DNA from: Bacteroidia bacterium
Lineage (GTDB): Bacteria; Bacteroidota; Bacteroidia; Flavobacteriales; Flavobacteriaceae
Direction of reading: 5' to 3'
DNA length: 64,000 nucleotides
Assembly (NCBI GenBank): GCA_030432635.1
Contig: JAUIMB010000016.1
Location: 1-64,000, forward strand
In this document: positions 1 through 64,000 of the stretch, piece after piece
Layout: the number at the start of each line of letters is the position of its first letter
How positions within the stretch are numbered: the stretch's first letter is position 1
Notes under the pieces: generated by a model
The model's database searches: none
Told to the model about the DNA's origin: nothing
What the model saw: only the letters and a program-made list of their open reading frames with translations
Position numbers and translations under genes: made by a program

Positions 1-220
1 TACCTCAGATGGTATTTACCAATTACAAGAAGGTGTCACAAGTAACGTTCCTGGAAGTGACGGAGCCGATCGAGGTGCTTTTGGAGGTGTGGCAGTGACC
101 AATCGCTATAATCTTTCTGGTTTGGGCGCAATACCAGTAGTTTACGAAGTGACAACAACTGGTGTTTCAGAGCCTGAAACAGGGTTGCCTGTTACTATAA
201 GAGCAAGAACCAATAACTAA
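1..220 (+). CDS. C-terminal end of a probable secreted protein (partial)
   Basis: An open frame enters from the left edge in frame 2 and ends at TAA 218-220, giving about 72 residues. The visible part is rich in Gly, Thr, Val and Asn, with few charged residues, as in beta-rich surface proteins. No sorting domain or catalytic motif is visible. It ends 7 bases before the next secreted protein gene, so the two are probably co-transcribed and functionally related. The family cannot be named from this fragment. Confidence 0.6.
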   Translation, partial: TSDGIYQLQEGVTSNVPGSDGADRGAFGGVAVTNRYNLSGLGAIPVVYEVTTTGVSEPETGLPVTIRARTNN

Positions 221-227
221 TTATGCT

Positions 228-1244
228 ATGAAACGTATTTTATTAACAGCAATCAATTTGGTTATAACAATGGGTTTCTATGCACAATCTAATGTGGTTG
301 AAATCGAGTATTTTTTGGATTCTGACCTTGGTTTTGGAATGAACAATGGGATTATAGCTCTTGCAACGCCTGATATAGATATCACCGAGGTGGTTATGGC
401 AAATATACCAAGTTCGACTTCAGTAGGATACCACAAACTCTATTTTCGGACTAGAGACGCAAGTGGCCAATGGAGCCATACGACAAGAAAGCATATCGAA
501 GTTGTAGCACCATTAACCGAGAATAACCTCTTAATGGGAGAGTATTTTATAGATGAGGATCCACAATTTGGAACAAGTACCACTACGTTTGAAATTAATC
601 CGCAAACTGAGGATGTTCAACAGGCTTTTGAAGCGCAGATTTTGGCGAACGAGACGCTTGGCTACCATAAACTTTATGGTAGGGTAATGGATTCAAATGG
701 AAATTGGAGCCATACTTTCAGAAGGCATATACAGGTGTACTTAAATCCAGAAACCAATGTTGTGGAGATTGAGTATTTTATAGTTGATGAATTTGATCAA
801 CAATTTGGAAGCAATAACGTTGTCAGTATTGCAGAGCCAGCTGAAGATGGGACATGGGAGTTCAATGTTATGGATTATCCTCAAGGCGAATATAACAATA
901 TAGCAAGTATGCCAACAGTGCTTTTTGTGAGGGTAAAGGACTCTAACAACTTGTGGTCCATAACAACTACCCTTGATGAAATTGTAGAAACAATGAGCCT
1001 TTCGGATGAATTGTTCGGAGTTGTCAATGTTAGCCCTAATCCTTTTAGAAACACCATTGAAATCAGCACCACAAGAGCCATTGCTTTAGAGCAAACCAAA
1101 GTCTATGACATCACAGGTAAGCAGGTCTATCAGTCATCTGAAGATTTAAGAACGATAGACCTAAGCCATTTACAGAGTGGAATCTATATTCTTAAGTTAA
1201 CCACAGAAAGTGAACAGGCTTCCTTTAAGATTGTAAAGCAATAA
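228..1244 (+). CDS. Secreted repeat protein with T9SS C-terminal sorting domain
   Basis: 338 residues. Residues 1-20 form a signal peptide ending in FYAQ. Three related units follow (about 22-93, 98-170 and 176-255). Each starts with an EYF(I/L)D-type strand and the first two end in GYHKLY...WSH-(T/R)-(T/R)-(K/R)-HI. The last about 75 residues look like a type A T9SS sorting domain: SPNPF, then KVYDITGKQVY, then LQSGIYILKL, ending in KIVKQ. The protein should pass the inner membrane by Sec and then be exported and anchored by T9SS. The GYHKLY repeat resembles domains common in flavobacterial surface proteins, whose function I do not know. It follows another secreted-type gene with a 7-base gap. 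Confidence 0.75.
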   Translation: MKRILLTAINLVITMGFYAQSNVVEIEYFLDSDLGFGMNNGIIALATPDIDITEVVMANIPSSTSVGYHKLYFRTRDASGQWSHTTRKHIEVVAPLTENNLLMGEYFIDEDPQFGTSTTTFEINPQTEDVQQAFEAQILANETLGYHKLYGRVMDSNGNWSHTFRRHIQVYLNPETNVVEIEYFIVDEFDQQFGSNNVVSIAEPAEDGTWEFNVMDYPQGEYNNIASMPTVLFVRVKDSNNLWSITTTLDEIVETMSLSDELFGVVNVSPNPFRNTIEISTTRAIALEQTKVYDITGKQVYQSSEDLRTIDLSHLQSGIYILKLTTESEQASFKIVKQ

Positions 1245-1263
1245 GTCGACTTTAAAATTGTGT

Positions 1264-1295
1264 AAAAACCATCTCTTCCTGAGATGGTTTTTTTT
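1264..1295 (+). terminator. Rho-independent terminator of the secreted-protein pair
   Basis: AAAAACCATCTC, loop TTCCT, GAGATGG, then nine T. It lies 20 bases after the stop at 1244 and ends the upstream operon just before the priA promoter box. Confidence 0.85.
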
Positions 1296-1307
1296 GTGCA
1301 AACCCAT

Positions 1308-1315
1308 TACCTTTG
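1308..1315 (+). promoter_or_regulatory. Bacteroidota -7 box (TACCTTTG) for priA
   Basis: Exact match to TAnnTTTG, only four bases before the GTG codon at 1320. With the usual spacing the transcript would begin at or next to the start codon, so the mRNA may be leaderless. The truncated haemoglobin gene has the same arrangement. Confidence 0.6.
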
Positions 1316-1319
1316 GCAT

Positions 1320-3770
1320 GTGAAACATTATATCAATGTCATACTGCCAATTCCATTAGAAAAGAGCTTTACTTATGCTATTACAAATGCCGAAGCTGAG
1401 TTTCTAAAACCAGGCATGCGTGTATCTGTACCTTTTGGTAAATCAAAGATCTATACGGCATTGGTTATCGAGATCCACACTATTGCACCTTTGGTATATG
1501 AGGCAAAGGACATTCACCAGATCCTGGATGATACGCCAATCATGACACCAATACAGTTAGAGCATTGGTCGTGGATATCAAAATATTATATGTGTACTTT
1601 GGGAGAGGTGATGCGTGCAGCCTTGCCCAATGCCTTTATTTTGGAGAGTGAAACGGTCATCAGTAGAAAGTCCGATGTAGAAATTAACGATCAAGATCTG
1701 GAAGATGATGAATTTATTGTATTTGAGGCGTTACATCACCAATCTTCCTTGAAAATTCAGGATTTGATGGCAATCCTGGATAAAAAAAATGTACTGCCTG
1801 TCATTAAGCGCCTGTTGGAAAAAAAGGTCATTTCGGTGAAGGAGGAAATTTATGAGAAGTATAAGCCGAAATTAGTTCGATATGTAAAATTGAATTCATC
1901 CTACAGCTCGGAAAATGAACTACAACAACTATTGGATGATTTATCGAGAGCACCAAAGCAACGCGACGTTTTAATGACCTTATTTTCGATTTCTGCTAAG
2001 ACCAAAGCACCAGTGAAAGTTTCAGAATTATCAGCAGTAAGCAATGCCTCAGCGTCGGTCGTGAAAGCATTGATCGACAAGAATATTTTGGAGGAATACC
2101 ATATCCAAACCGATCGTATTCAGTATTTAGGCGATGTAAAAGAAGCTTCTAAACATTTGAATAAACATCAAACTTGTGCTTTAGATGAAATAACAAAATC
2201 ATTTGAAAAACAGAATATTACATTGTTTCATGGTGTTACGTCATCTGGTAAGACTGAGGTCTATGTGAAACTTATAGAAGAACAGCTTAAGCGGAAGCAG
2301 CAAGTACTTTATTTATTGCCTGAAATAGCCTTGACGACACAGCTTGTGGAGCGCCTTCAGAATTATTTTGGTGAGCAGGTTGTGGTGTACCATAGCAAAT
2401 ATTCGTCCAATGAACGTGTCGAAGTGTGGAACAACGTTTTGCAGAATTCACCACAGGCGCAAGTTATATTGGGAGCTCGATCAGCGGTTTTATTGCCATT
2501 CCATAAATTGGGATTGGTAATCGTTGATGAAGAGCATGAGTCTTCCTTTAAGCAGTTTGATCCAGCGCCTAGGTATCATGCTCGAGATACAGCAATAGTT
2601 TTGGCGAGTATGTTTAAGTGTAAAACCGTGTTGGGTTCTGCAACACCGAGTCTTGAAAGTTATTATAATGCCATGCAAGGCAAATACGGTTTGGTTGAGC
2701 TTAACCAGCGCTACAATAATGTCCTTATGCCAGAGATAGAGTTGGTGGATGTCAAAGACAAACACAAGCGAAAGCAAATGCAAGGTCATTTTAGCGATCG
2801 TTTAATTGAGGAAATGAATGAAACCTTGAAAAATGGCGGTCAGGTTATTCTATTTCAGAATAGACGTGGTTTTTCTCCAATTGTTGAATGCAACTCCTGT
2901 GGCCATTCGCCTCAATGTCCCAATTGCGATGTCAGCTTGACGTTCCACCAATATCGAAATCAATTACGCTGTCATTATTGTGGCTATAATGTGGTTCTGC
3001 CGAAAACGTGTGAGGCTTGTGGAAGTGTTGAGGTGGACGCTAAAGGTTTAGGCACTGAACAGGTTGAACAAGAGGTGAAAGGATTGTTTCCGCAGTATCA
3101 TGTGGTGCGTATGGACCTGGATACCACTAGGGGGAAGCATGGTTACGAAAAAATCATTACGGCCTTAGAGCAAGGAGAAATAGATATTTTGGTTGGAACG
3201 CAAATGCTCACCAAAGGATTGGATTTCAGAAACGTAAAGTTAGTTGGTGTGATGAATGCGGATAATTTGCTGAATTTCCCTGATTTTAGGGCTCATGAGC
3301 GCAGCTATCAGTTGATGGCTCAGGTTTCTGGACGAGCTGGACGAACGGATGAACGAGGAAAAGTATTGATACAAACGTACAATCCGTACCACAGGATCTT
3401 GCAACAGGTCTCGACGAATGATTACAAACAGATGTACAAGGAACAGCTTGATGACAGGCATGTTTATAAATACCCTCCATTGTTTAGGATGGTTAGGCTT
3501 ACGTTTAAGCATAAAGATTACCAAAAGGTTAACGTAGGAGCAGAGTGGTATGCCAAATCTCTACGAATGGTTTTTGGTCAACATGTGCTTGGGCCAGAGT
3601 TTCCGCCTGTGGCGAGGATACGGAATCAGTATTTAAAACATATCTTGATTAAGATTCCGCCTGGTCAGTCGTTAGTCAAAACCAAGGAGGCTATTCGTAA
3701 GATCAACACCAGTTTTTTGAGTGTCAAAGCGTATAGATCAATTCGAGTTGTGATTAATGTGGATAATTAA
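1320..3770 (+). CDS. priA: Primosomal protein N' (replication restart helicase PriA)
   Basis: 816 residues from GTG 1320. PriA is a 3'-5' DNA helicase that reloads the replisome at stalled forks. Visible are the N-terminal DNA-binding domain (INVILPIPLEKSFTY), Walker A (GVTSSGKTE), the DEEH box, and eight Cys in CxxC pairs in the zinc-binding insertion (CNSCGH, CPNCD, CHYCG, CEACG). The helicase VI motif is VSGRAGRT. An ATG at 1284 lies in the same frame but sits inside the upstream terminator hairpin and before the promoter box, so I reject it as the start. GTG 1320 places the conserved INVILPIPL strand at the expected N-terminus. It is probably monocistronic. Confidence 0.95.
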   Translation: MKHYINVILPIPLEKSFTYAITNAEAEFLKPGMRVSVPFGKSKIYTALVIEIHTIAPLVYEAKDIHQILDDTPIMTPIQLEHWSWISKYYMCTLGEVMRAALPNAFILESETVISRKSDVEINDQDLEDDEFIVFEALHHQSSLKIQDLMAILDKKNVLPVIKRLLEKKVISVKEEIYEKYKPKLVRYVKLNSSYSSENELQQLLDDLSRAPKQRDVLMTLFSISAKTKAPVKVSELSAVSNASASVVKALIDKNILEEYHIQTDRIQYLGDVKEASKHLNKHQTCALDEITKSFEKQNITLFHGVTSSGKTEVYVKLIEEQLKRKQQVLYLLPEIALTTQLVERLQNYFGEQVVVYHSKYSSNERVEVWNNVLQNSPQAQVILGARSAVLLPFHKLGLVIVDEEHESSFKQFDPAPRYHARDTAIVLASMFKCKTVLGSATPSLESYYNAMQGKYGLVELNQRYNNVLMPEIELVDVKDKHKRKQMQGHFSDRLIEEMNETLKNGGQVILFQNRRGFSPIVECNSCGHSPQCPNCDVSLTFHQYRNQLRCHYCGYNVVLPKTCEACGSVEVDAKGLGTEQVEQEVKGLFPQYHVVRMDLDTTRGKHGYEKIITALEQGEIDILVGTQMLTKGLDFRNVKLVGVMNADNLLNFPDFRAHERSYQLMAQVSGRAGRTDERGKVLIQTYNPYHRILQQVSTNDYKQMYKEQLDDRHVYKYPPLFRMVRLTFKHKDYQKVNVGAEWYAKSLRMVFGQHVLGPEFPPVARIRNQYLKHILIKIPPGQSLVKTKEAIRKINTSFLSVKAYRSIRVVINVDN

Positions 3771-3851
3771 TAATATACTGATATTTAATTGATTATATGG
3801 TTTATTTAAATAACAACATTAATTATTGTAATTAATGGATGCGGACTAAAA

Positions 3852-3881
3852 AAAATCCCACTCAGATTTGAGTGGGATTTT
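3852..3881. terminator. Bidirectional terminator between priA and the LytTR regulator
   Basis: A 13-bp stem (AAAATCCCACTCA / TGAGTGGGATTTT) with a 4-base loop. The T tract is eight long on the minus strand and four long on the plus strand. It sits between convergent genes and should end both transcripts, with the stronger signal for the minus-strand gene. Confidence 0.8.
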
Positions 3882-3994
3882 AAATATAAAGTGTCTTAGG
3901 GCAATAAGAGCGTTTCTAAAAGTAGACAATCATTAAGCTAATCAATTAGAAAATTTAAAAGTTATGTCCTTTAAACGAAAGTCTTAATTGCCTT

Positions 3995-4690
3995 TTAAAT
4001 GTTATTCAAAGCATCCACAAGTTGGGTCTTCTTGTTTCTACTAAGAGGAATCTCATAAGCGCCAACTTCTACGTTTTTGCTGTTAAATCTATCGACCTTG
4101 TCTAAATTGACGATATATGATTTATGGATTCTTAAAAATTTACCTTCTGGTAATTCCTTCTCAAAAGCTTTCATTGTAGATAAAACGACCAAGCTATTTT
4201 CTTCAGTGACTAATTTAACGTAGTCGCCAAGGGCTTCAATCCATTTAATATCCTTAATGTATACTTTTCTTTTCTTTAAGTTACTTTTGACGAAAATATG
4301 TTCGCCATCGGTTTCGTTGAAGTCAAGCTTTAATTTATGCTGCTCAAGCGCTTTTTCTACCGATGTGTTAAATCGTTCCCTAGTGATAGGTTTCTGTAGG
4401 TAGTCAGTGGCATCATAATTAAAAGCTTTAAACGCGTATTCAGTTTTACCTGTAACAAAAATAATTTGGGGTTTGTTGTTGAGCACGTCGAGCAACTCAA
4501 AACCATTTAGAACTGGCATCTCAATATCAAGGAAGATCAAATCGACCTTGTGAGTGTTAAGTCCGTTCTTGGTTTCCAAGGCGCTACTGTATTCCGCGAT
4601 AAGGTTCAGCGAACTATGATTCTCAATTAATTTGACAATCGATAGCCGTTGGATCGCAGAATCGTCAACTACTACACAGTTTAAAGTCAT
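3995..4690 (-). CDS. LytTR-family response regulator (AlgR/YpdB type)
   Basis: 231 residues. The N-terminal receiver domain (about 1-118) shows the acidic pair D9/D10, phospho-acceptor Asp55 in IFLDIEMP, Thr80 and Lys100 in LQKP. The C-terminal LytTR DNA-binding domain (about 128-230) shows FVKSNLKKRKVYI, WIEALGDYVKL and FLRIHKSYIVN. Such proteins normally act with a LytS/YpdA-type sensor kinase and bind direct repeats in promoters. No kinase gene is adjacent, so it is an orphan here and its partner and targets are unknown. It is transcribed away from the ribosomal protein operon. Confidence 0.9.
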   Translation of the reverse strand: MTLNCVVVDDSAIQRLSIVKLIENHSSLNLIAEYSSALETKNGLNTHKVDLIFLDIEMPVLNGFELLDVLNNKPQIIFVTGKTEYAFKAFNYDATDYLQKPITRERFNTSVEKALEQHKLKLDFNETDGEHIFVKSNLKKRKVYIKDIKWIEALGDYVKLVTEENSLVVLSTMKAFEKELPEGKFLRIHKSYIVNLDKVDRFNSKNVEVGAYEIPLSRNKKTQLVDALNNI

Positions 4691-4828
4691 AACATTATTG
4701 TATTTTTAGGTTAAGATATCGACAATAGTACAAAAAATTCGGTTAAAAACCAAAAAACATCGGTAAAGTGTTAATTTTAACAAAATTTTAAGAAATTTAA
4801 AATCTCCAAAAATTTATAAACAAAAACA

Positions 4829-4859
4829 TTGCCAAAAATAGAATTAATACCTATTTTTG
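4829..4859 (+). promoter_or_regulatory. Promoter of the rpsF-rpsR-rplI operon
   Basis: TTG at 4829-4831 and TATTTTTG at 4852-4859, separated by 20 bases, matching the -33/-7 architecture of Bacteroidota. The predicted start of transcription lies just before 4870, about 25 bases upstream of the rpsF ATG. Confidence 0.75.
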
Positions 4860-4891
4860 CACTCATTTTTAACACAATACATAGAATTTTT

Positions 4892-5230
4892 ATGAATCAT
4901 TATGAAACTGTTTTCATCTTAAATCCCGTTTTATCTGAAGAACAGATAAAGGAGACAGTAAAGAAATATGAAGATTTTCTTGTTTCTAGAGGAGCAAAGA
5001 TGGTAGCCAAGGAAGATTGGGGCTTGAAAAAATTGGCATACCCAATCCAAAACAAAAAAAGTGGATTCTACCACTTATTTGAGTATACTGTTGACGGAGA
5101 AGTAATCGATCCGTTGGAAGTTGAGTTTAGACGTGATGAGCGTTTTATGCGATACCTAACAGTAAAATTAGACAAGCATGCGATTGCTTGGGCAGAAAAG
5201 AGAAGAACTAGAAACAAACAAAACGCGTAA
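4892..5230 (+). CDS. rpsF: 30S ribosomal protein S6
   Basis: 112 residues from ATG 4892, beginning [10 protein letters not shown] as is standard for S6. S6 binds S18 on the platform of the small subunit. A longer reading from TTG 4829 would start within the -33 element, upstream of the promoter, so it is rejected. The conserved YxxxxILxP start, the [10 protein letters not shown] strand and the basic C-terminal tail (RRTRNKQNA) are present. It is the first gene of the S6-S18-L9 operon, with 2 bases to rpsR. Confidence 0.97.
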
Positions 5231-5232
5231 TT

Positions 5233-5529
5233 ATGTCTTCAATTGAACAACAAGCAAAAGGAAAAAAAGACGGAGAAATTAGATATTTGACTCCGTTGAA
5301 CATCGATACGAGTAAAACGAAGAAATATTGTCGTTTTCAAAAATCTGGAATCAAGTATGTAGATTATAAAGATCCAGACTGGTTATTAGGTTTCGTAAAC
5401 GAACAAGGCAAAATTTTACCTAGACGTTTAACAGGAACATCATTAAAATACCAAAGAAAAGTTTCTGTTGCCATCAAAAGAGCGCGTCACTTAGCATTGA
5501 TGCCTTACGTAGCAGATTTATTAAAATAA
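5233..5529 (+). CDS. rpsR: 30S ribosomal protein S18
   Basis: 98 residues. It shows the S18 core: KYCRF, then [10 protein letters not shown] and [20 protein letters not shown]18 pairs with S6 on the 30S platform. It follows rpsF by 2 bases and precedes rplI by 13. A Cys is kept in KYCRF, but no paired zinc motif is present. Confidence 0.97.
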
Positions 5530-5542
5530 AATACCAAGACCT

Positions 5543-6004
5543 ATGGAACTTATATTAAAACAAGACGTTGAGAACTTAGGATTTAAAGACGATATTGTAA
5601 CAGTTAAGAACGGTTATGGTAGAAATTTTTTAATTCCTCAAGGACATGCGGTAATGGCTACAGCTTCTGCAAAAAAAGTATTAGCCGAGACATTAAAGCA
5701 AAGAGCTTATAAGGAAAAAACAATTATCGAGGAAGCTGAAAAAACAGCCCAAGCTTTAAAAGCCTTAGAAATCAAGATTGCTGCAAAAGCAGGAACTGGT
5801 GCTACTGCTGGTGATAAATTATTTGGTTCTATTACCAACATGGATTTAGCCAATGCACTGAAAAATGAAGGGCATGACGTTGATAGAAAGTACATCTCTA
5901 TTGTAGGTGGTAATATCAAACGTTTAGGTCAATATGAGGCTGCCATTAGATTACATAGATCTGTGACAGTTGATATGACTTTTGAGGTTATTGCCGAAGC
6001 TTAA
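5543..6004 (+). CDS. rplI: 50S ribosomal protein L9
   Basis: 153 residues, close to the usual 148-150. The N-terminal rRNA-binding domain is clear (MELILKQDVENLGFKDDIV, then VKNGYGRNFLIPQG). A long helix of about 35 residues and the C-terminal domain (KLFGSIT, then AIRLHRSVTVDMTFEV) follow. It is the last gene of the operon, closed by the hairpin at 6025. Confidence 0.97.
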   Translation: MELILKQDVENLGFKDDIVTVKNGYGRNFLIPQGHAVMATASAKKVLAETLKQRAYKEKTIIEEAEKTAQALKALEIKIAAKAGTGATAGDKLFGSITNMDLANALKNEGHDVDRKYISIVGGNIKRLGQYEAAIRLHRSVTVDMTFEVIAEA

Positions 6005-6024
6005 TTCTCAATGACATTATAACT

Positions 6025-6055
6025 AAAGCCTCAGTAATTTTACTGAGGCTTTTTC
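6025..6055 (+). terminator. Terminator of the rpsF-rpsR-rplI operon
   Basis: AAAGCCTCAGTA, loop ATTT, TACTGAGGCTTTTT: a perfect 12-bp stem followed by Ts, 20 bases after the rplI stop. Confidence 0.9.
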
Positions 6056-6073
6056 AATACTCACATTTTAGTG

Positions 6074-6547
6074 ATGAAATATTCAAGACTAACAAAGGAA
6101 CAATTTGAAGAACTGCACCAAGAGTTTATCAACTTTTTGGCGACACAGTCCATTACTGCTGAAGAATGGACAGATATTAAGGCTAATAAACCTGAAGTTG
6201 CAGAACAGGAGCTTGATGTGTTTAGTGATTTGATATGGGAAGGCGTACTTTCAAAAGTTGAATACCTCGAGCATATTTCGCCGCAACAAATGCATTTGTT
6301 CCATTGTACTGAAAAACATATGCGGCTAATTGCCCTGAAAATCAAGGCTTCTGATATCGACATAACAACCAAGGAAGGTTATGACTGGTTTAGGGATAAC
6401 CTACTTTCTGACGATGTTGAATTCTTCACGGCAAAAAAAGACTATTCTGAAGATAAGGGCTCGGATAAATTCAAGCTAATCCAAGAAGGTGCAAATATCA
6501 CTAAAGGACAATTGTATAGGTATTTCGAAGAGCTTGTGAGTGCTTAA
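6074..6547 (+). CDS. Conserved flavobacterial protein, DUF6495-like
   Basis: 157 residues from ATG 6074; the GTG immediately before it is less likely. It is an acidic, mostly helical cytoplasmic protein with no signal peptide or membrane segment. The text around QELDVFSDLIWEGVL and HISPQQMHLFHC is what I remember as the DUF6495 family of Flavobacteriaceae. No catalytic motif is evident and function is unknown. It lies directly behind the ribosomal operon terminator and converges with the acetyltransferase gene, 3 bases apart. Confidence 0.75.
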   Translation: MKYSRLTKEQFEELHQEFINFLATQSITAEEWTDIKANKPEVAEQELDVFSDLIWEGVLSKVEYLEHISPQQMHLFHCTEKHMRLIALKIKASDIDITTKEGYDWFRDNLLSDDVEFFTAKKDYSEDKGSDKFKLIQEGANITKGQLYRYFEELVSA

Positions 6548-6550
6548 TGC

Positions 6551-7129
6551 CTATTCCGCAAGGTTACGTTTTATTTCGCATGGACTGCCATAGGCTAGTA
6601 CATTGTCAGGAATGGATTTAGTGACCACGCTACCAGCACCAATAGTGACATTGTTTCCAATGGTCACGCCAGGGCAAATAATTGAATTGCCACCTATCCA
6701 TACATTGTCACCTATGGTAACTGGTTTGGTAAACGTGCGATAGCGTGCTTTATGGTTCTGCTCAACAATACGCTCAGAGGCACGAACGGGATGGCTTGCT
6801 GTATATATTTGAACATAAGGGGCTATCAGTCCATTCTTGCCAATCACTATTTTATTGTTGTCTAAAAACATACAATTGGTATTTACAAAAGTGTTGTCTC
6901 CAATTGAGATATTTTCTCCATAATCACAGAAAAAAGGAGCTTCAATCCAAATATCCTTGCCTTTAAATTCGAGCAAATCACTCAACATGCGTTCGCGTTG
7001 TTCCAATAACTCCGAGTCAAGTTCATTGTAAGCTTTTATCAATGCTCTTGCTTTATGGTACATCTTCAATAATTCCTTGTCTCTAGAATCATAAAAATCA
7101 CCATTAAGCATTTTTTCTTTTTCTGTCAC
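6551..7129 (-). CDS. Maltose/galactoside-type O-acetyltransferase (hexapeptide repeat)
   Basis: 192 residues. It transfers acetyl from acetyl-CoA to a sugar hydroxyl; the true acceptor is unknown. The N-terminal Mac domain (about 4-55, starting KEKMLNGDFY) precedes a left-handed beta helix of hexapeptide repeats (IGDNT, IGKNG, IGDNVWIGGNSII, IGNNVTIGAGSVV). His113 in TASHPV matches the catalytic His of galactoside acetyltransferase. It stands alone, converging with the upstream small gene. Length and order match the LbH_MAT_GAT family closely. Confidence 0.9.
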   Translation of the reverse strand: MTEKEKMLNGDFYDSRDKELLKMYHKARALIKAYNELDSELLEQRERMLSDLLEFKGKDIWIEAPFFCDYGENISIGDNTFVNTNCMFLDNNKIVIGKNGLIAPYVQIYTASHPVRASERIVEQNHKARYRTFTKPVTIGDNVWIGGNSIICPGVTIGNNVTIGAGSVVTKSIPDNVLAYGSPCEIKRNLAE

Positions 7130-7190
7130 AATAGTAAAAAATTAGGCTAATACCCTTTTCAGGGTATCTGGTGTGAATAATGAACAGCTT

Positions 7191-8429
7191 TTATTCATAG
7201 CGTAAGGATTCCACAGGATCCAGCTTAGCAGCCTTAACTGCTGGCATTAAACCAGAAATGATAGCTACAATAAAGGTAATGACAACAGCACTTATCATCG
7301 CAAACCATGGTGTCGTAAATTTAAATCCTAGTCCAGCAGAAATTCCCCAACCTGCTAGTATTCCAAATAATATTCCGAAAAACCCACCCAATTGACTGAT
7401 GATGATCGTTTCTATTAAGAATTGATATGCGATGGTTTTCCTTTTGGCACCTAGGGCTTTCCGAACACCAATTTCCCGTGTTCTTTCAGAAACTGAAACC
7501 AACATCATGTTAAGTAAGGCGATCGTAGAACCGAAAATGGTGATGATGCCTATAACCCAAGCAATCTTGTTCAAGATACTGGTCATTTCACCAACTCGGT
7601 TAATCAGGTCATCACTGCGCTCTATACCGAAATTATTTTCCTCTATGGGATTGAGGCCTCTAATATTTCTAAACAATAAAATAGCATCATCCTGCGCACC
7701 TTCAAGCATGTCTTTTTTATCTGCTTTGACACTTAAGCTGTAATTAATGTTTGGGTTGGTAAAAATCGTGCGAGCCTTTTGCAGTGGCATCAAGACCCGT
7801 AAATCCTGATTGTTTCCAAACGTTGAGCCTTTTTCCTTTAAAACACCAATAACCTTGAACTTTGCACCTCTGATGCTTATGGTCTTATCAAGTGGGTTTA
7901 CATCATTCAATAGAGCTTTTCTTAAGTCACTGCCTATCACACAAACACTATTGCTGTTTTCGACATCGAAGTAATTGAGCGAACGACCCAGTTCGAGCTC
8001 TAGCCCAGAATTGGTAATGTAGTTTTCATTGACACCATATACTTGAACTTCAGGGTCGGTTTTTTCATTTTCATATTTAACCTCTGCTGCTCGTGTTCCC
8101 AAAAAGGAAATCGACGTTTTGGTAAACGGAAAATTATAGGTGTCTTTAAATTGTTTCACTTGCCTGTAATTGATAACAGGGTTTATTTTTTGAGCATCAT
8201 CGCCTCGTCGTTGCGTGTTAAACTCATAACGCTGGATATTGAAGGTGTTGGCTCCCATGGACGAAAAGTCACTGGAAATGGTATTTTGAAGTGCAGATAC
8301 AGCACTAAGAATACAAACTAAAGCTAAAATGCCTATTGCAATAATTATGATCGTTAGTATGGTGCGAAGTAACTGACTTTTAATAGAATCAAAGGCGATT
8401 CTGATATTTTCCCGAACTAATGAAAACAT
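7191..8429 (-). CDS. MacB/FtsX-like ABC transporter permease
   Basis: 412 residues. An N-terminal membrane helix (about 18-42, rich in I and L) is followed by a large periplasmic MacB-type core domain (about 50-270) and three C-terminal helices ending with the FtsX signature (SERTREIGVRKALGAKR, then VKAAKLDPVESLRYE). Such permeases transmit ATP hydrolysis to periplasmic or outer membrane processes: lipoprotein release, efflux or peptide export. No ATPase gene lies next to it, so the partner must be encoded elsewhere. Substrate unknown. Confidence 0.9.
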   Translation of the reverse strand: MFSLVRENIRIAFDSIKSQLLRTILTIIIIAIGILALVCILSAVSALQNTISSDFSSMGANTFNIQRYEFNTQRRGDDAQKINPVINYRQVKQFKDTYNFPFTKTSISFLGTRAAEVKYENEKTDPEVQVYGVNENYITNSGLELELGRSLNYFDVENSNSVCVIGSDLRKALLNDVNPLDKTISIRGAKFKVIGVLKEKGSTFGNNQDLRVLMPLQKARTIFTNPNINYSLSVKADKKDMLEGAQDDAILLFRNIRGLNPIEENNFGIERSDDLINRVGEMTSILNKIAWVIGIITIFGSTIALLNMMLVSVSERTREIGVRKALGAKRKTIAYQFLIETIIISQLGGFFGILFGILAGWGISAGLGFKFTTPWFAMISAVVITFIVAIISGLMPAVKAAKLDPVESLRYE

Positions 8430-8533
8430 AGTAAACCTGACTTGAGTTGGTTGCGCTTTACAGTAAGACTACAAAACACGCATAAAGTTACTATAAAATT
8501 AAAATATGTTTCGAATGCGTTTAAAATTTGTGA

Positions 8534-8541
8534 TATTTTTG
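8534..8541 (+). promoter_or_regulatory. -7 box (TATTTTTG) for hisS
   Basis: Exact TAnnTTTG match, 154 bases before the hisS ATG, implying an unusually long leader of about 150 bases. Confidence 0.5.
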
Positions 8542-8608
8542 TGAAGCGCAGTTGGGCAGTTTAAAACAGACGAGTAAATCTGAGCTCTGTCAACTCATGG
8601 ATAAGCCG

Positions 8609-8637
8609 TCAAGAAACCTTAAATGTCGCTTTCTTGA
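8609..8637 (+). promoter_or_regulatory. Stem-loop in the hisS leader
   Basis: TCAAGAAA at 8609-8616 pairs perfectly with TTTCTTGA at 8630-8637. A second small stem (CTTCTT/AAGAAG, 8674-8689) ends 6 bases before the ATG. A 15-codon frame (8597-8644) overlaps the first stem but has no His codons. Regulatory role is inferred only. Confidence 0.35.
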
Positions 8638-8695
8638 TGCGTAAATATAGCTTTTATAACTAAACAAAGAACTCTTCTTTTTCAAGAAGCATATT

Positions 8696-10066
8696 ATGGC
8701 ACAAAAACCAAGTATACCAAAGGGAACGCGGGATTTTAATCCTGAAGAAGTCGTAAAACGCGATTACATTTTCAATACCATAAAATCCCAGTTTGAAATC
8801 TTTGGGTTCCAACCTATTGAAACACCAAGTTTTGAAAACTCAAGCACTTTGATGGGAAAATATGGAGAGGAAGGTGATCGCTTGATTTTTAAGATCTTGA
8901 ATTCTGGTGATTATTTGAGTAAGGTTAATAATGATTTGTATCAAACCAAGGATTCTAATAAGATGACTTCTGAAATTTCAGAAAAAGCCTTGCGTTATGA
9001 TTTAACAGTACCTTTTGCACGTTACGTTGTGCAGCACCAAAACGACATCAGCTTTCCATTTAAACGCTACCAGATCCAACCTGTTTGGCGTGCTGACCGT
9101 CCGCAAAAAGGGCGATTTAGGGAATTCTATCAATGCGATGCCGATGTTGTTGGTAGTAATTCATTGTGGCAGGAAATAGAGTTCGTTCAGTTATATGATG
9201 CAGTGTTTACTGCCTTGGGTCTGAATGGTGTGACCATTAAAATCAATAACCGAAAAATACTGTCTGGTATTGCTGAGGTTATTGGAGCAAAGGACAAACT
9301 AATTGATTTTACTGTGGCTTTGGATAAACTTGACAAGATAGGCGAGGAGAAGGTCAAGGAAGAAATGGTAGAGAGAGGTATACCGCAATCTGGGATTGAT
9401 ACATTACAACCATTGTTTAGGTTGAAGGGCGATTTTGGAGCTCAGGTTGCAGAGTTGATGACCATTTTGAACACTTCGGAAGAAGGTAAAAAAGGTATCG
9501 AGGAATTAGAATTCATAAATAAAGGTATTGAAGCTTTAGGCTTGAAAACGGCCACACTTCAACTTGATGTGACTTTGGCGCGCGGACTTAATTATTACAC
9601 AGGTGCAATTTTTGAAGTTGCTGCTCCTGAAGGTGTAAAGATGGGATCAATTGGAGGAGGAGGAAGATATGACGATCTCACTGGTGTCTTTGGGTTGAAG
9701 GATATGAGTGGTGTTGGCATCAGTTTTGGGCTCGATCGTATTTATTTGGTATTGGAAGATCTTGGTCTGTTTCCAAAAACCATCAGTAATACGGTAAAAG
9801 TCTTATTCATCAATTTTGGTGCAGATGAAGCTATGGCTTGCATGAAGGCTATTATGAGACTAAGAAGTAATGGTATTAAGGCAGAGTTATATCCTGACAG
9901 TGCTAAAATGAAAAAACAGATGTCATATGCCAATAATCGGGATATTCCTTATGTGGTTTTGTTGGGAGCATCAGAAATAGAATCCAATAGCTATACCTTG
10001 AAGCATATGAGGACAGGTGAGCAAAAAGAACTGTCTATGGAACAGCTGATTTCAGCGTTGTCTTGA
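8696..10066 (+). CDS. hisS: Histidine--tRNA ligase
   Basis: 456 residues. It charges tRNA-His with histidine. Class II synthetase motifs are seen: the N-terminal IPKGTRDF, motif 2 around [16 protein letters not shown], the histidine loop [15 protein letters not shown], and motif 3 [13 protein letters not shown]-terminal anticodon-binding domain follows (about 365-456). It is monocistronic, with its own promoter and a terminator at 10109. Confidence 0.96.
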
Positions 10067-10108
10067 ATGGTGTGTTTTTGAAGCCATGTTAGGAAAATTG
10101 ATAAGCAT

Positions 10109-10141
10109 AAAACCTCTTTCCAGCTAAGGAAAGAGGTTTTT
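10109..10141. terminator. Terminator between hisS and the large secreted protein gene
   Basis: AAAACCTCTTTCC, 6-base loop, GGAAAGAGGTTTTT: a strong 13-bp stem. A-rich and T-rich flanks on the two sides allow it to act in both directions for these convergent genes. Confidence 0.85.
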
Positions 10142-10172
10142 AAGTTAAGATTATGGTAGATTTGGGGATCTA

Positions 10173-13100
10173 TTATTTCACTAAAACCTTTTTAGATATC
10201 AAACCGCTTAAAGTATCTATCTTGATTATGTAAGTTCCAGTGCTAAGGTTCTTAACTTCATATTCAGAATAGTCCAGTTCTGAAATATTTTCAATTCTTG
10301 TAATATTTTGTCCGATGATATTGAACATTTCAATGGACTTCACATCGATAAAATTAGGGTTCATTAGCACAATGCTCTGTGAATCGTTATCATAGAAAAC
10401 ATCGATAGTTTTAACAATGGCTTCCTCGGTACTAAGAGCATCAGCATTTTCCATAAAGGTCAATTCAAATCGATCGAGATACTCACCAGCAGGAAGGTAA
10501 ATTTCAAAATCACTTTCCCTTAAATTGTGATAAGAGTCATCGTCAAGATCATGAATAAATATATCAACATCATCTGGCACATTTTCCAACTGGTCAATGG
10601 TGATTGTGTTTAAGCCATCATCACTGGTATAAACACCCAATGGATAGATGCTTTCAGGCTCTGCTTCATTACTACCTTGAATCGTATATTTTTCACCTTC
10701 AATCATCCAGAATAGGTCATCCATCTGATTATCATAAATCTTGGCATCAAATGCCCAATCGTATCCTGTAGTAGTATTTTCATCAATCGTCAATAATAAC
10801 TGTCTGTGTATAGTATTTATCGAATTAAATCCAATTCTAAACTTCATACGATCATCAAAATCTTGAGCATCATAATTTGCATTTGTTCCATTCATATTTT
10901 CACGTACAAACACAGAGGTTCCAGGTGATTCCTTTCTGTAGATACGCTGTCCATTGTTAAAATTAATGGTGCCTGTATTTTCCCCAACAACGAAGAACCC
11001 TTGACTTACAGGAATGTAACGTCCTGGTACTTTTGTTGGAGTACCACCTGTAGCTACATCTGGATCGCTAGTGCCCAATGAAGGCGCAGCAACACCTCCA
11101 GAGAAGTTATAAGTTGCATATCCACCTTGATATTCGTGAAGTGCATGTGATCCGCCTCCCCAATGTTCCCAGAAATATAAGGTACCACTAATCAAAGGGT
11201 CTCCTTCTGGGAATGAACCATCGTCAGATGGATCTGTATAATCAATGACTGGGCCATTGTCTAAGATGAATTGATTCGCATCTATTGCAGAAGGGTATGG
11301 GTTACCTACTAAGTAATCGTTATTCGCATTAAGTGTTAAGTTAATGTCACCATTATTTGGTTTTCCAAGGAATACATAGTTTTGTTGGTCCACAATGGTT
11401 CCAGAACCAGGTCCTTTCATCGTATACCCTTCGCCTGCCAAAATTGACCCTGATTGTCTTACATGTTGCCATGCTGAATAATCGTCATCTGGCTGGTTGG
11501 CGAATTTCCAAATCCAGTAATCAGCAATAGTGATAGTTGCTCCATCTGATCCGTCATATCCTGAATTTGAAAAGTTAATTGGATTTACGCCATCGTGCAT
11601 GATATCAGTTACAGCGAACGAATTGTTGTTTGTTATCGCATTGATCTGTCCAACAGGTGATGACCAATAGTTATAAGTGTAAAGGTCGGCAGTTCCTTGT
11701 TGATCTTTTTCAAGTGATCCTGAAGACGTTGGATCTAGGTCACTATCAATACCTTGTATAAATTGTGATTGTCCTTCTAGATCAATTTTTCCATTGAGCA
11801 TTACGTAATGAGATACTGTTAATCCATTACCAGAAGTTCCATCAGCATTATTTCCATCGACAGTCAGTTCAGCATCAACTTCTACATACAGACCTAATAC
11901 TTGTCGTTCTCTACCTAATACAGTTTCAGTATCAATTGTTACGTCGTCATTTATTCTAACAATATTCCAATCGATAGGTGTTGAGCCATCTGTGATTGAT
12001 AATGCGTTAGGCAAGGTCTGAACAGTATGGTTTAACCAAGTGGCATCAGTCGTCCAATCACCATCATTTTCAGACTCATACGGTAATGGTGCTGTTTGTC
12101 TGTCTACTGTGTCTAAGTTTCTTAAGGCGCCTTGGTTGCCATTTCCTGAAGCGTCTTCAGTGTTTGTATACGTATATACAGACATAGGATAATATCCAGC
12201 CAATTGCGACCATGGAATGGTACCAACATCATTCTTTGTAATTGTGGTTGGTAATACCTTTCCAGAAACAAAGTTGGCATTATCTTCAATTTCTTGATTC
12301 ATAATGAACCTAAGTTGCTCGACAGTTAAATCGGTATCCCACACTCGTACTTCGTCGATGTTTCCTCTAAAGTGCTGTGTTGGTGCATTTTTTCCAGCAG
12401 CTGCTATATAGAATGATTCGTCCGAATCTATAGGAGCTGTTCTGTTAAGTGCTCGGTCTAAAACACCATCTATATATATAAATACTCTAGATCCATTATA
12501 AATAATAGCAACATGATGCCATTCATCGTCAGGAATGGAAGTTGAAGATGTAGCCATTTGGTTAGTCGGATTTCTCCATACTACCTGGATACGATTGTCG
12601 TTTAAGACCCTAAAATCATATCCTTGAGAAAAGGCAACATCTCTTTTTGATATAATAGATTTGGTTCCAGTATCGGCAGCATCTCTTTTTATCCATGCTG
12701 AAATTGTAAATCCAGTAGGATTAAGGTTTAACGCGTCTTCCATGTCGATATAATCAACTGAACCATCAAAATACACAGAGCGTTCTACGATGACTTGTGG
12801 AGCATATCCGAAAGTAATGTATTTGGTACCATCAAAATCGTATTCGGTTTCTAGGTTTCCATTTCCGTCAGGAGTCATGATTCTGTAATCGGCTGTTGGA
12901 TCAAAAACACCTGTATTGGAAATGAACATATAATAGTTTCCTGGAGGTGTAATATTTCTAATGGCATCTTCAGGCAATCTTACTTTTACAGTAGGAATGT
13001 CTCCACCGTTCTCTACAACCTTCCAAACACGTTGCATGGCAGTAAAAGATACATTGGTTGTAAGTGCAGGAGTAATGCCAGCACTCATGTTAACAGAAAT

Positions 13101-15920
13101 AGTTGATGCTGCCAAATTTAAGTTAGCACCATTATTTCCCCATACCAAATATTCCTTGTTGTTAAAGCTGGTTGGGTTGGAAGATTTATTTAGATTGTTT
13201 GTATCATAAATATCAGTTAATCCCATGGTTAGTACACCTTCAGTACGACCGAGTCCATCAGAGGCATTATTCACACTTCTAGATTGTTTCTGGTTAAGAC
13301 CCGACGCATCATCACGACCTATACCTGCAATATCGTAGTTGTAGCCTGAGTTTGCCGATTGATCCCAAATAACAGTTCCATCACTGTCTACGTAATCTTG
13401 GGAAGTACCATTAACACCTAAGGTAATACCATATTTAATGGCTAAGTATGACATTATTCTGTTTCGGTCTTGGGTAAGGTTATTGTCGTTTTTCCTTGTA
13501 GAATAGGTAATGACTTCAGCTACCCTTCCATTAGTACTCGCTTCCCATCCTTCGCTTCGTCCAATCCAAAAGCGCGAATTACTAACATTTGAAAAATCTG
13601 GAAGGTCATTTTGGGATGTCTCTATATTGTTTGCATTATAGTAGAGTTCTTGCTGTGTTACTGCTATATTATTTCTTGCGTTTATAATGCCCACATTATC
13701 ATAAGAGCTTCCAGTGCCTTCCTCAGCTACACCATAGCCATTTCCTCCACTTGTTGTTCCTACACAAAAAGTGATAATTTCATTTGGAAAACGTGCTGTA
13801 TAATCACCCAATCCAATTCCGGTTGCATCGGTTTCATTTGATCCAGGATTTTCGTCACCACAAAATAAATCCATAAAACCAAAACTATTTGTGATAGCTG
13901 TATTATCTGGAATGAAAACCACAAATACGTCTTGCGAGTAGAAACCTGAAGTTCCTTCTAAGAATTGTGTAGATGTATTATCGTACGAAAAGTCACCGTC
14001 TAAGAAAAAAGACGAATAGGTGTTGTCAAACTCAACAACAGGATTAAAGTTCACGTTATCAGTTATATTGTCATGGTATGTGGGTTCTTGACCAGGTGTA
14101 TTGACCGTTGCATTAGAACCATTACCTTGGTCTTGCCATAAGGTCACAGGGTCACCATCGGTATAACCAAGACCATCAGTACCCTTTAGCCAAAGTCCAA
14201 GATCGGCAGTTACACCACCTGGTGCAGTGGCACCAGTTCCTTGTATGGCAAAGTTATAAGGGTTTTCGTCGCTATCATTATTTGCGATCGATACGGTAGC
14301 ATTTCTTGTGCCAAGTGCACTTGGGTCAAATGTAATTGCAAAGGTCGTAGAACTTCCTCCAGCAATGTTAGGGTTTGGTATTGTGGTTACACTAAAGTCG
14401 GCTGCATTTGCACCACCAATCGTGACATATGGTGAACCTCCTGTAAGCAATAGGTTTAAGGTACCATTATTTTGAATTGTAAATGTATTGGTTACGGTTC
14501 CGCCTGTTACGTTGGCGCTTCCGAAATTCGTATCATCCACGGGAGAAGGTGTGGAGTCGCCATCAACAATAATGTTAGCATTTCCCATGATATTGATTTC
14601 TGGAGCAGGTGTAAAACCATTTCCTTGAATATTGAAATTGTATGGGTTCTCATTACTGTCGCCGTTAACGATGCTCACAGATGCTGTTCTCAAACCAGCC
14701 GCACTTGGGTCAAAAGTTATATCGAATGTTGTACTGCCAGAAGCTCCCACAGATGATGATGGCGATGAGGTAACTGAAAAATCACCAGCATGTAATCCGG
14801 TTATGTTTATTGCACCAACAGATAAGGCTGAGGTTCCTAAGTTTTGAATTGTGAATGTGTTTGTCTGAGATGCCAAAATAATGGCAACTGTTCCAAAATC
14901 AGTGTCGTCAGTAACTGAAGGTGTAGTGTCACCATCAACAATTGTTGTGGCATTCCCTCGAATATTAATTTCTGGTCCAGTTACAGTTGTTGTAGTCAAG
15001 CTAATATCATCAATGGCCATGTCACTCCTGTAGTCATTACCTGTGATACCTCTGAAGCGAAGTGTAACGGTTTGTCCGACGTACGATGTTAAATCAATAT
15101 TAACTGAATTCCACGCTTGACCAGAACTTGTATGTGTCCAGCCCACTTGTGACCATAGTGTTGTAGGAAAAGAAAGACCTCCATTTGTACTGATGTCAAC
15201 ATGGAGACTACCCATTCGTGAACCGTACATATGGTAATAAAATGAAAACGTAGCAGCTGTCTCAGCGGTCAAGTCAAAACATGGACTATCTAGATAAAAA
15301 TCTTGATTGCTGTTGCCACTAGCCTCTGTAAACATATACCATGAACCTTCCGTCGCTGCAGATGGGCCTGTACTATTTGAAGGTGTGCCTCCACTTTCCC
15401 TAGTCCAGTCTTCATCATCAGCTCCTGTAACTTGTGTCCAAGCACCTAGACCAGATTCAAAACCTTCGTTGTAAGGAAACGTGTTAACGGTCGAACTACA
15501 ACTTCCTGAACAGCCGCCAGAAACATCAAAATAAATTGGTCCTGTTCCTCCCGGAGAAGCAGAATTTCCATTTTGGCTTATTACTGTTGCGCCTCCAGAA
15601 GTTATGGTAATATTGTCTGCACCATTCCATCCATCACCATAGGTGTCATACATAATAAAGTAATAATTGGTGCCATCTGGCAGACAGCCCAAAGATTCAG
15701 TAGTCGAATAACTATTATTAGATCCACCAGTGTACCCGTTATCTATCGTAGAAATTAAAGTGCCAGATGGATTGTATATTTCCACTCTGTTTTCTGAAGC
15801 CCAACTTGGCCAGTCAACAGAGACTTCAACATAAGAAGTTTGAGAGTGTGATATGCCGATGATTACTAATGTAAAAACCATCAAGACATACTTTTTCTGA
15901 AAAAAAGTAGAAATTTTCAT
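10173..15920 (-). CDS. Giant mosaic secreted protein (MAM, choice-of-anchor, LamG, T9SS)
   Basis: 1915 residues. Order, approximate: signal peptide 1-26; a calcium-type GDGWNG beta domain 28-135; a MAM-like domain 150-310; two choice-of-anchor D repeats (PEIN...FG...TNTF) 315-435 and 438-560; a long DUF8202-like region 570-860 (YGITLG, IAGIGRDD, LNQKQSRS); a LamG/concanavalin domain 1090-1260 (SVYFDGSVDYIDM); a beta-rich region; and a T9SS type A sorting domain in the last 75 residues, ending KKVLVK. No catalytic motif is visible. It likely binds glycans or proteins at the cell surface. Transcribed alone from the promoter at 15957-15988. Confidence 0.9.
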   Translation of the reverse strand: MKISTFFQKKYVLMVFTLVIIGISHSQTSYVEVSVDWPSWASENRVEIYNPSGTLISTIDNGYTGGSNNSYSTTESLGCLPDGTNYYFIMYDTYGDGWNGADNITITSGGATVISQNGNSASPGGTGPIYFDVSGGCSGSCSSTVNTFPYNEGFESGLGAWTQVTGADDEDWTRESGGTPSNSTGPSAATEGSWYMFTEASGNSNQDFYLDSPCFDLTAETAATFSFYYHMYGSRMGSLHVDISTNGGLSFPTTLWSQVGWTHTSSGQAWNSVNIDLTSYVGQTVTLRFRGITGNDYRSDMAIDDISLTTTTVTGPEINIRGNATTIVDGDTTPSVTDDTDFGTVAIILASQTNTFTIQNLGTSALSVGAINITGLHAGDFSVTSSPSSSVGASGSTTFDITFDPSAAGLRTASVSIVNGDSNENPYNFNIQGNGFTPAPEINIMGNANIIVDGDSTPSPVDDTNFGSANVTGGTVTNTFTIQNNGTLNLLLTGGSPYVTIGGANAADFSVTTIPNPNIAGGSSTTFAITFDPSALGTRNATVSIANNDSDENPYNFAIQGTGATAPGGVTADLGLWLKGTDGLGYTDGDPVTLWQDQGNGSNATVNTPGQEPTYHDNITDNVNFNPVVEFDNTYSSFFLDGDFSYDNTSTQFLEGTSGFYSQDVFVVFIPDNTAITNSFGFMDLFCGDENPGSNETDATGIGLGDYTARFPNEIITFCVGTTSGGNGYGVAEEGTGSSYDNVGIINARNNIAVTQQELYYNANNIETSQNDLPDFSNVSNSRFWIGRSEGWEASTNGRVAEVITYSTRKNDNNLTQDRNRIMSYLAIKYGITLGVNGTSQDYVDSDGTVIWDQSANSGYNYDIAGIGRDDASGLNQKQSRSVNNASDGLGRTEGVLTMGLTDIYDTNNLNKSSNPTSFNNKEYLVWGNNGANLNLAASTISVNMSAGITPALTTNVSFTAMQRVWKVVENGGDIPTVKVRLPEDAIRNITPPGNYYMFISNTGVFDPTADYRIMTPDGNGNLETEYDFDGTKYITFGYAPQVIVERSVYFDGSVDYIDMEDALNLNPTGFTISAWIKRDAADTGTKSIISKRDVAFSQGYDFRVLNDNRIQVVWRNPTNQMATSSTSIPDDEWHHVAIIYNGSRVFIYIDGVLDRALNRTAPIDSDESFYIAAAGKNAPTQHFRGNIDEVRVWDTDLTVEQLRFIMNQEIEDNANFVSGKVLPTTITKNDVGTIPWSQLAGYYPMSVYTYTNTEDASGNGNQGALRNLDTVDRQTAPLPYESENDGDWTTDATWLNHTVQTLPNALSITDGSTPIDWNIVRINDDVTIDTETVLGRERQVLGLYVEVDAELTVDGNNADGTSGNGLTVSHYVMLNGKIDLEGQSQFIQGIDSDLDPTSSGSLEKDQQGTADLYTYNYWSSPVGQINAITNNNSFAVTDIMHDGVNPINFSNSGYDGSDGATITIADYWIWKFANQPDDDYSAWQHVRQSGSILAGEGYTMKGPGSGTIVDQQNYVFLGKPNNGDINLTLNANNDYLVGNPYPSAIDANQFILDNGPVIDYTDPSDDGSFPEGDPLISGTLYFWEHWGGGSHALHEYQGGYATYNFSGGVAAPSLGTSDPDVATGGTPTKVPGRYIPVSQGFFVVGENTGTINFNNGQRIYRKESPGTSVFVRENMNGTNANYDAQDFDDRMKFRIGFNSINTIHRQLLLTIDENTTTGYDWAFDAKIYDNQMDDLFWMIEGEKYTIQGSNEAEPESIYPLGVYTSDDGLNTITIDQLENVPDDVDIFIHDLDDDSYHNLRESDFEIYLPAGEYLDRFELTFMENADALSTEEAIVKTIDVFYDNDSQSIVLMNPNFIDVKSIEMFNIIGQNITRIENISELDYSEYEVKNLSTGTYIIKIDTLSGLISKKVLVK

Positions 15921-15956
15921 AAGCGGTTAAGTTTTAGTTTGGGACTAAATATGAAG

Positions 15957-15988
15957 CAAATCTAAGAGGTTATTCCATGAAATGCAAA
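15957..15988 (-). promoter_or_regulatory. Promoter of the giant secreted protein gene
   Basis: On the minus strand TAGATTTG (15957-15964) is an exact -7 box and TTTG (15985-15988) is the -33 element, 20 bases apart. The leader is about 30 bases. Confidence 0.7.
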
Positions 15989-16007
15989 TTTATTCGATGA
16001 AATGCAA
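15971..16007. repeat. Two 17-bp direct repeats over the -33 element
   Basis: TATTCCATGAAATGCAA (15971-15987) and TATTCGATGAAATGCAA (15991-16007) differ at one base and have a 20-bp period, about two helical turns. They cover the -33 element, as expected of an operator or activator site. Confidence 0.6.
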
Positions 16008-16267
16008 TATCTATTTTTTAACTATTTGTTTTTCAGTTGTTTGAAAAATGGGTGAATACGTGGTGGTAATCATCTTCCAAATAGTATTTTGGTTTGTAAT
16101 TGATTGATTTTGTGAACTCTCTTAATTTAGTCGTAAAGTGATTTTTGTGAGTCAGGATGGGATTATTTAATCATTTTCTGTTTAGAATAGCATTCAATTG
16201 ACATAAAGTTTGTGAGCTTTTACTCTTCCATCGATAACTACTCATGTTCAAGATCAATTTTAATCCA

Positions 16268-16300
16268 TAAAAAAAGTCCAGTACTTTTGTACTAGACTTT
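16268..16300 (-). terminator. Terminator of tRNA-Met
   Basis: Read on the minus strand: AAAGTC-T-AGTAC, loop AAAA, GTACT-G-GACTTT, then seven T. It begins 9 bases after the tRNA 3' end. Confidence 0.85.
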
Positions 16301-16308
16301 TACTGCTG

Positions 16309-16382
16309 TAGCGAGAACGAGATTTGAACTCGTGACCTCCGGGTTATGAATCCGACGCTCTAACCAACTGAGCTACCTCGCC
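16309..16382 (-). tRNA. tRNA-Met (anticodon CAT)
   Basis: A 74-base cloverleaf: 7-bp acceptor with a G-T pair at 1-72, D stem GCTC/GAGC, anticodon loop TTCATAA, and T arm ACGAG-TTCAAAT-CTCGT. Discriminator is A and CCA is not encoded. The normal G1 pairing argues against initiator tRNA (which has a 1-72 mismatch), so this is probably elongator Met. tRNA-Ile2 with a modified CAT anticodon cannot be excluded. The last anticodon-stem pair (31-39) reads A-C. Confidence 0.93.
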
Positions 16383-16395
16383 ATTTATGAGGCAG

Positions 16396-16426
16396 CAAAT
16401 ATAAAAACAAAAATCGTCTCAACAAA
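16396..16426 (-). promoter_or_regulatory. Promoter of tRNA-Met
   Basis: Minus-strand TATATTTG at 16396-16403 with TTTG at 16423-16426, 19 bases apart. Distance to the mature tRNA 5' end is 13 bases. Confidence 0.7.
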
Positions 16427-16511
16427 TATAAAATCTGCAAATTATTTTTTTCAACTTTTCGTTTTCAAACTCAACAATTAATGTATATATTGAGCGCATA
16501 ATACATCATTT

Positions 16512-16904
16512 ATGGAAGATAAAGTCAAAATCGAAATGGAGTTTGTTATCCATGCATCTCCTCAACTTTTATATCAATATATCTCTACACCTTCTGGTTT
16601 GTCTGAATGGTTTGCCGATAATGTAAATTCAAGAGGAGAACTTTTTACTTTTATTTGGGACGGAAGTGAGGAAAAAGCCAAGTTATTAAGTAAGAAAAGT
16701 GGAGAACGTGTGAAATTTAGATGGTTGGTCGATGATACTGAAGGAAACTCCTATTTTTTTGAAATTCGTATTCAAGTTGATGAAATCACCAAGGATGTAT
16801 CGGTTATAGTAACCGATTATGCCGAAGAAGACGAGATCGATGAAGCCAAAATGCTTTGGGAGAATCAAATTTCAGATTTGAAGCATGTTTTAGGTTCGGC
16901 TTAG
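16512..16904 (+). CDS. START-like (SRPBCC/AHSA1-type) domain protein
   Basis: 130 residues, a single helix-grip domain: ELEFVIHAS-type first strand, YISTPSGLSEWFADNV, then a long C-terminal helix ending QISDLKHVLGSA. SRPBCC proteins bind a hydrophobic ligand or a protein partner; the ligand here is unknown. No signal peptide, so cytoplasmic. The gene is closed by the hairpin at 16935 and sits next to the tRNA, transcribed divergently. Confidence 0.85.
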   Translation: MEDKVKIEMEFVIHASPQLLYQYISTPSGLSEWFADNVNSRGELFTFIWDGSEEKAKLLSKKSGERVKFRWLVDDTEGNSYFFEIRIQVDEITKDVSVIVTDYAEEDEIDEAKMLWENQISDLKHVLGSA

Positions 16905-16926
16905 AATTTAACGTTCATATTAGTTT

Positions 16927-16934
16927 TATATTTG
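16927..16934 (+). promoter_or_regulatory. -7 box (TATATTTG) before the aminotransferase gene
   Basis: Exact TAnnTTTG match that directly abuts the terminator hairpin. Transcription from it would start inside the hairpin, so only the 3' half would be in the new RNA and the terminator would not form. Confidence 0.5.
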
Positions 16935-16961
16935 TCCCGATGAATAATCGGGACTTTTTTT
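16935..16961 (+). terminator. Terminator of the START-like gene
   Basis: TCCCGAT, loop GAATA, ATCGGGA, C and seven T. It ends at the base before the next start codon. Confidence 0.85.
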
Positions 16962-17807
16962 ATGATAAATCTTAACGGAAAACTCACAAACGATTCCTTC
17001 TTGGTGTCACACGAAAACAGAGGATACAAATATGGTGATGCGCTCTTTGAAACGCTCAAGGTCGTACATGGAAAAATACTATTTTGGGAAGACCACTACT
17101 TTAGGTTGATGGCTTCAATGCGCATTATGCGTATGGAAATTCCGATGCAGTTCACCATGGAGTTTCTTGAAGCGGAAATTTTAAAAACAATTGAAGCAAA
17201 TAGTCTTCAAAATGTTTCTGCACGCGTGCGTTTGAATATTGATAGAGGAGAAGGTGGCAAGTATCGTCCGAAAGATACGTCTGTTAATTTTAGTATTGTA
17301 ACCGAACCCTTGGAGCAGGATTTTTACAGCATACCAAATCAGGCATCATATACCGTTGACCTGTTCAAGGATTACTTTGTCGCTCCAGGACTTCTATCGA
17401 CCTTGAAAACCAACAATAAAGCCATCAATGTATTGGGCAGTATTTATGCTAAGGAAAATGATTTTGATAACTGCCTGTTAATGAATACCAATAAAGATGT
17501 CGTAGAGGCACTCAACGGAAATCTCTTTGTAGTTCACGGAGAAACCGTTAAAACACCACCTTTGAAAGATGGCTGCTTAAATGGTATCATGCGAAAGCAA
17601 ATTATGGAAGTGATATTGAATTCTGGAGATTATGTTTTGGAAGAACAATCCGTATCTCCTTTTGAGCTTCAAAAGGCAGACGAACTCTTCATAACCAATG
17701 TGATTGCAGGTGTTTACCCTATATTGAAATATCGAAAAAAAGAATTTGCCACTAAAATTTCAGCAGATATTCTGAGGCGATTAAACGTGAAGATGCGTTT
17801 GGGTTAG
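16962..17807 (+). CDS. Class IV aminotransferase (ADC lyase / branched-chain type)
   Basis: 281 residues. PLP-dependent fold type IV: RGYKYGDALFETLKV near the N-terminus, ARVRLNIDRGEG in the middle, and STLKTNNKAINVLGS, where a Lys-rich loop ends the substrate site. The family includes 4-amino-4-deoxychorismate lyase (PabC, folate), D-amino acid and branched-chain aminotransferases. Length and single-domain form fit PabC or a branched-chain enzyme equally well, so the substrate is not assigned. It has its own promoter box and overlaps the YqgE gene by 4 bases tail to tail. Confidence 0.85.
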   Translation: MINLNGKLTNDSFLVSHENRGYKYGDALFETLKVVHGKILFWEDHYFRLMASMRIMRMEIPMQFTMEFLEAEILKTIEANSLQNVSARVRLNIDRGEGGKYRPKDTSVNFSIVTEPLEQDFYSIPNQASYTVDLFKDYFVAPGLLSTLKTNNKAINVLGSIYAKENDFDNCLLMNTNKDVVEALNGNLFVVHGETVKTPPLKDGCLNGIMRKQIMEVILNSGDYVLEEQSVSPFELQKADELFITNVIAGVYPILKYRKKEFATKISADILRRLNVKMRLG

Positions 17808-18364
17808 TTATAACTCGGATTTTCAGGAGCATTTGACCACAATTGATAATCACCACCAAGTTCTAGCATTTTCTCTTTCCAGAAGGTTTCGCAGCATCGT
17901 TCTATAATGTCGTCTTTGTATACATTCTTGGAAACTATCCATGCACTGGATTCCAATTCATTGTCGAGCTGTTTTGCGTCCCATCCTGAATAGCCTAAGA
18001 AAAAACGAATATCAGAACCGGTTAATTTATTGTCGGCCAATAATTGTAAAACAACCTCAAAATTTCCGCCCCAAAATACGCCATGGGAAATCTCAATACT
18101 GTCTGGAATCAAATCGGGTACTTTGTGGATAAAGTATAGATTGTCCTGCTCAACAGGTCCGCCATTGTAGACTTTAAGTGTGGCCTGGGTTTCAGGGATA
18201 AGATCATTAAGTGTATACTCTAAGGGTTTGTTGAGGATAAACCCAATGGAGCCTTCGTCGTTGTAATCGGCCAATAAAATGACAGACCTATTAAAAGAAA
18301 GGTCGCCAATAATTGACGGTTCGGCAATCAAAAGATGGCCTTTTTCGGGCTTTGAGATAATCAT
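17804..18364 (-). CDS. YqgE/AlgH family protein
   Basis: 186 residues. Conserved text is seen at GHLLIAEPSIIGDLSFNRSV, GSIGFILNKPLE, NGGPVEQDNLYFIH, and RFFLGYSGWDAKQLDNEL. It is a small cytoplasmic alpha/beta protein found across bacteria, with unclear function (AlgH is linked to alginate regulation in Pseudomonas). It overlaps the aminotransferase stop by 4 bases. Confidence 0.92.
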   Translation of the reverse strand: MIISKPEKGHLLIAEPSIIGDLSFNRSVILLADYNDEGSIGFILNKPLEYTLNDLIPETQATLKVYNGGPVEQDNLYFIHKVPDLIPDSIEISHGVFWGGNFEVVLQLLADNKLTGSDIRFFLGYSGWDAKQLDNELESSAWIVSKNVYKDDIIERCCETFWKEKMLELGGDYQLWSNAPENPSYN

Positions 18365-18468
18365 AATTCCAAGAATTACAAGACTAATCTAAAACTTATT
18401 TTATTAAAAACCAATTAAATCTAACAATTACTAAGGCAACGTGTGCGATGCTATCAAAAAGCACAAAA

Positions 18469-18496
18469 CAAAAAAGCTCACCTAAAGTGAGCTTTT
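18469..18496 (-). terminator. Terminator of the HU gene
   Basis: Minus strand AAAAGCTCAC, loop TTTAG, GTGAGCTTTTTT. It starts 23 bases after the HU stop codon. Confidence 0.85.
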
Positions 18497-18518
18497 CGTA
18501 ATCTATTTAAAGACAATA

Positions 18519-18791
18519 CTAGTTAACAGCGTTGCTTAAATCAGAACCAGCTTTAAACTTTACTACGTTTTTAGCTTTGATTTGTATAGTCTTTCCTGTT
18601 TGAGGGTTTCTTCCTTCTCTTGCAGATCTTCTAGATACAGACCAAGAACCAAATCCTACTAAAGATACTCTATTTCCTTTTTGTAAAGCTCCTTCGATGT
18701 CGATTAATAATGAATCTAATGCTTTCTTAGCAGCAGCTTTAGTGATTCCTGCATTCTCTGCCATTCCATTGATTAAATCTGTTTTGTTCAT
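18519..18791 (-). CDS. hup: HU family DNA-binding protein
   Basis: 90 residues, the usual HU length. It shows MNKTDLINGMAE, GSWSVSRRSAREGRNPQTG (the beta-arm with the DNA-kinking Pro) and KNVVKFKAGSDL. It is a nucleoid protein that bends DNA. It is monocistronic with a promoter at 18854 and a terminator at 18469. Confidence 0.95.
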   Translation of the reverse strand: MNKTDLINGMAENAGITKAAAKKALDSLLIDIEGALQKGNRVSLVGFGSWSVSRRSAREGRNPQTGKTIQIKAKNVVKFKAGSDLSNAVN

Positions 18792-18853
18792 AAAATTTGT
18801 ATTTAAATTGTTAAAAAAATAGTTGGGTTAAACGTTTTTGTCAAATCCGTCTA

Positions 18854-18884
18854 CAAATTTATACGTAAAATCCATCTACGCAAG
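18854..18884 (-). promoter_or_regulatory. Promoter of the HU gene
   Basis: Minus strand TAAATTTG at 18854-18861 is an exact -7 box; CTTG at 18881-18884 is a weak -33, 19 bases away. Leader about 60 bases. Confidence 0.6.
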
Positions 18885-18988
18885 TAATAGCAAGGGAAAT
18901 AAGAATATTTGTTGATAACTTGGAGCATTTGTTAATAAAGGATTGCGTTTTATCGATGTTTTTTAGAATATCAGTATTCATAAGGGTT

Positions 18989-19942
18989 TTAAAGCATTTT
19001 TGCGTTTTCATGAAAAACATAACCATTACGCAGTGATTTTACGTCCATTTTTCGCTTGCCAGGAAGCTGAATTTCCATAATCTGGATAAGGCCTTCTTTT
19101 ACAGCAACTTTCAATGCTTCCTTAGAAACAATCAATGTTCCTCTTTCATAATTATGCTTATCATGGGATTTTTTGATGCCAAAAATTTTGATATCCAAAA
19201 TATCCTCACCATTATATAGTTGGCACCATGCACCAGGAAACGGATTTAATCCTCTTATCTTATTATATATAGTATCTAAATCCTGATCCCAATCAATCTT
19301 ACAATTGTCTTTATTGAGCTTATATGCTGTTTTTAAGTTTTCAGATTTAGGTTGAATTGTTGTGGCAACCTCGCCTTCTTGAATAAGATTTATGGTTTGT
19401 AATACAAGTGTACTGCCAATATCCATCAGTTTGTCATGTAATGTGCCAACGGTTTCGTCGTCAGAAATGGCAATCTCATCTTGTAGGATCATTGCTCCAG
19501 TATCAATCTTTTCATCAATAAAAAATGTAGTAACACCTGTTTTGGCCTCACCATTTATAATCGCCCAATGTATTGGTGCAGCACCTCTATAATCAGGTAA
19601 TAATGACGCATGTAAATTGAAAGTGCCATACTTTGGCATTTGCCATACCACTTCAGGTAGCATCCTAAAAGCGACTACAATCTGCAAATTGGCGTTCAAG
19701 GCTTTAAGTTCACTTAAAAAATCCTTGTTCTTAAGATTTGTTGGCTGTAATATATATAACCCTTGAGATAATGCGTATTGCTTTACCGCTGACTCCCTTA
19801 ACTTTCGACCACGACCTGCTGGACGATCTGGAGCCGTAATAACACCTACAATATCATGGTTGTTGTCTACAAGTGCTTTTAAGATGGTCACCGCAAAATC
19901 TGGTGTTCCCATGAATACGATTTTCAGTTTGTCGCTTTTCAT
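18989..19942 (-). CDS. fmt: Methionyl-tRNA formyltransferase
   Basis: 317 residues. It formylates initiator Met-tRNA using 10-formyl-THF. The N-terminal formyltransferase domain has VFMGTPDFAV and the active site motif FNLHASLLPDYRGAAPIHWA. The C-terminal OB-like domain covers about 210-317 (IRGLNPFPGAW). It overlaps the recQ stop by 4 bases, so the two are co-transcribed. Confidence 0.96.
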   Translation of the reverse strand: MKSDKLKIVFMGTPDFAVTILKALVDNNHDIVGVITAPDRPAGRGRKLRESAVKQYALSQGLYILQPTNLKNKDFLSELKALNANLQIVVAFRMLPEVVWQMPKYGTFNLHASLLPDYRGAAPIHWAIINGEAKTGVTTFFIDEKIDTGAMILQDEIAISDDETVGTLHDKLMDIGSTLVLQTINLIQEGEVATTIQPKSENLKTAYKLNKDNCKIDWDQDLDTIYNKIRGLNPFPGAWCQLYNGEDILDIKIFGIKKSHDKHNYERGTLIVSKEALKVAVKEGLIQIMEIQLPGKRKMDVKSLRNGYVFHENAKML

Positions 19943-21843
19943 CTGTGCTTTAATTTATAAGTGTTAGCCGATGCCATGATTACAATATCATGCTCTAACA
20001 GTTGTTTTAAGACCTCAAGTACACGTTCCCTTTTATAAGGTAACTCTTCGACAAGTTGTCTCGAATTTTTTACTTCAGTTTTTAAAACTGAAATGATGTG
20101 TTCCCTAATGTTCTTATCTGAAATATTATGACTCGAATCCTGTGTTGTTACACATACGGAACATATACCACAATCCTCATCAGGACGCTCTCCAAAATAC
20201 TTCAGAAGTTGACTTTGTTTGCAATCTGAAGTATTACCGATATATTCTAAAACAGCGTTTACCTGTGCCTGTTTTAGCTGCTGTTGTTGTTCGACCACAT
20301 GCCGAATGCGATTGATTGTTTTTTCATCTTCCCTAGGTTGAAGGAAGATGATTTCCGAATCGGTATTGGAAAACAGGAATTCAACAATACCGTCCTGTTG
20401 TAGCTGTCTTAACATGGTGATGACTTGCTTTTCATCTGTAGCAGACTTGTCTGCGATTAATGTGAGATTTATTGCAAGTTGATGCTCAAAAATACCACCA
20501 GAGGTTCTTAGGATGGTTTTGACCAAATGCCCATATTGTTTATGGGTGTCCAAATAAGAAAACAACCCTGAATTGCTGACAATAAACTGGAGTTTTGTCT
20601 TGTAGTTGAACTGTTGCGACAGTTTAATGATGCTATTTCTATCTAATAATTGCAATGTGTTGTAGGTTTTATTGCTTTTAAAATCATAGGCTTTGCAAAA
20701 ATCACTAAAATTGAAACGATGTGTCGTAAGTTCACCTTCTCCGTATGATATTTGGAAGAAGTTGCACAGCTTTCGATATACCAATTTAATCTCATCGATA
20801 CTTGGCAGACTTTTTATAAACTGATTTTTTAGAGCCTGCTCATCAGATGCGTTGGTTAATAATATTGCATAGGCATTGTCGTCGTTTCTACCTGCACGTC
20901 CTGCCTCTTGATAATAGCTTTCCAGACTTTCGGGTAAGTTGATATGAATGACCGTTTTTACATCAGGTTTATCAATTCCCATACCAAAGGCTGTAGTGGC
21001 AACGATAATATCAACTTGGTTATGCATCCATTGTTCTAGCCGTTGCTGCTTGTCCTTTGTTGGGATGCCACCATGGAAAAAGGTAGACCGAAAAGCTTTA
21101 CCTTCCAAATAATTATGTACTTCAACACATGCTTTTCGGCTTCTTACATAAATAATTGAAGCGCCTTTGTGCAGTTTGAGTTGCTGTTCCAAGCCATATA
21201 ATTTGTCTTCACTGTGCAAGACTTGATAGGAAATGTTAGGTCTTTTAAACGACGCTTTAAATAGTTTTGGTGCTATAAAATCCAATGCATCCATCGTATC
21301 TTCAACAACTTTTGGTTTTGCTGTTGCAGTAAGTGCGATAACATTGGCGCTTGGCTGTAGTTCTCGTAATAGACCTATATTTTTATATGCAGGTCTAAAG
21401 TCATTTCCCCATTGACTGATACAATGAGCTTCATCAACAGCAATGAGGTTTACATTCATTTGCGAAATGCGTTGTTGGACAATATCCTGTTGAAGGCGTT
21501 CTGGAGACAAATACAAGAATTTATAGTTTCCGTAGATGCAATTATCAAGACGTGTGTCCAGCTCAGAATAACTTATGCCACTAGTTATGGCCATGGCCTT
21601 TATGCCTTTTTCCTTTAGGCGATTCACTTGATCTTTCATCAAGGCGATTAGCGGTGAAATCACAATACAAATGCCATCCTTGATTAAGGCAGGAATTTGA
21701 AAACAAATGGATTTTCCGCCTCCAGTAGGTAAGAGTACAAAGGTGTCATTATTCTCTAAAACAGCATTGATAATGTCTTCCTGAAGAGGCCTAAAAGAAG
21801 TATGGTTCCAATAGCGCTCTAATATGTGGATCGGATGTGGCAT
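19939..21843 (-). CDS. recQ: ATP-dependent DNA helicase RecQ
   Basis: 634 residues. Helicase motifs: FRPLQ, LLPTGGGKSICFQIPAL (Walker A), VDEAHCISQWG (II), FGMGIDKPDV, QEAGRAGRND (VI). The zinc-binding segment has one Cys in SDCKQ and three in EDCGICSVC. A winged-helix region ends the protein. No HRDC domain is visible, so it is the short form of RecQ. It unwinds DNA in recombination and fork repair. It is the second gene of an ATPase-recQ-fmt operon. Confidence 0.94.
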   Translation of the reverse strand: MPHPIHILERYWNHTSFRPLQEDIINAVLENNDTFVLLPTGGGKSICFQIPALIKDGICIVISPLIALMKDQVNRLKEKGIKAMAITSGISYSELDTRLDNCIYGNYKFLYLSPERLQQDIVQQRISQMNVNLIAVDEAHCISQWGNDFRPAYKNIGLLRELQPSANVIALTATAKPKVVEDTMDALDFIAPKLFKASFKRPNISYQVLHSEDKLYGLEQQLKLHKGASIIYVRSRKACVEVHNYLEGKAFRSTFFHGGIPTKDKQQRLEQWMHNQVDIIVATTAFGMGIDKPDVKTVIHINLPESLESYYQEAGRAGRNDDNAYAILLTNASDEQALKNQFIKSLPSIDEIKLVYRKLCNFFQISYGEGELTTHRFNFSDFCKAYDFKSNKTYNTLQLLDRNSIIKLSQQFNYKTKLQFIVSNSGLFSYLDTHKQYGHLVKTILRTSGGIFEHQLAINLTLIADKSATDEKQVITMLRQLQQDGIVEFLFSNTDSEIIFLQPREDEKTINRIRHVVEQQQQLKQAQVNAVLEYIGNTSDCKQSQLLKYFGERPDEDCGICSVCVTTQDSSHNISDKNIREHIISVLKTEVKNSRQLVEELPYKRERVLEVLKQLLEHDIVIMASANTYKLKHR

Positions 21844-22383
21844 CTATTTGTTTAGAAAATCTAAAATGAAATCTGCACGACTTGCTATAGTCCCAAAGGG
21901 TACGTCAATGAGATCATAACCAAAACGCTTGTAGGTTTTTAAAAGCGCTTCATGGATTTCAACAGCTTGTTCAAAACTCTCATAACGTTCACTATCACTT
22001 ACAAAAATGTCTTGCCAAGGCGCAAGTACAAAAACCTTGTCGTAAATAAGTTGATGGCAACTGTCTTCAAAGGCCTTGGGATACGGACTTTCGGCGTAGT
22101 CCATATAAGCTAGGACATCTGGTAGACCTCTATCTAAAAACACGACATCCTCTGTAACGGTTTCCACATCCTTAAACTGCTGGGTTCTGGCTTTTAATAA
22201 GAGTTCACTAAACAGTAATGGGTTTGTTAGAAACAATTGCTCAATACCATCTTTTCTAGCTTCGAGAGTCACTTGACGCGACACTTCCTCAAAACAATTA
22301 TAGTTCCTTGAGATCAATTCGTTTATAATGGATGATTTCCCTGTTCCTGGACCTCCTGTAATGACAATACGCTTTGTGTTCAA
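21844..22383 (-). CDS. NadR/Ttd14-like P-loop ATPase
   Basis: 179 residues. Walker A is GGPGTGKSS at the N-terminus, and FLDRGLPDVLAYMDY resembles a Walker B/lid segment. Members (AAA_28) are putative nucleotide kinases related to the NadR kinase domain. The substrate is unknown. It ends one base before recQ begins, so the pair is tightly linked. Confidence 0.85.
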   Translation of the reverse strand: MNTKRIVITGGPGTGKSSIINELISRNYNCFEEVSRQVTLEARKDGIEQLFLTNPLLFSELLLKARTQQFKDVETVTEDVVFLDRGLPDVLAYMDYAESPYPKAFEDSCHQLIYDKVFVLAPWQDIFVSDSERYESFEQAVEIHEALLKTYKRFGYDLIDVPFGTIASRADFILDFLNK

Positions 22384-22446
22384 TTTGGCAAGCTTTTGGA
22401 TGTAAAATTAACAATAATTAGATAAAGCAAAATGCAAACTAAACTG

Positions 22447-22454
22447 TATCTTTG
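22447..22454 (+). promoter_or_regulatory. -7 box (TATCTTTG) for the DUF493 gene
   Basis: Exact TAnnTTTG match, 19 bases before ATG 22474. It lies downstream of the ATG at 22432, which is why that earlier start is not used. Confidence 0.6.
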
Positions 22455-22473
22455 CATCCGAAGAAAAAATGAT

Positions 22474-22767
22474 ATGAGCCCACAGGAAAAATCCGAGGAA
22501 TTTTACAAAAAACTGCGAAGCCAACTCTATGAAACAGCGAGTTGGCCATCCATTTATTTATATAAGTTCATTGTTCCAACCGATAAGGATAAGATAGCGC
22601 AAATTGAAGGTCTGTTTAATAACCTTGGCGCAGTCATTACTACAAAAGCTTCAGGTAAAGGTACTTATACAAGTGTTTCCGTAAATTTACAAATGAAAGA
22701 TCCTGAAGCTGTCATCGCCAAATACAAGGAAGTTGCAGCTAATGTAGAGGGTGTTATTTCTTTATAA
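22474..22767 (+). CDS. DUF493 family protein (YbeD-like)
   Basis: 97 residues from ATG 22474. It is a small ferredoxin-like alpha/beta fold: YKFIVPTDKDKIAQIEGLF, then TTKASGKGTYTSVSVNLQM. The family is usually thought to be a small regulatory or ligand-binding domain. It leads a likely run with the DUF4290 and murA genes. Confidence 0.85.
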   Translation: MSPQEKSEEFYKKLRSQLYETASWPSIYLYKFIVPTDKDKIAQIEGLFNNLGAVITTKASGKGTYTSVSVNLQMKDPEAVIAKYKEVAANVEGVISL

Positions 22768-22821
22768 AATTAAAGCTGGCAAACTATTTTTTTGTATTTT
22801 GCGTTCATGCAGTGAGACTTC

Positions 22822-23496
22822 ATGCATGATATACAAATACTACACTTTTATATTTTGATAAACGATTTAGAATACAACACAGAGCGCGAACATTTGATCA
22901 TTCCTGAATACGGAAGGCATCTGCAAAAAATGATCAACTACGCAAAAGAATTACCAACTAAGGAAGAGCGAAATAAAGTTGCTAATTCCATCATTAATGT
23001 GATGGGAAACTTGCAACCTCACTTACGTGATGTGCCAGATTTTCAGCATAAACTATGGGATCAGTTGTTTATTATGTCTGATTTTGAATTGGATGCCGAC
23101 TCACCATATCCTAAGCCATCTAAAGAAGAACTTACTGAAAAGCCTGAGCCTTTAAAATATCCACAAAACCATCCGAAGTATCGCTTCTACGGAAACAATA
23201 TCAAAACCATGATTGATGTTGCCAATACTTGGGAAGATGGTGAATTAAAGGAAGCATTGGTCTATACTATTGCCAATCACATGAAGAAGTGTTTTTTAAA
23301 TTGGAACAAGGATACGGTTGAAGATGATGTGATTTTCGACCATCTTTATGAACTTTCTGGCGGGAAAATCAATTTAAAGACAAGCGATGAGGATTTATCC
23401 GATGCTTCGAGTTTAATGCGAAACAAAAAGAAATATAGTAATAAGAAATCCCATCATAAAAAGAGCAACTCAAACCGTAACAGAAAACGATACTAA
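22822..23496 (+). CDS. DUF4290 family protein
   Basis: 224 residues if ATG 22822 is used. Family members commonly begin near the NDLEYNTER segment, so the TTG at 22855 (213 residues) may be the true start. Conserved segments are LIIPEYGRHLQKMI, GNLQPHLRDVPDFQHKLWDQL and HPKYRFYGNNI. The tail (about 195-224) is very basic, rich in Lys, Ser, Asn and Arg, which suggests nucleic acid or ribosome contact. Function unknown. It sits 9 bases before murA. Confidence 0.85.
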   Translation: MHDIQILHFYILINDLEYNTEREHLIIPEYGRHLQKMINYAKELPTKEERNKVANSIINVMGNLQPHLRDVPDFQHKLWDQLFIMSDFELDADSPYPKPSKEELTEKPEPLKYPQNHPKYRFYGNNIKTMIDVANTWEDGELKEALVYTIANHMKKCFLNWNKDTVEDDVIFDHLYELSGGKINLKTSDEDLSDASSLMRNKKKYSNKKSHHKKSNSNRNRKRY

Positions 23497-23505
23497 ATCA
23501 CATTC

Positions 23506-24822
23506 ATGTCTACATTTATTATTGAAGGAGGTCACCAACTCAAAGGAAACATCCAACCTCAAGGCGCAAAAAACGAAGCATTACAGATTTTATGCGCAGT
23601 ACTCTTGACTGCAGAGGAAATTCAGATAGATAACATTCCAGATATCATTGATGTCAATAAATTAATCGCCTTACTTAAAAAGTTAGGTGTCAAGATCAAT
23701 AAATTGGCTAAAGGATCATATACCTTTAAAGCTGATAATGTCAATTTGGAATATCTTGAATCAGCTGAATTTAAGGAAGATGGAAAAGGTCTTAGAGGAT
23801 CGATCATGATTGTCGGACCTCTATTGGCTCGTTTCGGAAAAGGCTATATTCCGAAGCCTGGAGGTGATAAGATTGGTCGTCGTAGATTAGATACGCACTT
23901 TGAAGGATTCATCAATCTTGGAGCAACATTTAGATACAACCGTGAAGATCATTTTTATGGTGTTGAAGCCGATAAGCTCAAGGGAACCTATATGCTACTC
24001 GATGAAGCGTCGGTGACCGGAACAGCTAATATTGTAATGGCAGCAGTTTTGGCAGAAGGCAAGACTACTATTTATAATGCAGCTTGTGAGCCTTATTTGC
24101 AACAATTGTGCAAAATGCTCAACCGAATGGGAGCAAAGATTTCTGGTGTTGGCTCCAATATGCTAACTATAGAAGGTGTCGACTCATTAGGAGGTACAAC
24201 GCATCGTATGTTGCCAGATATGATTGAAATAGGAAGCTGGATCGGTTTGGCAGCGATGACTAAAAGTGAATTGACAATCACGAATGTAAGTTGGGACGAT
24301 TTGGGATTGATACCAAATGTGTTCAGAAAAATAGGGATTACAGTTGAACGACAAGGCGATGATATTCATATTCCTGCGCACAAGGATGGCTATGAAGTGC
24401 AAAACTACATTGATGGTTCCATATTAACCGTTTCTGATGCGCCATGGCCTGGATTTACACCAGATTTGTTGAGTATTATTTTGGTGGTGTTGACCCAAGC
24501 GAGAGGTAGTGTTTTGGTACACCAGAAAATGTTTGAAAGCCGTTTGTTCTTTGTGGATAAATTAATTGATATGGGAGCTAAGATTATCTTATGTGATCCT
24601 CATCGAGCGACTGTTATTGGTCATGATTTTAAATCACAATTGAAGGCTACTACGATGACATCTCCTGATATTAGAGCAGGAGTTTCACTCCTAATTGCTG
24701 CGCTTTCCGCAAAGGGTACGTCAACGATACACAACATCGAGCAAATCGATAGAGGATATGAAAACATTGATGAACGATTACGTGCCATTGGTGCAAAAAT
24801 CACACGAGTTGAAGGAAATTAA
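23506..24822 (+). CDS. murA: UDP-N-acetylglucosamine 1-carboxyvinyltransferase (Asp-type MurA)
   Basis: 438 residues. It transfers enolpyruvate from PEP to UDP-GlcNAc, the first step of peptidoglycan synthesis. Lys22 (QGAKNEAL) and the loop ARFGKGYIPKPGGDKIGRR are clear. The position that is Cys115 in E. coli is Asp121 here. Enzymes with Asp at this site stay active but do not react with fosfomycin, so intrinsic resistance of the target is predicted. It ends at the terminator at 24838. Confidence 0.95.
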   Translation: MSTFIIEGGHQLKGNIQPQGAKNEALQILCAVLLTAEEIQIDNIPDIIDVNKLIALLKKLGVKINKLAKGSYTFKADNVNLEYLESAEFKEDGKGLRGSIMIVGPLLARFGKGYIPKPGGDKIGRRRLDTHFEGFINLGATFRYNREDHFYGVEADKLKGTYMLLDEASVTGTANIVMAAVLAEGKTTIYNAACEPYLQQLCKMLNRMGAKISGVGSNMLTIEGVDSLGGTTHRMLPDMIEIGSWIGLAAMTKSELTITNVSWDDLGLIPNVFRKIGITVERQGDDIHIPAHKDGYEVQNYIDGSILTVSDAPWPGFTPDLLSIILVVLTQARGSVLVHQKMFESRLFFVDKLIDMGAKIILCDPHRATVIGHDFKSQLKATTMTSPDIRAGVSLLIAALSAKGTSTIHNIEQIDRGYENIDERLRAIGAKITRVEGN

Positions 24823-24837
24823 AAACTAATCAATAAT

Positions 24838-24869
24838 AAAAAAAACCTCGAGTAATCGAGGTTTTTTTT
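24838..24869. terminator. Terminator after murA
   Basis: AAAAAAACCTCGA, loop GTAA, TCGAGGTTTTTTT. Symmetric A and T flanks allow use by murA and by the convergent SnoaL-like gene. Confidence 0.88.
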
Positions 24870-24887
24870 ATTTTGCTTTAGGTTGTT

Positions 24888-25250
24888 TTATTCCATGCTG
24901 TAGAAAAATTGTTCACTTACAATTTTACCGTCTTTCACTTCAAATACAGCAACTTCTTCCATTTGCTGTCTGCCACGATCCTTAAATGTGACATCAAAAT
25001 CCATTTTACTGGTGAAATGATTACCAGCAATTACAGGATCGCTAACGTCACCACCATGAAATTCGACCACATTTTCCAACCATTCTTGGTTTTTATTGAT
25101 CACATTTTGCTTACCTTCCGTTACTTCATTTGACCAACCTGGCATTTCCTTACTAATAACATTGTCAGCGTAAAGTTCATTCACGCATTCCATGTTTTTG
25201 CCTTCACGGCACATTTGAACCCATTTTTGGGCAACGTCATTTGTATTCAT
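24888..25250 (-). CDS. SnoaL/NTF2-like protein
   Basis: 120 residues, a single NTF2-like cone fold: VAQKWVQMCREGKNMECVNELYA, then VAVFEVKDGKIVSEQFFY. Such proteins act as small ligand-binding or isomerase domains; none can be assigned here. It is read from the minus strand next to the photorepair island, with a 75-base gap to the photolyase, and may or may not belong to that operon. Confidence 0.8.
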   Translation of the reverse strand: MNTNDVAQKWVQMCREGKNMECVNELYADNVISKEMPGWSNEVTEGKQNVINKNQEWLENVVEFHGGDVSDPVIAGNHFTSKMDFDVTFKDRGRQQMEEVAVFEVKDGKIVSEQFFYSME

Positions 25251-25325
25251 TTTAATTGATGTTTTAGGATTAACTCCTTAAAATTAATTAAAAAAAACTA
25301 CGATCACTTTAAAAGAATGTTAATC

Positions 25326-26630
25326 TTAATTTAAGGCTTCTTTGTAAACTTTCAGACAGCGTTCTCGTGCAGTTTTATGGTCTACCATTGGTTCGGGATA
25401 AGTGGATTCCTGATAATCTGGCACCCATTTTTTAAGATAGTTGTGATCTTTGTCAAATTTTTTAATTTGAGTCGTCGGATTAAAAATTCTGAAATAAGGA
25501 GCCGCATCAACACCAGAACCAGAGACCCACTGCCAATTACCAACATTACTGGCCATTTCATAGTCGTGAAGCTTTTCTGCAAAATAAGCTTCGCCCCAAC
25601 GCCAATCTATGAGCAAGTGTTTACACAAGAAACTTCCCACCAGCATGCGTACTCGGTTGTGCATAAAACCTGTTTCATTGAGTTGTCGCATGCCAGCGTC
25701 TACCAAGGGATAACCAGTTTGTCCTTCGCACCATAGTTTGAATTCGTCTTCATTGTTACGCCATTCTATGCGATCATATTTTGGTTTAAAGGATTTAGAA
25801 ACCGTATGCGGAAAGTGCCACAGGATTTGCATAAAAAACTCACGCCAAATCAATTCCTGCCAAAAGATCTCATTGTCTTCGGCGATGGCTTTTTTAATCA
25901 TTTTTCGAATGCTTACAGTACCGAACCTCAAATGTGGTCCCAAGCGTGATGTGGCATCCTTAGCAGGAAAGTTCCTGGTGTCTTCGTAGTCTTGTATCAA
26001 TGTTGGTGTCACATCATATTCAGCAATGGTTTGCTTTGACCGCTTAAAGCCAATATCAGATAAGCTAACATTTGGTAATCGTGTGTGCTGAACAAGGTTG
26101 TGGAGATAGGAATTGGCATAATGGATGTTAAGATTATGTGATTTGAACTTTTCTTTCCATGTGCGCATGTAAGGCGTATAAACCACATAAGGATCACCAT
26201 CATTTTTGACGACTTCATCCTTTTCGAAAATGACTTGGTCCTTAAATGTTTTAAAACCGATGTTCTTACTGTTCAGGAACTCATTAATTTCAGCATCGCG
26301 TTGTTTTGCATACGGCTCGTAATCGTGATTTGTATACACAGCATTGATTTCATAATCCTTAGCTAACTGCTTATAAATATCGATAGGCTTTCCGCAGTAT
26401 ATGGCTAAACTACTATTGTGTTCATCTTGAAGAGTATTACGCATATCTTGCAACACATCAAAAATAAAAGTCACACGAGCGTCATCATTGGGTAATTTTT
26501 CTAGGATTTCCGTGTCGAAAATGAATATAGGTAAAACCCGATGGTCGCTTCGTAATGCTTCAAAAAATCCGACGTTATCATCTAAGCGTAAATCGCGTCG
26601 AAACCAAAAGATTGTTATGGGTTGCTTCAT
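25326..26630 (-). CDS. phrB: Deoxyribodipyrimidine photolyase (CPD type)
   Basis: 434 residues. It repairs cyclobutane pyrimidine dimers with blue light. The N-terminal alpha/beta antenna domain begins ITIFWFRRDLRLDDN. The FAD-binding domain shows WQELIWREFFMQIL, GQTGYPLVDAGMRQL, NRVRMLVGSFL and GNWQWVSGSGVDAAPYFRIFNP, all typical of class I photolyases. It is the last gene of the downstream half of the photorepair island, 13 bases after the SRPBCC gene. Confidence 0.94.
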   Translation of the reverse strand: MKQPITIFWFRRDLRLDDNVGFFEALRSDHRVLPIFIFDTEILEKLPNDDARVTFIFDVLQDMRNTLQDEHNSSLAIYCGKPIDIYKQLAKDYEINAVYTNHDYEPYAKQRDAEINEFLNSKNIGFKTFKDQVIFEKDEVVKNDGDPYVVYTPYMRTWKEKFKSHNLNIHYANSYLHNLVQHTRLPNVSLSDIGFKRSKQTIAEYDVTPTLIQDYEDTRNFPAKDATSRLGPHLRFGTVSIRKMIKKAIAEDNEIFWQELIWREFFMQILWHFPHTVSKSFKPKYDRIEWRNNEDEFKLWCEGQTGYPLVDAGMRQLNETGFMHNRVRMLVGSFLCKHLLIDWRWGEAYFAEKLHDYEMASNVGNWQWVSGSGVDAAPYFRIFNPTTQIKKFDKDHNYLKKWVPDYQESTYPEPMVDHKTARERCLKVYKEALN

Positions 26631-26643
26631 GCAGAAAGTTGCG

Positions 26644-27111
26644 TTACGGTTTATAAGTTCCGAAAATTTCTTCTAACTTCTTGGTACGATATTCGAAAAT
26701 TTCATTCAATTTGGGTTTAACTAAAAAGGGATGTACCAACTGACCAATAATTCCGAAGGGCAATTTATAATCAATAATATCTTCCATTTCAATACCACCT
26801 TCGATTTCCTTGATAAAATGTTTGTGATGCCAAAGCGTGTATGGTCCAAAACGTTGTTCATCGACAAAATAGTACTTATCGATGCTATGTGTTATTTCAG
26901 TTACCCATTTCGTTTTAATGCCTAAAACAGGAGTTACAACATATTGGATGATTTGTCCTGCAAACATGGGACGATCAGCACCAGATAGAATATGAAAACC
27001 CATATAATCTGGTGTAATGGTTTTAAGATTTTTGGGATCCGACAAAAAAGACCAAGCCTCATCTATTGAAATGGGCAGATTTTGTTTTTTGTGTAAGCGA
27101 TATATTTTCAT
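26644..27111 (-). CDS. SRPBCC family protein
   Basis: 155 residues. A ligand-binding helix-grip domain: SIDEAWSFLSDPKNLKTITPDYMGF at the front, YFVDEQRFGPYTLWHHKHFI in the middle. This type often lies beside photolyases and DUF2867 dehydrogenases in Bacteroidota. It may carry a hydrophobic ligand, which is unknown. Downstream is phrB, upstream a 77-residue protein. Confidence 0.85.
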   Translation of the reverse strand: MKIYRLHKKQNLPISIDEAWSFLSDPKNLKTITPDYMGFHILSGADRPMFAGQIIQYVVTPVLGIKTKWVTEITHSIDKYYFVDEQRFGPYTLWHHKHFIKEIEGGIEMEDIIDYKLPFGIIGQLVHPFLVKPKLNEIFEYRTKKLEEIFGTYKP

Positions 27112-27187
27112 GCTTATTGAATATCCTATCAGAAGAAGGCCACAATACGTTTTACCAATAAGTTACCTAAAATCAAACTGGCAGTTT

Positions 27188-27421
27188 TTAGATGGTAGCC
27201 GTCGTTAATGGTTTACCTTTCAATCGTTTTTCTACTTTACGTTTAATCACAGTAAGGCGTTTCATGAGATCCATAATATTCTGATCTTTCTTGTCCTTGT
27301 ATATTTTGTTTAAACCTAGTATTAATGCTTTGGCTTCACGTGAAATTTTTACGCGATCACTTGTGGATAATGATTTCATCTTTCTTTTTTCAAATTCTAA
27401 GGCTTTGTTTATTAGTTCCAT
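27188..27421 (-). CDS. Small basic helical protein in the photorepair island
   Basis: 77 residues, with about 20 Lys or Arg, predicted to be mostly helical. Segments such as KISREAKALILGLNKIYK and LMKRLTVIKRKVEKRLKG look like amphipathic helices. No family recognised. The stop of folE's neighbour region and its 4-base spacing to folE support a real co-transcribed gene. It could bind nucleic acid, but this is only inferred from charge. Confidence 0.65.
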   Translation of the reverse strand: MELINKALEFEKRKMKSLSTSDRVKISREAKALILGLNKIYKDKKDQNIMDLMKRLTVIKRKVEKRLKGKPLTTATI

Positions 27422-27425
27422 CGTC

Positions 27426-28121
27426 TTAATTGTTTATATAGTTGTGTAATTCCGTTATTTTTTCCGCTGAATCAAATCGTCCACCATAATAAGTCGTTAC
27501 TGTTGCCGAAGTATCATCTTTAATGCCTCTTGAGGATACACATAAATGTTTAGCATCTATAATCACAGCAATATCTTCAGTATCTAGTATGGATTTTAAT
27601 TCTTCCGCGATCTGATTGGTTAAACGCTCTTGAACCTGAGGTCGTTTAGCATAGTATTGAACGATTCTGTTCAATTTTGATAAGCCGATAACCTTTCCTG
27701 AGGATATGTAAGCCACATGAGCTTTTCCGATAATTGGAACAAAATGGTGCTCACAGTTGGAGTAGAAGATGATGTTCTTTTCAACCAACATTTGATTGTA
27801 TTGGTATTTATTGTCAAAAAGTGCCACCTTAGGCTTATTGGCTGGATTGAGACCCGAAAAGATTTCATCAATATACATTTTAGCGACGCGTTCTGGTGTG
27901 CCCTTTAACGAATCGTCTGTTAAATCCAGTCCCATAATATCCATGATTTCTTCAAACAAAATAGCGATTCGCGTTTTTTTCTCTTCATCACTCAATCTAA
28001 AAGCATCAGTTTTCATAGGTGTTTGGAGTCCAGTATAAAGATGGTCATCACCAATTTCGGTCGATGAAAAACCATTTATTTTTTGACCGTTGGTTTTTAT
28101 TTTAACTGTGTCGTTATTCAT
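27426..28121 (-). CDS. folE: GTP cyclohydrolase I
   Basis: 231 residues. It converts GTP to dihydroneopterin triphosphate, the first step of folate and pterin synthesis. Zinc ligands fit Cys123 and His126 (SNCEHHFVP) and Cys194 (HLCVSSRG). The GTP site is visible in GLSKLNRIVQYYAKRPQVQERL. Its place inside the photolyase cluster suggests it supplies the pterin or folate antenna (MTHF) used by some photolyases; that link is inferred. A separate housekeeping copy may exist elsewhere. Confidence 0.95.
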   Translation of the reverse strand: MNNDTVKIKTNGQKINGFSSTEIGDDHLYTGLQTPMKTDAFRLSDEEKKTRIAILFEEIMDIMGLDLTDDSLKGTPERVAKMYIDEIFSGLNPANKPKVALFDNKYQYNQMLVEKNIIFYSNCEHHFVPIIGKAHVAYISSGKVIGLSKLNRIVQYYAKRPQVQERLTNQIAEELKSILDTEDIAVIIDAKHLCVSSRGIKDDTSATVTTYYGGRFDSAEKITELHNYINN

Positions 28122-28175
28122 GTGTTGTCTTTTTTATGTGCTGTCTCAGGAACTCATCTCCATGAACAAAGCACG

Positions 28176-28448
28176 TTAGCGTTTAGAAATTGAGTTGTGT
28201 GTAATTTGTTTTTGTCGAGAACATTTAAAGCGTCCTTTCCCAAATCCTCTTAGTTTTTCGTGTTTGGTTTTACGGCCTTGAACCCGTTTACGCCACATCT
28301 TAAAACTTTTGGACTTTATCTCCCGTCGCATCAATGCGATAACTTCCTCTTCCTTTAAGCCAAACTGAAATGTTATCGCCTCAAAAGTGGTTCGGTCTTC
28401 CCAAGCCATTTCAATAATACGATCTATTTCCCTTGTACTTAAAACCAT
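28176..28448 (-). CDS. TIGR03643 (DUF2805) family protein
   Basis: 90 residues. The start LSTREIDRIIEMAWEDRT, then FQFGLKEEEVIALMRREI and SKSFKMWRKRVQGRKTKHE match the TIGR03643 pattern as I remember it. The first half resembles a helix-turn-helix segment and the second half is strongly basic (about 20 Lys/Arg in 40 residues), so it may bind DNA. Often found in photolyase neighbourhoods; role unknown. It is 3 bases downstream of the preceding gene. Confidence 0.8.
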   Translation of the reverse strand: MVLSTREIDRIIEMAWEDRTTFEAITFQFGLKEEEVIALMRREIKSKSFKMWRKRVQGRKTKHEKLRGFGKGRFKCSRQKQITHNSISKR

Positions 28449-28451
28449 GGT

Positions 28452-28877
28452 TTAATACTGAAAGTTATACTGTTCGTCATAAGCAATTTTCGCGTCTAGA
28501 AGTTTTCCAAAGAATCTCTTGTTTTCTTTGAAGGTTCTATTATTTCTAAATTGGATGAACTTTCCTTGGGCATGAATGCTTGTTCCATTGGTTTTGAATA
28601 GGACTAGCTGATAGTAAGGAATAACCCATGTGAAATTTTTGAGACCTTTATTGATAAAGACCAAAATTCCATGTGTGCGCATTTCAATATTGGCATAGTT
28701 GATATCTGAAACCTTATTGAGATAACTCGACATATTTGGACTCACGTTATCAATTATCATCCGCTTTGAGCCAATTCCACCTAACCTAATGCTTTCAAGA
28801 AACGAAAACGGTTTCCCAATTACATCAGAGATTAACTGTTTGTGTTCCTTATTGCTATATGTTGAATCCAAAATCAT
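28452..28877 (-). CDS. Conserved hypothetical protein leading the folE-phrB operon
   Basis: 141 residues. No family recognised. It has a soluble alpha/beta look, without signal peptide or membrane segment. Conserved-looking segments are FSFLESIRLGGIGSKRM and WVIPYYQLVLFKTNG. The start codon lies only 4 bases from the -7 box, so the message may be leaderless. It is first in the run of six genes 28877-25326 and shares an operator with the TetR operon, so it belongs to the same regulon. Confidence 0.75.
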   Translation of the reverse strand: MILDSTYSNKEHKQLISDVIGKPFSFLESIRLGGIGSKRMIIDNVSPNMSSYLNKVSDINYANIEMRTHGILVFINKGLKNFTWVIPYYQLVLFKTNGTSIHAQGKFIQFRNNRTFKENKRFFGKLLDAKIAYDEQYNFQY

Positions 28878-28881
28878 TATT

Positions 28882-28933
28882 CAAATATAAAAATGTTTAA
28901 CATTTTTATTGTAAAGTTAAACAAAATATTAAC
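28882..28933 (-). promoter_or_regulatory. Promoter and dyad operator of the folE-phrB operon
   Basis: Minus-strand -7 box TATATTTG (28882-28889). Directly upstream is a dyad: TGTTTAAC (28894-28901), 14 bases, GTTAAACA (28916-28923). A further half-site TTAAC lies at 28929-28933. The layout is nearly the same as at 36175-36226. Confidence 0.75.
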
Positions 28934-29042
28934 ATTTGAATGGTGGTTGATCTTTTTGTCGTATAAAGCCCAAATTATTTACTCTGGGTAAGATGTCCTT
29001 GAACGTCTGGTAAGTATAGGTTTGAATGTTTTAGGTTGCTAG

Positions 29043-30611
29043 TTAATATTGTTCTTGATTTTCAATAATATGTCGTGCTTTCAGCTTTATTGATTGAAGT
29101 TGAGCCTTGTCCATTTTATCTAGTAAACTGTACATCATTTGCATACGATAATTATGGCCAAGCTGTTCGCGTTTCTCATGCAAGAAATTCCAATATAAAC
29201 TGTTAAACGGACACGCATCGTCCTCTGTTTTCTTCTTGTGATTGTAATGACAGCCATCACAATAGTTACTCATTTTATTGATATAGGATCCTGAAGACAC
29301 ATAAGGTTTAGTGGCAATTTTTCCACCATCTGCAAATTGACTCATGCCTCTGGTATTGGTGAGTTGAACCCATTCTATAGCATCGACATAGACTCCTAGA
29401 TACCAATCATCAACCTCATCTGGATGCGTTTGGGTAAGTAAGGCATAATTCCCAGTTATCATGAGTCGTTGAATGTGGTGGGCGTAACCATTATCGAGCG
29501 AATTAGTAATGGTATGTTTTAGGCAATTCATTTTGGTATCGCCAGTCCAAAAGAAATCGGCGAGCTTGTTATAGTTCTCCAATTTGTTCAGCGATTTGTA
29601 GTTTGGTATAAAAGCCCAATACATGCCTCTCATATATTCTCGCCAACCAATGATCTGTCTTATAAATCCTTCAACTTGCGAAATATCAATATCATCACCA
29701 TGCTTTCTGTAATACTTCATGACTGTGGTAACGATATCTTTGGGAGAAATCAATTTTAAGTTCATGGCGAAAGATAGACGAGAATGAAATAAGTAAGTTT
29801 CATTAGTATGCATGGCGTCTTGATAGGTTCCAAAATACACCAATAGATGTTCACAAAAGTATTTTAGTTGGTCTAATGCTTGTGGTCTCGAAATGGGATA
29901 ATTAAAGGTCTTGTTTTCAAATCTTCCGAAGCATGATATTCCAGAAGTTTCTATATCACTTACTATCTCGTCAACATCATTTTTAAACCATTTATAAGAA
30001 GGAATTGAAACTTCGCCTTTCCATTTATTTCTATTGCTTTTATCATAGTTCCATCGTCCACCTTCTGGTTGACCTGCCGTCATAAGGATGTCATGCTTTC
30101 TACGCATGTCTCGATAGAAGTTCTCCATGAGATATTGTTTCTTTCCCTCGAAAAATGCAGCCAAATCCTGTCGCTCAGTGTAAAAGTGTTCGGCTGAAAA
30201 TGCTTGTGTCGAGATATCAATATCGCTACAAAACTTGTTGAGCTGTTTATCAAGTCGGTGTTCGTCAGGTAAGATGTATTCAAAATGATCTATATTCTGC
30301 AATTGAATATAATGCTCTAGATTCTGGCAAAGATCTTGGTTGTTTTCAGAATCATTGATTTTTAAATAGATGACGTGATGCCCTTGCGATTCTAAATCTG
30401 CTGCAAATTGACGCATGGCAGCAAAAAAACCAATAACCTTTTGAATATGATGTTTTACATAATCGGTTTCCTGACGCATTTCAAATAAACAGTAAGTGAC
30501 ATTGTCGGAAATGGTTTTGAACCAAGAGTGTTTACTATTCAATTGGTCGCCTAGGATGAGTCTTAGGGTTTTCATTTTTGAGGTTTTATTTTTAGGCATT
30601 AGGCTCTTCAT
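29043..30611 (-). CDS. Iron-sulfur bacterial cryptochrome/photolyase (FeS-BCP, DPRP type)
   Basis: 522 residues. The DPRP-type start RLILGDQLNSKHSWF is followed by the FAD domain (QIIGWREYMRGMYW). Four Cys, C363, C451, C454 and C467, match the spacing of the 4Fe-4S ligands of the (6-4) photolyase group studied in Agrobacterium PhrB. So it probably repairs (6-4) photoproducts or acts as a light sensor. The start could also be the ATG at 30575, 12 codons later, which begins directly at MKTLRLILG. It is the last gene of the TetR-led operon. Confidence 0.92.
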   Translation of the reverse strand: MKSLMPKNKTSKMKTLRLILGDQLNSKHSWFKTISDNVTYCLFEMRQETDYVKHHIQKVIGFFAAMRQFAADLESQGHHVIYLKINDSENNQDLCQNLEHYIQLQNIDHFEYILPDEHRLDKQLNKFCSDIDISTQAFSAEHFYTERQDLAAFFEGKKQYLMENFYRDMRRKHDILMTAGQPEGGRWNYDKSNRNKWKGEVSIPSYKWFKNDVDEIVSDIETSGISCFGRFENKTFNYPISRPQALDQLKYFCEHLLVYFGTYQDAMHTNETYLFHSRLSFAMNLKLISPKDIVTTVMKYYRKHGDDIDISQVEGFIRQIIGWREYMRGMYWAFIPNYKSLNKLENYNKLADFFWTGDTKMNCLKHTITNSLDNGYAHHIQRLMITGNYALLTQTHPDEVDDWYLGVYVDAIEWVQLTNTRGMSQFADGGKIATKPYVSSGSYINKMSNYCDGCHYNHKKKTEDDACPFNSLYWNFLHEKREQLGHNYRMQMMYSLLDKMDKAQLQSIKLKARHIIENQEQY

Positions 30612-30647
30612 TCAGATTGCAATTTCGATAGTATGTTTCGCTTTCCG

Positions 30648-31958
30648 CTAAAAAAGAACTTCTTGTAGCCAGAGTTTTTGATACGTTCCATTGGGATCGT
30701 AACGTTTGGCTTGCAAGTCAACATTGAATTTTCGATCTCGAGGATCATTGCCAACTCCAGCAACATACATCCAATTTCCATAATTGCTGTGTACATCATA
30801 ATCTAGAAGTAAAGATTCAAAATATGCAGCGCCAATACGCCAATCCATTAGCATGTTTTTAGCAAAGAAAGAGGCCACATTTTGTCGACCTCGATTGCTC
30901 ATCCAACCCGTCTTTTGAAGTTCGATCATATTGGCATTAACAAACGCAGAGTGTGTTTTACCATGAATCCATTTTTGAACGAGCTGTTCATCGTGATTCC
31001 ATTCATCGAATGTCTTGAGGATACCTCTAGTTTTGAAAATGTCGTTGCCATGTTTCAATGAGATATATTTGAAATAATCTCTCCAGATTAATTCAAAGAT
31101 GAGCCAGTATGTCGATTCATTTTTGAAAAACTCCTTTTCGAAAGCCTTGACTTGCCAATATATCGATCTAGCTGAAATACTGCCATTGGCTAACCACGGA
31201 GAAAACTTCGAGCTAAAGTCCTTACCGATAAGGCCATTTCTTGTCTTTTTATAAACGCCTAACTTTTTAGTTTCAAAAAAATACTTGTGCAGTCTATCCA
31301 TCGCAGCATCTTCGCCACCTTTAAAAGGAAATGCAGTGTGTGGATGCCGTTTGAAAGTCTCTAATCCAAGATCTGATAGTGAGGGGACTTTAGTTTCATT
31401 GCTTATTTTAATGTGGTTTTGAAGTAATGTTTGGTTGTTGATTGGTCGTATCCTGCTCTCGGATTCAATGGTCTTCCTATACGCTGTGAATACTTTCGGA
31501 ATGGCCTTGAATTCCATTGAAATATCATCAGGATGGTAAAGAAATTGATTATAGATTTCATGATGTGTTATAGCTTCTACTATTTGTTCTCTTAACGCTG
31601 TGGAGACATTTTTTTCTTCGCTAGTCCATTCTTTTTGGGAATAGATATCTGAAATGTCATATTGTTCTGCTAACTTCGGAATGATGATTTCTGGAAAATC
31701 GTAAAAAATAAAAAGCTCAATATGTAGCTGTTGTAAGTTCTGTTTAAGATTGCTAACCGTTTCAATTAAAAATTGAGCTCTGTATTTCTCGGTTTTTTTA
31801 AATCCGAAGGACGAGAGTTCATAATGCCTTGGGTCAAAGCAAAATACTGCAATAATGTGGTCATGGTTGGAGACGGCAGTTTCCAGCACCAAGTTGTCAA
31901 TCACTCGAAGGTCATTTCTAAACCATACTAATCCTGTTTGTTTTTGTGTCGTCTGCAT
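30648..31958 (-). CDS. DASH family cryptochrome
   Basis: 436 residues. Antenna domain start [17 protein letters not shown] domain with [16 protein letters not shown]-like text, [29 protein letters not shown] and the DASH hallmark [16 protein letters not shown] proteins repair CPDs in single-stranded DNA and bind FAD plus an MTHF-type antenna. The start codon overlaps the end of the DUF2256 gene by 31 bases, indicating translational coupling. Confidence 0.94.
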
Positions 31959-32068
31959 CTTTCACTACAATATTTTACGTGTTCCCAATGTCGTTTCCAT
32001 TTCTTTCGCCAACTGAACGGAAGCCCACAGGTCACACAATCTTTTTCAGGAAGTTGTCCTTTTTTCAA
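31928..32068 (-). CDS. DUF2256 mini zinc-ribbon protein (TTG start)
   Basis: 46 residues. No ATG exists in this frame; the first codon after the in-frame stop is TTG 32068, and reading from it gives [18 protein letters not shown] then [10 protein letters not shown]. Cys pairs at CVTC and CSERC fit a zinc knuckle. Length and order match DUF2256, known to sit beside or be fused to cryptochrome DASH genes. It ends 31 bases inside the DASH gene. Role unknown; a cofactor or DNA-contact partner of the photolyase is plausible. Confidence 0.85.
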
Positions 32069-32117
32069 TTTTCGCTATGACCGTTTTATATTCTTGATAT
32101 TCTTTTCAGTTTTGTTC

Positions 32118-33542
32118 TCAAACATTCACAAGGCGATTGATCATACCATTAAAAATGAAGCTGTGAAACGGTAATACAGCGTACCAATACAAACGTCCCC
32201 AAATACCTCGAGGTCTAAATGTAGCCGTTTGTTTTAGACGATTGTCTTCAATCTTAAATTCAAGCCACGCTTCACCAGGTAAGCGCATTTCAGCATAAAG
32301 CAATAGTTTTTGTTGTGATTTGTCTGCAAAAATAACTCGCCAAAAATCCAAGGCGTCTCCAGCATCCAGGTTGGTCGGACTTGTTCGTCCACGACGTAAG
32401 CCAATGCCACCAACGAGCTTATCCAAATAGCCTCTTATTCGCCACAAAACGGTACCATAATACCAACCATTGGTTCCACCAATGCTCCAGATTTTATCAA
32501 TGGTTTTTTGGGTATTGCTTACAGGACGTTCCTTATAATCCTTGAAACACCCATATTTAGGAACATTGATGTATTTATGAAGATTATTTCTAAGTCTGCC
32601 ACTGCTCACCATGGAATCCTTCCAGCTTGAAACGATACTGTTTTGTTCTATTTTTTCAAAAGCTAGTGAAACCGCTTGCTTATATGTAATGGGTTCAATA
32701 TCAAGAACTTCATTAATGTTGCTTGCTTTACCGATAATTTGTATGCCCATACTATCGACTAAGGCTGTTGCCAGTTTATATGATGTGGACGTCACAAAAT
32801 AGAGCCAATACGATGAGAGTTTTGGTGTCATCACCGGAACAGTTAAAATGTAGCGTTTTAAGCCACGAACTTTAGCAAAATCGAGCAGCATTTGCTTGTA
32901 CGTCATTATTTCAGGACCAAACACATCGTAGGTCCTGTTGTATAATTCTTCACGACCCAAGCCTCGATGTAAAAATGACAGCACATCCCTAACTGCAATG
33001 GGTTGCGTTTTGGTGTTTAACCATTTAGGTGCGATCATAAACGGAAGCTTTTCGACTAAATCCCTTATGATTTCAAAGGATGAGCTTCCAGAACCCACAA
33101 TAATTCCTGCTTTAAAAATAGTCAAGGCGTAGGACTCAGATTTTAGATGTTCCTCTACATTTTTTCGCGATTTTAAATGTTTCGATAACTTGTCGTCATT
33201 AGTTATGCCACTTAAGTAAATAACCTGTTTAACTGTTGTGTTTTCTAGACAGGACTTGAAATTTTTGGCACAACGTTCTTCAAGCGATTTAAAATCCTTA
33301 GAGGAATTAGACATGGAGTGAATCAAATAATACGCTGCATCAATGTCTGTAGGAATGTTGTCAAGTGTTTCAGGTTTTAGAAAATCGGCTTCAACAACTT
33401 CAATGTACTCATCCTCTGCATAATTTTTATCAGCACGCCAACGATCACGAACAGCACAAACGACTTGGTGACCATCATTGATTAATAGTGGAATGAGTCG
33501 TTTTCCAATATAACCGGTTGCTCCTGTGACTAAAATCTTCAT
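32118..33542 (-). CDS. NAD(P)-dependent epimerase/dehydratase with DUF2867
   Basis: 474 residues. N-terminal Rossmann fold (VTGATGYIGKRLIPLL) of the SDR class. The C-terminal half is a DUF2867 domain (about 320-474) with GTNGWYYGTVLWRIRG and PGEAWLEFKI. The family is often found with photolyases; substrates are unknown. It follows the flavin reductase gene by 17 bases and is part of the light operon. Confidence 0.9.
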   Translation of the reverse strand: MKILVTGATGYIGKRLIPLLINDGHQVVCAVRDRWRADKNYAEDEYIEVVEADFLKPETLDNIPTDIDAAYYLIHSMSNSSKDFKSLEERCAKNFKSCLENTTVKQVIYLSGITNDDKLSKHLKSRKNVEEHLKSESYALTIFKAGIIVGSGSSSFEIIRDLVEKLPFMIAPKWLNTKTQPIAVRDVLSFLHRGLGREELYNRTYDVFGPEIMTYKQMLLDFAKVRGLKRYILTVPVMTPKLSSYWLYFVTSTSYKLATALVDSMGIQIIGKASNINEVLDIEPITYKQAVSLAFEKIEQNSIVSSWKDSMVSSGRLRNNLHKYINVPKYGCFKDYKERPVSNTQKTIDKIWSIGGTNGWYYGTVLWRIRGYLDKLVGGIGLRRGRTSPTNLDAGDALDFWRVIFADKSQQKLLLYAEMRLPGEAWLEFKIEDNRLKQTATFRPRGIWGRLYWYAVLPFHSFIFNGMINRLVNV

Positions 33543-33559
33543 TGTACCTAAAATTGCTT

Positions 33560-34180
33560 TTAATTGTTTTTTGGTCGCTGGTAGCCTAGTCGTGTATTTA
33601 ATTTTGGAATTGCATAACCATCCAAACCATTAATCGTTGCGACATTCGCTTTTGAAAGGTTAATAAATCCGTCTGCTTCCAACAGATGGTCTTCTACATA
33701 AAGTCCTTTGATTTTACCAATCACCAATATGGTGTCGTTGACTGTGATATCATATTCTTCAACATATTCCATAGCCAATTGCAGAGGAGCATTTTTAACG
33801 AAAGGTGCGTTGTGTCCATTTTTATATTCTGAAACAAGCCCAGTTTTATCAAATTCTGAAATATGACTTGGATATTTAGCCGACGTATGGTGAGCGTCTT
33901 TTAAAATCACATTATGAACATGGTTGATGGTATAAGAACCAGAAGTCTTAATGTTCTCGTAAGTGTTTCTTAAAACTGTTGTTGGTCGTAAGAAGAAGCC
34001 CAAAAGTGGCGGATTGGAACCTATATGTGTGACTGAACTAAAAATCGCAACATTTTCGATGCCTTCATTGGATACAGTTCCCAAGAGGTTAGCGGATTTA
34101 TATCCAGAACAACTATTAATGAGATTGATTCTGTAAATATGATGGACATCATGGATATCATCTTGATTGAAATACGCCAT
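33560..34180 (-). CDS. Flavin reductase family protein (FMN-binding split barrel)
   Basis: 206 residues. Split-barrel motif GSNPPLLGFFLRP and then SGSYTINHV, typical of flavin reductase-like domains. It could supply reduced flavin, which photolyases need as FADH-, but direct proof is lacking and a role with the neighbouring oxidoreductase is as likely. It shares one base with the AarF gene stop/start (34180). Confidence 0.88.
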   Translation of the reverse strand: MAYFNQDDIHDVHHIYRINLINSCSGYKSANLLGTVSNEGIENVAIFSSVTHIGSNPPLLGFFLRPTTVLRNTYENIKTSGSYTINHVHNVILKDAHHTSAKYPSHISEFDKTGLVSEYKNGHNAPFVKNAPLQLAMEYVEEYDITVNDTILVIGKIKGLYVEDHLLEADGFINLSKANVATINGLDGYAIPKLNTRLGYQRPKNN

Positions 34181-35490
34181 TATAAGGTTTCGAAATTATT
34201 GATTTTGATGTCTTTGGCTTTCAGGTCGAACATAAGATTGTACAATCCAAAGAAAGTACGATTCATATAGATGAAGTGTTTCGACCCTCTATTGGCATTC
34301 ATTTTACGCAATTCGGTACTTTTAGAATAGCGTTCACTTAATTCTGCTATTTTTCTGAAGAATTCTCCATTGGAAAAGTCAAATGTTTCTGATTGAAATG
34401 GTTGCGTGAACAGACTTAGCATGTCATGAAACATTTCGGTAAAGAAAGTGATTTCCGCATCGTTGTCATCTGGTCTTAAAATTTCCAATTCGTGCATTTT
34501 TTTGACAAACAACTCACGATTGTTTAGGTTTTCCTTTTTAACCATTTCAAAATATGGTCTATAGAATTCCTTAGGAATGACCTTCATACAACCAAAATCC
34601 AAAGCTATCAATTGTCCATTATTGGAAACGAGAAAATTACCTGGATGAGGATCGGCATGCACCTTCTTTAACTTGTGAATTTGAAACATATAAAAATCCC
34701 ACAAGGCTTGTCCTAGTTGATTGGCACGCTCTTGATTGGTATTGTGTGCGGTAAATTCAGAAAGATGTTCGCCTTCCATGTAATCCATAGTAATGATACG
34801 GTCGGATGAAAGTTCTTCATAATATTGAGGAAACATAAGATTTGGAATGTGCTCGCATTTATGGGCAATTTCCTTGCTTTGCTTCACTTCCAAAATATAA
34901 TTCGTTTCCTCAATTAATTTACCTTCAACTTCCTTAAAGTATTTGTCAGAATCTTTGCCTTTGATGTTGAACATACTCATGGCAACAGGTTTTACCATGG
35001 CAAGATCAGACGTGATACTTTCGGCAACTCCTGGATATTGGATTTTCACAGCAAGTTTTTTCCCGTTTTTTTCTGCAATATGGACTTGTCCTATACTTGC
35101 AGCATTCACAGAAGTTGCGTTGAAGGTATCGTATAAATCATGTGGCGATTTACCAAAATAGTTCTTAAAGGTTTTTAGTACCAATGGTGGAGACAAAGGA
35201 GGTACTGAAAATTGAGCCAATGAGAATTTTTCAACATAGGCTTGAGGTAAAATGCTTTTTTCCATACTTAGCATTTGAGCTACTTTTAAGGCACTTCCTT
35301 TGAGTTGTTTCAATCCATCATAGATATCTGAAGCGTTATTTTGATTCAGGCGTTCTTTGGCTTCAGTTTCAGATTTAGTGAGTTTATCGCCATAATATTT
35401 CAGATAATTAACACCGACTTTAGCACCAGTAGATACTAGTTTTGTGGCTCTTTTAATTTTGGATGTTGGAATGCTATCTATGGTTTTCAT
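34180..35490 (-). CDS. AarF/ABC1/UbiB kinase-like protein
   Basis: 436 residues. The ABC1 kinase-like fold is clear: AASIGQVHIAE (A-rich/VH loop), KIQYPGV, HADPHPGNFLV and LDFGCMKVIP. The N-terminal KxGQ signature reads KVAQ here, with Ala in place of Gly. UbiB/ADCK proteins act in quinone and lipid metabolism as atypical ATPases. In this position it may serve isoprenoid or carotenoid-linked chemistry of the light response; this is inferred. Co-transcribed with TetR gene (10 bases). Confidence 0.88.
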   Translation of the reverse strand: MKTIDSIPTSKIKRATKLVSTGAKVGVNYLKYYGDKLTKSETEAKERLNQNNASDIYDGLKQLKGSALKVAQMLSMEKSILPQAYVEKFSLAQFSVPPLSPPLVLKTFKNYFGKSPHDLYDTFNATSVNAASIGQVHIAEKNGKKLAVKIQYPGVAESITSDLAMVKPVAMSMFNIKGKDSDKYFKEVEGKLIEETNYILEVKQSKEIAHKCEHIPNLMFPQYYEELSSDRIITMDYMEGEHLSEFTAHNTNQERANQLGQALWDFYMFQIHKLKKVHADPHPGNFLVSNNGQLIALDFGCMKVIPKEFYRPYFEMVKKENLNNRELFVKKMHELEILRPDDNDAEITFFTEMFHDMLSLFTQPFQSETFDFSNGEFFRKIAELSERYSKSTELRKMNANRGSKHFIYMNRTFFGLYNLMFDLKAKDIKINNFETL

Positions 35491-35500
35491 AATATCGGTA

Positions 35501-36157
35501 TCAGTTCATTTTGACTTTTTCCTTGAACAGGAATTTTCCAAAATCCATTAGACTTTTGATTGGTGCAATATTCAGAATGTCGAAACTAGTGTTAATCGAT
35601 TTTTCAATGAAAACATCTGTTTTTTCAAAGTTTTTGGACGAATCCTCCATCCAAAATTTTAAGGTCATTAGAAGTTGAAGCCATGCCGATTCCTTTAGAC
35701 CACGTCTTTGCATACGATCAATATGTTCCTGTTTCATGTCTAAAAGTTCGATGTCTAGATGCTCGATATAGGATGTGAATGCGTGTTTCAATTCTGAAAG
35801 TACTTCGAGACTTTTCAAATTGTTTTTATGTTGAGACAAGGCATGGATCACATAACTACGGTTTGCCGTTAAGTTCTCAAAAAATGTAAAATAAAAGCTG
35901 AGGAGTTTGTGTCTTGCACTGTATTTGCTGTAGTCTTCGCTTTTTTCTAAGGCACTAATGGTGTGGTCTATAAATGCCTTAAAAATATGTTGTTCTAAGT
36001 TTTTGAAAGAACCAAAATGTTGATAGAATAACTGTTCATCAAAATCATTCGCCTTTGTAAATGCGTAAACCGTTTTCGGTTGCTGACCATGAATTAAAAT
36101 GTAATTCATATAGTACGTCATAATATCTTTTGAGGTAATCTTTTTTTTCTTTGCCAT
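35501..36157 (-). CDS. TetR-family regulator of the photorepair island
   Basis: 218 residues. The N-terminus has a TetR-like helix-turn-helix: KDIMTYYMNYILIHGQQ, KANDFDEQLFYQHFGSFKNLEQHIFKA. The C-terminal domain (about 65-218) is all-helical and likely binds a ligand or partner. It is the first gene of the operon 36157-29043 and is preceded by the dyad operator, so autoregulation is likely. The signal sensed is unknown. Confidence 0.8.
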   Translation of the reverse strand: MAKKKKITSKDIMTYYMNYILIHGQQPKTVYAFTKANDFDEQLFYQHFGSFKNLEQHIFKAFIDHTISALEKSEDYSKYSARHKLLSFYFTFFENLTANRSYVIHALSQHKNNLKSLEVLSELKHAFTSYIEHLDIELLDMKQEHIDRMQRRGLKESAWLQLLMTLKFWMEDSSKNFEKTDVFIEKSINTSFDILNIAPIKSLMDFGKFLFKEKVKMN

Positions 36158-36174
36158 TTTGAAGAATTGTAAGG

Positions 36175-36226
36175 TAAAGATATAAAATGTTTAATTAATT
36201 ATAGAAAAAGTTAAACAAAATTTAAC
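36175..36226 (-). promoter_or_regulatory. Promoter and dyad operator of the TetR-led operon
   Basis: Minus-strand near -7 box TATCTTTA (36175-36182). Upstream is a dyad: TGTTTAAT (36188-36195), 14 bases, GTTAAACA (36210-36217), and the perfect 17-bp palindrome GTTAAACAAAATTTAAC (36210-36226). It is close to identical in layout to 28882-28933. Confidence 0.75.
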
Positions 36227-36448
36227 ATGCTGCCATAATGAACATGCAAAAGGTGACTTCAATACAATCTGATTTGCGATTACTTTGTTAAGCGAGAAGA
36301 CTTGTGCTTCAGTAGAACCTAAAAAACACGGCATAATATCCTCTTGAATTGAAGGATAGACTCTAATTTAAGGTTTTGTTAACAATCAAAGGCTTAGGTT
36401 GTTCGTAAATTTACCTTGAATTTTAAACTAATCATTAAATCTAATAGC

Positions 36449-37300
36449 ATGAAAAAATTATTACTAGTATTTGCAGTGTTTGCCGTGGCGTTTAGCACAA
36501 ATGCTCAAATCGAAACACCACAACCAAGTCCGTTCTCAAAAGTAGAGCAGAAGGTTGGATTAACTGACATTACCATTGAGTACTCTCGTCCTGGAGTTAA
36601 AGGAAGAAAGATTTTTGGAGGATTAGAACCATGGGGAACCATATGGAGAACAGGAGCTAACAAAAATACGACTATTAGTTTTAGTGATGATGTGAATATT
36701 GATGGTCAGTCTGTTAAGGCAGGAACTTATGCAATATTTACAAGATTAAACTCAGCCAAACAATGGGAAGTGATGTTTTACAGTGATACTGAAAATTGGG
36801 GTACTCCACAGAATTGGGATGATTCAAAAGTAGTTGCTCTTGCTAAGGTTGAGGTCATGGAAGTTCCTTTCAGCGTTGAAACCTTTACTATCGATATCAA
36901 TAACATCACCAACAATGGTGGTACCATTGATATGATTTGGGAAAAGTCATACGTAGGTATTCCTTTTACGGTACCGACAGATAAGATCACATCTGCTAAC
37001 ATTGATAGAATTATGTCTGGACCAAGTATTGCCGATTATTATAAAGCGGCAGTCTATTACAAGGAATCTGGTAAGGATATTGGTTTAGCTTCGAAATGGA
37101 TCGATACTGCCGTAGGTTTATCTGAAAAAGACCCTAAGTTCTGGATGGTACACCAACAGGCACTAATTCATGCAAAAGCAGGAAATAAAGATAAAGCGGT
37201 TGCAGCTGCTAAAACATCATTAGCTTTAGCAAAAGAGGCTAAGAATGATGCTTATGTCAAGAAAAATGAAGAGGCTTTAAAAGAATGGGGAGCGATGTAA
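36449..37300 (+). CDS. DUF2911 domain secreted protein
   Basis: 283 residues from ATG 36449, chosen because it begins the signal peptide KKLLLVFAVFAVAFSTNAQ; the longer frame from 36416 adds an unlikely charged prefix. The DUF2911 beta domain spans about 30-170 (EYSRPGVKGRKIFGGLEPWG, GTIWRTGANKNT). The C-terminal about 90 residues form TPR-like helices (YYKAAVYYKESGKD, WMVHQQALIHAKAGNKDKA). Periplasmic or secreted, function unknown. Confidence 0.88.
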   Translation: MKKLLLVFAVFAVAFSTNAQIETPQPSPFSKVEQKVGLTDITIEYSRPGVKGRKIFGGLEPWGTIWRTGANKNTTISFSDDVNIDGQSVKAGTYAIFTRLNSAKQWEVMFYSDTENWGTPQNWDDSKVVALAKVEVMEVPFSVETFTIDINNITNNGGTIDMIWEKSYVGIPFTVPTDKITSANIDRIMSGPSIADYYKAAVYYKESGKDIGLASKWIDTAVGLSEKDPKFWMVHQQALIHAKAGNKDKAVAAAKTSLALAKEAKNDAYVKKNEEALKEWGAM

Positions 37301-37316
37301 GCTCAATAGGAATGAT

Positions 37317-37351
37317 AAAAAAGACCTTTAGAATTTCTAAAGGTCTTTTTT
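37317..37351. terminator. Terminator between DUF2911 and symporter genes
   Basis: GACCTTTAGA, 3-base loop, TCTAAAGGTC, flanked by six A and six T, so active in both directions between convergent genes. Confidence 0.88.
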
Positions 37352-37372
37352 ATGCTTTTATAGTAGCTATGA

Positions 37373-39076
37373 TTACGTTTGTAAGAGTTGTTTCTTTGGA
37401 AGGATCGATTGCAATAGGCAAGCTATAAAAATGACAATAATACAACCTACGAAATTCAACCATAGGAAAGGCAAATTGATGAAATCATACTTGTCTAAAA
37501 AGAAAAGTCCGATTACTATAAACTGTGTCATTAAGGCAGCAACAAATACAGCATTTCCTTTTACGAATTTGAAGAAGAATGCCAACAGGAAGATGCCTAG
37601 CACATTTCCATAGAAAATCGATCCTATGATATTTACCAATTGAATGAGATTCTCAGCCAAATTAGCCACGCAAGCCACACCAATGGCTAGAATTCCCCAA
37701 GCTAAAGTAAACCATTGCGAGGTTTTGACCATTTCGGTTTCTGATTTTTCAGACACGTTACGTTTATATAAGTCCATCGTAGTAGTACTTGCCAGAGCAT
37801 TCAATTCACTTGAGGTACTCGACATCGCTGCACTTAAGATAACGGCCAATAATAAACCTATGAGTCCTCGAGGTAAATTATTTAGAATAAAATTGATAAA
37901 GACGTAGTCCTTGTCATTGCTTTCCACCTTTAGGTTTTGCGCTATACCTGCTTGTTCAATCAGCTCGCGTGCTTCAGCTCGCAACACGTCACTTTCAGAG
38001 TTTAATTTGGCGATTGCGTTTGAGTTCGCTTCACTAGAGTTGGCTACAAATTGATTAATTATTGTTTTTTTCTCATCAAAGATGGCTTGCTGTTTGTCTT
38101 GAAGCGCTATGTAGTCATTTGCATATTCCGAATTCAAAACAACTTCAGTGGCTGTCGGATTAAAGTTTACAGGAGCAGCATTAAATTGATAGAATACGAA
38201 TACCATAACACCAACCAATAGGATAAAAAATTGCATAGGTACTTTTAAGAGACCGTTAAACATCATACCAATTTGCATTTCCTTTAAGGATTTACCTGAA
38301 AGGTAGCGTTGCACCTGACTTTGATCAGTTCCAAAGTAAGAGAGCATTAAAAATGTACCACCAATAAGACCAGACCAAACGGTATAACGATTGTTAAAAT
38401 CGAATGAAAAATCAAGGACTTCCATTTTGCCACTGGCACCAGCAATTTCTAGGGCATTTGTGAAGGTAATGCCTTCAGGTAATTTGTCAATAATTAAAAA
38501 GAAAGCAATCAGCATTCCTGAAAATATCACAATCATCTGGTGTTTTTGTGTCACATTAACAGCTTTGGTTCCACCAGAGACCGTATAGATAATAACCAAT
38601 ACACCTATGAGAACGTTCAATAGCAATAAATTCCATCCCAAAACTGCAGATAAGATGATGGCTGGAGCAAAAATGGTAATTCCTGCAGCTAGGCCTCTTT
38701 GAATTAAAAATAAAATGGCCGTAAGCGTCCTGGTTTTTAAATCGAAGCGACTTTCCAAAAATTCATAGGCTGTATAAACCTTCAGTTTATGGTATAATGG
38801 AATGAAAACCATACAAATGACCACCATGGCAATCGGCAATCCAAAGTAAAACTGAACGAAACCCATACCATCATTAAAGGCTTGTCCAGGTGTAGAAAGA
38901 AAAGTAATGGCACTAGCTTGGGTTGCCATAACCGATAACCCAATGGTCCACCATTTGGAAGTGTTTCCACCTTTCAAGTAGTCTTTAACATTTTTGCTGC
39001 CACGCGATTGATAGGTGCCATAGGAAACAATGAGTAGTAAAGTGCCAGCAAGTACGATCCAATCTAATGTTTGCAT
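37373..39076 (-). CDS. Sodium:solute symporter (SSS family)
   Basis: 567 residues from ATG 39076 (beginning MQTLDWIVLAG); longer readings run through the upstream microprotein. It has about 13 membrane helices with the SSS traits TKAVNVTQKHQM and SAAMSSTSSELNALAS. Between two helices, about residues 305-390, there is a long hydrophilic insertion with coiled-coil character (DKQQAIFDEKKTIINQF...), unusual for the family. It follows the microprotein by one base and the deacetylase in the same operon, suggesting it takes up a deacetylated product. Confidence 0.92.
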   Translation of the reverse strand: MQTLDWIVLAGTLLLIVSYGTYQSRGSKNVKDYLKGGNTSKWWTIGLSVMATQASAITFLSTPGQAFNDGMGFVQFYFGLPIAMVVICMVFIPLYHKLKVYTAYEFLESRFDLKTRTLTAILFLIQRGLAAGITIFAPAIILSAVLGWNLLLLNVLIGVLVIIYTVSGGTKAVNVTQKHQMIVIFSGMLIAFFLIIDKLPEGITFTNALEIAGASGKMEVLDFSFDFNNRYTVWSGLIGGTFLMLSYFGTDQSQVQRYLSGKSLKEMQIGMMFNGLLKVPMQFFILLVGVMVFVFYQFNAAPVNFNPTATEVVLNSEYANDYIALQDKQQAIFDEKKTIINQFVANSSEANSNAIAKLNSESDVLRAEARELIEQAGIAQNLKVESNDKDYVFINFILNNLPRGLIGLLLAVILSAAMSSTSSELNALASTTTMDLYKRNVSEKSETEMVKTSQWFTLAWGILAIGVACVANLAENLIQLVNIIGSIFYGNVLGIFLLAFFFKFVKGNAVFVAALMTQFIVIGLFFLDKYDFINLPFLWLNFVGCIIVIFIACLLQSILPKKQLLQT

Positions 39077-39077
39077 T

Positions 39078-39173
39078 TTAGAAAGCTTTAGTGATGAAGT
39101 AAAATGCAATGATGTAGATGATATTGGCAGCAAGTACCAGAGTATACATCGTATTCCATTTGTATTTTTTCAT
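39078..39173 (-). CDS. 31-residue membrane microprotein upstream of symporter
   Basis: Reading ATG 39173 to TAA 39078 gives a 31-residue protein: a charged start (MKKYKWNTM), one hydrophobic helix (about 10-27, YTLVLAANIIYIIAFYF) and the end ITKAF. The symporter ATG follows after one base. Small single-helix companions of sodium symporters exist (for example YhdT with PanF and DUF4212 with ActP), so a stabilising or regulatory subunit is plausible. No homology is proven here. Confidence 0.7.
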   Translation of the reverse strand: MKKYKWNTMYTLVLAANIIYIIAFYFITKAF

Positions 39174-39198
39174 AGTGATTTAGTTCAGAAAGGGTTAG

Positions 39199-41697
39199 TT
39201 ATAGTTCGTTTTTCCCTAAGGATAACATGTTTGCAAATAAGCGATAAGCTCCTGATACGCCTGCCGGAAATTCTCTAAAGAAACTCAGTCCAGTGTAGAC
39301 ATAATAGCCTTGGCCATGTTTTGCGACGAGTAAGCTGCCTGTTTTAGGAGACTCGCCTTTGTCGTGCATGGATAGGATGGATGTAAATTCAGGGGACCAT
39401 TCACTAGGAAAGTAAAGACCACGTTCTTGTGTCCACCCATTAAAATCGGCTGCAGTTATTTTATTCGGAAAGTTTAGCACTTCATGATTGGTTGACAATA
39501 GCGTTACAGGTGCGTTTTCATCAGTCACTCGGTCTCTGGATAAGGTCAAATCATATGGTGCAATTCGATCAACTTTAATGCGATGACTGGTGTTGTACTG
39601 AACGATCATGTTTCCACCTTGGGCCACATAGTCAAATAATAACTGTTGTTTAAAATTTAAGGTTTCAATAGTATTATAGGCTCTAATGCCAACAACTATG
39701 GCATCAAACATTTTGAGATTCTCTGCTGAAATATCCTCTGGTTTCAAAACAGAGACATTATACCCAATTTGTCTAAGACTTTCGGGTACGACATCGCCCG
39801 CACCTTCAATATAACCTATGTTTTCACCACGCTTTTTAATATCCAATCGAACGACCTTGCTTTCGCTAGGAAGCAATACGGTTTGAAATGGAATGTGGTT
39901 ATAATCAATTTCAACAAGTTCTCGAGTATAGGTTTTATTTCCAACTTTTACCATTGGTGTTATCAATCCTTCACTTTGATTTTTTGGAGGGATAATTGTA
40001 AAGATTACTTTTTGAGTGTCACCTTTGTTGGCAATACTTACTTTTTGTGTCTTAGGATATACTTGCCAACCGTCAGGATAAGCCATTTCAACACTGCCTT
40101 CAACATTTGCTCGTCCAGCTTTGATGATGACTTCAACATCTTTTTGTTGGTCATTCTCAAAAATATAAACGTCTTCGGTTAGTGCAGCCGTCACTTCATA
40201 AATAACTTCGAACGGTTTGTACAATTCACCCTTATCAGGTTTAGAATAGCGATAAACAATCGGTTTGGTGATGGTAATTGGTGTTTTATCGATGAGCAAA
40301 TTGAAATCTACATTGAAAATTCGTGGTGTTTCGGGTAATCCAATGAGCGCAGAACTCACTTTATACATGCCTAAAGTACCTTTTTGTGCTAACCAATAAG
40401 GTGTTGTTGGTTGTTGGTTTTTAGGAATCTTTATCGCTTCCTTAAACTCGAATTTTGAGTTGTTTGTAAGGTGTATATCTTTAAATATTTCGAGATTTTC
40501 CGAAGTCGAGATACTTCTTAAAAGCACAGGTTGTTCACTTCTATTTAGGACTTCAATATTTAAATTGATGGTTTCGCCTGGTGTCGCCCAATGACTTTCT
40601 GATGATGCTTCCAAATACATTCCAGCACATGCCTCAATGATGGATTTAATTTCCTTGGTTTTGATGGCTCTCCAATGGGCATCCTCAATTTTTGAAATGA
40701 GTTGGTATGCCTGGAGCAATACAGGAAGGTGTTCTGTGGGATTTGTAAAGTTGAAGTTGTTTTCCACATCATGGAGCAGTTGACCAATCTGTTGACCACC
40801 AGCGATTCTATTCCAGCTCGTATCGATACCTTCAAATACATTATCACTTCCATTTAAAGGATCACCTTTCAAAAACTCTATAAATTCTTCCTGCGTACCA
40901 CGTGTCGTCATACGCCCAAATCCTTGACATAAATGCTGACTGCTGGCAATTGAGGCCAGTTCATTATTGGATACACCTTTTAAAGGATAATACACACCAA
41001 TATCGACTGAAATCATATTACTTTTGTCTATTTTATCAAAGGCTTCTCGACTGCCATAACGCCACCAAGAGGTGTTGTAAAACAAACGTTTTGGTTGCCA
41101 CAGCGTTGTGTTTGATAGTTGTTCTGAATACGCTGTTGGGTCGTTAGCAAGCTCAAAGGCTTCCATGCTCAAAAGTGCTGAAGCTGTATGGTGCCCATGG
41201 GTTCGACCTGCTCTTCTATGGTCAAACCTGTTGATAATTACATCAGGTTTAAATTTTCTAATGGCTAAAACCACATCATTCAACACTTCCTTTTTGTCCC
41301 ATATGGCTAAGGTTTCATCTGGATGTTTTGAATACCCAAAATCATTGGCTCTGGTGAACATTTGTTCACCTCCATCTATTCGCCTAGCTGCTAGCAATTC
41401 TTGTGTCCTCATCACGCCAAGGAGTTCCCTTAGTTCGGGACCTATTAAGTTTTGACCACCATCACCACGTGTTAATGAAAGGTAAGCTGTTCTTGCCTTA
41501 ACCTCGTTAGACATGTACGCAATGAGCCTTGTATTCTCATCATCAGGATGTGCGGCTACATATAATACAGAGCCAAGAAAATTTAACTTCTGTATTGATT
41601 CATATATTTCGGAAGCGGTAGGTTTTTTAGGTGATTGAGCATTTATAACTCCGAAGGAAAGCAAACTCAGAAAGAGTAGGCGTAATCTTGTTTTCAT
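39199..41697 (-). CDS. Secreted PIG-L family deacetylase
   Basis: 832 residues from ATG 41697, which begins a signal peptide (KTRLRLLFLSLLSFGVINAQ). The N-terminal PIG-L/LmbE domain (about 30-290) has the zinc motif AAHPDDENTR and the later THGHHTAS. These remove acetyl groups from GlcNAc-type substrates. The C-terminal 500 residues are beta-rich plus an alpha/beta region with GAGDVVPESLRQIGYNV, FDAIVVGIRAYNT. It is exported to the periplasm or surface and leads the operon with the microprotein and symporter. Confidence 0.9.
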   Translation of the reverse strand: MKTRLRLLFLSLLSFGVINAQSPKKPTASEIYESIQKLNFLGSVLYVAAHPDDENTRLIAYMSNEVKARTAYLSLTRGDGGQNLIGPELRELLGVMRTQELLAARRIDGGEQMFTRANDFGYSKHPDETLAIWDKKEVLNDVVLAIRKFKPDVIINRFDHRRAGRTHGHHTASALLSMEAFELANDPTAYSEQLSNTTLWQPKRLFYNTSWWRYGSREAFDKIDKSNMISVDIGVYYPLKGVSNNELASIASSQHLCQGFGRMTTRGTQEEFIEFLKGDPLNGSDNVFEGIDTSWNRIAGGQQIGQLLHDVENNFNFTNPTEHLPVLLQAYQLISKIEDAHWRAIKTKEIKSIIEACAGMYLEASSESHWATPGETINLNIEVLNRSEQPVLLRSISTSENLEIFKDIHLTNNSKFEFKEAIKIPKNQQPTTPYWLAQKGTLGMYKVSSALIGLPETPRIFNVDFNLLIDKTPITITKPIVYRYSKPDKGELYKPFEVIYEVTAALTEDVYIFENDQQKDVEVIIKAGRANVEGSVEMAYPDGWQVYPKTQKVSIANKGDTQKVIFTIIPPKNQSEGLITPMVKVGNKTYTRELVEIDYNHIPFQTVLLPSESKVVRLDIKKRGENIGYIEGAGDVVPESLRQIGYNVSVLKPEDISAENLKMFDAIVVGIRAYNTIETLNFKQQLLFDYVAQGGNMIVQYNTSHRIKVDRIAPYDLTLSRDRVTDENAPVTLLSTNHEVLNFPNKITAADFNGWTQERGLYFPSEWSPEFTSILSMHDKGESPKTGSLLVAKHGQGYYVYTGLSFFREFPAGVSGAYRLFANMLSLGKNEL

Positions 41698-41718
41698 GTT
41701 GTAATAGTTAGCTAAAAC

Positions 41719-41726
41719 CAAATATA
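41719..41726 (-). promoter_or_regulatory. -7 box (TATATTTG) for the deacetylase-symporter operon
   Basis: Exact match on the minus strand, 21 bases before the chosen ATG 41697. A weak -33 (ATTG, 41743-41746) lies 16 bases further upstream. Confidence 0.6.
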
Positions 41727-41960
41727 CAGAAGTATGTTAGTGCAATGCCTGCTTTTAGAGTTTCTTTAACTTAAAAGTTATCAAGAGTATCTTGAAGTAA
41801 TTTGTCGATCTTGATATCATGGTTTTGAATTACCCGAACTATAGAGTGATAGACGGTTTTAGGATATTAACGAAAAAATAAAGTTTTGTTAATATATAAG
41901 ATAAAAAACATGGGTTTTCACTCATTAAAATAGTAATTTCGTTGTCTTAAATTTATTTGG

Positions 41961-42728
41961 ATGACAACAACGGAGTTTAGCCCTATCATTAAGGTTATCG
42001 AAGAAGCCTATGAAATTCCGCATTTGAATGCAACACGAAAGATTTCAGCATTATTGCCACACGATTACTATCATACCGATAAACGCTATCCTGTGTTATA
42101 TTTGCAGGATGGACAAAATTTATTCAATCCTTTGGCACCTTATGGCGATTGGGCCATAGACAAATCCATGGCAAAATTGGCTGAACAAGGATTTGGGGAT
42201 TTGATCATTATTGCAGTAGATCACGGTGAAGAAGAGCGCATTAGTGAATATTTGCCTTACTATCATCCGCGTTTTGGAGAAGGTAAAGGGAAATTCTATA
42301 TCCAGTTCATGATTGAAAAACTGATTCCGTATATCAATAAAAATTACAGAACTCTTCCCGATTTTGAGCATACTGGAATTGGCGGAAGTTCAATGGGAGG
42401 TTTAATTAGTCTTCATGCAGGACTTAAAAATCCAGGGGTTTTTGGCAAGATGATGATTTTTTCACCAAGTCTTTGGATTTCAAAAATGATTTTTGATCAT
42501 ACCAAAACCTTCAAGCCATTGGAAGAATCAAAAATCTATTTGTATGCAGGAGGAAAAGAAAGCATTGAGCATTTGCCTAATGCACAAAAATTAGGAAGCA
42601 TTATCAAGGAGAAAATGATTAATGGCTATCATATTGATTTTCATTTTTCTATTAACGATGAAGGGAGCCATGCAGAAATCTATTGGCGACAAGAATTCCC
42701 AAAAGCAATTAAATGGCTCTTTTTTTAA
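41961..42728 (+). CDS. Esterase A of the amidoligase cluster (PF00756-like)
   Basis: 255 residues, cytoplasmic, no signal peptide. The alpha/beta hydrolase fold shows YPVLYLQDGQNLFN, a nucleophile elbow GGSSMGGLIS (Ser), and a late His in EGSHAEIYWRQEFP. Related enzymes are the enterochelin and carbohydrate esterases. It is the first gene of the plus-strand arm and is followed after 10 bases by the aminopeptidase. A similar esterase (50027) leads the opposing arm, which supports a linked pathway. It could hydrolyse an ester or thioester intermediate. Confidence 0.88.
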   Translation: MTTTEFSPIIKVIEEAYEIPHLNATRKISALLPHDYYHTDKRYPVLYLQDGQNLFNPLAPYGDWAIDKSMAKLAEQGFGDLIIIAVDHGEEERISEYLPYYHPRFGEGKGKFYIQFMIEKLIPYINKNYRTLPDFEHTGIGGSSMGGLISLHAGLKNPGVFGKMMIFSPSLWISKMIFDHTKTFKPLEESKIYLYAGGKESIEHLPNAQKLGSIIKEKMINGYHIDFHFSINDEGSHAEIYWRQEFPKAIKWLFF

Positions 42729-42738
42729 ATCTTGGATT

Positions 42739-44151
42739 ATGACATATAAACACATCAAGTCTCTTGATACGACCACGGATTTTATCATTCCTTGTGGAAA
42801 GGATCATCTCAAAACCATTGCAGATTTCATTCCAATTAAAACGCCCGATTTCGATGGCAGTTTTGGAAGTTATCAATTGATTTATGGAACTCATGGCAAT
42901 CGTATTTATCTGTTGGGAATAGGAGAGGAAAAAGAAGCTCCTAAAATGGAGGAAGCCTTCAGAAAGTTATGTTTTGAAACCCAAAAGCATTGGGATAAGA
43001 CGATTCAGGTGTACGCTGAGGATTTGTTGGATGATGATATCAAAAAGGCTGTCGTTGGAATGGAAATGGCACAATATGTTATTGGCGAATTCAAATCCAA
43101 GAAAGACAAACTGAAAAATGTAAATGTTGCGTTTGTATCTTCAAAAGCAATCAAAAAAACACTTAGTGAAGGTAAATGTACTGGTGAAACCATCAATCGC
43201 ATCAAAGCATTGGTTGATGCACCTCCAAATGTAAAAACACCAGAATTTTTAGGAAATTGGGCCAGTAAATCAGCGAAAAAACACGACTATAAGTGTACCG
43301 TATTAAAACAAAAGCAACTTGAGAAACAAGGATTCAAAGCCGTCTTGTCTGTTGGGCGAGCTAGTGTGAATCCGCCTGTGGTTATTATCAATGAATACAA
43401 AGGCAAAACAACAAAAAGCGTTGATATTGCCTTGGTCGGAAAAGGAGTAACTTTCGATTCAGGAGGTCTATCAATTAAGCCATCCACAAATTTGCACTAC
43501 ATGAAAAGCGATATGGGTGGAGCTGCAGTGGTTTTAGGTATAGTGGAACTTATTGCGAAATTGAAGTTGAAAATCAATGTCGTAGGAATTGTAGCTTCTG
43601 CAGAAAATGCTGTCGGTTCCGATAGTTATAGACCTGGTGATGTGATTGGGTCCTATTCAGGAAAAACCATAGAAATTATTGATACTGACGCAGAAGGACG
43701 ATTGTGTCTTGCTGATGGTATAAGTTATGCCATAAAAACATTTAAACCAGAATATCTAATTGATTTGGCAACGCTAACTGGAAGCGTCGTTCGTACATTG
43801 GGTTATGCAGCTGCTGGAATGTTCACCAAGGATCAAGACATGGCCAATGCGATGTCAAATTTAGGAAACCAAGTGCATGAGCGTGTATGGGAATTGCCGT
43901 TATATGAGGATTTTGAAAGCGATTTGCATTCCGATGTTGCTGATATCCGGAATTTTAGTGGTTTACCAATTGCAGGAGCAATCAATGCGGCTAAATTTTT
44001 GGAAGCGTTTACCGAAAATCATGAGAAATGGCTTCATTTGGATATTGCTGGTGTATCTTTCGGAAGTTCCTCTTATGCCAAAATGAAAAGCGCTACAGGC
44101 TTTGGTATTCAGTTGATGTTGAGATTTATTCAGGAAAAAGCATCCAATTAA
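42739..44151 (+). CDS. M17 family leucyl aminopeptidase
   Basis: 470 residues from ATG 42739 (MTYKHIKSLD); the longer frame would run into the upstream esterase. The catalytic domain is clear: GKGVTFDSGGLSIKPS, KSDMGGAAVVLG, ENAVGSDSYRPGDVI and NTDAEGRL-type DTDAEGRLCLAD, carrying the two-metal ligands. It removes N-terminal amino acids from peptides. In this cluster it may trim the ligated product or provide amino acids; inferred. Downstream is an ATP-grasp enzyme. Confidence 0.93.
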   Translation: MTYKHIKSLDTTTDFIIPCGKDHLKTIADFIPIKTPDFDGSFGSYQLIYGTHGNRIYLLGIGEEKEAPKMEEAFRKLCFETQKHWDKTIQVYAEDLLDDDIKKAVVGMEMAQYVIGEFKSKKDKLKNVNVAFVSSKAIKKTLSEGKCTGETINRIKALVDAPPNVKTPEFLGNWASKSAKKHDYKCTVLKQKQLEKQGFKAVLSVGRASVNPPVVIINEYKGKTTKSVDIALVGKGVTFDSGGLSIKPSTNLHYMKSDMGGAAVVLGIVELIAKLKLKINVVGIVASAENAVGSDSYRPGDVIGSYSGKTIEIIDTDAEGRLCLADGISYAIKTFKPEYLIDLATLTGSVVRTLGYAAAGMFTKDQDMANAMSNLGNQVHERVWELPLYEDFESDLHSDVADIRNFSGLPIAGAINAAKFLEAFTENHEKWLHLDIAGVSFGSSSYAKMKSATGFGIQLMLRFIQEKASN

Positions 44152-44197
44152 TTTTGGCTTTTTCATAATTTTACACCCTACTTTAAACTAAAGAGAC

Positions 44198-45400
44198 ATG
44201 TCAGAAAGCGCTAAGAATTTTCTATGTATTTCAACTTATTTCAAGGGTCAGGACTTTCTAAAAAGTTGCAAGGCTGATGGAAACAATGTGTTTCTATTGA
44301 CGAAAAAGAAACTCGAACACGAAGCTTGGCCTTGGGAAGCTATTGACGATGTGTATTATATTAATGATTGGAATGAACATAATGTCATCAAAGGTATTGC
44401 CTATAAGTTTCGGGAGTTGAAGTTTGATCGATTTGTGGCTTTGGATGATTTTGATGTGGAAAAGGTCGCTATGGTGAGAGAGCATTTTAGAATGCCAGGA
44501 ATGGGACGTACAACGTCGCATTACTTTCGAGATAAATTGGCCATGCGAATGAAAGCCAAGGAGGAAGGCATCAACGTGCCTGAGTTTACCTCGTTGTTTT
44601 ACAATGGTGATATCAACGACTATATAGAACGTGTGAGTCCACCTTGGTTGCTCAAACCACGTTTGGAGGCTTCAGCTACTGGGATTAAAAAATTACACTC
44701 CAAGGAAGAGTTATGGAAAATTGTTCATGAGCTTGGTGATGAACGTGATAATTATTTGGTTGAAAAATTTGCGCCAGGAGATGTGTATCATGTTGACGGA
44801 CTTAATGTTGACGGAAAAGTTGTGTTCTCTCGAGTGAGTAAATATCTTGACACGCCTTTCGAAGTGGCTCATGGTGGAGGGATTTTTAAATCAGCTACTT
44901 GTGAAATTGGGTCAAAAACTGAAAAAGCGCTTCAAAACATGAATGTTCAGGTGATGACAGCCTTCGGAATGCAATTTGGTGCATCTCATACAGAGTTTAT
45001 TCAATCGAAGGAAACAGGCGCATTATTCTTCCTTGAAACGTCGTCAAGAGTAGGAGGTGCCAATCTTGCCGAAATGGTCGAATTTGCTTCAGGAGGCATC
45101 AATCTTTGGGCTGAATGGGCTAAAATTGAGTGCGCTAATCTAAAGAAAGGCAAGTATAAATTGCCAAAAGTAGATAATAAATATGCAGGAATCATTGTCT
45201 CGCTGAGTCGTTACGAACATCCAGATACCTCTAGTTTTAACGATTCTGAAATCGTTTGGAGAATGCATAAGCCATGGCACATTGGTTTGATTGTATGTTC
45301 AGAATCGAGTGAACGTGTTCTGGAATTGCTCCATCACTATGAGCAACGAATCGCTAAAGATTTCCATGCCAGCTTGCCTGCTCCAGATAAATCTGAATAA
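44198..45400 (+). CDS. ATP-grasp ligase 1 (carbamoyl-phosphate-synthase type)
   Basis: 400 residues. ATP-grasp_4-like core: PWLLKPRLEASATGIKKL (ATP lysine and loop), YLVEKFAPGDVYHVDGL (ATP strap) and HTEFIQ...FFLETSSRVGGANLAEM (metal-binding Glu residues). Such enzymes join a carboxylate to an amine using ATP. Substrate unknown. It is the last gene of the plus-strand arm and converges on ATP-grasp 3. Confidence 0.88.
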   Translation: MSESAKNFLCISTYFKGQDFLKSCKADGNNVFLLTKKKLEHEAWPWEAIDDVYYINDWNEHNVIKGIAYKFRELKFDRFVALDDFDVEKVAMVREHFRMPGMGRTTSHYFRDKLAMRMKAKEEGINVPEFTSLFYNGDINDYIERVSPPWLLKPRLEASATGIKKLHSKEELWKIVHELGDERDNYLVEKFAPGDVYHVDGLNVDGKVVFSRVSKYLDTPFEVAHGGGIFKSATCEIGSKTEKALQNMNVQVMTAFGMQFGASHTEFIQSKETGALFFLETSSRVGGANLAEMVEFASGGINLWAEWAKIECANLKKGKYKLPKVDNKYAGIIVSLSRYEHPDTSSFNDSEIVWRMHKPWHIGLIVCSESSERVLELLHHYEQRIAKDFHASLPAPDKSE

Positions 45401-45608
45401 GACCAGAACATTAGATCAAAATAGCCGAGACTTTTTGAAGAGCGGTTATAACTATTGTTCAGAGCGTTTCATCCACAGAAGCTTAAGCAAAATTAAAAGC
45501 GAAGAACCGTATTTGTTTTGATATCTGCGTTTTTGAGACGATGCGCCATTTGATCCAGAATGATATTATTAGTGAAACAGGGTTTCAAGGAATTTCAGAA
45601 AATAGCGT

Positions 45609-46811
45609 TTACATTTCAAAAAAGCCTGTGCTGCCACCAACCCAAGTTTTATCCTTGTTGTATTTCACACCAACCATTTCACCTTTACTGAGACGAATCA
45701 AGTTACTGGCAATTTCAATTGTATCGGTTTTGCTATTATAAACCATCATCATTCGTACCTCACATTTGGCAGGAACATCCATGGTTTCAATAATTGGTGC
45801 ATAGGCGACTTTTTCCTGAAGGAGATAGTTTGATTTGTCGGCAAGACTGTCAATGGTATCTCGAGTCACATTAATATGAACTCCAGAGCCAGCAAATGAA
45901 AACAAGGGTTTCAGTACATAGTTTTCCAAATCGGAAGGAATGGTTTCCAATTTATCCAAAAGATAGGATTTTGGTGCATATTTGCTTTTGATGAGTGGCA
46001 TCATATACTTGCTAATTCTGAAGAACCAATTAGGATGTCCAACCCATTCCACATCAACGTCATCCTGAAATTTAAAGGCTCCTGTCAGATCAGTTCGTTG
46101 ATGTAATTCATCAAATATGATGCGGTTGTATATTTTTAAGATCTGAATGTCTTCACCTTGACCATCTGTATAAAACAATTGTTTCCCTTTACGCTTAAGT
46201 TCAGTTATGCAAACTGTTTTGATACCTAAAGCGGCTTCTGTGGCATAGAAATCAATGGCTGTGGCTTGTTGATCAGGTTCAACCTCAAGGAGGACGACTT
46301 GTTTCGGATTGGTATCACCAACAATTTCATGTCTTAATAATTCAACATATTCATCTGTGGTCATGCCATTAAGATGTTGCGAATACCCATTGGGAATGGC
46401 ATCGCCAAAATGCTTGCGATACATGCGTCCTAATAATTCCTGAAAGAAATACAAGGATGGAAAACCTTGTAATTCAATCAACTTCGGAGTAAGCTCTCCA
46501 GCATCATCCTTACAAATCCCAAAGTCCAATTGTATAAATCGTGGTCGGTCATCTTCATTAGGAACTATGGTATTTTCATCAAAGAAAGCACCTTGGGTCA
46601 ATGCCTTAAAGTTTGGCTGATTGATGACATCCATGATTTCAGCAACAGCTTCCAATAGTTTTTCCTTCAATGCTTTAGGAATAAACACAGGTGTTTCCGA
46701 AATTTTAAATCTTGGAACATAATCAAATGCTTCATTAATATCTTTTAGGAAGGCATTATATTTTGCGTCTGAGAATTGCGCATTATAGACATTTCGATTG
46801 CTTGTTATCAT
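45609..46811 (-). CDS. ATP-grasp-like ligase 3 (conserved, unassigned)
   Basis: 400 residues. Fold signs: YVLKPLFSFAGSGVHI resembles the ATP-grasp lysine/glycine loop, LLQEKVAYAP the strap, and KCEVRMMMVYN a later strand; RFIQLDFGICKDDAGELTPKLIELQ precedes them. The order may be permuted relative to typical ATP-grasps. No named family is certain. It closes the minus-strand arm of the cluster, 6 bases after the amidotransferase. Confidence 0.7.
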   Translation of the reverse strand: MITSNRNVYNAQFSDAKYNAFLKDINEAFDYVPRFKISETPVFIPKALKEKLLEAVAEIMDVINQPNFKALTQGAFFDENTIVPNEDDRPRFIQLDFGICKDDAGELTPKLIELQGFPSLYFFQELLGRMYRKHFGDAIPNGYSQHLNGMTTDEYVELLRHEIVGDTNPKQVVLLEVEPDQQATAIDFYATEAALGIKTVCITELKRKGKQLFYTDGQGEDIQILKIYNRIIFDELHQRTDLTGAFKFQDDVDVEWVGHPNWFFRISKYMMPLIKSKYAPKSYLLDKLETIPSDLENYVLKPLFSFAGSGVHINVTRDTIDSLADKSNYLLQEKVAYAPIIETMDVPAKCEVRMMMVYNSKTDTIEIASNLIRLSKGEMVGVKYNKDKTWVGGSTGFFEM

Positions 46812-46817
46812 TGTCAG

Positions 46818-47630
46818 TTATGACATTAAAGGTTGCTTGATATGGTTGATGGCCTTAGTGATGAATTTTGGTAGAATGGTTTCATAGGTCATAATGATTT
46901 TATCAGGATCGTCCATTCTATCCATCATCTGTTCATATTTTTTGATGCCGAAGTTGTCAATGACAATATGTTTGTTTTCATCTTTTTCAAAATGTGTCTT
47001 CATTCCAACAGGATCAGCTTCTGGGTGAAACTGCGTACCGACAAATTCATCTGAAAAACGTACCGCCATTATTGCACGTTCCAATTCGACATGCGTACGG
47101 ATTTTTTCCAAACTCAAAATGGTTGCGCCATGTTCTTGAAATACTTTCAATCTAGGTTGAATCAATTGCCAATCCCTAGAATCTACGGCATAAAATGGGT
47201 CATTTAAGCCTTCTAGTAAACGGTCCTTCCGACCAGCTTTTGTTTTGTGAACCGGTAAGATTCCGAAAGAGGTACTTTTCCGAAGTTTGATTTCTCCCAA
47301 TTCAAAATAGTCACACATGACCTGAAAGGAGTAACAGATAAAAAACACATGCTTCTTCCTTTCATCTGAACTTTTATTATAGTCCCAAAGTTCTTGCATC
47401 AACTCTAAATACGAAGATCTCCAAGACCCTTGTTCCAACGGACTTCCTGGTCCACCACTCGAAATATAAATATCATAGGAAGCATCGGGAATTTCGTTCT
47501 TTGCACGAACGTCATACACTTTGTAATCGAGTTCCTTATTAAAAAAACTGGCAATATCCACGATACAACGCAAGCCTTGGTTAGGCTCGTTGTTGTTCAT
47601 GTCCAATATGGCTAATTTTAATTTTTCCAT
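46818..47630 (-). CDS. Class I glutamine amidotransferase
   Basis: 270 residues. Nucleophile Cys in FFICYSFQVM, and the His-Glu pair in GTQFHPEAD, complete the GATase1 triad. It can hydrolyse glutamine to supply ammonia, or act as a gamma-glutamyl hydrolase like PuuD. In the cluster either activity is possible: ammonia donor for the ligases, or editing of the product. It lies between the GCS2 enzyme and the third ligase. Confidence 0.9.
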   Translation of the reverse strand: MEKLKLAILDMNNNEPNQGLRCIVDIASFFNKELDYKVYDVRAKNEIPDASYDIYISSGGPGSPLEQGSWRSSYLELMQELWDYNKSSDERKKHVFFICYSFQVMCDYFELGEIKLRKSTSFGILPVHKTKAGRKDRLLEGLNDPFYAVDSRDWQLIQPRLKVFQEHGATILSLEKIRTHVELERAIMAVRFSDEFVGTQFHPEADPVGMKTHFEKDENKHIVIDNFGIKKYEQMMDRMDDPDKIIMTYETILPKFITKAINHIKQPLMS

Positions 47631-47657
47631 GAAATACTTGTAGGTTAATGTTTTGGG

Positions 47658-48755
47658 TTAGTCTATACCTGAAACCGTTTGTTCCGTAATATAATCGACT
47701 ACTTTCTTAAGGTCATTTGTGTCCTTATATACAGCAAGTTGCCTATCGGCTCCTGTTCCGTTTTTAAGCATTTGCTTTACATATTCAATCTCCTTTCGAG
47801 AACCCAGTTCATCAACAACATCATCAACAAAATCGAGTAATTCATAAATCAAATCCTTGGTATCAACTTCACACTCTTTCCCAAAATCAATCATTTTTCC
47901 GTCAATACCATAGCGAGCACCTCGCCATTTATTTTCATTGATCAAAGCCCTATGGTATATCATGAAATTGAGATTTTGGGTTCTCAATTTGTGTAATTTG
48001 GCAACTAGCGCTTGAATTAATGCTGCGATACTTAAGGTTTCATCAATAGTTAATGGCACATCGCAGATTCTTATTTCTATGGTTGGATAGGTTGGATGTA
48101 TGCGAATGTCCCACCAGATTTTCTTTGGGTTATCGATGCAGTTGGTTTTTACCAATAAATCCACATAGTTTTGGTATTGCGCGTAGTTATCAAAAATACC
48201 AGGAATTCCTGTACGAGGAAACTTGTCAAATATTTTCGATCGATACGATTTAAAACCAGTGTTGCGTCCTTCCCAAAACGGTGAATTTGTTGATAGCGCA
48301 TATAGATGAGGTAAAAAATAGCGCATCGAATTCACCAAATGCAATGCCATGGGTTTGTCGGCTATACCAACATGAACGTGCAATCCAAAAATTAGGTTTG
48401 ATCGCGCAGTATCCTGCAATTCATTTATAATTTGATCATAACGTGGATTAGGTGTAAGAAGCTGGGTTTCCCATTTAGAAAACGGATGTGTACCAGCTGC
48501 TCCAATTTTAAAACCTAACGTATTGGCTATAGCTGAAATGGATTTCCGCAGATGCGTGATTTCTCGTCTTGCATCGGTCATGTCCTGACAAATATTGGTA
48601 CCAACCTCAACCACTGCCTGATGCATCTCTGCCTTAACTTGATCGTTTAGCACTTTTGCAGCTTCTTCAACGATACGTTGGTCATGAGACACGAGCTCAC
48701 GAGTTTGAGGATCGATAACTTGATACTCTTCTTCTATACCTAATGTAAACTTCAT
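47658..48755 (-). CDS. Carboxylate-amine ligase, GCS2/YbdK type
   Basis: 365 residues. Typical start LGIEEEYQVIDPQTRELVSHD and later TIEIRICDVPLTIDET fit the glutamate-cysteine ligase family 2 (YbdK), which couples a carboxylate to an amine using ATP. The real substrates are not known; activity with glutamate and cysteine is described for some. A short hairpin (48770-48801) lies in front of the gene, behind the ATP-grasp 2 gene. Confidence 0.93.
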   Translation of the reverse strand: MKFTLGIEEEYQVIDPQTRELVSHDQRIVEEAAKVLNDQVKAEMHQAVVEVGTNICQDMTDARREITHLRKSISAIANTLGFKIGAAGTHPFSKWETQLLTPNPRYDQIINELQDTARSNLIFGLHVHVGIADKPMALHLVNSMRYFLPHLYALSTNSPFWEGRNTGFKSYRSKIFDKFPRTGIPGIFDNYAQYQNYVDLLVKTNCIDNPKKIWWDIRIHPTYPTIEIRICDVPLTIDETLSIAALIQALVAKLHKLRTQNLNFMIYHRALINENKWRGARYGIDGKMIDFGKECEVDTKDLIYELLDFVDDVVDELGSRKEIEYVKQMLKNGTGADRQLAVYKDTNDLKKVVDYITEQTVSGID

Positions 48756-48769
48756 AATGCATCAATTTA

Positions 48770-48801
48770 AGACCTGATCATTTGATATAATCATCAGGTC
48801 T
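48770..48801 (-). promoter_or_regulatory. Hairpin between ATP-grasp 2 and the GCS2 ligase genes
   Basis: AGACCTGAT (48770-48778) pairs perfectly with ATCAGGTCT (48793-48801), loop 14 bases, and has no T tract on the minus strand. It could be an RNA processing or stability element within the operon rather than a terminator. Confidence 0.45.
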
Positions 48802-48810
48802 ATAAATGTA

Positions 48811-50001
48811 TTACTTTTTTTTAGCTTTAGATACTGTAGTTCTTTTGCTCGCTGTGGTCTTTTTTGTCACTGCTTTTTTTGCTGCTGTAGCCTTTGTTGC
48901 AACTTTTTTAGCAGGTGCTTTTTTTACTACTGGCTTCCTTGCTTCGGCCGTTGTCTTAACAGCAGTTTTCTTAGCAATGGTTTTTTTGGTAGTAGCCCTT
49001 TTTGTAGGCGCTTTTTTAGCCACAGTTTTTCTTGTTGTTGCTTTTGGAGTCACCATTTGATCTTTTACAAAAGTTCCCCAAGTTAGGTTCATTTTGCCTT
49101 TTTTATAGGATTTTGCTTTTGCTATGGCTAAGTTGGCTGCATTTTCAACAATCCACTCAAAATTATCTTGACCAACAGAATGCACATCTGCATCTGGAGC
49201 AGGATTGCAGAAATCTATGGCATAAGGCACACCATCACGTACTGCAAATTCAACCGTATTGAAATCATAACCTAAAGCTTTGTTCAATTTTATGCAGTAA
49301 GTTTCAACAAGATCCAAAAGCTTTTTATCCACAGGAGGACCATCAATCACATAACGTAGGTGATGTGGATTTCTTGGTTCGTATTGCATGATATGGACAT
49401 TATCCGTTCCAAGGACATAGCATCTGAAATACTCTGTAAATTGAATTTCTTCTTGAAGCATCATCACCAAATTTTCTGTTTCTCCATGTTTGGCCCAAAG
49501 GTCTTCTGGGTTATCAACGCGATATACGCTTTTCCATCCACCACCATCATGAGGCTTCATGTAAGCAGGAAAACCAACAGTTTCGAACATTTTTTCCCAA
49601 TTGAAAGGGAACTTCATGTTTCTGAACGAATTTTCATCGGTATTTGGTGGTCGATGCGAAGTTGGTAAAATGAAGGTTTTTGGCACAGGAACACCAATTG
49701 ATTCCGCCAAGGCATTATTAAAGAATTTTTCATCTGCACTCCACCAAAACGGATTATTAATGACTGCGGTTCCTGTAATAGCAGCATTTTTCAGAAATGC
49801 TCTGTAGAACGGAACATCTTGTGATATTCGATCGATGATCACAGCATATTCATCAGATTTGGCCTGCTCAACCGTATCAATCAATACAGGTTCGGCAACC
49901 ATGTCCTTAATACCTTGCGCTTTTATTTTTTGATTCACTCTTTCAATGAAAGCCCACGGAAATGTATCTTCTTGTCCGAATAAAATTCCTATTTTTTTCA
50001 T
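48811..50001 (-). CDS. ATP-grasp ligase 2 with lysine-rich tail
   Basis: 396 residues. Residues 1-310 are an ATP-grasp domain: FPAYMKPHDGGGWKSVYR (lysine and glycine loop), LQEEIQFTEYFRCYV, TVEFAVRDGVPYAIDFCNPAPD (metal-binding strand). Residues about 316-396 are a low-complexity tail of Lys, Ala and Thr (about 25 Lys in 80 residues, almost no acid), like histone H1-type tails. Such a tail may bind nucleic acid or offer Lys amines for ligation. It is second in the operon, 26 bases after the esterase. Confidence 0.85.
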   Translation of the reverse strand: MKKIGILFGQEDTFPWAFIERVNQKIKAQGIKDMVAEPVLIDTVEQAKSDEYAVIIDRISQDVPFYRAFLKNAAITGTAVINNPFWWSADEKFFNNALAESIGVPVPKTFILPTSHRPPNTDENSFRNMKFPFNWEKMFETVGFPAYMKPHDGGGWKSVYRVDNPEDLWAKHGETENLVMMLQEEIQFTEYFRCYVLGTDNVHIMQYEPRNPHHLRYVIDGPPVDKKLLDLVETYCIKLNKALGYDFNTVEFAVRDGVPYAIDFCNPAPDADVHSVGQDNFEWIVENAANLAIAKAKSYKKGKMNLTWGTFVKDQMVTPKATTRKTVAKKAPTKRATTKKTIAKKTAVKTTAEARKPVVKKAPAKKVATKATAAKKAVTKKTTASKRTTVSKAKKK

Positions 50002-50026
50002 AATAGTATGGTAAGTTAATTAGTCT

Positions 50027-50740
50027 TTAATTGTTTGTGATTTTTGATAAATAATGTGGAAACATTTGTCGCCACAGTGGCCAATCGTGTTCAGCCCATT
50101 TCCGCTCGTCATACCAAAATGGTATGTTTTTTTGAGCTAGAATACCTGCCATTTTTTTATTGGCATCCAAGCAAATATCCCATTCCCCTACACCAAGAAC
50201 GATATCCATGTTCCATAATTCAGGATGGTTCGCATCTGGCATATAATCAACAGGGTTATTAAAAAATACGTTGTCATCATAATGGCCATCCATAAACGAT
50301 TTGATATCAAAAGAGCCACTCATGCTAAACATGTGGCTTACCTTTTCAGGGTGCCTGAAGGCAAAGTTCGCAGCTTGATAACCACCAAAACTTGGTCCTG
50401 CAACAGCTATTTTTTGCAAACCTTTATCATGGCATATCGTATTCACCAATTCATTCATGATGAACTCATCGTACCACACGTGATTTTGGGCACGTTGTGA
50501 TGGATGGATGTTCTTGTTATACCAGCTAAGCTCATTGATGCTGTCAGGACAATACAGGTGTATCAATCCTTGCTCAACAAACCACCTTGCCGATTCCACA
50601 AGTTTCATATCATAGCATTCGTTATGTTTGCCCATAGTTGTTGGAAACAAAATAACAGGATAACCTGCATGACCGAACTCGAGCATTTCAATATGAAGGC
50701 TCAAGGTTGGCGAATACCATTTGTGATGTTGTTGTTTCAA
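50027..50740 (-). CDS. Esterase B of the amidoligase cluster (PF00756-like)
   Basis: 237 residues, no signal peptide. Alpha/beta hydrolase with PVILFPTTMG, a nucleophile elbow PSFGGYQAAN (Ser), then a late Asp and His region (EWDICLDANKKM and EHDWPLWRQMFPHYL). It is the first gene of the minus arm, with promoter box at 50781. It resembles esterase A, but the two are diverged in sequence, so they probably act on different steps. Confidence 0.87.
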   Translation of the reverse strand: MKQQHHKWYSPTLSLHIEMLEFGHAGYPVILFPTTMGKHNECYDMKLVESARWFVEQGLIHLYCPDSINELSWYNKNIHPSQRAQNHVWYDEFIMNELVNTICHDKGLQKIAVAGPSFGGYQAANFAFRHPEKVSHMFSMSGSFDIKSFMDGHYDDNVFFNNPVDYMPDANHPELWNMDIVLGVGEWDICLDANKKMAGILAQKNIPFWYDERKWAEHDWPLWRQMFPHYLSKITNN

Positions 50741-50780
50741 TTCTTTAATTTTTAAATAGTTAAATCGAAATTTTAGTGTG

Positions 50781-50788
50781 CAAAATTA
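50781..50788 (-). promoter_or_regulatory. -7 box (TAATTTTG) of the minus amidoligase arm
   Basis: Exact TAnnTTTG match on the minus strand, 40 bases before the esterase B start. No clear -33 element, which fits a promoter needing an activator. Confidence 0.5.
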
Positions 50789-50949
50789 CAGCATTAAATT
50801 CATATCGAATAATATTTAAAGGCTTTACTTTGTTGGATTCCGAAATAATTATCAACTATAACGATTTCGTAAATCGGGTTATTGGGCTGAGGCTGTAAAT
50901 CGTATCGAATTACTTATTATTCAATATTTTACAAATAGGTGAGTCACTA

Positions 50950-51297
50950 TTAGGTATGGCACCAAATTGCAAGTTCATTTCCACTGGGATCAATAAAATG
51001 AAACCGTTTTCCACCGGGAAAATGAAAGATGTCTTTTGAGATTTCGCCTCCATGGGCAATAAGCTTCGCTTTTATGGTCTCTAGTTCGTGATGGTAAAGT
51101 ACAACTAAGGCACCATTGATGATATCGTCATCCGATTGCTCAAAACCGCCTTCGAGTCCGCTATCTGAAAACGCCGTGTATTTTGGGCCATAATCTGTGA
51201 AGGACCAATTAAAAACGTTAGAATAAAAAGCTTTGACCTTCTGGAGATCCTTCGCTTTCAGTTCAATATAATTGATATGGTTGTCTTGAAATGTCAT
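50950..51297 (-). CDS. VOC (glyoxalase-type) protein
   Basis: 115 residues. It shows the VOC start NYIELKAKDLQKVKAFYSNVFNW and end HFPGGKRFHFIDPSGNELAIW. Metal-binding paralogs catalyse isomerisation or ring-cleavage, or bind drugs; substrate unknown. It lies 3 bases after the MscS gene. Confidence 0.88.
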   Translation of the reverse strand: MTFQDNHINYIELKAKDLQKVKAFYSNVFNWSFTDYGPKYTAFSDSGLEGGFEQSDDDIINGALVVLYHHELETIKAKLIAHGGEISKDIFHFPGGKRFHFIDPSGNELAIWCHT

Positions 51298-51300
51298 TTT

Positions 51301-51834
51301 TTATTTATCACCTTCCATAAAATGTTCTATAGCGTCCTTTTTTAATAAAGTTACTGCTTTTTGTAGAATAAGATTATTAGGATAAGTTACCAGGTCACCA
51401 TTATCCAGTCTCAAATGCAACTGGAAAGCACCAATGTCTTCAATAATGGCTTCTATAGGAAAGTCCTTGTCATGGATTTGAATTTTGTCACCAACTTTGT
51501 ACGGGAATGAGAAAAACATAATAATGCCAGAAGTGATGTTGCTCAGTATGGACCATACCGCAAAGAGTGCAATCCCAATGACGGCAAAAACCGAAGAGAA
51601 AATGAGTGTCATATCCTTTAATTCCGTTCCAAAAACAAAGGCTTCAGCGATGAGTGCTATAAACACAAGGGTAACTGTAACATATCTGCATATCAATGAA
51701 ATACGTGCTTGATTGATGCCGCTTTTTATCCCTATTTTTTTAATGAGTGCTTGACTTAAAAATTGAATAATAAAGAATAACAGGATGACGATTGCCGTTT
51801 GAATCAATTCGGTTTGGTAGGTTTTAAAAAACAT
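51301..51834 (-). CDS. Small MscS-type mechanosensitive channel
   Basis: 177 residues. It has about three N-terminal membrane helices and an MscS pore and beta domain (TSGIIMFFSFPYKVGDKIQI). It is shorter than E. coli MscS (286), lacking much of the C-terminal cage. It opens on membrane tension to release osmolytes. Co-transcribed with the VOC gene. Confidence 0.85.
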   Translation of the reverse strand: MFFKTYQTELIQTAIVILLFFIIQFLSQALIKKIGIKSGINQARISLICRYVTVTLVFIALIAEAFVFGTELKDMTLIFSSVFAVIGIALFAVWSILSNITSGIIMFFSFPYKVGDKIQIHDKDFPIEAIIEDIGAFQLHLRLDNGDLVTYPNNLILQKAVTLLKKDAIEHFMEGDK

Positions 51835-51880
51835 AAATATGGTTTTGATCGTTGCAAAGATAAGCTAGAATTCTTTCAAA

Positions 51881-52819
51881 TTAATCATTCAACAAAAGTG
51901 TATCGCGAAGATATATATCGGCATTTCCATTTTTATTCCAATAGGCAGATTTTATGGTCTTTAGTTTTGTAGCCTTAGTAGTTAAGGTCTTTGCGTTTGT
52001 GCCAAAGCCACTTTGGAAGGTTTCTTCCCAACCAAGAATATAGTAAGGATAATTGTTGTTGAAATTAATTTTCAGGCTTCGATTTAAATCTGGATAGGTA
52101 AGCTCATAAGTTCCAAAGCTTAATGTACCTTTTGCCTGATAAGCTTTAGGCTCAATATGTTTTAACCTGATATATTCCAAAGCGGGAATCACTTCAAGGT
52201 CACCAGTTGGAAGACTGGCTGGATCGATTCGAAGCTGTGTCCATATTTCATTTTCGAGAATGGTTTTGTCCAATTTAATTTTTTGATCTGCCTCATTTTC
52301 AAAATAGCTATGGGAAGTGATTTCAAACCTAGATCTGTTGTTGAGTTGGGTGTATGTGTGTCCGCACCATTCTTGAACCGAACAACTGACCTTCATGGCA
52401 TGTTGGTTGTTGTTAAATGGATAAAATGTCGATTGCATAATACTGTACGGATAGATGCCAGTATTAAATGTTTTGGTTGTATTGAGCTTTAAAACAGAAA
52501 TATTGTTAGCGTTACGGTTATCTGCCTTGACCTGTACTTCAGGAAGAAAGTCTTCGGTGACGTATACTAGAACCGCCTTTCCTTTTCTTAATTCTCCGTA
52601 ACGTGCTTGTTCTAATTGGAACGAGGTGATTTCAGCTTCACCAGAAAACCAATAATTAACATAGTCTTGAGGTGGTACTTCAGAAATTATCTCTGTATGC
52701 TCTTTGATATTCTCAGATACCGATTTTGAATGCAGTGCTGATGTTGAATTTGACTTATCTTTTGTACAGGACAGTATCATCGCAAAACAAAAAATACTGA
52801 TGGTTATTCGCTTTTTCAT
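51881..52819 (-). CDS. Lipoprotein next to maf
   Basis: 312 residues. A lipobox (FCFAMILSC, Cys17) gives lipidation by signal peptidase II. The rest is a soluble beta-rich domain; I cannot name a family. Homologs in this order are often labelled after their Maf neighbour, without functional evidence. It sits 35 bases after maf in the same direction. Confidence 0.8.
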   Translation of the reverse strand: MKKRITISIFCFAMILSCTKDKSNSTSALHSKSVSENIKEHTEIISEVPPQDYVNYWFSGEAEITSFQLEQARYGELRKGKAVLVYVTEDFLPEVQVKADNRNANNISVLKLNTTKTFNTGIYPYSIMQSTFYPFNNNQHAMKVSCSVQEWCGHTYTQLNNRSRFEITSHSYFENEADQKIKLDKTILENEIWTQLRIDPASLPTGDLEVIPALEYIRLKHIEPKAYQAKGTLSFGTYELTYPDLNRSLKINFNNNYPYYILGWEETFQSGFGTNAKTLTTKATKLKTIKSAYWNKNGNADIYLRDTLLLND

Positions 52820-52854
52820 GGCTTGAGTTTTACGATAAATTTACAATTGAAATC

Positions 52855-53442
52855 TTATGAAACCATGCTGTTTAACGTTTTATAAACGAGTTGCGTCGGC
52901 AAACCTACCACATTGGTGTAGGAACCCTCAATAGCGGTAATTCCTATATGACCAATCCATTCCTGAATGCCATAGGCACCAGCCTTATCAAAGGGTCTAC
53001 ACGTATTGATATAGTAGCTGATTTCATCGCTAGACAAAGCTTTGAAAGTTACTTTGGTAATTGCGTTGACTGTTTTTTGGGCCTGCTTTGTTGTAAAACA
53101 AACTGAAGTAATAACCTCATGGGTGGCATTGCTAAGCGATGAAATCATATCAAAAGCCTCCTCATGGTCACGAGGTTTTCCTAGTGCTAGTTCATTGTGC
53201 CAAACAATGGTATCGCTCGTAATGAGAATATCGTTCTGTTTTAATTCTTCCTTAAAGGGTAACGATTTTAATTGAGCTAAATAGTCGCTAATTTCAAAGT
53301 GACGCAATCGATTCGGATAAATTTCATCAACAGGACGAAGCCGTACTTCAAATGTTAATCCTAAATCCTTGAAGAACTGTTGCCGACGTGGTGAACCTGA
53401 GGCAAGAATAAGGTGGTATGATTTTAATGTTTCACTGAGCAT
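52855..53442 (-). CDS. maf: Maf-family nucleoside triphosphate pyrophosphatase
   Basis: 195 residues. LASGSPRRQQFFKDLGL is the signature start; SDTIVWHNELALGKPRD the active site region. It hydrolyses non-canonical nucleotides such as dTTP/UTP analogues and is linked to septum arrest. A -7 box candidate lies at 53515, inside the end of the upstream gene. Confidence 0.94.
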   Translation of the reverse strand: MLSETLKSYHLILASGSPRRQQFFKDLGLTFEVRLRPVDEIYPNRLRHFEISDYLAQLKSLPFKEELKQNDILITSDTIVWHNELALGKPRDHEEAFDMISSLSNATHEVITSVCFTTKQAQKTVNAITKVTFKALSSDEISYYINTCRPFDKAGAYGIQEWIGHIGITAIEGSYTNVVGLPTQLVYKTLNSMVS

Positions 53443-53514
53443 GGTGTATGTTTAAATATAATGAAATTTGCTTGGTTGGTGACCGAAAACAAATTCATGT
53501 AAATGGGTTGAACA

Positions 53515-53522
53515 CAAATTTA
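53515..53522 (-). promoter_or_regulatory. Possible -7 box (TAAATTTG) for maf
   Basis: Exact match on the minus strand between the UbiA stop (53547) and the maf start, 72 bases upstream of it. No clear -33 element. Confidence 0.4.
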
Positions 53523-53546
53523 ACTGTAAGTTCAACACGTCTAATA

Positions 53547-54458
53547 TTATTTCAGGATCATAGGATATAATAATAACGATAGTAACCCAAGTGTCATTAC
53601 GATTTTATATATCGCACTAATGTGTTTATAGTGTACTTTGTGTTCAGCGGAAAATAATTTGATCGTTGCATAAATCATTGGCGCAATAACAAATACTAAG
53701 AAATAAGCTATTGCGATTTGCTGCATATACAAATAGGTAACTATAAAGTATATAACGGCAGCAATAGGAAACATACTTACTATAAAGGCAATTTTATTAC
53801 TGCGTTCACGACCTAAGACGATAGGTAAGGTCTTGTATCCCGCTTTATGGTCGCCATCGATATCTTGAATGTCTTTCACTAGTTCACGTACGAAGTTAAC
53901 CAAAAATGCAAAAACGGCATAATCCAATACAATTTCAAAAAATGTGATTTGGGTTTCCTTGTTTTGAGGGAATATGCTAGGAAGAATATCAAAAATCCCA
54001 ACAATCAGGATACTCATTGCTACCAAAGCAGAAACCAGAATATTGCCGACCAGCGCAATGCCTTTCAAATAGGAGGCATAGACATATAGTGATAGGGAAA
54101 TCATTACAAAAATGGCAAAAAAGGAACTTCGTCCGATACTATATGAGAGATAAAATCCAAGAACAACACCAATAATATTAAATGTAAAAAATAGGTTGTA
54201 TGCTAATTTTTCTGAAAGCTGTTTGCCGATGATAAGCGAATTCGGTTTATTAATAGCATCGGCTTCTACATCATAAATGTCATTGATGATATTTCCAGCT
54301 GCAGCAATACATACGGTCGTAAAAACCAATAGTGAAAATTCGAAGTTGTCTAAGGTGGTTAAGACATCAAAGGGTTCAAAAAGAGCATACTTGATTAGTA
54401 CTTGGGCAAGTATGATGATGATGAGGTTTTTCCAGCGTATAAGATTTAGTAGGTGCAA
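53547..54458 (-). CDS. UbiA-type prenyltransferase (GGGP-like)
   Basis: 303 residues with about eight membrane helices. Two aspartate-rich motifs: NIINDIYDVEADAINKP and VKDIQDIDGDHKAGYKTLP. It resembles the UbiA family members annotated as geranylgeranylglycerol-phosphate geranylgeranyltransferase in Bacteroidota, which move an isoprenoid chain. Exact acceptor unknown. It follows kdsC in the same operon. Confidence 0.88.
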   Translation of the reverse strand: MHLLNLIRWKNLIIIILAQVLIKYALFEPFDVLTTLDNFEFSLLVFTTVCIAAAGNIINDIYDVEADAINKPNSLIIGKQLSEKLAYNLFFTFNIIGVVLGFYLSYSIGRSSFFAIFVMISLSLYVYASYLKGIALVGNILVSALVAMSILIVGIFDILPSIFPQNKETQITFFEIVLDYAVFAFLVNFVRELVKDIQDIDGDHKAGYKTLPIVLGRERSNKIAFIVSMFPIAAVIYFIVTYLYMQQIAIAYFLVFVIAPMIYATIKLFSAEHKVHYKHISAIYKIVMTLGLLSLLLYPMILK

Positions 54459-54517
54459 TGGATTTTATTTAAATGTGTGTAATCGTTTAACTGTTTAATT
54501 GAGTAAGCTGTTTATGG

Positions 54518-55048
54518 TCAATCATACTTCGCATCAAAATTGCCATCCCATTTTCCCTGTACTTTCATAACCTGTTCGATAATGTCACGTACAGCACCTT
54601 TGCCTCCAGATTGATGTGATATGTATTTGCTGTTTGCCTTGACTTCAATGGCTGCGTCTTGAGGGCAACATGGTAATCCGACCAACTTCATTACAGGAAT
54701 ATCAGGAATGTCGTCTCCCATATACAACACATGTTTAGCGTCGATATTGTTTTTGGAAAGATACTCGTTAAACTGAATCACTTTTTGATGTGCGCCTAGG
54801 TAAATGTCAGTGATGCCAAGACCTTCAAGCCGCTTTTGAACACCAATATTACTGCCTCCAGAAATGATGCAAATATTAAAGCCATTGTCTTTTGCAGTTT
54901 TTAAGGCATAACCATCTTTAATGTTCATGCGTCTCAACATATCACCATTGGTCATTATCGTAACGGTACCATCGGTGAGAACACCATCGACATCAAAGAT
55001 GAATGTCGTAATGTGTTCAAGGTATTCCTTATAGCTTTTGTCTTCCAT
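54518..55048 (-). CDS. kdsC: 3-deoxy-D-manno-octulosonate 8-phosphate phosphatase-like (HAD)
   Basis: 176 residues. HAD motifs: FIFDVDGVLTDGTV (nucleophile Asp), CIISGGSN, and MGDDIPDIPVM. It removes phosphate from KDO-8-P in lipopolysaccharide synthesis. It lies 1 base from the DUF2520 gene. Confidence 0.92.
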   Translation of the reverse strand: MEDKSYKEYLEHITTFIFDVDGVLTDGTVTIMTNGDMLRRMNIKDGYALKTAKDNGFNICIISGGSNIGVQKRLEGLGITDIYLGAHQKVIQFNEYLSKNNIDAKHVLYMGDDIPDIPVMKLVGLPCCPQDAAIEVKANSKYISHQSGGKGAVRDIIEQVMKVQGKWDGNFDAKYD

Positions 55049-55049
55049 G

Positions 55050-55862
55050 TTAACGTGCTTTTGTCTTCGGTTGGGATGATTTTGGTAGTGTCATGCGATG
55101 TGTTTGCTGAATGGATGCCGTCATTAATTCATAAATGGCTTTATGCTGTTCATTGTCAAGCAGCTTCAAGTGTTTTTTTATAGTGCGTTTATCATTGCGT
55201 TTTGCAGGACCCGTTTGCGCCATAAACGGTGAGTGTTCTTGAACCTTTCTTGCCGTTTCAAGGATCAAAGGCTTGAGGAGATCAAACTCGGTACCTTGGC
55301 TTTCGGTAATCTCATGCGCTATACGATACAATTGATTGCTGAAATTATTAACAAATACAGCAGCCAAATGTAAAGCCGATCGTTGGTCGCTGTTCACACG
55401 TTTGGTGATTGTTGAGATTGATGTCGCCAAAGCCTTCAGCAATGAATAATCTTGTTTTGTAAGGCTTTCAAGACAGATTGGGACTTCAGAAAAATTTAGG
55501 TCCACTGCTTTTGAAAAGGTCTGCAAGGGATAAAATACACCACGTCTGTTCTTCTTGTCCAATTGATGGGCACTTACACTTCCTGAGGTATGCACCACAA
55601 GACGGTTTTCAAAAGGTAGCCGTTGTGATAACCCAGAAATGGCGTCGTCACTTACAGCGATAATGTATACATCAGCAATAGAAAGCTGGGATAGGTCATC
55701 AGTGATACTTAGTTCATTTTTAAATGCCGAAATAGGCTTCAGATGTCTATTGTACCATTGTTTGACAACGACGTTTTCCGAAGAACGAAATGCCTTAAAT
55801 AAATGTTGGGCCACATTGCCTGCTCCTAAAATCACAACTGAAATCATGCTGTAAAAATACAA
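55050..55862 (-). CDS. Rossmann-like and DUF2520 domain protein
   Basis: 270 residues. N-terminal Rossmann fold (SVVILGAGNVAQHLFKAFR) and C-terminal DUF2520 (about 135-270) related to ketopantoate and F420-dependent reductases (YPLQTFSKAVDL, LHLAAVFVNNFSNQLY). Substrate unknown. First in an operon with kdsC and the UbiA gene, divergent from the haemoglobin gene. Confidence 0.9.
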   Translation of the reverse strand: MYFYSMISVVILGAGNVAQHLFKAFRSSENVVVKQWYNRHLKPISAFKNELSITDDLSQLSIADVYIIAVSDDAISGLSQRLPFENRLVVHTSGSVSAHQLDKKNRRGVFYPLQTFSKAVDLNFSEVPICLESLTKQDYSLLKALATSISTITKRVNSDQRSALHLAAVFVNNFSNQLYRIAHEITESQGTEFDLLKPLILETARKVQEHSPFMAQTGPAKRNDKRTIKKHLKLLDNEQHKAIYELMTASIQQTHRMTLPKSSQPKTKAR

Positions 55863-55903
55863 TAGAATTCATAATTATGAGGTATTATTTTCTATCAAGT
55901 GGT

Positions 55904-55911
55904 TACCTTTG
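55904..55911 (+). promoter_or_regulatory. -7 box (TACCTTTG) of the globin gene
   Basis: Exact match ending four bases before the ATG at 55916, suggesting a leaderless transcript. The same box and spacing precede priA. Confidence 0.6.
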
Positions 55912-55915
55912 GTAT

Positions 55916-56317
55916 ATGAAAAAAGACATTCAAACGCGTGAGGATATTTTTGAATTGGTTAGTGCGTTTTACGAAAAAGTCAGGGCAAATGAAACTTTAG
56001 GTCCGTTTTTCAATGACACCATTGTCGATTGGGAGTCTCACCTACAACATTTAACCACGTTTTGGGAAACAAGTTTGTTCATGACCCGAAGGTTAGAACA
56101 AAAGTACCACGGAAATCCATTGGATGTTCATGTTAAAGTGGACCAAAAATTTAAACATCGTATCACTGAATTGCACTTTGGGATTTGGTTAAACCTTTGG
56201 TACGAGACTATAACCGAACGCTTTGAAGGCGAAGTTGCTGAAAACGCCAAACGTCGCGCACGTAAGATGGGAACTTTTATGTATTTGAAAATTTTTGAAG
56301 CCAGACAGCAATCATAG
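55916..56317 (+). CDS. Group III truncated haemoglobin
   Basis: 133 residues from ATG 55916, chosen because the -7 box is 4 bases in front of it and an earlier ATG at 55877 lies upstream of that box. Segments such as EDIFELVSAFYEKVRANETLGPFF and then FWETSLFM match the 2-on-2 globin fold; a His in the F-helix region (KYHGNPLDVHVKVD) would bind haem. It handles O2, NO or peroxide. Confidence 0.88.
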   Translation: MKKDIQTREDIFELVSAFYEKVRANETLGPFFNDTIVDWESHLQHLTTFWETSLFMTRRLEQKYHGNPLDVHVKVDQKFKHRITELHFGIWLNLWYETITERFEGEVAENAKRRARKMGTFMYLKIFEARQQS

Positions 56318-56472
56318 AAAGTGATACATAATAGGAATGTAAGCTTCAAATATTCCTACCAAAAAGCTGAAGATCACAACAAAAACCAAATACAGTTGTA
56401 TTCATTGGAAGGGTTAAGGTCTATTTAACTAATATTAACCGTTTTTGGCCTTATCAAGCAAACTAAAATAGT

Positions 56473-56480
56473 TATCTTTG
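56473..56480 (+). promoter_or_regulatory. -7 box (TATCTTTG) for the CcsB-CcsA gene
   Basis: Exact match 25 bases before the start codon. A -33-like TTTTG lies at 56444-56448, 24 bases upstream. Confidence 0.6.
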
Positions 56481-56505
56481 CACAACAAAAAATAAGCCTC
56501 TTGCT

Positions 56506-59500
56506 ATGCAAAAGAAACTTGCAAATTTTCTCTTCTCAACTCGTCTTACAGGTGTTTTATTTATAGTTTATGCAGTAGCCATGATTACTGGAACCTTCAT
56601 GGATGCTGGTCAAGATACGTCGCCAACACCATATTCGAGGCATTATATATACAACGCGTTGTGGTTTGAAGCGATAATGGTATTGTTTATGATCAATTTC
56701 ATAGGTAATATTTTTCGATATCGATTACTACGGAAAGAAAAATGGGCAACTCTAATTTTGCATTTGGCATTCATTTTTATCTTGCTTGGCGCAGGAATTA
56801 CAAGATATATTGGTTTTGAAGGTTGGATGCCAATTCGTGAAGGCGAAACTACAAACACCTATTTAACTCGTGATATCTATCTAACGACTTTTATTGATGG
56901 CGATTTGGTAATCGATGGCCAGCAGCAACGACGTGTTGTGCAAGAACGTGTTGATTTTTCCGAACGTCTGGATAATGACTTTAAGCTGACTACAGAGTAT
57001 AATGGTACACCTGTAACAATTGAAGTTAAAGACTTTGTCAAGGATGCTGAACTTGATGTTTTGCCAAATGATAAAGGTGAGTCTTATCTAAAACTTGTTG
57101 AGGCAGGAGATGGTGGATCACATAATCATTTTATAAAGGATGGTGAAGACGCACTCATTCATAATGTTGTATTCACCTTAAACAATCCGAAGAAAGGTGC
57201 CATCAACATCACTACGGAAGGCAACAGCATCTTTATACAGTCTCCTTTTGAAGGAAACTATATGACCATGGCTACACAAGAGACTGGAGTTTTGGTGAAG
57301 GATTCCATTCAGCCATTGAAGTTGAGATCACGCTATCAAATGGCCAACATGGCTATGGTGTTTCCTAAGCCTGTCACAAAAGGAACTTTTGGTATTGTCA
57401 AGAAATCACAATTGCTAAGAAGTAATGAGGATGGTGTCGTGGTGGACGTGACTGCCAATGGCGAAACCAAACAGGTTAATTTGTTGGGTGGTCAATATGT
57501 TAATGGTCGTTTTGAGCAAGTGGAAGTTGGAGGAATGGATATCGCTGTAAAATATGGATCTATAGCAAAGGAATTGCCATTTAGCATCAAACTGAATGAT
57601 TTTATTGCAGAGCGTTATCCTGGGACTGAAGATAATTTTTCGGCTTTTGCTAGTGAGGTGACGGTTATCAAACCTGAAGAAACGCCTTACGATTATCGCA
57701 TTTTCATGAATAATATTTTGGATGAAGGTGGCTATCGTTTCTTTCAAGCAAGCTTTTTTCCGGATGAAAAAGGAACGAAATTGTCCGTTAATCACGACCG
57801 CATGGGAACCTATGTCACCTATTTTGGTTACATATTGTTGTATTTTGGTTTAATGGCCATTCTGTTTTCCAAAGGCACACGATTCAATGATTTAAAACAG
57901 CGTCTTGAAAAAGTGAAAGCAAAAAAAACAAAGCTTTTAACGCTATTTGTATTGTGTTTTGGGTTGCTTGGATTTGCACAAGAGCATTCTGAAGATGATG
58001 GTCATAATCATAATAATGTGCATCAAGAACATTTTGAAGGTGACGGTCATAACCACAATACACAAGTGGCTTTCGAAAAGCCTAGTAAAGCAACGATTGA
58101 TTCTGTGATTCAGGCGAATATCAATCCTAAAGCTCATGCCGACAAATTTGGTGAACTGGTGATTCAGGATTACAGCGGACGTATGATGCCAATGAATACC
58201 TTTGCTTCTGAAGTACTTCGGAAACTGAGCAAAAGAGACCATTACGAAACGTTCGATGCCAATCAGGTGATGTTATCCATGCAAGAAAGTCCGTTGTTTT
58301 GGTACAACGTGCCAATCATATACTTGGCAAAACGAAAAGGGGATTCCATTAGAAAGATTATAGGTGTCGATACCGATCAAAAATATGTAGCAATTACCGA
58401 TTTTTTAACTGAAGATGGACGTAATAAACTTGGGCCTTATCTAGAAGAGGCCTATAGCGCAGAAGTGCCAAATGGATTTCAAAAGGAGTTTAGGGAAGCC
58501 TATGATCGTTTAAGTCTATTGTTCAATACTTTGGATGGACGCTCGATAAAGATATTTCCGGTACCCAACGATGACAAAGATACGTGGATTTCACCTGTTG
58601 AGTATCGCGAAACCTATAGCAAAACCATTTCAGATACACTCTACGGAAAGTTTATTGAAAATAGCTTTGGCTATTACTTGAGTGAATTATACAAGGCACG
58701 ACAATCAGGTGATTTTGAATTGGCCGATAAATTGCTTGATGGTTTCAAGAAAAATCAGCAGCAACTAGGAAGTTCGGTAATGCTGTCTGATGATAAAGTT
58801 AAAACCGAAATCCTTTACAATAAGTACGATATTTTTAAGCGATTATTTGCATACTATATGATTGCAGGAGCCATCTTGTTTATCTTGCTAATCGTTCAAA
58901 TATTTAAATCTCGAAGTAGGGCTTTAGATGTAACTATCAAAGGTTTAGGAATTGCCATTTTCATGATGTTTTTGGTACATACAGCTGGTTTGATCGTGAG
59001 ATGGTACATTTCGGGTCATGCACCATGGAGTGACGCCTACGAATCCATGATTTATGTGGCTTGGGCAACGATGTTCTTTGGATTGGCATTTGGGCGAAAA
59101 AGTATGCTCACATTAGCCGCAACGGCATTCGTTACCTCAATGATATTGATGGTAGCACATTGGAACTGGATGGATCCAGCAATCGCCAATTTACAGCCAG
59201 TCTTGGATAGTTATTGGTTGATGATTCATGTGGCTGTGATTGTCGCAAGTTATGGACCATTCACCTTAGGTATGATTTTAGGCTTAACGGTTTTGCTGCT
59301 CATGATTTTTACGACAAGTAAGAACAAAGCTAAAATGGATTTAAATATCAAGGAGCTTACCTTGATCAATGAAATGGCACTCACGGTTGGTTTGGTGATG
59401 CTTACCATCGGAAACTTTCTTGGTGGTATGTGGGCCAACGAAAGTTGGGGACGATATTGGGGTTGGGATCCAAAAGAGACTTGGGCACTCATTAGCATCA

Positions 59501-59757
59501 TGGTTTATGCCTTCGTGATTCATATGCGATTGATTCCAGGGTTAAGAGGACGTTTCGGATTCAATTTAGCTTCGATTATTGCCTTTTCAAGTATTCTATT
59601 TACCTATTTTGGAGTGAATTTTTATCTGGCTGGATTACACTCGTACCAATCTGGACAACAAATTTTGAGTTATCAAATCATAGGTATCACATTAGCCATT
59701 TTAGCTGTGGTTGGTGTTTTGGCGTATCGTAAGTATATCAAATTTTACAGGAAGTAA
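56506..59757 (+). CDS. ccsBA: Cytochrome c biogenesis fusion protein (CcsB-CcsA)
   Basis: 1083 residues. The N-terminal ResB/CcsB part (about 1-465) begins with membrane helices at LTGVLFIVYAVAMITGTFMD and has a large periplasmic domain. A helix resembling a signal peptide (about 477-492, LLTLFVLCFGLLGFAQ) is followed by a His-rich stretch (about 493-520). The CcsA part (about 780-1083) holds the haem-handling WWD-type motif WGRYWGWDPKETWAL near residue 982. It attaches haem to c-type cytochromes (system II). Monocistronic. Confidence 0.94.
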   Translation: MQKKLANFLFSTRLTGVLFIVYAVAMITGTFMDAGQDTSPTPYSRHYIYNALWFEAIMVLFMINFIGNIFRYRLLRKEKWATLILHLAFIFILLGAGITRYIGFEGWMPIREGETTNTYLTRDIYLTTFIDGDLVIDGQQQRRVVQERVDFSERLDNDFKLTTEYNGTPVTIEVKDFVKDAELDVLPNDKGESYLKLVEAGDGGSHNHFIKDGEDALIHNVVFTLNNPKKGAINITTEGNSIFIQSPFEGNYMTMATQETGVLVKDSIQPLKLRSRYQMANMAMVFPKPVTKGTFGIVKKSQLLRSNEDGVVVDVTANGETKQVNLLGGQYVNGRFEQVEVGGMDIAVKYGSIAKELPFSIKLNDFIAERYPGTEDNFSAFASEVTVIKPEETPYDYRIFMNNILDEGGYRFFQASFFPDEKGTKLSVNHDRMGTYVTYFGYILLYFGLMAILFSKGTRFNDLKQRLEKVKAKKTKLLTLFVLCFGLLGFAQEHSEDDGHNHNNVHQEHFEGDGHNHNTQVAFEKPSKATIDSVIQANINPKAHADKFGELVIQDYSGRMMPMNTFASEVLRKLSKRDHYETFDANQVMLSMQESPLFWYNVPIIYLAKRKGDSIRKIIGVDTDQKYVAITDFLTEDGRNKLGPYLEEAYSAEVPNGFQKEFREAYDRLSLLFNTLDGRSIKIFPVPNDDKDTWISPVEYRETYSKTISDTLYGKFIENSFGYYLSELYKARQSGDFELADKLLDGFKKNQQQLGSSVMLSDDKVKTEILYNKYDIFKRLFAYYMIAGAILFILLIVQIFKSRSRALDVTIKGLGIAIFMMFLVHTAGLIVRWYISGHAPWSDAYESMIYVAWATMFFGLAFGRKSMLTLAATAFVTSMILMVAHWNWMDPAIANLQPVLDSYWLMIHVAVIVASYGPFTLGMILGLTVLLLMIFTTSKNKAKMDLNIKELTLINEMALTVGLVMLTIGNFLGGMWANESWGRYWGWDPKETWALISIMVYAFVIHMRLIPGLRGRFGFNLASIIAFSSILFTYFGVNFYLAGLHSYQSGQQILSYQIIGITLAILAVVGVLAYRKYIKFYRK

Positions 59758-59897
59758 AGTCTTGACTTTATATTGCAGTAGATATCTTGGACGTTGTTTT
59801 GAATCTGTTTTAGAATCTTTTTCAAGTCTGTTAAATCCAACAAGATTGTACCGAACGTTTCCAAACGGTTTGATGTTGCCATTTTTCACAGATTAAA

Positions 59898-59905
59898 TAC
59901 CTTTG
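59898..59905 (+). promoter_or_regulatory. -7 box (TACCTTTG) for mscL
   Basis: Exact match, 26 bases before the ATG; TTG at 59876-59878 is the -33 element, 19 bases away. Confidence 0.7.
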
Positions 59906-59931
59906 GTTCAATACAACAAAACATAAAACGA

Positions 59932-60369
59932 ATGAAACTTTTAAAGGAATTCAAGGAATTTGCGGTCAAAGGCAATATGATGGACATGGCTATTGGTATC
60001 ATCATAGGAGCATCGTTTAACAAGGTTATTGATGTCTTGGTTAAAAAAGTCTTTATGCCACCATTGTCGTTAATGACTGATGGTCTTAATTTTCAAGATC
60101 AAAAATATGTTGTGAGGGAAGGTATTATAGGTGCTGAAGGCGAGATCTTGGTAAAGGAAGTTGCTGTTGAATACGGATTACTCTTTGAAACCTTTTTAGA
60201 TTTCCTGATTGTTGGTCTTACCGTTTTTATTGTGGTAAAAGCGATGAACAAACTAAGGAATAGAGCTCAAGACCCAAAAGATAAGGTTGTAGCAACACCA
60301 AAAGACATTGAATTACTTTCCAAATTGACTGATTTGATGGAAGAACAAAATACCTTGCTGAAAAAATAA
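59932..60369 (+). CDS. mscL: Large-conductance mechanosensitive channel MscL
   Basis: 145 residues. The N-terminal amphipathic and first membrane helices (LKEFKEFAVKGNMMDMAIGIIIGASFNKVIDVLVKK) and the second helix (LDFLIVGLTVFIVVKAMNK) match MscL. It opens under strong membrane tension to protect cells from osmotic lysis. Confidence 0.95.
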   Translation: MKLLKEFKEFAVKGNMMDMAIGIIIGASFNKVIDVLVKKVFMPPLSLMTDGLNFQDQKYVVREGIIGAEGEILVKEVAVEYGLLFETFLDFLIVGLTVFIVVKAMNKLRNRAQDPKDKVVATPKDIELLSKLTDLMEEQNTLLKK

Positions 60370-60424
60370 AAGCTTCAATCCAAAAAGTCAAGATGAGTTC
60401 AATTTTTCAAAAAATCATGGTGCT

Positions 60425-60826
60425 TTATACCTTTTTCCATAATAATTCTGAATTCAGTTGAAAGCTTCCAATAAAGTCAAAATTACAGGTCTCAGGCGTT
60501 AATATGGAAAGAAATGGAGCCTTGTTTTTATCACGATAAAGGTGATAGGTTTCACCAACAATAGGCTCAAAATTATATCGTGCATTATATACAAGATTAT
60601 TGTGCTCCAGTTCTTCAAGCATATTGTCATAGGCAGCTTTTAGTTCCATATAGCGTGCTTCAATTTGCTTATTGGCCTTATGGACATTGCGTTCTTTCCA
60701 CGATGAAATATCTGTAACCTCAATGGCAGGTGCACCAACATTAGTTGCATAAGGTTTTAGTGACGCATCATAACGTTCGTCAGATTCATTAAATACAACT
60801 TGATCAGGTTTTTTGTCCTTTGACAT
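60425..60826 (-). CDS. DUF2452 family protein
   Basis: 133 residues from ATG 60826 (MSKDKKPDQVVF). An earlier ATG at 60907 would put its first codons through the -7 box, so it is rejected. Conserved: PYATNVGAPAIEVTDISSWK, RYMELKAAYDNMLEEL, then FEPIVGETYHLYRD. Soluble and acidic, function unknown. It converges with mscL. Confidence 0.85.
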   Translation of the reverse strand: MSKDKKPDQVVFNESDERYDASLKPYATNVGAPAIEVTDISSWKERNVHKANKQIEARYMELKAAYDNMLEELEHNNLVYNARYNFEPIVGETYHLYRDKNKAPFLSILTPETCNFDFIGSFQLNSELLWKKV

Positions 60827-60842
60827 TGCTTTTTGCTTTTTA

Positions 60843-60850
60843 CAAAGATA
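60843..60850 (-). promoter_or_regulatory. -7 box (TATCTTTG) for the DUF2452 gene
   Basis: Exact match on the minus strand, 16 bases before ATG 60826. No clear -33. Confidence 0.55.
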
Positions 60851-61139
60851 ATCGAGCTTTGTGAGTTTATAGTGATGGTGCAGCATAAATTTTATAATTA
60901 AGCGCAAATGCCACTTGGTTTAGGGTTTACCATGAATACACATTGATACTTCATTGCTATTCATATAGAAATGATATAGGTCAATGTATAAATTGAACTA
61001 TGGTTTTGTTGATTGTTACGATTTCAAGAGCAATGTGAAACCTTGGTTTTTTGTGTCATCTGCGTATGTGCTTTTGGTAAATTTTAAATCATTAAAAGAA
61101 ATGGAATGCAAATCATTTCAATTATTATAGAATATTTAC

Positions 61140-61147
61140 TATATTTG
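61140..61147 (+). promoter_or_regulatory. -7 box (TATATTTG) for the DUF1508 gene
   Basis: Exact match, 23 bases before ATG 61171. Confidence 0.6.
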
Positions 61148-61170
61148 ACACTGTAAATGAATCTAGCATT

Positions 61171-61500
61171 ATGGGAAAATTTGAAATATATACAGATAAA
61201 GGAGGAGAATATCGTTTTCGTTTAAAAGCTTCAAACGGACAAATCATTCTTAGTGGTGAGGGTTACAAAGCGAAGAACGGTTGCCAAAATGGGATAGCAT
61301 CAGTAAAGACCAACGCTAAAGACGACAGTAGTTATGAGCGTTTAGAATCTAAATCAGGACAGCCTTACTTTAACCTTAAAGCTGCCAATGGTCAAGTCAT
61401 TGGTACTAGTGAAACCTATTCATCGACCTCAGCAATGGAAAATGGTATTCAATCTGTGAAGACCAATGCGCCATCAGCACCAATAGCGGATTTGACCTAA
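61171..61500 (+). CDS. DUF1508 (YegP) tandem domain protein
   Basis: 109 residues made of two copies of a 48-residue beta domain: GEYRFRLKASNGQIILSGEGY...GCQNGIASVKTNA and GQPYFNLKAANGQVIGTSETY...AMENGIQSVKTNA. The E. coli homolog YegP has the same form. Function unknown, possibly stress-related. Confidence 0.92.
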   Translation: MGKFEIYTDKGGEYRFRLKASNGQIILSGEGYKAKNGCQNGIASVKTNAKDDSSYERLESKSGQPYFNLKAANGQVIGTSETYSSTSAMENGIQSVKTNAPSAPIADLT

Positions 61501-61542
61501 TTAATTGTCAAAGCATTATAAACTTATAAGCAAAACAAGGAG

Positions 61543-62217
61543 TTATACCTTAGCAACCGATCCAAAAACTTTTTGTAGCCCTTCATATCTAATGTCTTCA
61601 AAATTTGAGACTACCATATCAGCGAGACTGTAGTCTTGATCTTCACTATGAAGACTGTCAAATCCAACACAATAGATATCTGCGTGTTTGGCCGCTGTAA
61701 TCCCATTGGTGGAGTCCTCAATTACAAAACAGTCCTTAGCATGTTGTCCAGCCAATTCTGCTGCCTTAATGAAAATTTCAGGATGAGGTTTGGATTGCTT
61801 CAAATCAGCTCCAGAGATTTTAGCTGTAAAAAATTGATTTAACTCAAAACGGTCAAAAATTCGATCGATATTTATCATCGATGCCGAAGAAGCCACAACC
61901 ATCGTGATACCATGTTCGTAGTAATCCTTAATAAGCTCGAGTACACCATCAATTAGTGTTAAACTATCATCGGTATCAAAGAGATGCTTAAAGTGAGCAC
62001 GTTTGATGTCAACAAGGGTTTGCGGACCTAATGGTAAATCAAAATGTGAGATTAAGGTCTGGCAAATTTCTAAAGTTGATTGTCCTGTAAATGATGCGTA
62101 GAGCTCATCGGAGACTTCGATGTTGACATCGCTAAACATTTGGTAGTAGGCTTTATGGTGAAGTGGTTCTGAATCGACAATAACGCCATCCATATCAAAT
62201 AAGGCAGCTTTGAACAT
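61543..62217 (-). CDS. HAD superfamily hydrolase (beta-phosphoglucomutase-like)
   Basis: 224 residues from ATG 62217 (MFKAALFDMDG); a longer reading from 62241 adds eight residues with no clear need. HAD motifs: FDMDGVIVDSEPLHHKAYYQ, VASSASMINI, KPHPEIFIKAAEL, VIEDSTNGITAAK. It may dephosphorylate or isomerise a sugar phosphate; the substrate is unknown. Confidence 0.88.
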   Translation of the reverse strand: MFKAALFDMDGVIVDSEPLHHKAYYQMFSDVNIEVSDELYASFTGQSTLEICQTLISHFDLPLGPQTLVDIKRAHFKHLFDTDDSLTLIDGVLELIKDYYEHGITMVVASSASMINIDRIFDRFELNQFFTAKISGADLKQSKPHPEIFIKAAELAGQHAKDCFVIEDSTNGITAAKHADIYCVGFDSLHSEDQDYSLADMVVSNFEDIRYEGLQKVFGSVAKV

Positions 62218-62430
62218 ATGAGTTGAATTAATTAGCATCACGAATATATGTAATTAAGGCCTGATTATCAATACACACCAAGCACAAATCCACTTTGACT
62301 AGACAAGTGGTATTTAAGTCCGACGAAATGAGTTTTTTCTTACGTTCTTTTAGGAATTTGGGCATTTTGAACTTTGAAAATAAAATTGCATCTTTACCAT
62401 ATGATTGTATAAGTCCAACTTCGGTCGTTT

Positions 62431-62476
62431 GTCACATTTAGGTGACATCATTTCATGCCAAAACCTCTGGTTTTGG
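62431..62476 (+). promoter_or_regulatory. Two adjacent hairpins in the MATE gene leader
   Basis: GTCAC (62431-62435) pairs with GTGAC (62442-62446). CCAAAACC (62458-62465) pairs with GGTTTTGG (62469-62476), loop of three. They lie 27-73 bases before the start codon. No T tract follows, so a role in stability or translation is more likely than termination. Confidence 0.4.
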
Positions 62477-62503
62477 TCACGTCTATTTTTATATCAAACA
62501 ATC

Positions 62504-63910
62504 ATGTCAAAATCAACCGTTACAATTTCAAAACTATATTCCTATTTTAAACAAGCTGTTTCTGGAAAGGAACAAGAATATACCTCAGGAAGTATTCGTA
62601 AAGCTGTGTTTATGCTATCCATTCCCATGATCCTCGAAATGCTCATGGAATCCATTTTTGCCGTTGTCGATATCTTTTATGTTTCTAAGGTAAGTGTAAA
62701 TGCTGTGGCTACTATTGGACTTACAGAATCGGTAGTGACCTTGGTGTATGCTATCGCAATAGGTTTAAGTATGGCTGCTACAGCCATCGTTGCCAGACGT
62801 ATTGGAGAGAAAGATAAGGAAGGCGCTTCTCAAGCTGCGGTTCAGGTGATTTTTCTAGGAATTGCTGTTGCAGCGATTATTAGTGTCATCGGAATTCTAT
62901 TTCCGAAGGAAATATTAGCGCTCATGGGAGGTGAGCCCGATTTGATCGCGGAAGGTTATGGCTATACCCAAGTGCTTTTGGGTGGAAACGTGACCATTAT
63001 GCTCTTATTTTTAATTAATGCGGTTTTTCGTGGAGCAGGTGATGCTTCAATTGCCATGTGGACTTTAATCGTGTCAAACGGATTGAATATTATCTTGGAC
63101 CCTATGTTTATTTTTGGGTTTGGACCCATTCCTGCTTTTGGTGTTGAAGGTGCAGCCATAGCTACGACCATCGGTAGAGGAGTGGCAGTAATGTTTCAGC
63201 TCATGGTATTGTTCTTTGGTTGGAGTCAAATCAAGGTACGAATGAAAGATCTGGTGCTAAGGATTGTAGTCCTTTTCAATTTGATAAAGGTCTCTTTGGG
63301 TGGCATTGGACAATTCTTGATTGGAACATCCTCTTGGGTATTCCTAATGCGCATCATGAGTGAGTTTGGAAGCGAAACACTTGCTGGATATACTATTGCC
63401 ATACGTGTGATGATGTTCACGTTTATGCCTGCTTGGGGCATGAGCAATGCTGCTGCAACTCTTGTAGGACAAAATTTAGGGGCAAAACAACCCGATCGTG
63501 CTGAGCAATCAGTTTGGAAAACAGGAAAGTATTGCGCTTATTTTATGGGTTTGGTATCTATCGCTTATTTGGTGTTTGCGCCTCAGATCATTTCCTGGTT
63601 TACGACGCAACCAGATGTAATTGAACAAGGTAGTTTGTGTTTACGTATTATTGCCGCAGGCTATATTTTCTATGCATATGGAATGGTCGTCATCAACTCT
63701 TTTAATGGAGCTGGTGATACTACAACACCAACGATTATCAATTTTGTATGCTTCTGGTTATTCCAATTGCCATTTGCCTATCTCATGGCAATTTCATTTA
63801 ATTTTGGACCAACTGGTGTCTTCTTAGCGATTGTCTTGGCTGAAGTACTCATCTCTGTGATTGCTATCATCTGGTTTAAAAAAGGGCATTGGAAAGCTAA
63901 AAAGGTATAA
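62504..63910 (+). CDS. MATE family efflux transporter
   Basis: 468 residues from ATG 62504 (MSKSTVTISKL); the frame opens earlier, but the upstream part runs through the hairpins of the leader. Twelve membrane helices in two homologous halves, typical MATE traits: SIPMILEMLMESIFAVVDIFYV, NAVFRGAGDASIAM and NSFNGAGDTTTPTII. It exports cationic drugs or metabolites using ion gradients. Substrate unknown. Confidence 0.93.
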   Translation: MSKSTVTISKLYSYFKQAVSGKEQEYTSGSIRKAVFMLSIPMILEMLMESIFAVVDIFYVSKVSVNAVATIGLTESVVTLVYAIAIGLSMAATAIVARRIGEKDKEGASQAAVQVIFLGIAVAAIISVIGILFPKEILALMGGEPDLIAEGYGYTQVLLGGNVTIMLLFLINAVFRGAGDASIAMWTLIVSNGLNIILDPMFIFGFGPIPAFGVEGAAIATTIGRGVAVMFQLMVLFFGWSQIKVRMKDLVLRIVVLFNLIKVSLGGIGQFLIGTSSWVFLMRIMSEFGSETLAGYTIAIRVMMFTFMPAWGMSNAAATLVGQNLGAKQPDRAEQSVWKTGKYCAYFMGLVSIAYLVFAPQIISWFTTQPDVIEQGSLCLRIIAAGYIFYAYGMVVINSFNGAGDTTTPTIINFVCFWLFQLPFAYLMAISFNFGPTGVFLAIVLAEVLISVIAIIWFKKGHWKAKKV

Positions 63911-64000
63911 TAGTGTTATGTATTTCATCGAATAATTGTGCGTTTTATGGATTGTTAGGTTTCTTATTCTTACATTGTAAAACCCAAACTATGTTTCATT

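Follow-up and report, generated by a model that had tools for sequence, protein, structure and literature searches.

The window analysed here is a stretch of 64,000 nucleotides from a Flavobacteriaceae genome. Between its positions 41961 and 50740 eight open reading frames were verified, three on the forward and five on the reverse strand, in agreement with the two arms given in the preliminary description of the locus. Arm 1 (forward) consists of E1-M17-G3 and converges with arm 2 (reverse), which consists of E8-G7-GCS2-GAT-P4:

41961..42728, forward strand: E1, alpha/beta-hydrolase, "putative esterase" PF00756, 255 aa, first in arm 1
42739..44151, forward strand: M17, metallo-aminopeptidase PF00883, 470 aa
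44198..45400, forward strand: G3, ATP-grasp ligase, 400 aa
45401..45608, no strand: intergenic gap between the convergent arms
45609..46811, reverse strand: P4, ligase with glutathionylspermidine-synthetase/YgiC fold, 400 aa, last in arm 2
46818..47630, reverse strand: GAT, thiol enzyme with class-I glutamine-amidotransferase fold, glutaminase or gamma-glutamyl peptidase, 270 aa
47658..48755, reverse strand: GCS2, YbdK-like carboxylate-amine ligase (NF010039), 365 aa
48811..50001, reverse strand: G7, RimK/R2K-like ATP-grasp ligase, 396 aa
50027..50740, reverse strand: E8, alpha/beta hydrolase PF00756/PF00561, 237 aa, first in arm 2

The convergence of the arms is the commonest arrangement among the loci compared, although other arrangements exist. 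No terminator-like sites were listed for the gap between the arms, and scans for sigma-70 promoters (29 versus 30.6 +/- 4.4 in shuffled sequences) and terminators (10 versus 6.5 +/- 2.4) were uninformative. Since its homologs comprise 468-498 aa, the M17 gene most likely starts with the ATG at 42739 and not at the first start of its ORF at 42622.

According to the Pfam search both E1 (1.2e-28) and E8 (3.8e-9) match PF00756. The motif GGSSMGG with Ser143/Ser144 and His237 of E1 are invariant in 12 full-length rows (13 rows in total), and Ser117, Asp188 and His218 of E8 in 28 of 28 loci. The two esterases had been described as related and, because one leads each arm, as a sign of joint action. 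They do have the family in common; however, they share an identity of merely 20% over 171 columns (E 0.004), which argues against a recent duplication, and such a weak relation says little about the arms.

The aminopeptidase matches PF00883 (6e-112, 374.4 bits, cut-off 25) and carries the motifs VGKGVTFDSGG, SDMGGAA and TDAEGRL. Its residues K238, D243, D261, D320, E322 and R324 (numbered from window position 42730) are invariant in the 13 full-length rows of 14. It is the sole M17 peptidase found in the host genome and misses the leucyl aminopeptidase equivalogs of NCBIfam (PRK00913 series; 391.3 versus 468, 390.6 versus 432 and 382.5 versus 415). The substrates of M17 enzymes are short peptides with free N-termini.

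The earlier count of three ATP-grasps is based on a borderline score for G3, a fold match for P4 and weak model matches for G7. G3 reaches 27.0 bits (3.9e-6) against ATP-grasp_4 (PF13535), whose cut-off is 27. Its nearest solved relatives are the L-amino acid ligases 4wd3 (E 4.3e-19 over about 260 residues) and BL00235 (3vot, E 1.2e-10), from which it differs in that its partners are an M17 aminopeptidase and an esterase.

P4, the gene that had been left hard to name, gave PF03738 (GSP_synth) as its sole Pfam match (1.1e-4, 22.0 bits, gathering score 29.3; 17.9 bits for its homolog in locus L033) and no NCBIfam match at E 0.01. The fold comparison recovered the full-length fold common to YgiC, YjfC and glutathionylspermidine synthetase. 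As its PF03738 score lies below the cut-off, P4 is regarded as a fold relative and not as a member of these families. It shares the full-length fold with glutathione synthetase as well, but it has no amidase domain, and its glycine-rich loop reads SFAGxG versus SREGAN in YgiC. The fold relatives, which comprise the glutathione, glutathionylspermidine and trypanothione synthetases as well as YgiC/YjfC, activate a peptide carboxylate, whether of a gamma-glutamyl or of another peptide; they do not fix the substrate of P4.

G7 scored below the cut-offs of both TIGR00768 (rimK_fam; 3.6e-7, 29.8 bits versus 143.4) and R2K_2 (R2K clade family 2, PF18299; 0.0016, 18.8 bits versus 26.2). It ends in a histone-H1-like tail of 84 aa rich in Lys, Ala and Thr, which is missing from many homologs. 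The similarity to RimK/R2K and the Lys-rich tail may indicate a modification of proteins or polymers, in which G7 and P4 would attach residues to a macromolecule (the tail of G7 itself being one conceivable target) and GAT and M17 would take these residues off again; passages of the R2K survey predict protein targets for the R2K clade (PMC4431377). However, just 36 of the 92 G7 proteins measured have a tail of at least 30 aa, and L033 lacks it despite the complete cluster there. Furthermore, none of the small ORFs called (at least 70 aa) is found repeatedly next to the core genes across families, and the short substrates of M17 enzymes point away from a macromolecule. A macromolecular target thus seems unlikely, and we favour a small-molecule product. 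Nor was a graspetide-type model among the Pfam and NCBIfam hits, and a graspetide or other RiPP was rejected on this ground and on the lack of a cross-family small ORF. A few small ORFs do recur next to the core among close relatives.

GCS2 is the sole GCS2 match in the host genome (PF04107, 4.4e-66, 223.6 bits versus 21) and passes the equivalog NF010039 (538.8 bits, cut-off 371), its closest solved relatives being 1tt4 and YbdK (1r8g). What distinguishes it from other YbdK/GCS2 carboxylate-amine ligases is an operon that also holds two ATP-grasps and an enzyme of the GATase fold. Given that glutamate-cysteine ligases are found among the relatives of GCS2 and that the fold of P4 is that of the eukaryotic-type glutathione synthetase, both enzymes could provide glutathione as the main low-molecular-weight thiol. 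This appears very unlikely since a gene for the bacillithiol enzyme BshC is present in the genome (over the cut-off) and since the cluster is too patchy (24 of 299 family genomes) for a main redox buffer.

GAT was described as a glutamine amidotransferase, and both its match to PF00117 (2.8e-11, 43.9 bits versus 22.8) and the triad Cys99, His202 and Glu204, unchanged in all 28 loci, agree with this. It is just one option, however, as the fold ties between free-standing class-I GATases, MetA acyltransferases and gamma-glutamyl peptidase 1. In four loci from four families a gene for an M29-type peptidase occupies the position of GAT, a replacement that suits a hydrolase better. The neighbouring ligases could act as its ammonia-receiving partner synthase.

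The proposed check of gene order and co-occurrence across the Flavobacteriaceae was run, and the homologs proved not to be scattered. All 27 fetched loci have arm 2 as a contiguous block, and the 24 of 299 family genomes that contain P4 are also those that contain G7. G3 was detected in 11 family genomes, every one of them inside these 24, and the M17 peptidase in 13 of 26 P4-positive but in 0 of 54 P4-negative family genomes. Hence G3 and M17 follow P4 within the family, as would be expected if the arms acted together; arm 1 is nevertheless optional, since G3 is missing from 13 of the 24 P4-positive genomes and M17 from 13 of the 26 tested. Distance correlations between P4 and its partners (r 0.73-0.97) had no control pair and are not counted as proof.

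Among 395 sampled genomes of the phylum Bacteroidota 114 contain P4 homologs. Carriers known by name are, among others, Spirosoma, Chitinophaga, Algoriphagus, Flavobacterium and Saprospiraceae; Chitinophaga filiformis DSM 527 (L109) possesses all five genes of arm 2, and isolates of Flavobacterium (L115) and Gelidibacter (L058) possess both arms. In this sample P4 is present in 66 of the 80 G3-positive genomes (Fisher p 4e-30, a value that counts related genomes as independent and so overstates the strength) and missing in the other 14. Outside the family the set holds together less tightly; P4 frequently stands alone, but the partners recur in changed orders. At least one of G7, GCS2 and GAT adjoins P4 in 23 of 40 fetched P4-carrying phylum loci, whereas no member of this trio lies within 8 kb of P4 on its strand in 16 of the 80 named loci and in 17 of the 40 selected from the phylum, some of whose contigs end nearby. 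GCS2 is not required everywhere, as 17 further named loci retained G7 and GAT without it (here, too, some contigs end nearby). Away from P4, 19 places with G3 were fetched, and ORF labels identified G3 in 16 of them. Three of the 16 show E1-M17-G3 together (L207, L214, L216), one contains G7 and GAT (L210), and in 12 neither M17 nor G7/GAT lies nearby.

That P4 and G3 homologs stand without the others in many distant genomes would fit eight unrelated housekeeping enzymes which became neighbours by chance. Inside the family gene order and co-occurrence rule out chance, and the genes cluster again in other families, so that this explanation is extremely unlikely. That the genes belong to one pathway is well supported.

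The enzyme set fits the amide- or peptide-making pathway suggested previously. What the analysis shows is the conserved gene order, the co-occurrence, the catalytic motifs and the folds; all substrates, the order of the steps and the product are inferred. We see an even chance that the products of the eight genes form a single carrier-free (NRPS-independent) pathway for the synthesis, trimming and recycling of a small gamma-glutamyl-type peptide or peptide-amine. GCS2 would use ATP to couple glutamate (or a similar acid) through its gamma-carboxyl group to the amino group of a compound X, and P4 would link the resulting gamma-Glu-X to an amine (possibly an amino acid, a dipeptide or a polyamine). 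(A search of the host genome for the polyamine gene nspC gave no match.) Where present, G3 as a relative of L-amino acid ligases would provide a dipeptide, and the RimK-like G7 may attach another residue. GAT would then strip the gamma-glutamyl group like gamma-glutamyl peptidase or, less likely, supply ammonia for a terminal carboxamide. M17 may trim or recycle by N-terminal cleavage, and E8 and E1 would act as hydrolases on an ester or amide form of the product, serving its release, detoxification or turnover. Possibly, though this is a tentative reading, the Bacteroidota possess a glutathione-like metabolite system other than glutathione, in which the gamma-glutamyl moiety is a removable protecting and recognition group that GCS2 adds, on which P4 and the ATP-grasps build and which GAT or M29/M17 strip or recycle.

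A removable gamma-glutamyl tag is also conceivable in the scavenging of amines or peptides. The putrescine (Puu) pathway comprises a ligase of the glutamine-synthetase fold and PuuD, whose fold GAT resembles, and the adjacency of GCS2 to a class-I GATase-fold hydrolase is similar. GCS2 would tag the import, peptidases process it and GAT free the glutamate. Consistent with such a role, M17/M29 peptidases and YtcJ-type amidohydrolases repeatedly adjoin the core genes, and in one genus of family f43 three species have P4 in frame with a sodium-solute symporter; in another genus such a symporter adjoins P4. However, the symporter-linked P4 genes have no adjoining G7, GCS2 or GAT, and in four other f43 loci (L236-L239) P4 has no neighbouring symporter. 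In addition, the eight genes include no oxidase, dehydrogenase or aminotransferase, and three ATP-grasp ligases exceed the need. The additional ligases and an aminopeptidase also set the cluster apart from Puu. We therefore consider scavenging doubtful.

The preferred biosynthetic pathway also differs from those of E-64 and the dapdiamides, which combine an ATP-grasp with a second amide-forming enzyme without NRPS, as the eight genes include neither an epoxide-making oxygenase nor an ANL-type amide synthetase. With the LysW/ArgW carrier pathways, which use LysX/ArgX, it has the logic of a RimK-like ATP-grasp and a metallo-peptidase in common, but no LysW-type carrier was seen. A circularly permuted ATP-grasp system was dismissed as none of the eight proteins matched a CP_ATPgrasp model at E 0.1; such a protein occupies the P4 position in one genus, in the f33 variant only.

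A literature search that did not reach the amidoligase survey of Iyer 2009 recognised no publication on the eight-gene set, and P4 is nameless in NCBIfam despite its spread through the phylum. Should the product prove to be a conserved small peptide-amine, a major bacterial phylum would contain a common metabolite that is still undescribed. If the gamma-glutamyl moiety indeed serves as protecting group, many families of the phylum would produce a new class of peptide or peptide-polyamine conjugates, overlooked because it bears no NRPS or RiPP signature. As M17 was found only alongside P4 in the tested Flavobacteriaceae, its substrate should point to the product. The loci are moreover a source of free-standing amide-bond enzymes for biocatalysis.

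A role as cyanophycin accessory was rejected, since CphA lies on another contig in the host genome, which makes any cyanophycin link lineage-specific. In family f5 a cyanophycin-synthetase gene follows P4 directly in convergent orientation (Pfam-checked in L033); genes of the same BLAST cluster were detected in L165, L167 and L168 and a gene of the same length in L166, but not in L169.

As the preliminary description had proposed, positions 41961-50740 of the window carry eight genes in two converging arms.

Genes of the cluster at 41961-50740
E1, plus strand, PF00756 hydrolase
M17, plus strand, most likely starting at 42739, aminopeptidase
G3, plus strand, ATP-grasp ligase
E8, minus strand, first gene reading down from 50740, alpha/beta hydrolase
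G7, minus strand, after E8, RimK/R2K-like ATP-grasp ligase with a Lys-rich tail
GCS2, minus strand, after G7, YbdK-like carboxylate-amine ligase
GAT, minus strand, after GCS2, class-I glutamine amidotransferase (GATase) fold
P4, minus strand, after GAT, ligase with a weak match to PF03738 and none to NCBIfam

According to the ORF coordinates the minus-strand genes are separated by gaps of 25, 55, 27 and 6 bases, which fits a single operon. Judging by the aligned sequences, the catalytic residues of GAT, E8 and M17 are intact: the triads Cys99-His202-Glu204 (GAT) and Ser117-Asp188-His218 (E8) were unchanged in all 28 loci, and the metal motifs of M17 in the 13 rows, of 14 aligned, that are full-length. 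GCS2 and M17 each have one match in the host genome, located within the cluster. Among the best 80 of 589 P4 relatives, those of Winogradskyella psychrotolerans (75%) and Arcticiflavibacter luteus (74%) are the closest, which probably places the host close to Winogradskyella within Flavobacteriaceae.

P4 was searched for in 37 relatives and 299 genomes of the family, the genome of the window being counted in both sets, and was detected in 5 and 24 of them, respectively. In all 27 places fetched, excluding the window's own, E8-G7-GCS2-GAT-P4 are contiguous on the same strand, and in 12 of them E1-M17-G3 adjoins this arm. Among the 299 family genomes, the 24 with a G7 match are precisely those with P4. 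G3 was detected in 11 of the 299, every one P4-positive (hypergeometric p 7e-14), and was absent from the remaining 13 of the 24, while M17 occurred in 13 of 80 genomes selected from the genus and family sets, all 13 being P4-positive (p 3e-8), both p-values overstating the strength of the association since kin genomes are taken as independent. M17 was found neither in the other 13 of the 26 P4-positive genomes of this test set nor in any of its 54 P4-negative genomes. Among the 23 P4-positive family genomes besides that of the window, the 10 encoding G3 are the same 10 that encode M17. In one genome (G244) G3 and M17 lie side by side about 91 kb from P4, and in another (G003) M17 is located about 630 kb from P4, so that the link within the cluster is not purely physical. 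M17 also occurs in 7 of 14 control genomes from other groups and is therefore a widespread enzyme, which within Flavobacteriaceae is tied to the cluster and, judging by the 54 P4-negative genomes, has no general housekeeping role. Taken together, the contiguity of the minus-strand arm, the shared distribution of G7 and P4 and the restriction of G3 and M17 to P4-positive genomes support the view that the genes act together; functional coupling of the eight genes is strongly supported within the family.

Beyond the family this coupling is partly supported. Of 395 genomes sampled across the phylum, 114 gave a P4 match and 80 a G3 match; 66 of the latter also have P4 (Fisher p 4e-30, which overstates the association by ignoring kinship among the genomes) and 14 lack it. 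A scan of genome contigs confirmed 589 P4 relatives, the best 80 of which provide the named loci and, as far as their titles show, all belong to Bacteroidota. Counting genes within 8 kb on the same strand as P4, the partners in these 80 were G7, GCS2 and GAT (38), G7 and GAT (17), GCS2 and GAT (4), GAT only (3), G7 and GCS2 (2) or none (16), although some contigs stop close to P4 and an overlapping ORF may mask a gene; G3, M17 and E1 were found near P4 in 25, 22 and 21 cases. In 40 further loci chosen from the 114 phylum hits, a selection over-representing distant lineages, the partners were G7, GCS2 and GAT (11), G7 and GCS2 (8), GCS2 and GAT (3), G7 and GAT (1) or none (17). Thus, the composition of the unit varies, and P4 is frequently solitary in distant lineages. 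Furthermore, 19 places were fetched in which G3 does not adjoin P4, a twentieth region being the continuation of a P4 locus, and the ORF labels picked out G3 in 16 of the 19: E1-M17-G3 are together in three (L207, L214, L216), G7 and GAT lie beside G3 in one (L210), and neither M17 nor G7/GAT was found near G3 in the other 12, so that outside the family G3 homologs also work in other settings.

The arms are also rearranged. In six loci of an order-level family, f5 (L033, L165-L169), all eight genes are co-directional in the order E1-M17-G3-E8-G7-GCS2-GAT-P4, and in L077, L079 and L080 G3 comes after P4 in the same orientation. In four families (L174, L191, L196, L197) a gene of about 340 aa, forming one BLAST cluster, lies between GCS2 and P4 at the place expected for GAT; both copies checked match Peptidase_M29 over the cut-off. 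Three species of one f33 genus (L210, L240, L241) carry G7, a 453-471-aa gene, GAT, an esterase-like gene and G3 co-directionally, with no P4 match in their genomes; in L210, the only one of these loci checked, CP_ATPgrasp_2 stands at the place of P4 and the hydrolase is PF00756. These M29 and CP_ATPgrasp swaps point to two fixed roles, those of a ligase and of a peptide-cleaving enzyme, and to a possible association of G3 with G7 and GAT that does not require P4. In L030 (16438-19129), G3 is separated from the complete M17 gene by an additional, short M17-like ORF and further ORFs, which looks like the result of an insertion into the arm.

GCS2 would presumably form gamma-Glu-X, whose X would be amidated by P4; G3 and G7 would add extra residues, GAT would strip the gamma-glutamyl cap or the aminopeptidase would remove N-terminal residues. 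This scheme follows from the known chemistry of the P4 superfamily, M17/M29 peptidases, GGP1 and PuuD. M17 and M29 peptidases free N-terminal residues, and PuuD is a gamma-glutamyl hydrolase with a class-I GATase fold, as is GGP1 according to its database entries. In the P4 superfamily the carboxylate substrate is a gamma-glutamyl or other peptide and the amine is an amino acid or a polyamine (PMC12568646), in agreement with the entry titles of P4's fold relatives. For other GCS2-sized ligases adjoining a GATase-like thiol peptidase, glutathione-like peptide synthesis has been proposed (PMC2588565). A main-thiol role is unlikely, since the host genome encodes BshC. The role of the two esterases, E1 and E8, is the weakest part of the scheme. 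The fold of every enzyme is already known and the chemistry mostly so; the cluster is thus placed as a variant of carrier-free amide-ligase pathways rather than as categorically new.

The ATP-grasp ligase G7 ends in a Lys/Ala/Thr-rich tail resembling histone H1 (window 48814-49065). A tail of at least 30 residues past the conserved domain was present in 36 of 92 measured G7 proteins, with a Lys content of 15% or more in every case; its length varies widely from one species to another, reaching 181 aa. A polyanion or the pathway product could be its ligand; its lack in L033 despite a complete cluster indicates that it is dispensable for the core reaction.

Among recurring neighbours, eight loci (L171, L172, L173, L182, L185, L187, L188, L201) have a YtcJ-type amidohydrolase, PF07969 in both loci checked (L172, L201), no more than 1.5 kb from core genes; it stands beside a lone P4 in six of them and separates GCS2 from GAT in the other two. 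The reading frame of a sodium-solute symporter continues into that of P4 in three species of one f43 genus (L193 at 7636-10239, L234, L235), the upstream portion of the symporter being broken in two of the three; a symporter also adjoins P4 in L192. No symporter was found at P4 in four other f43 loci, and none of G7, GCS2 and GAT adjoins P4 in any of these f43 loci. In four f5 loci (L033 at 10784-13414, L165, L167, L168) a cyanophycin synthetase gene, its domains checked in L033, is convergent directly after P4. Divergent beside E1, the minus strand of the window (37373-41721) encodes a symporter-like protein, recognised by BLAST against the symporters of other loci, and an 840-aa protein that resembles a PIG-L/LmbE deacetylase. 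Two genes of matching size adjoin E1 in L032, and relatives of the window's symporter with 82-85% identity also occur in L031 and L057.
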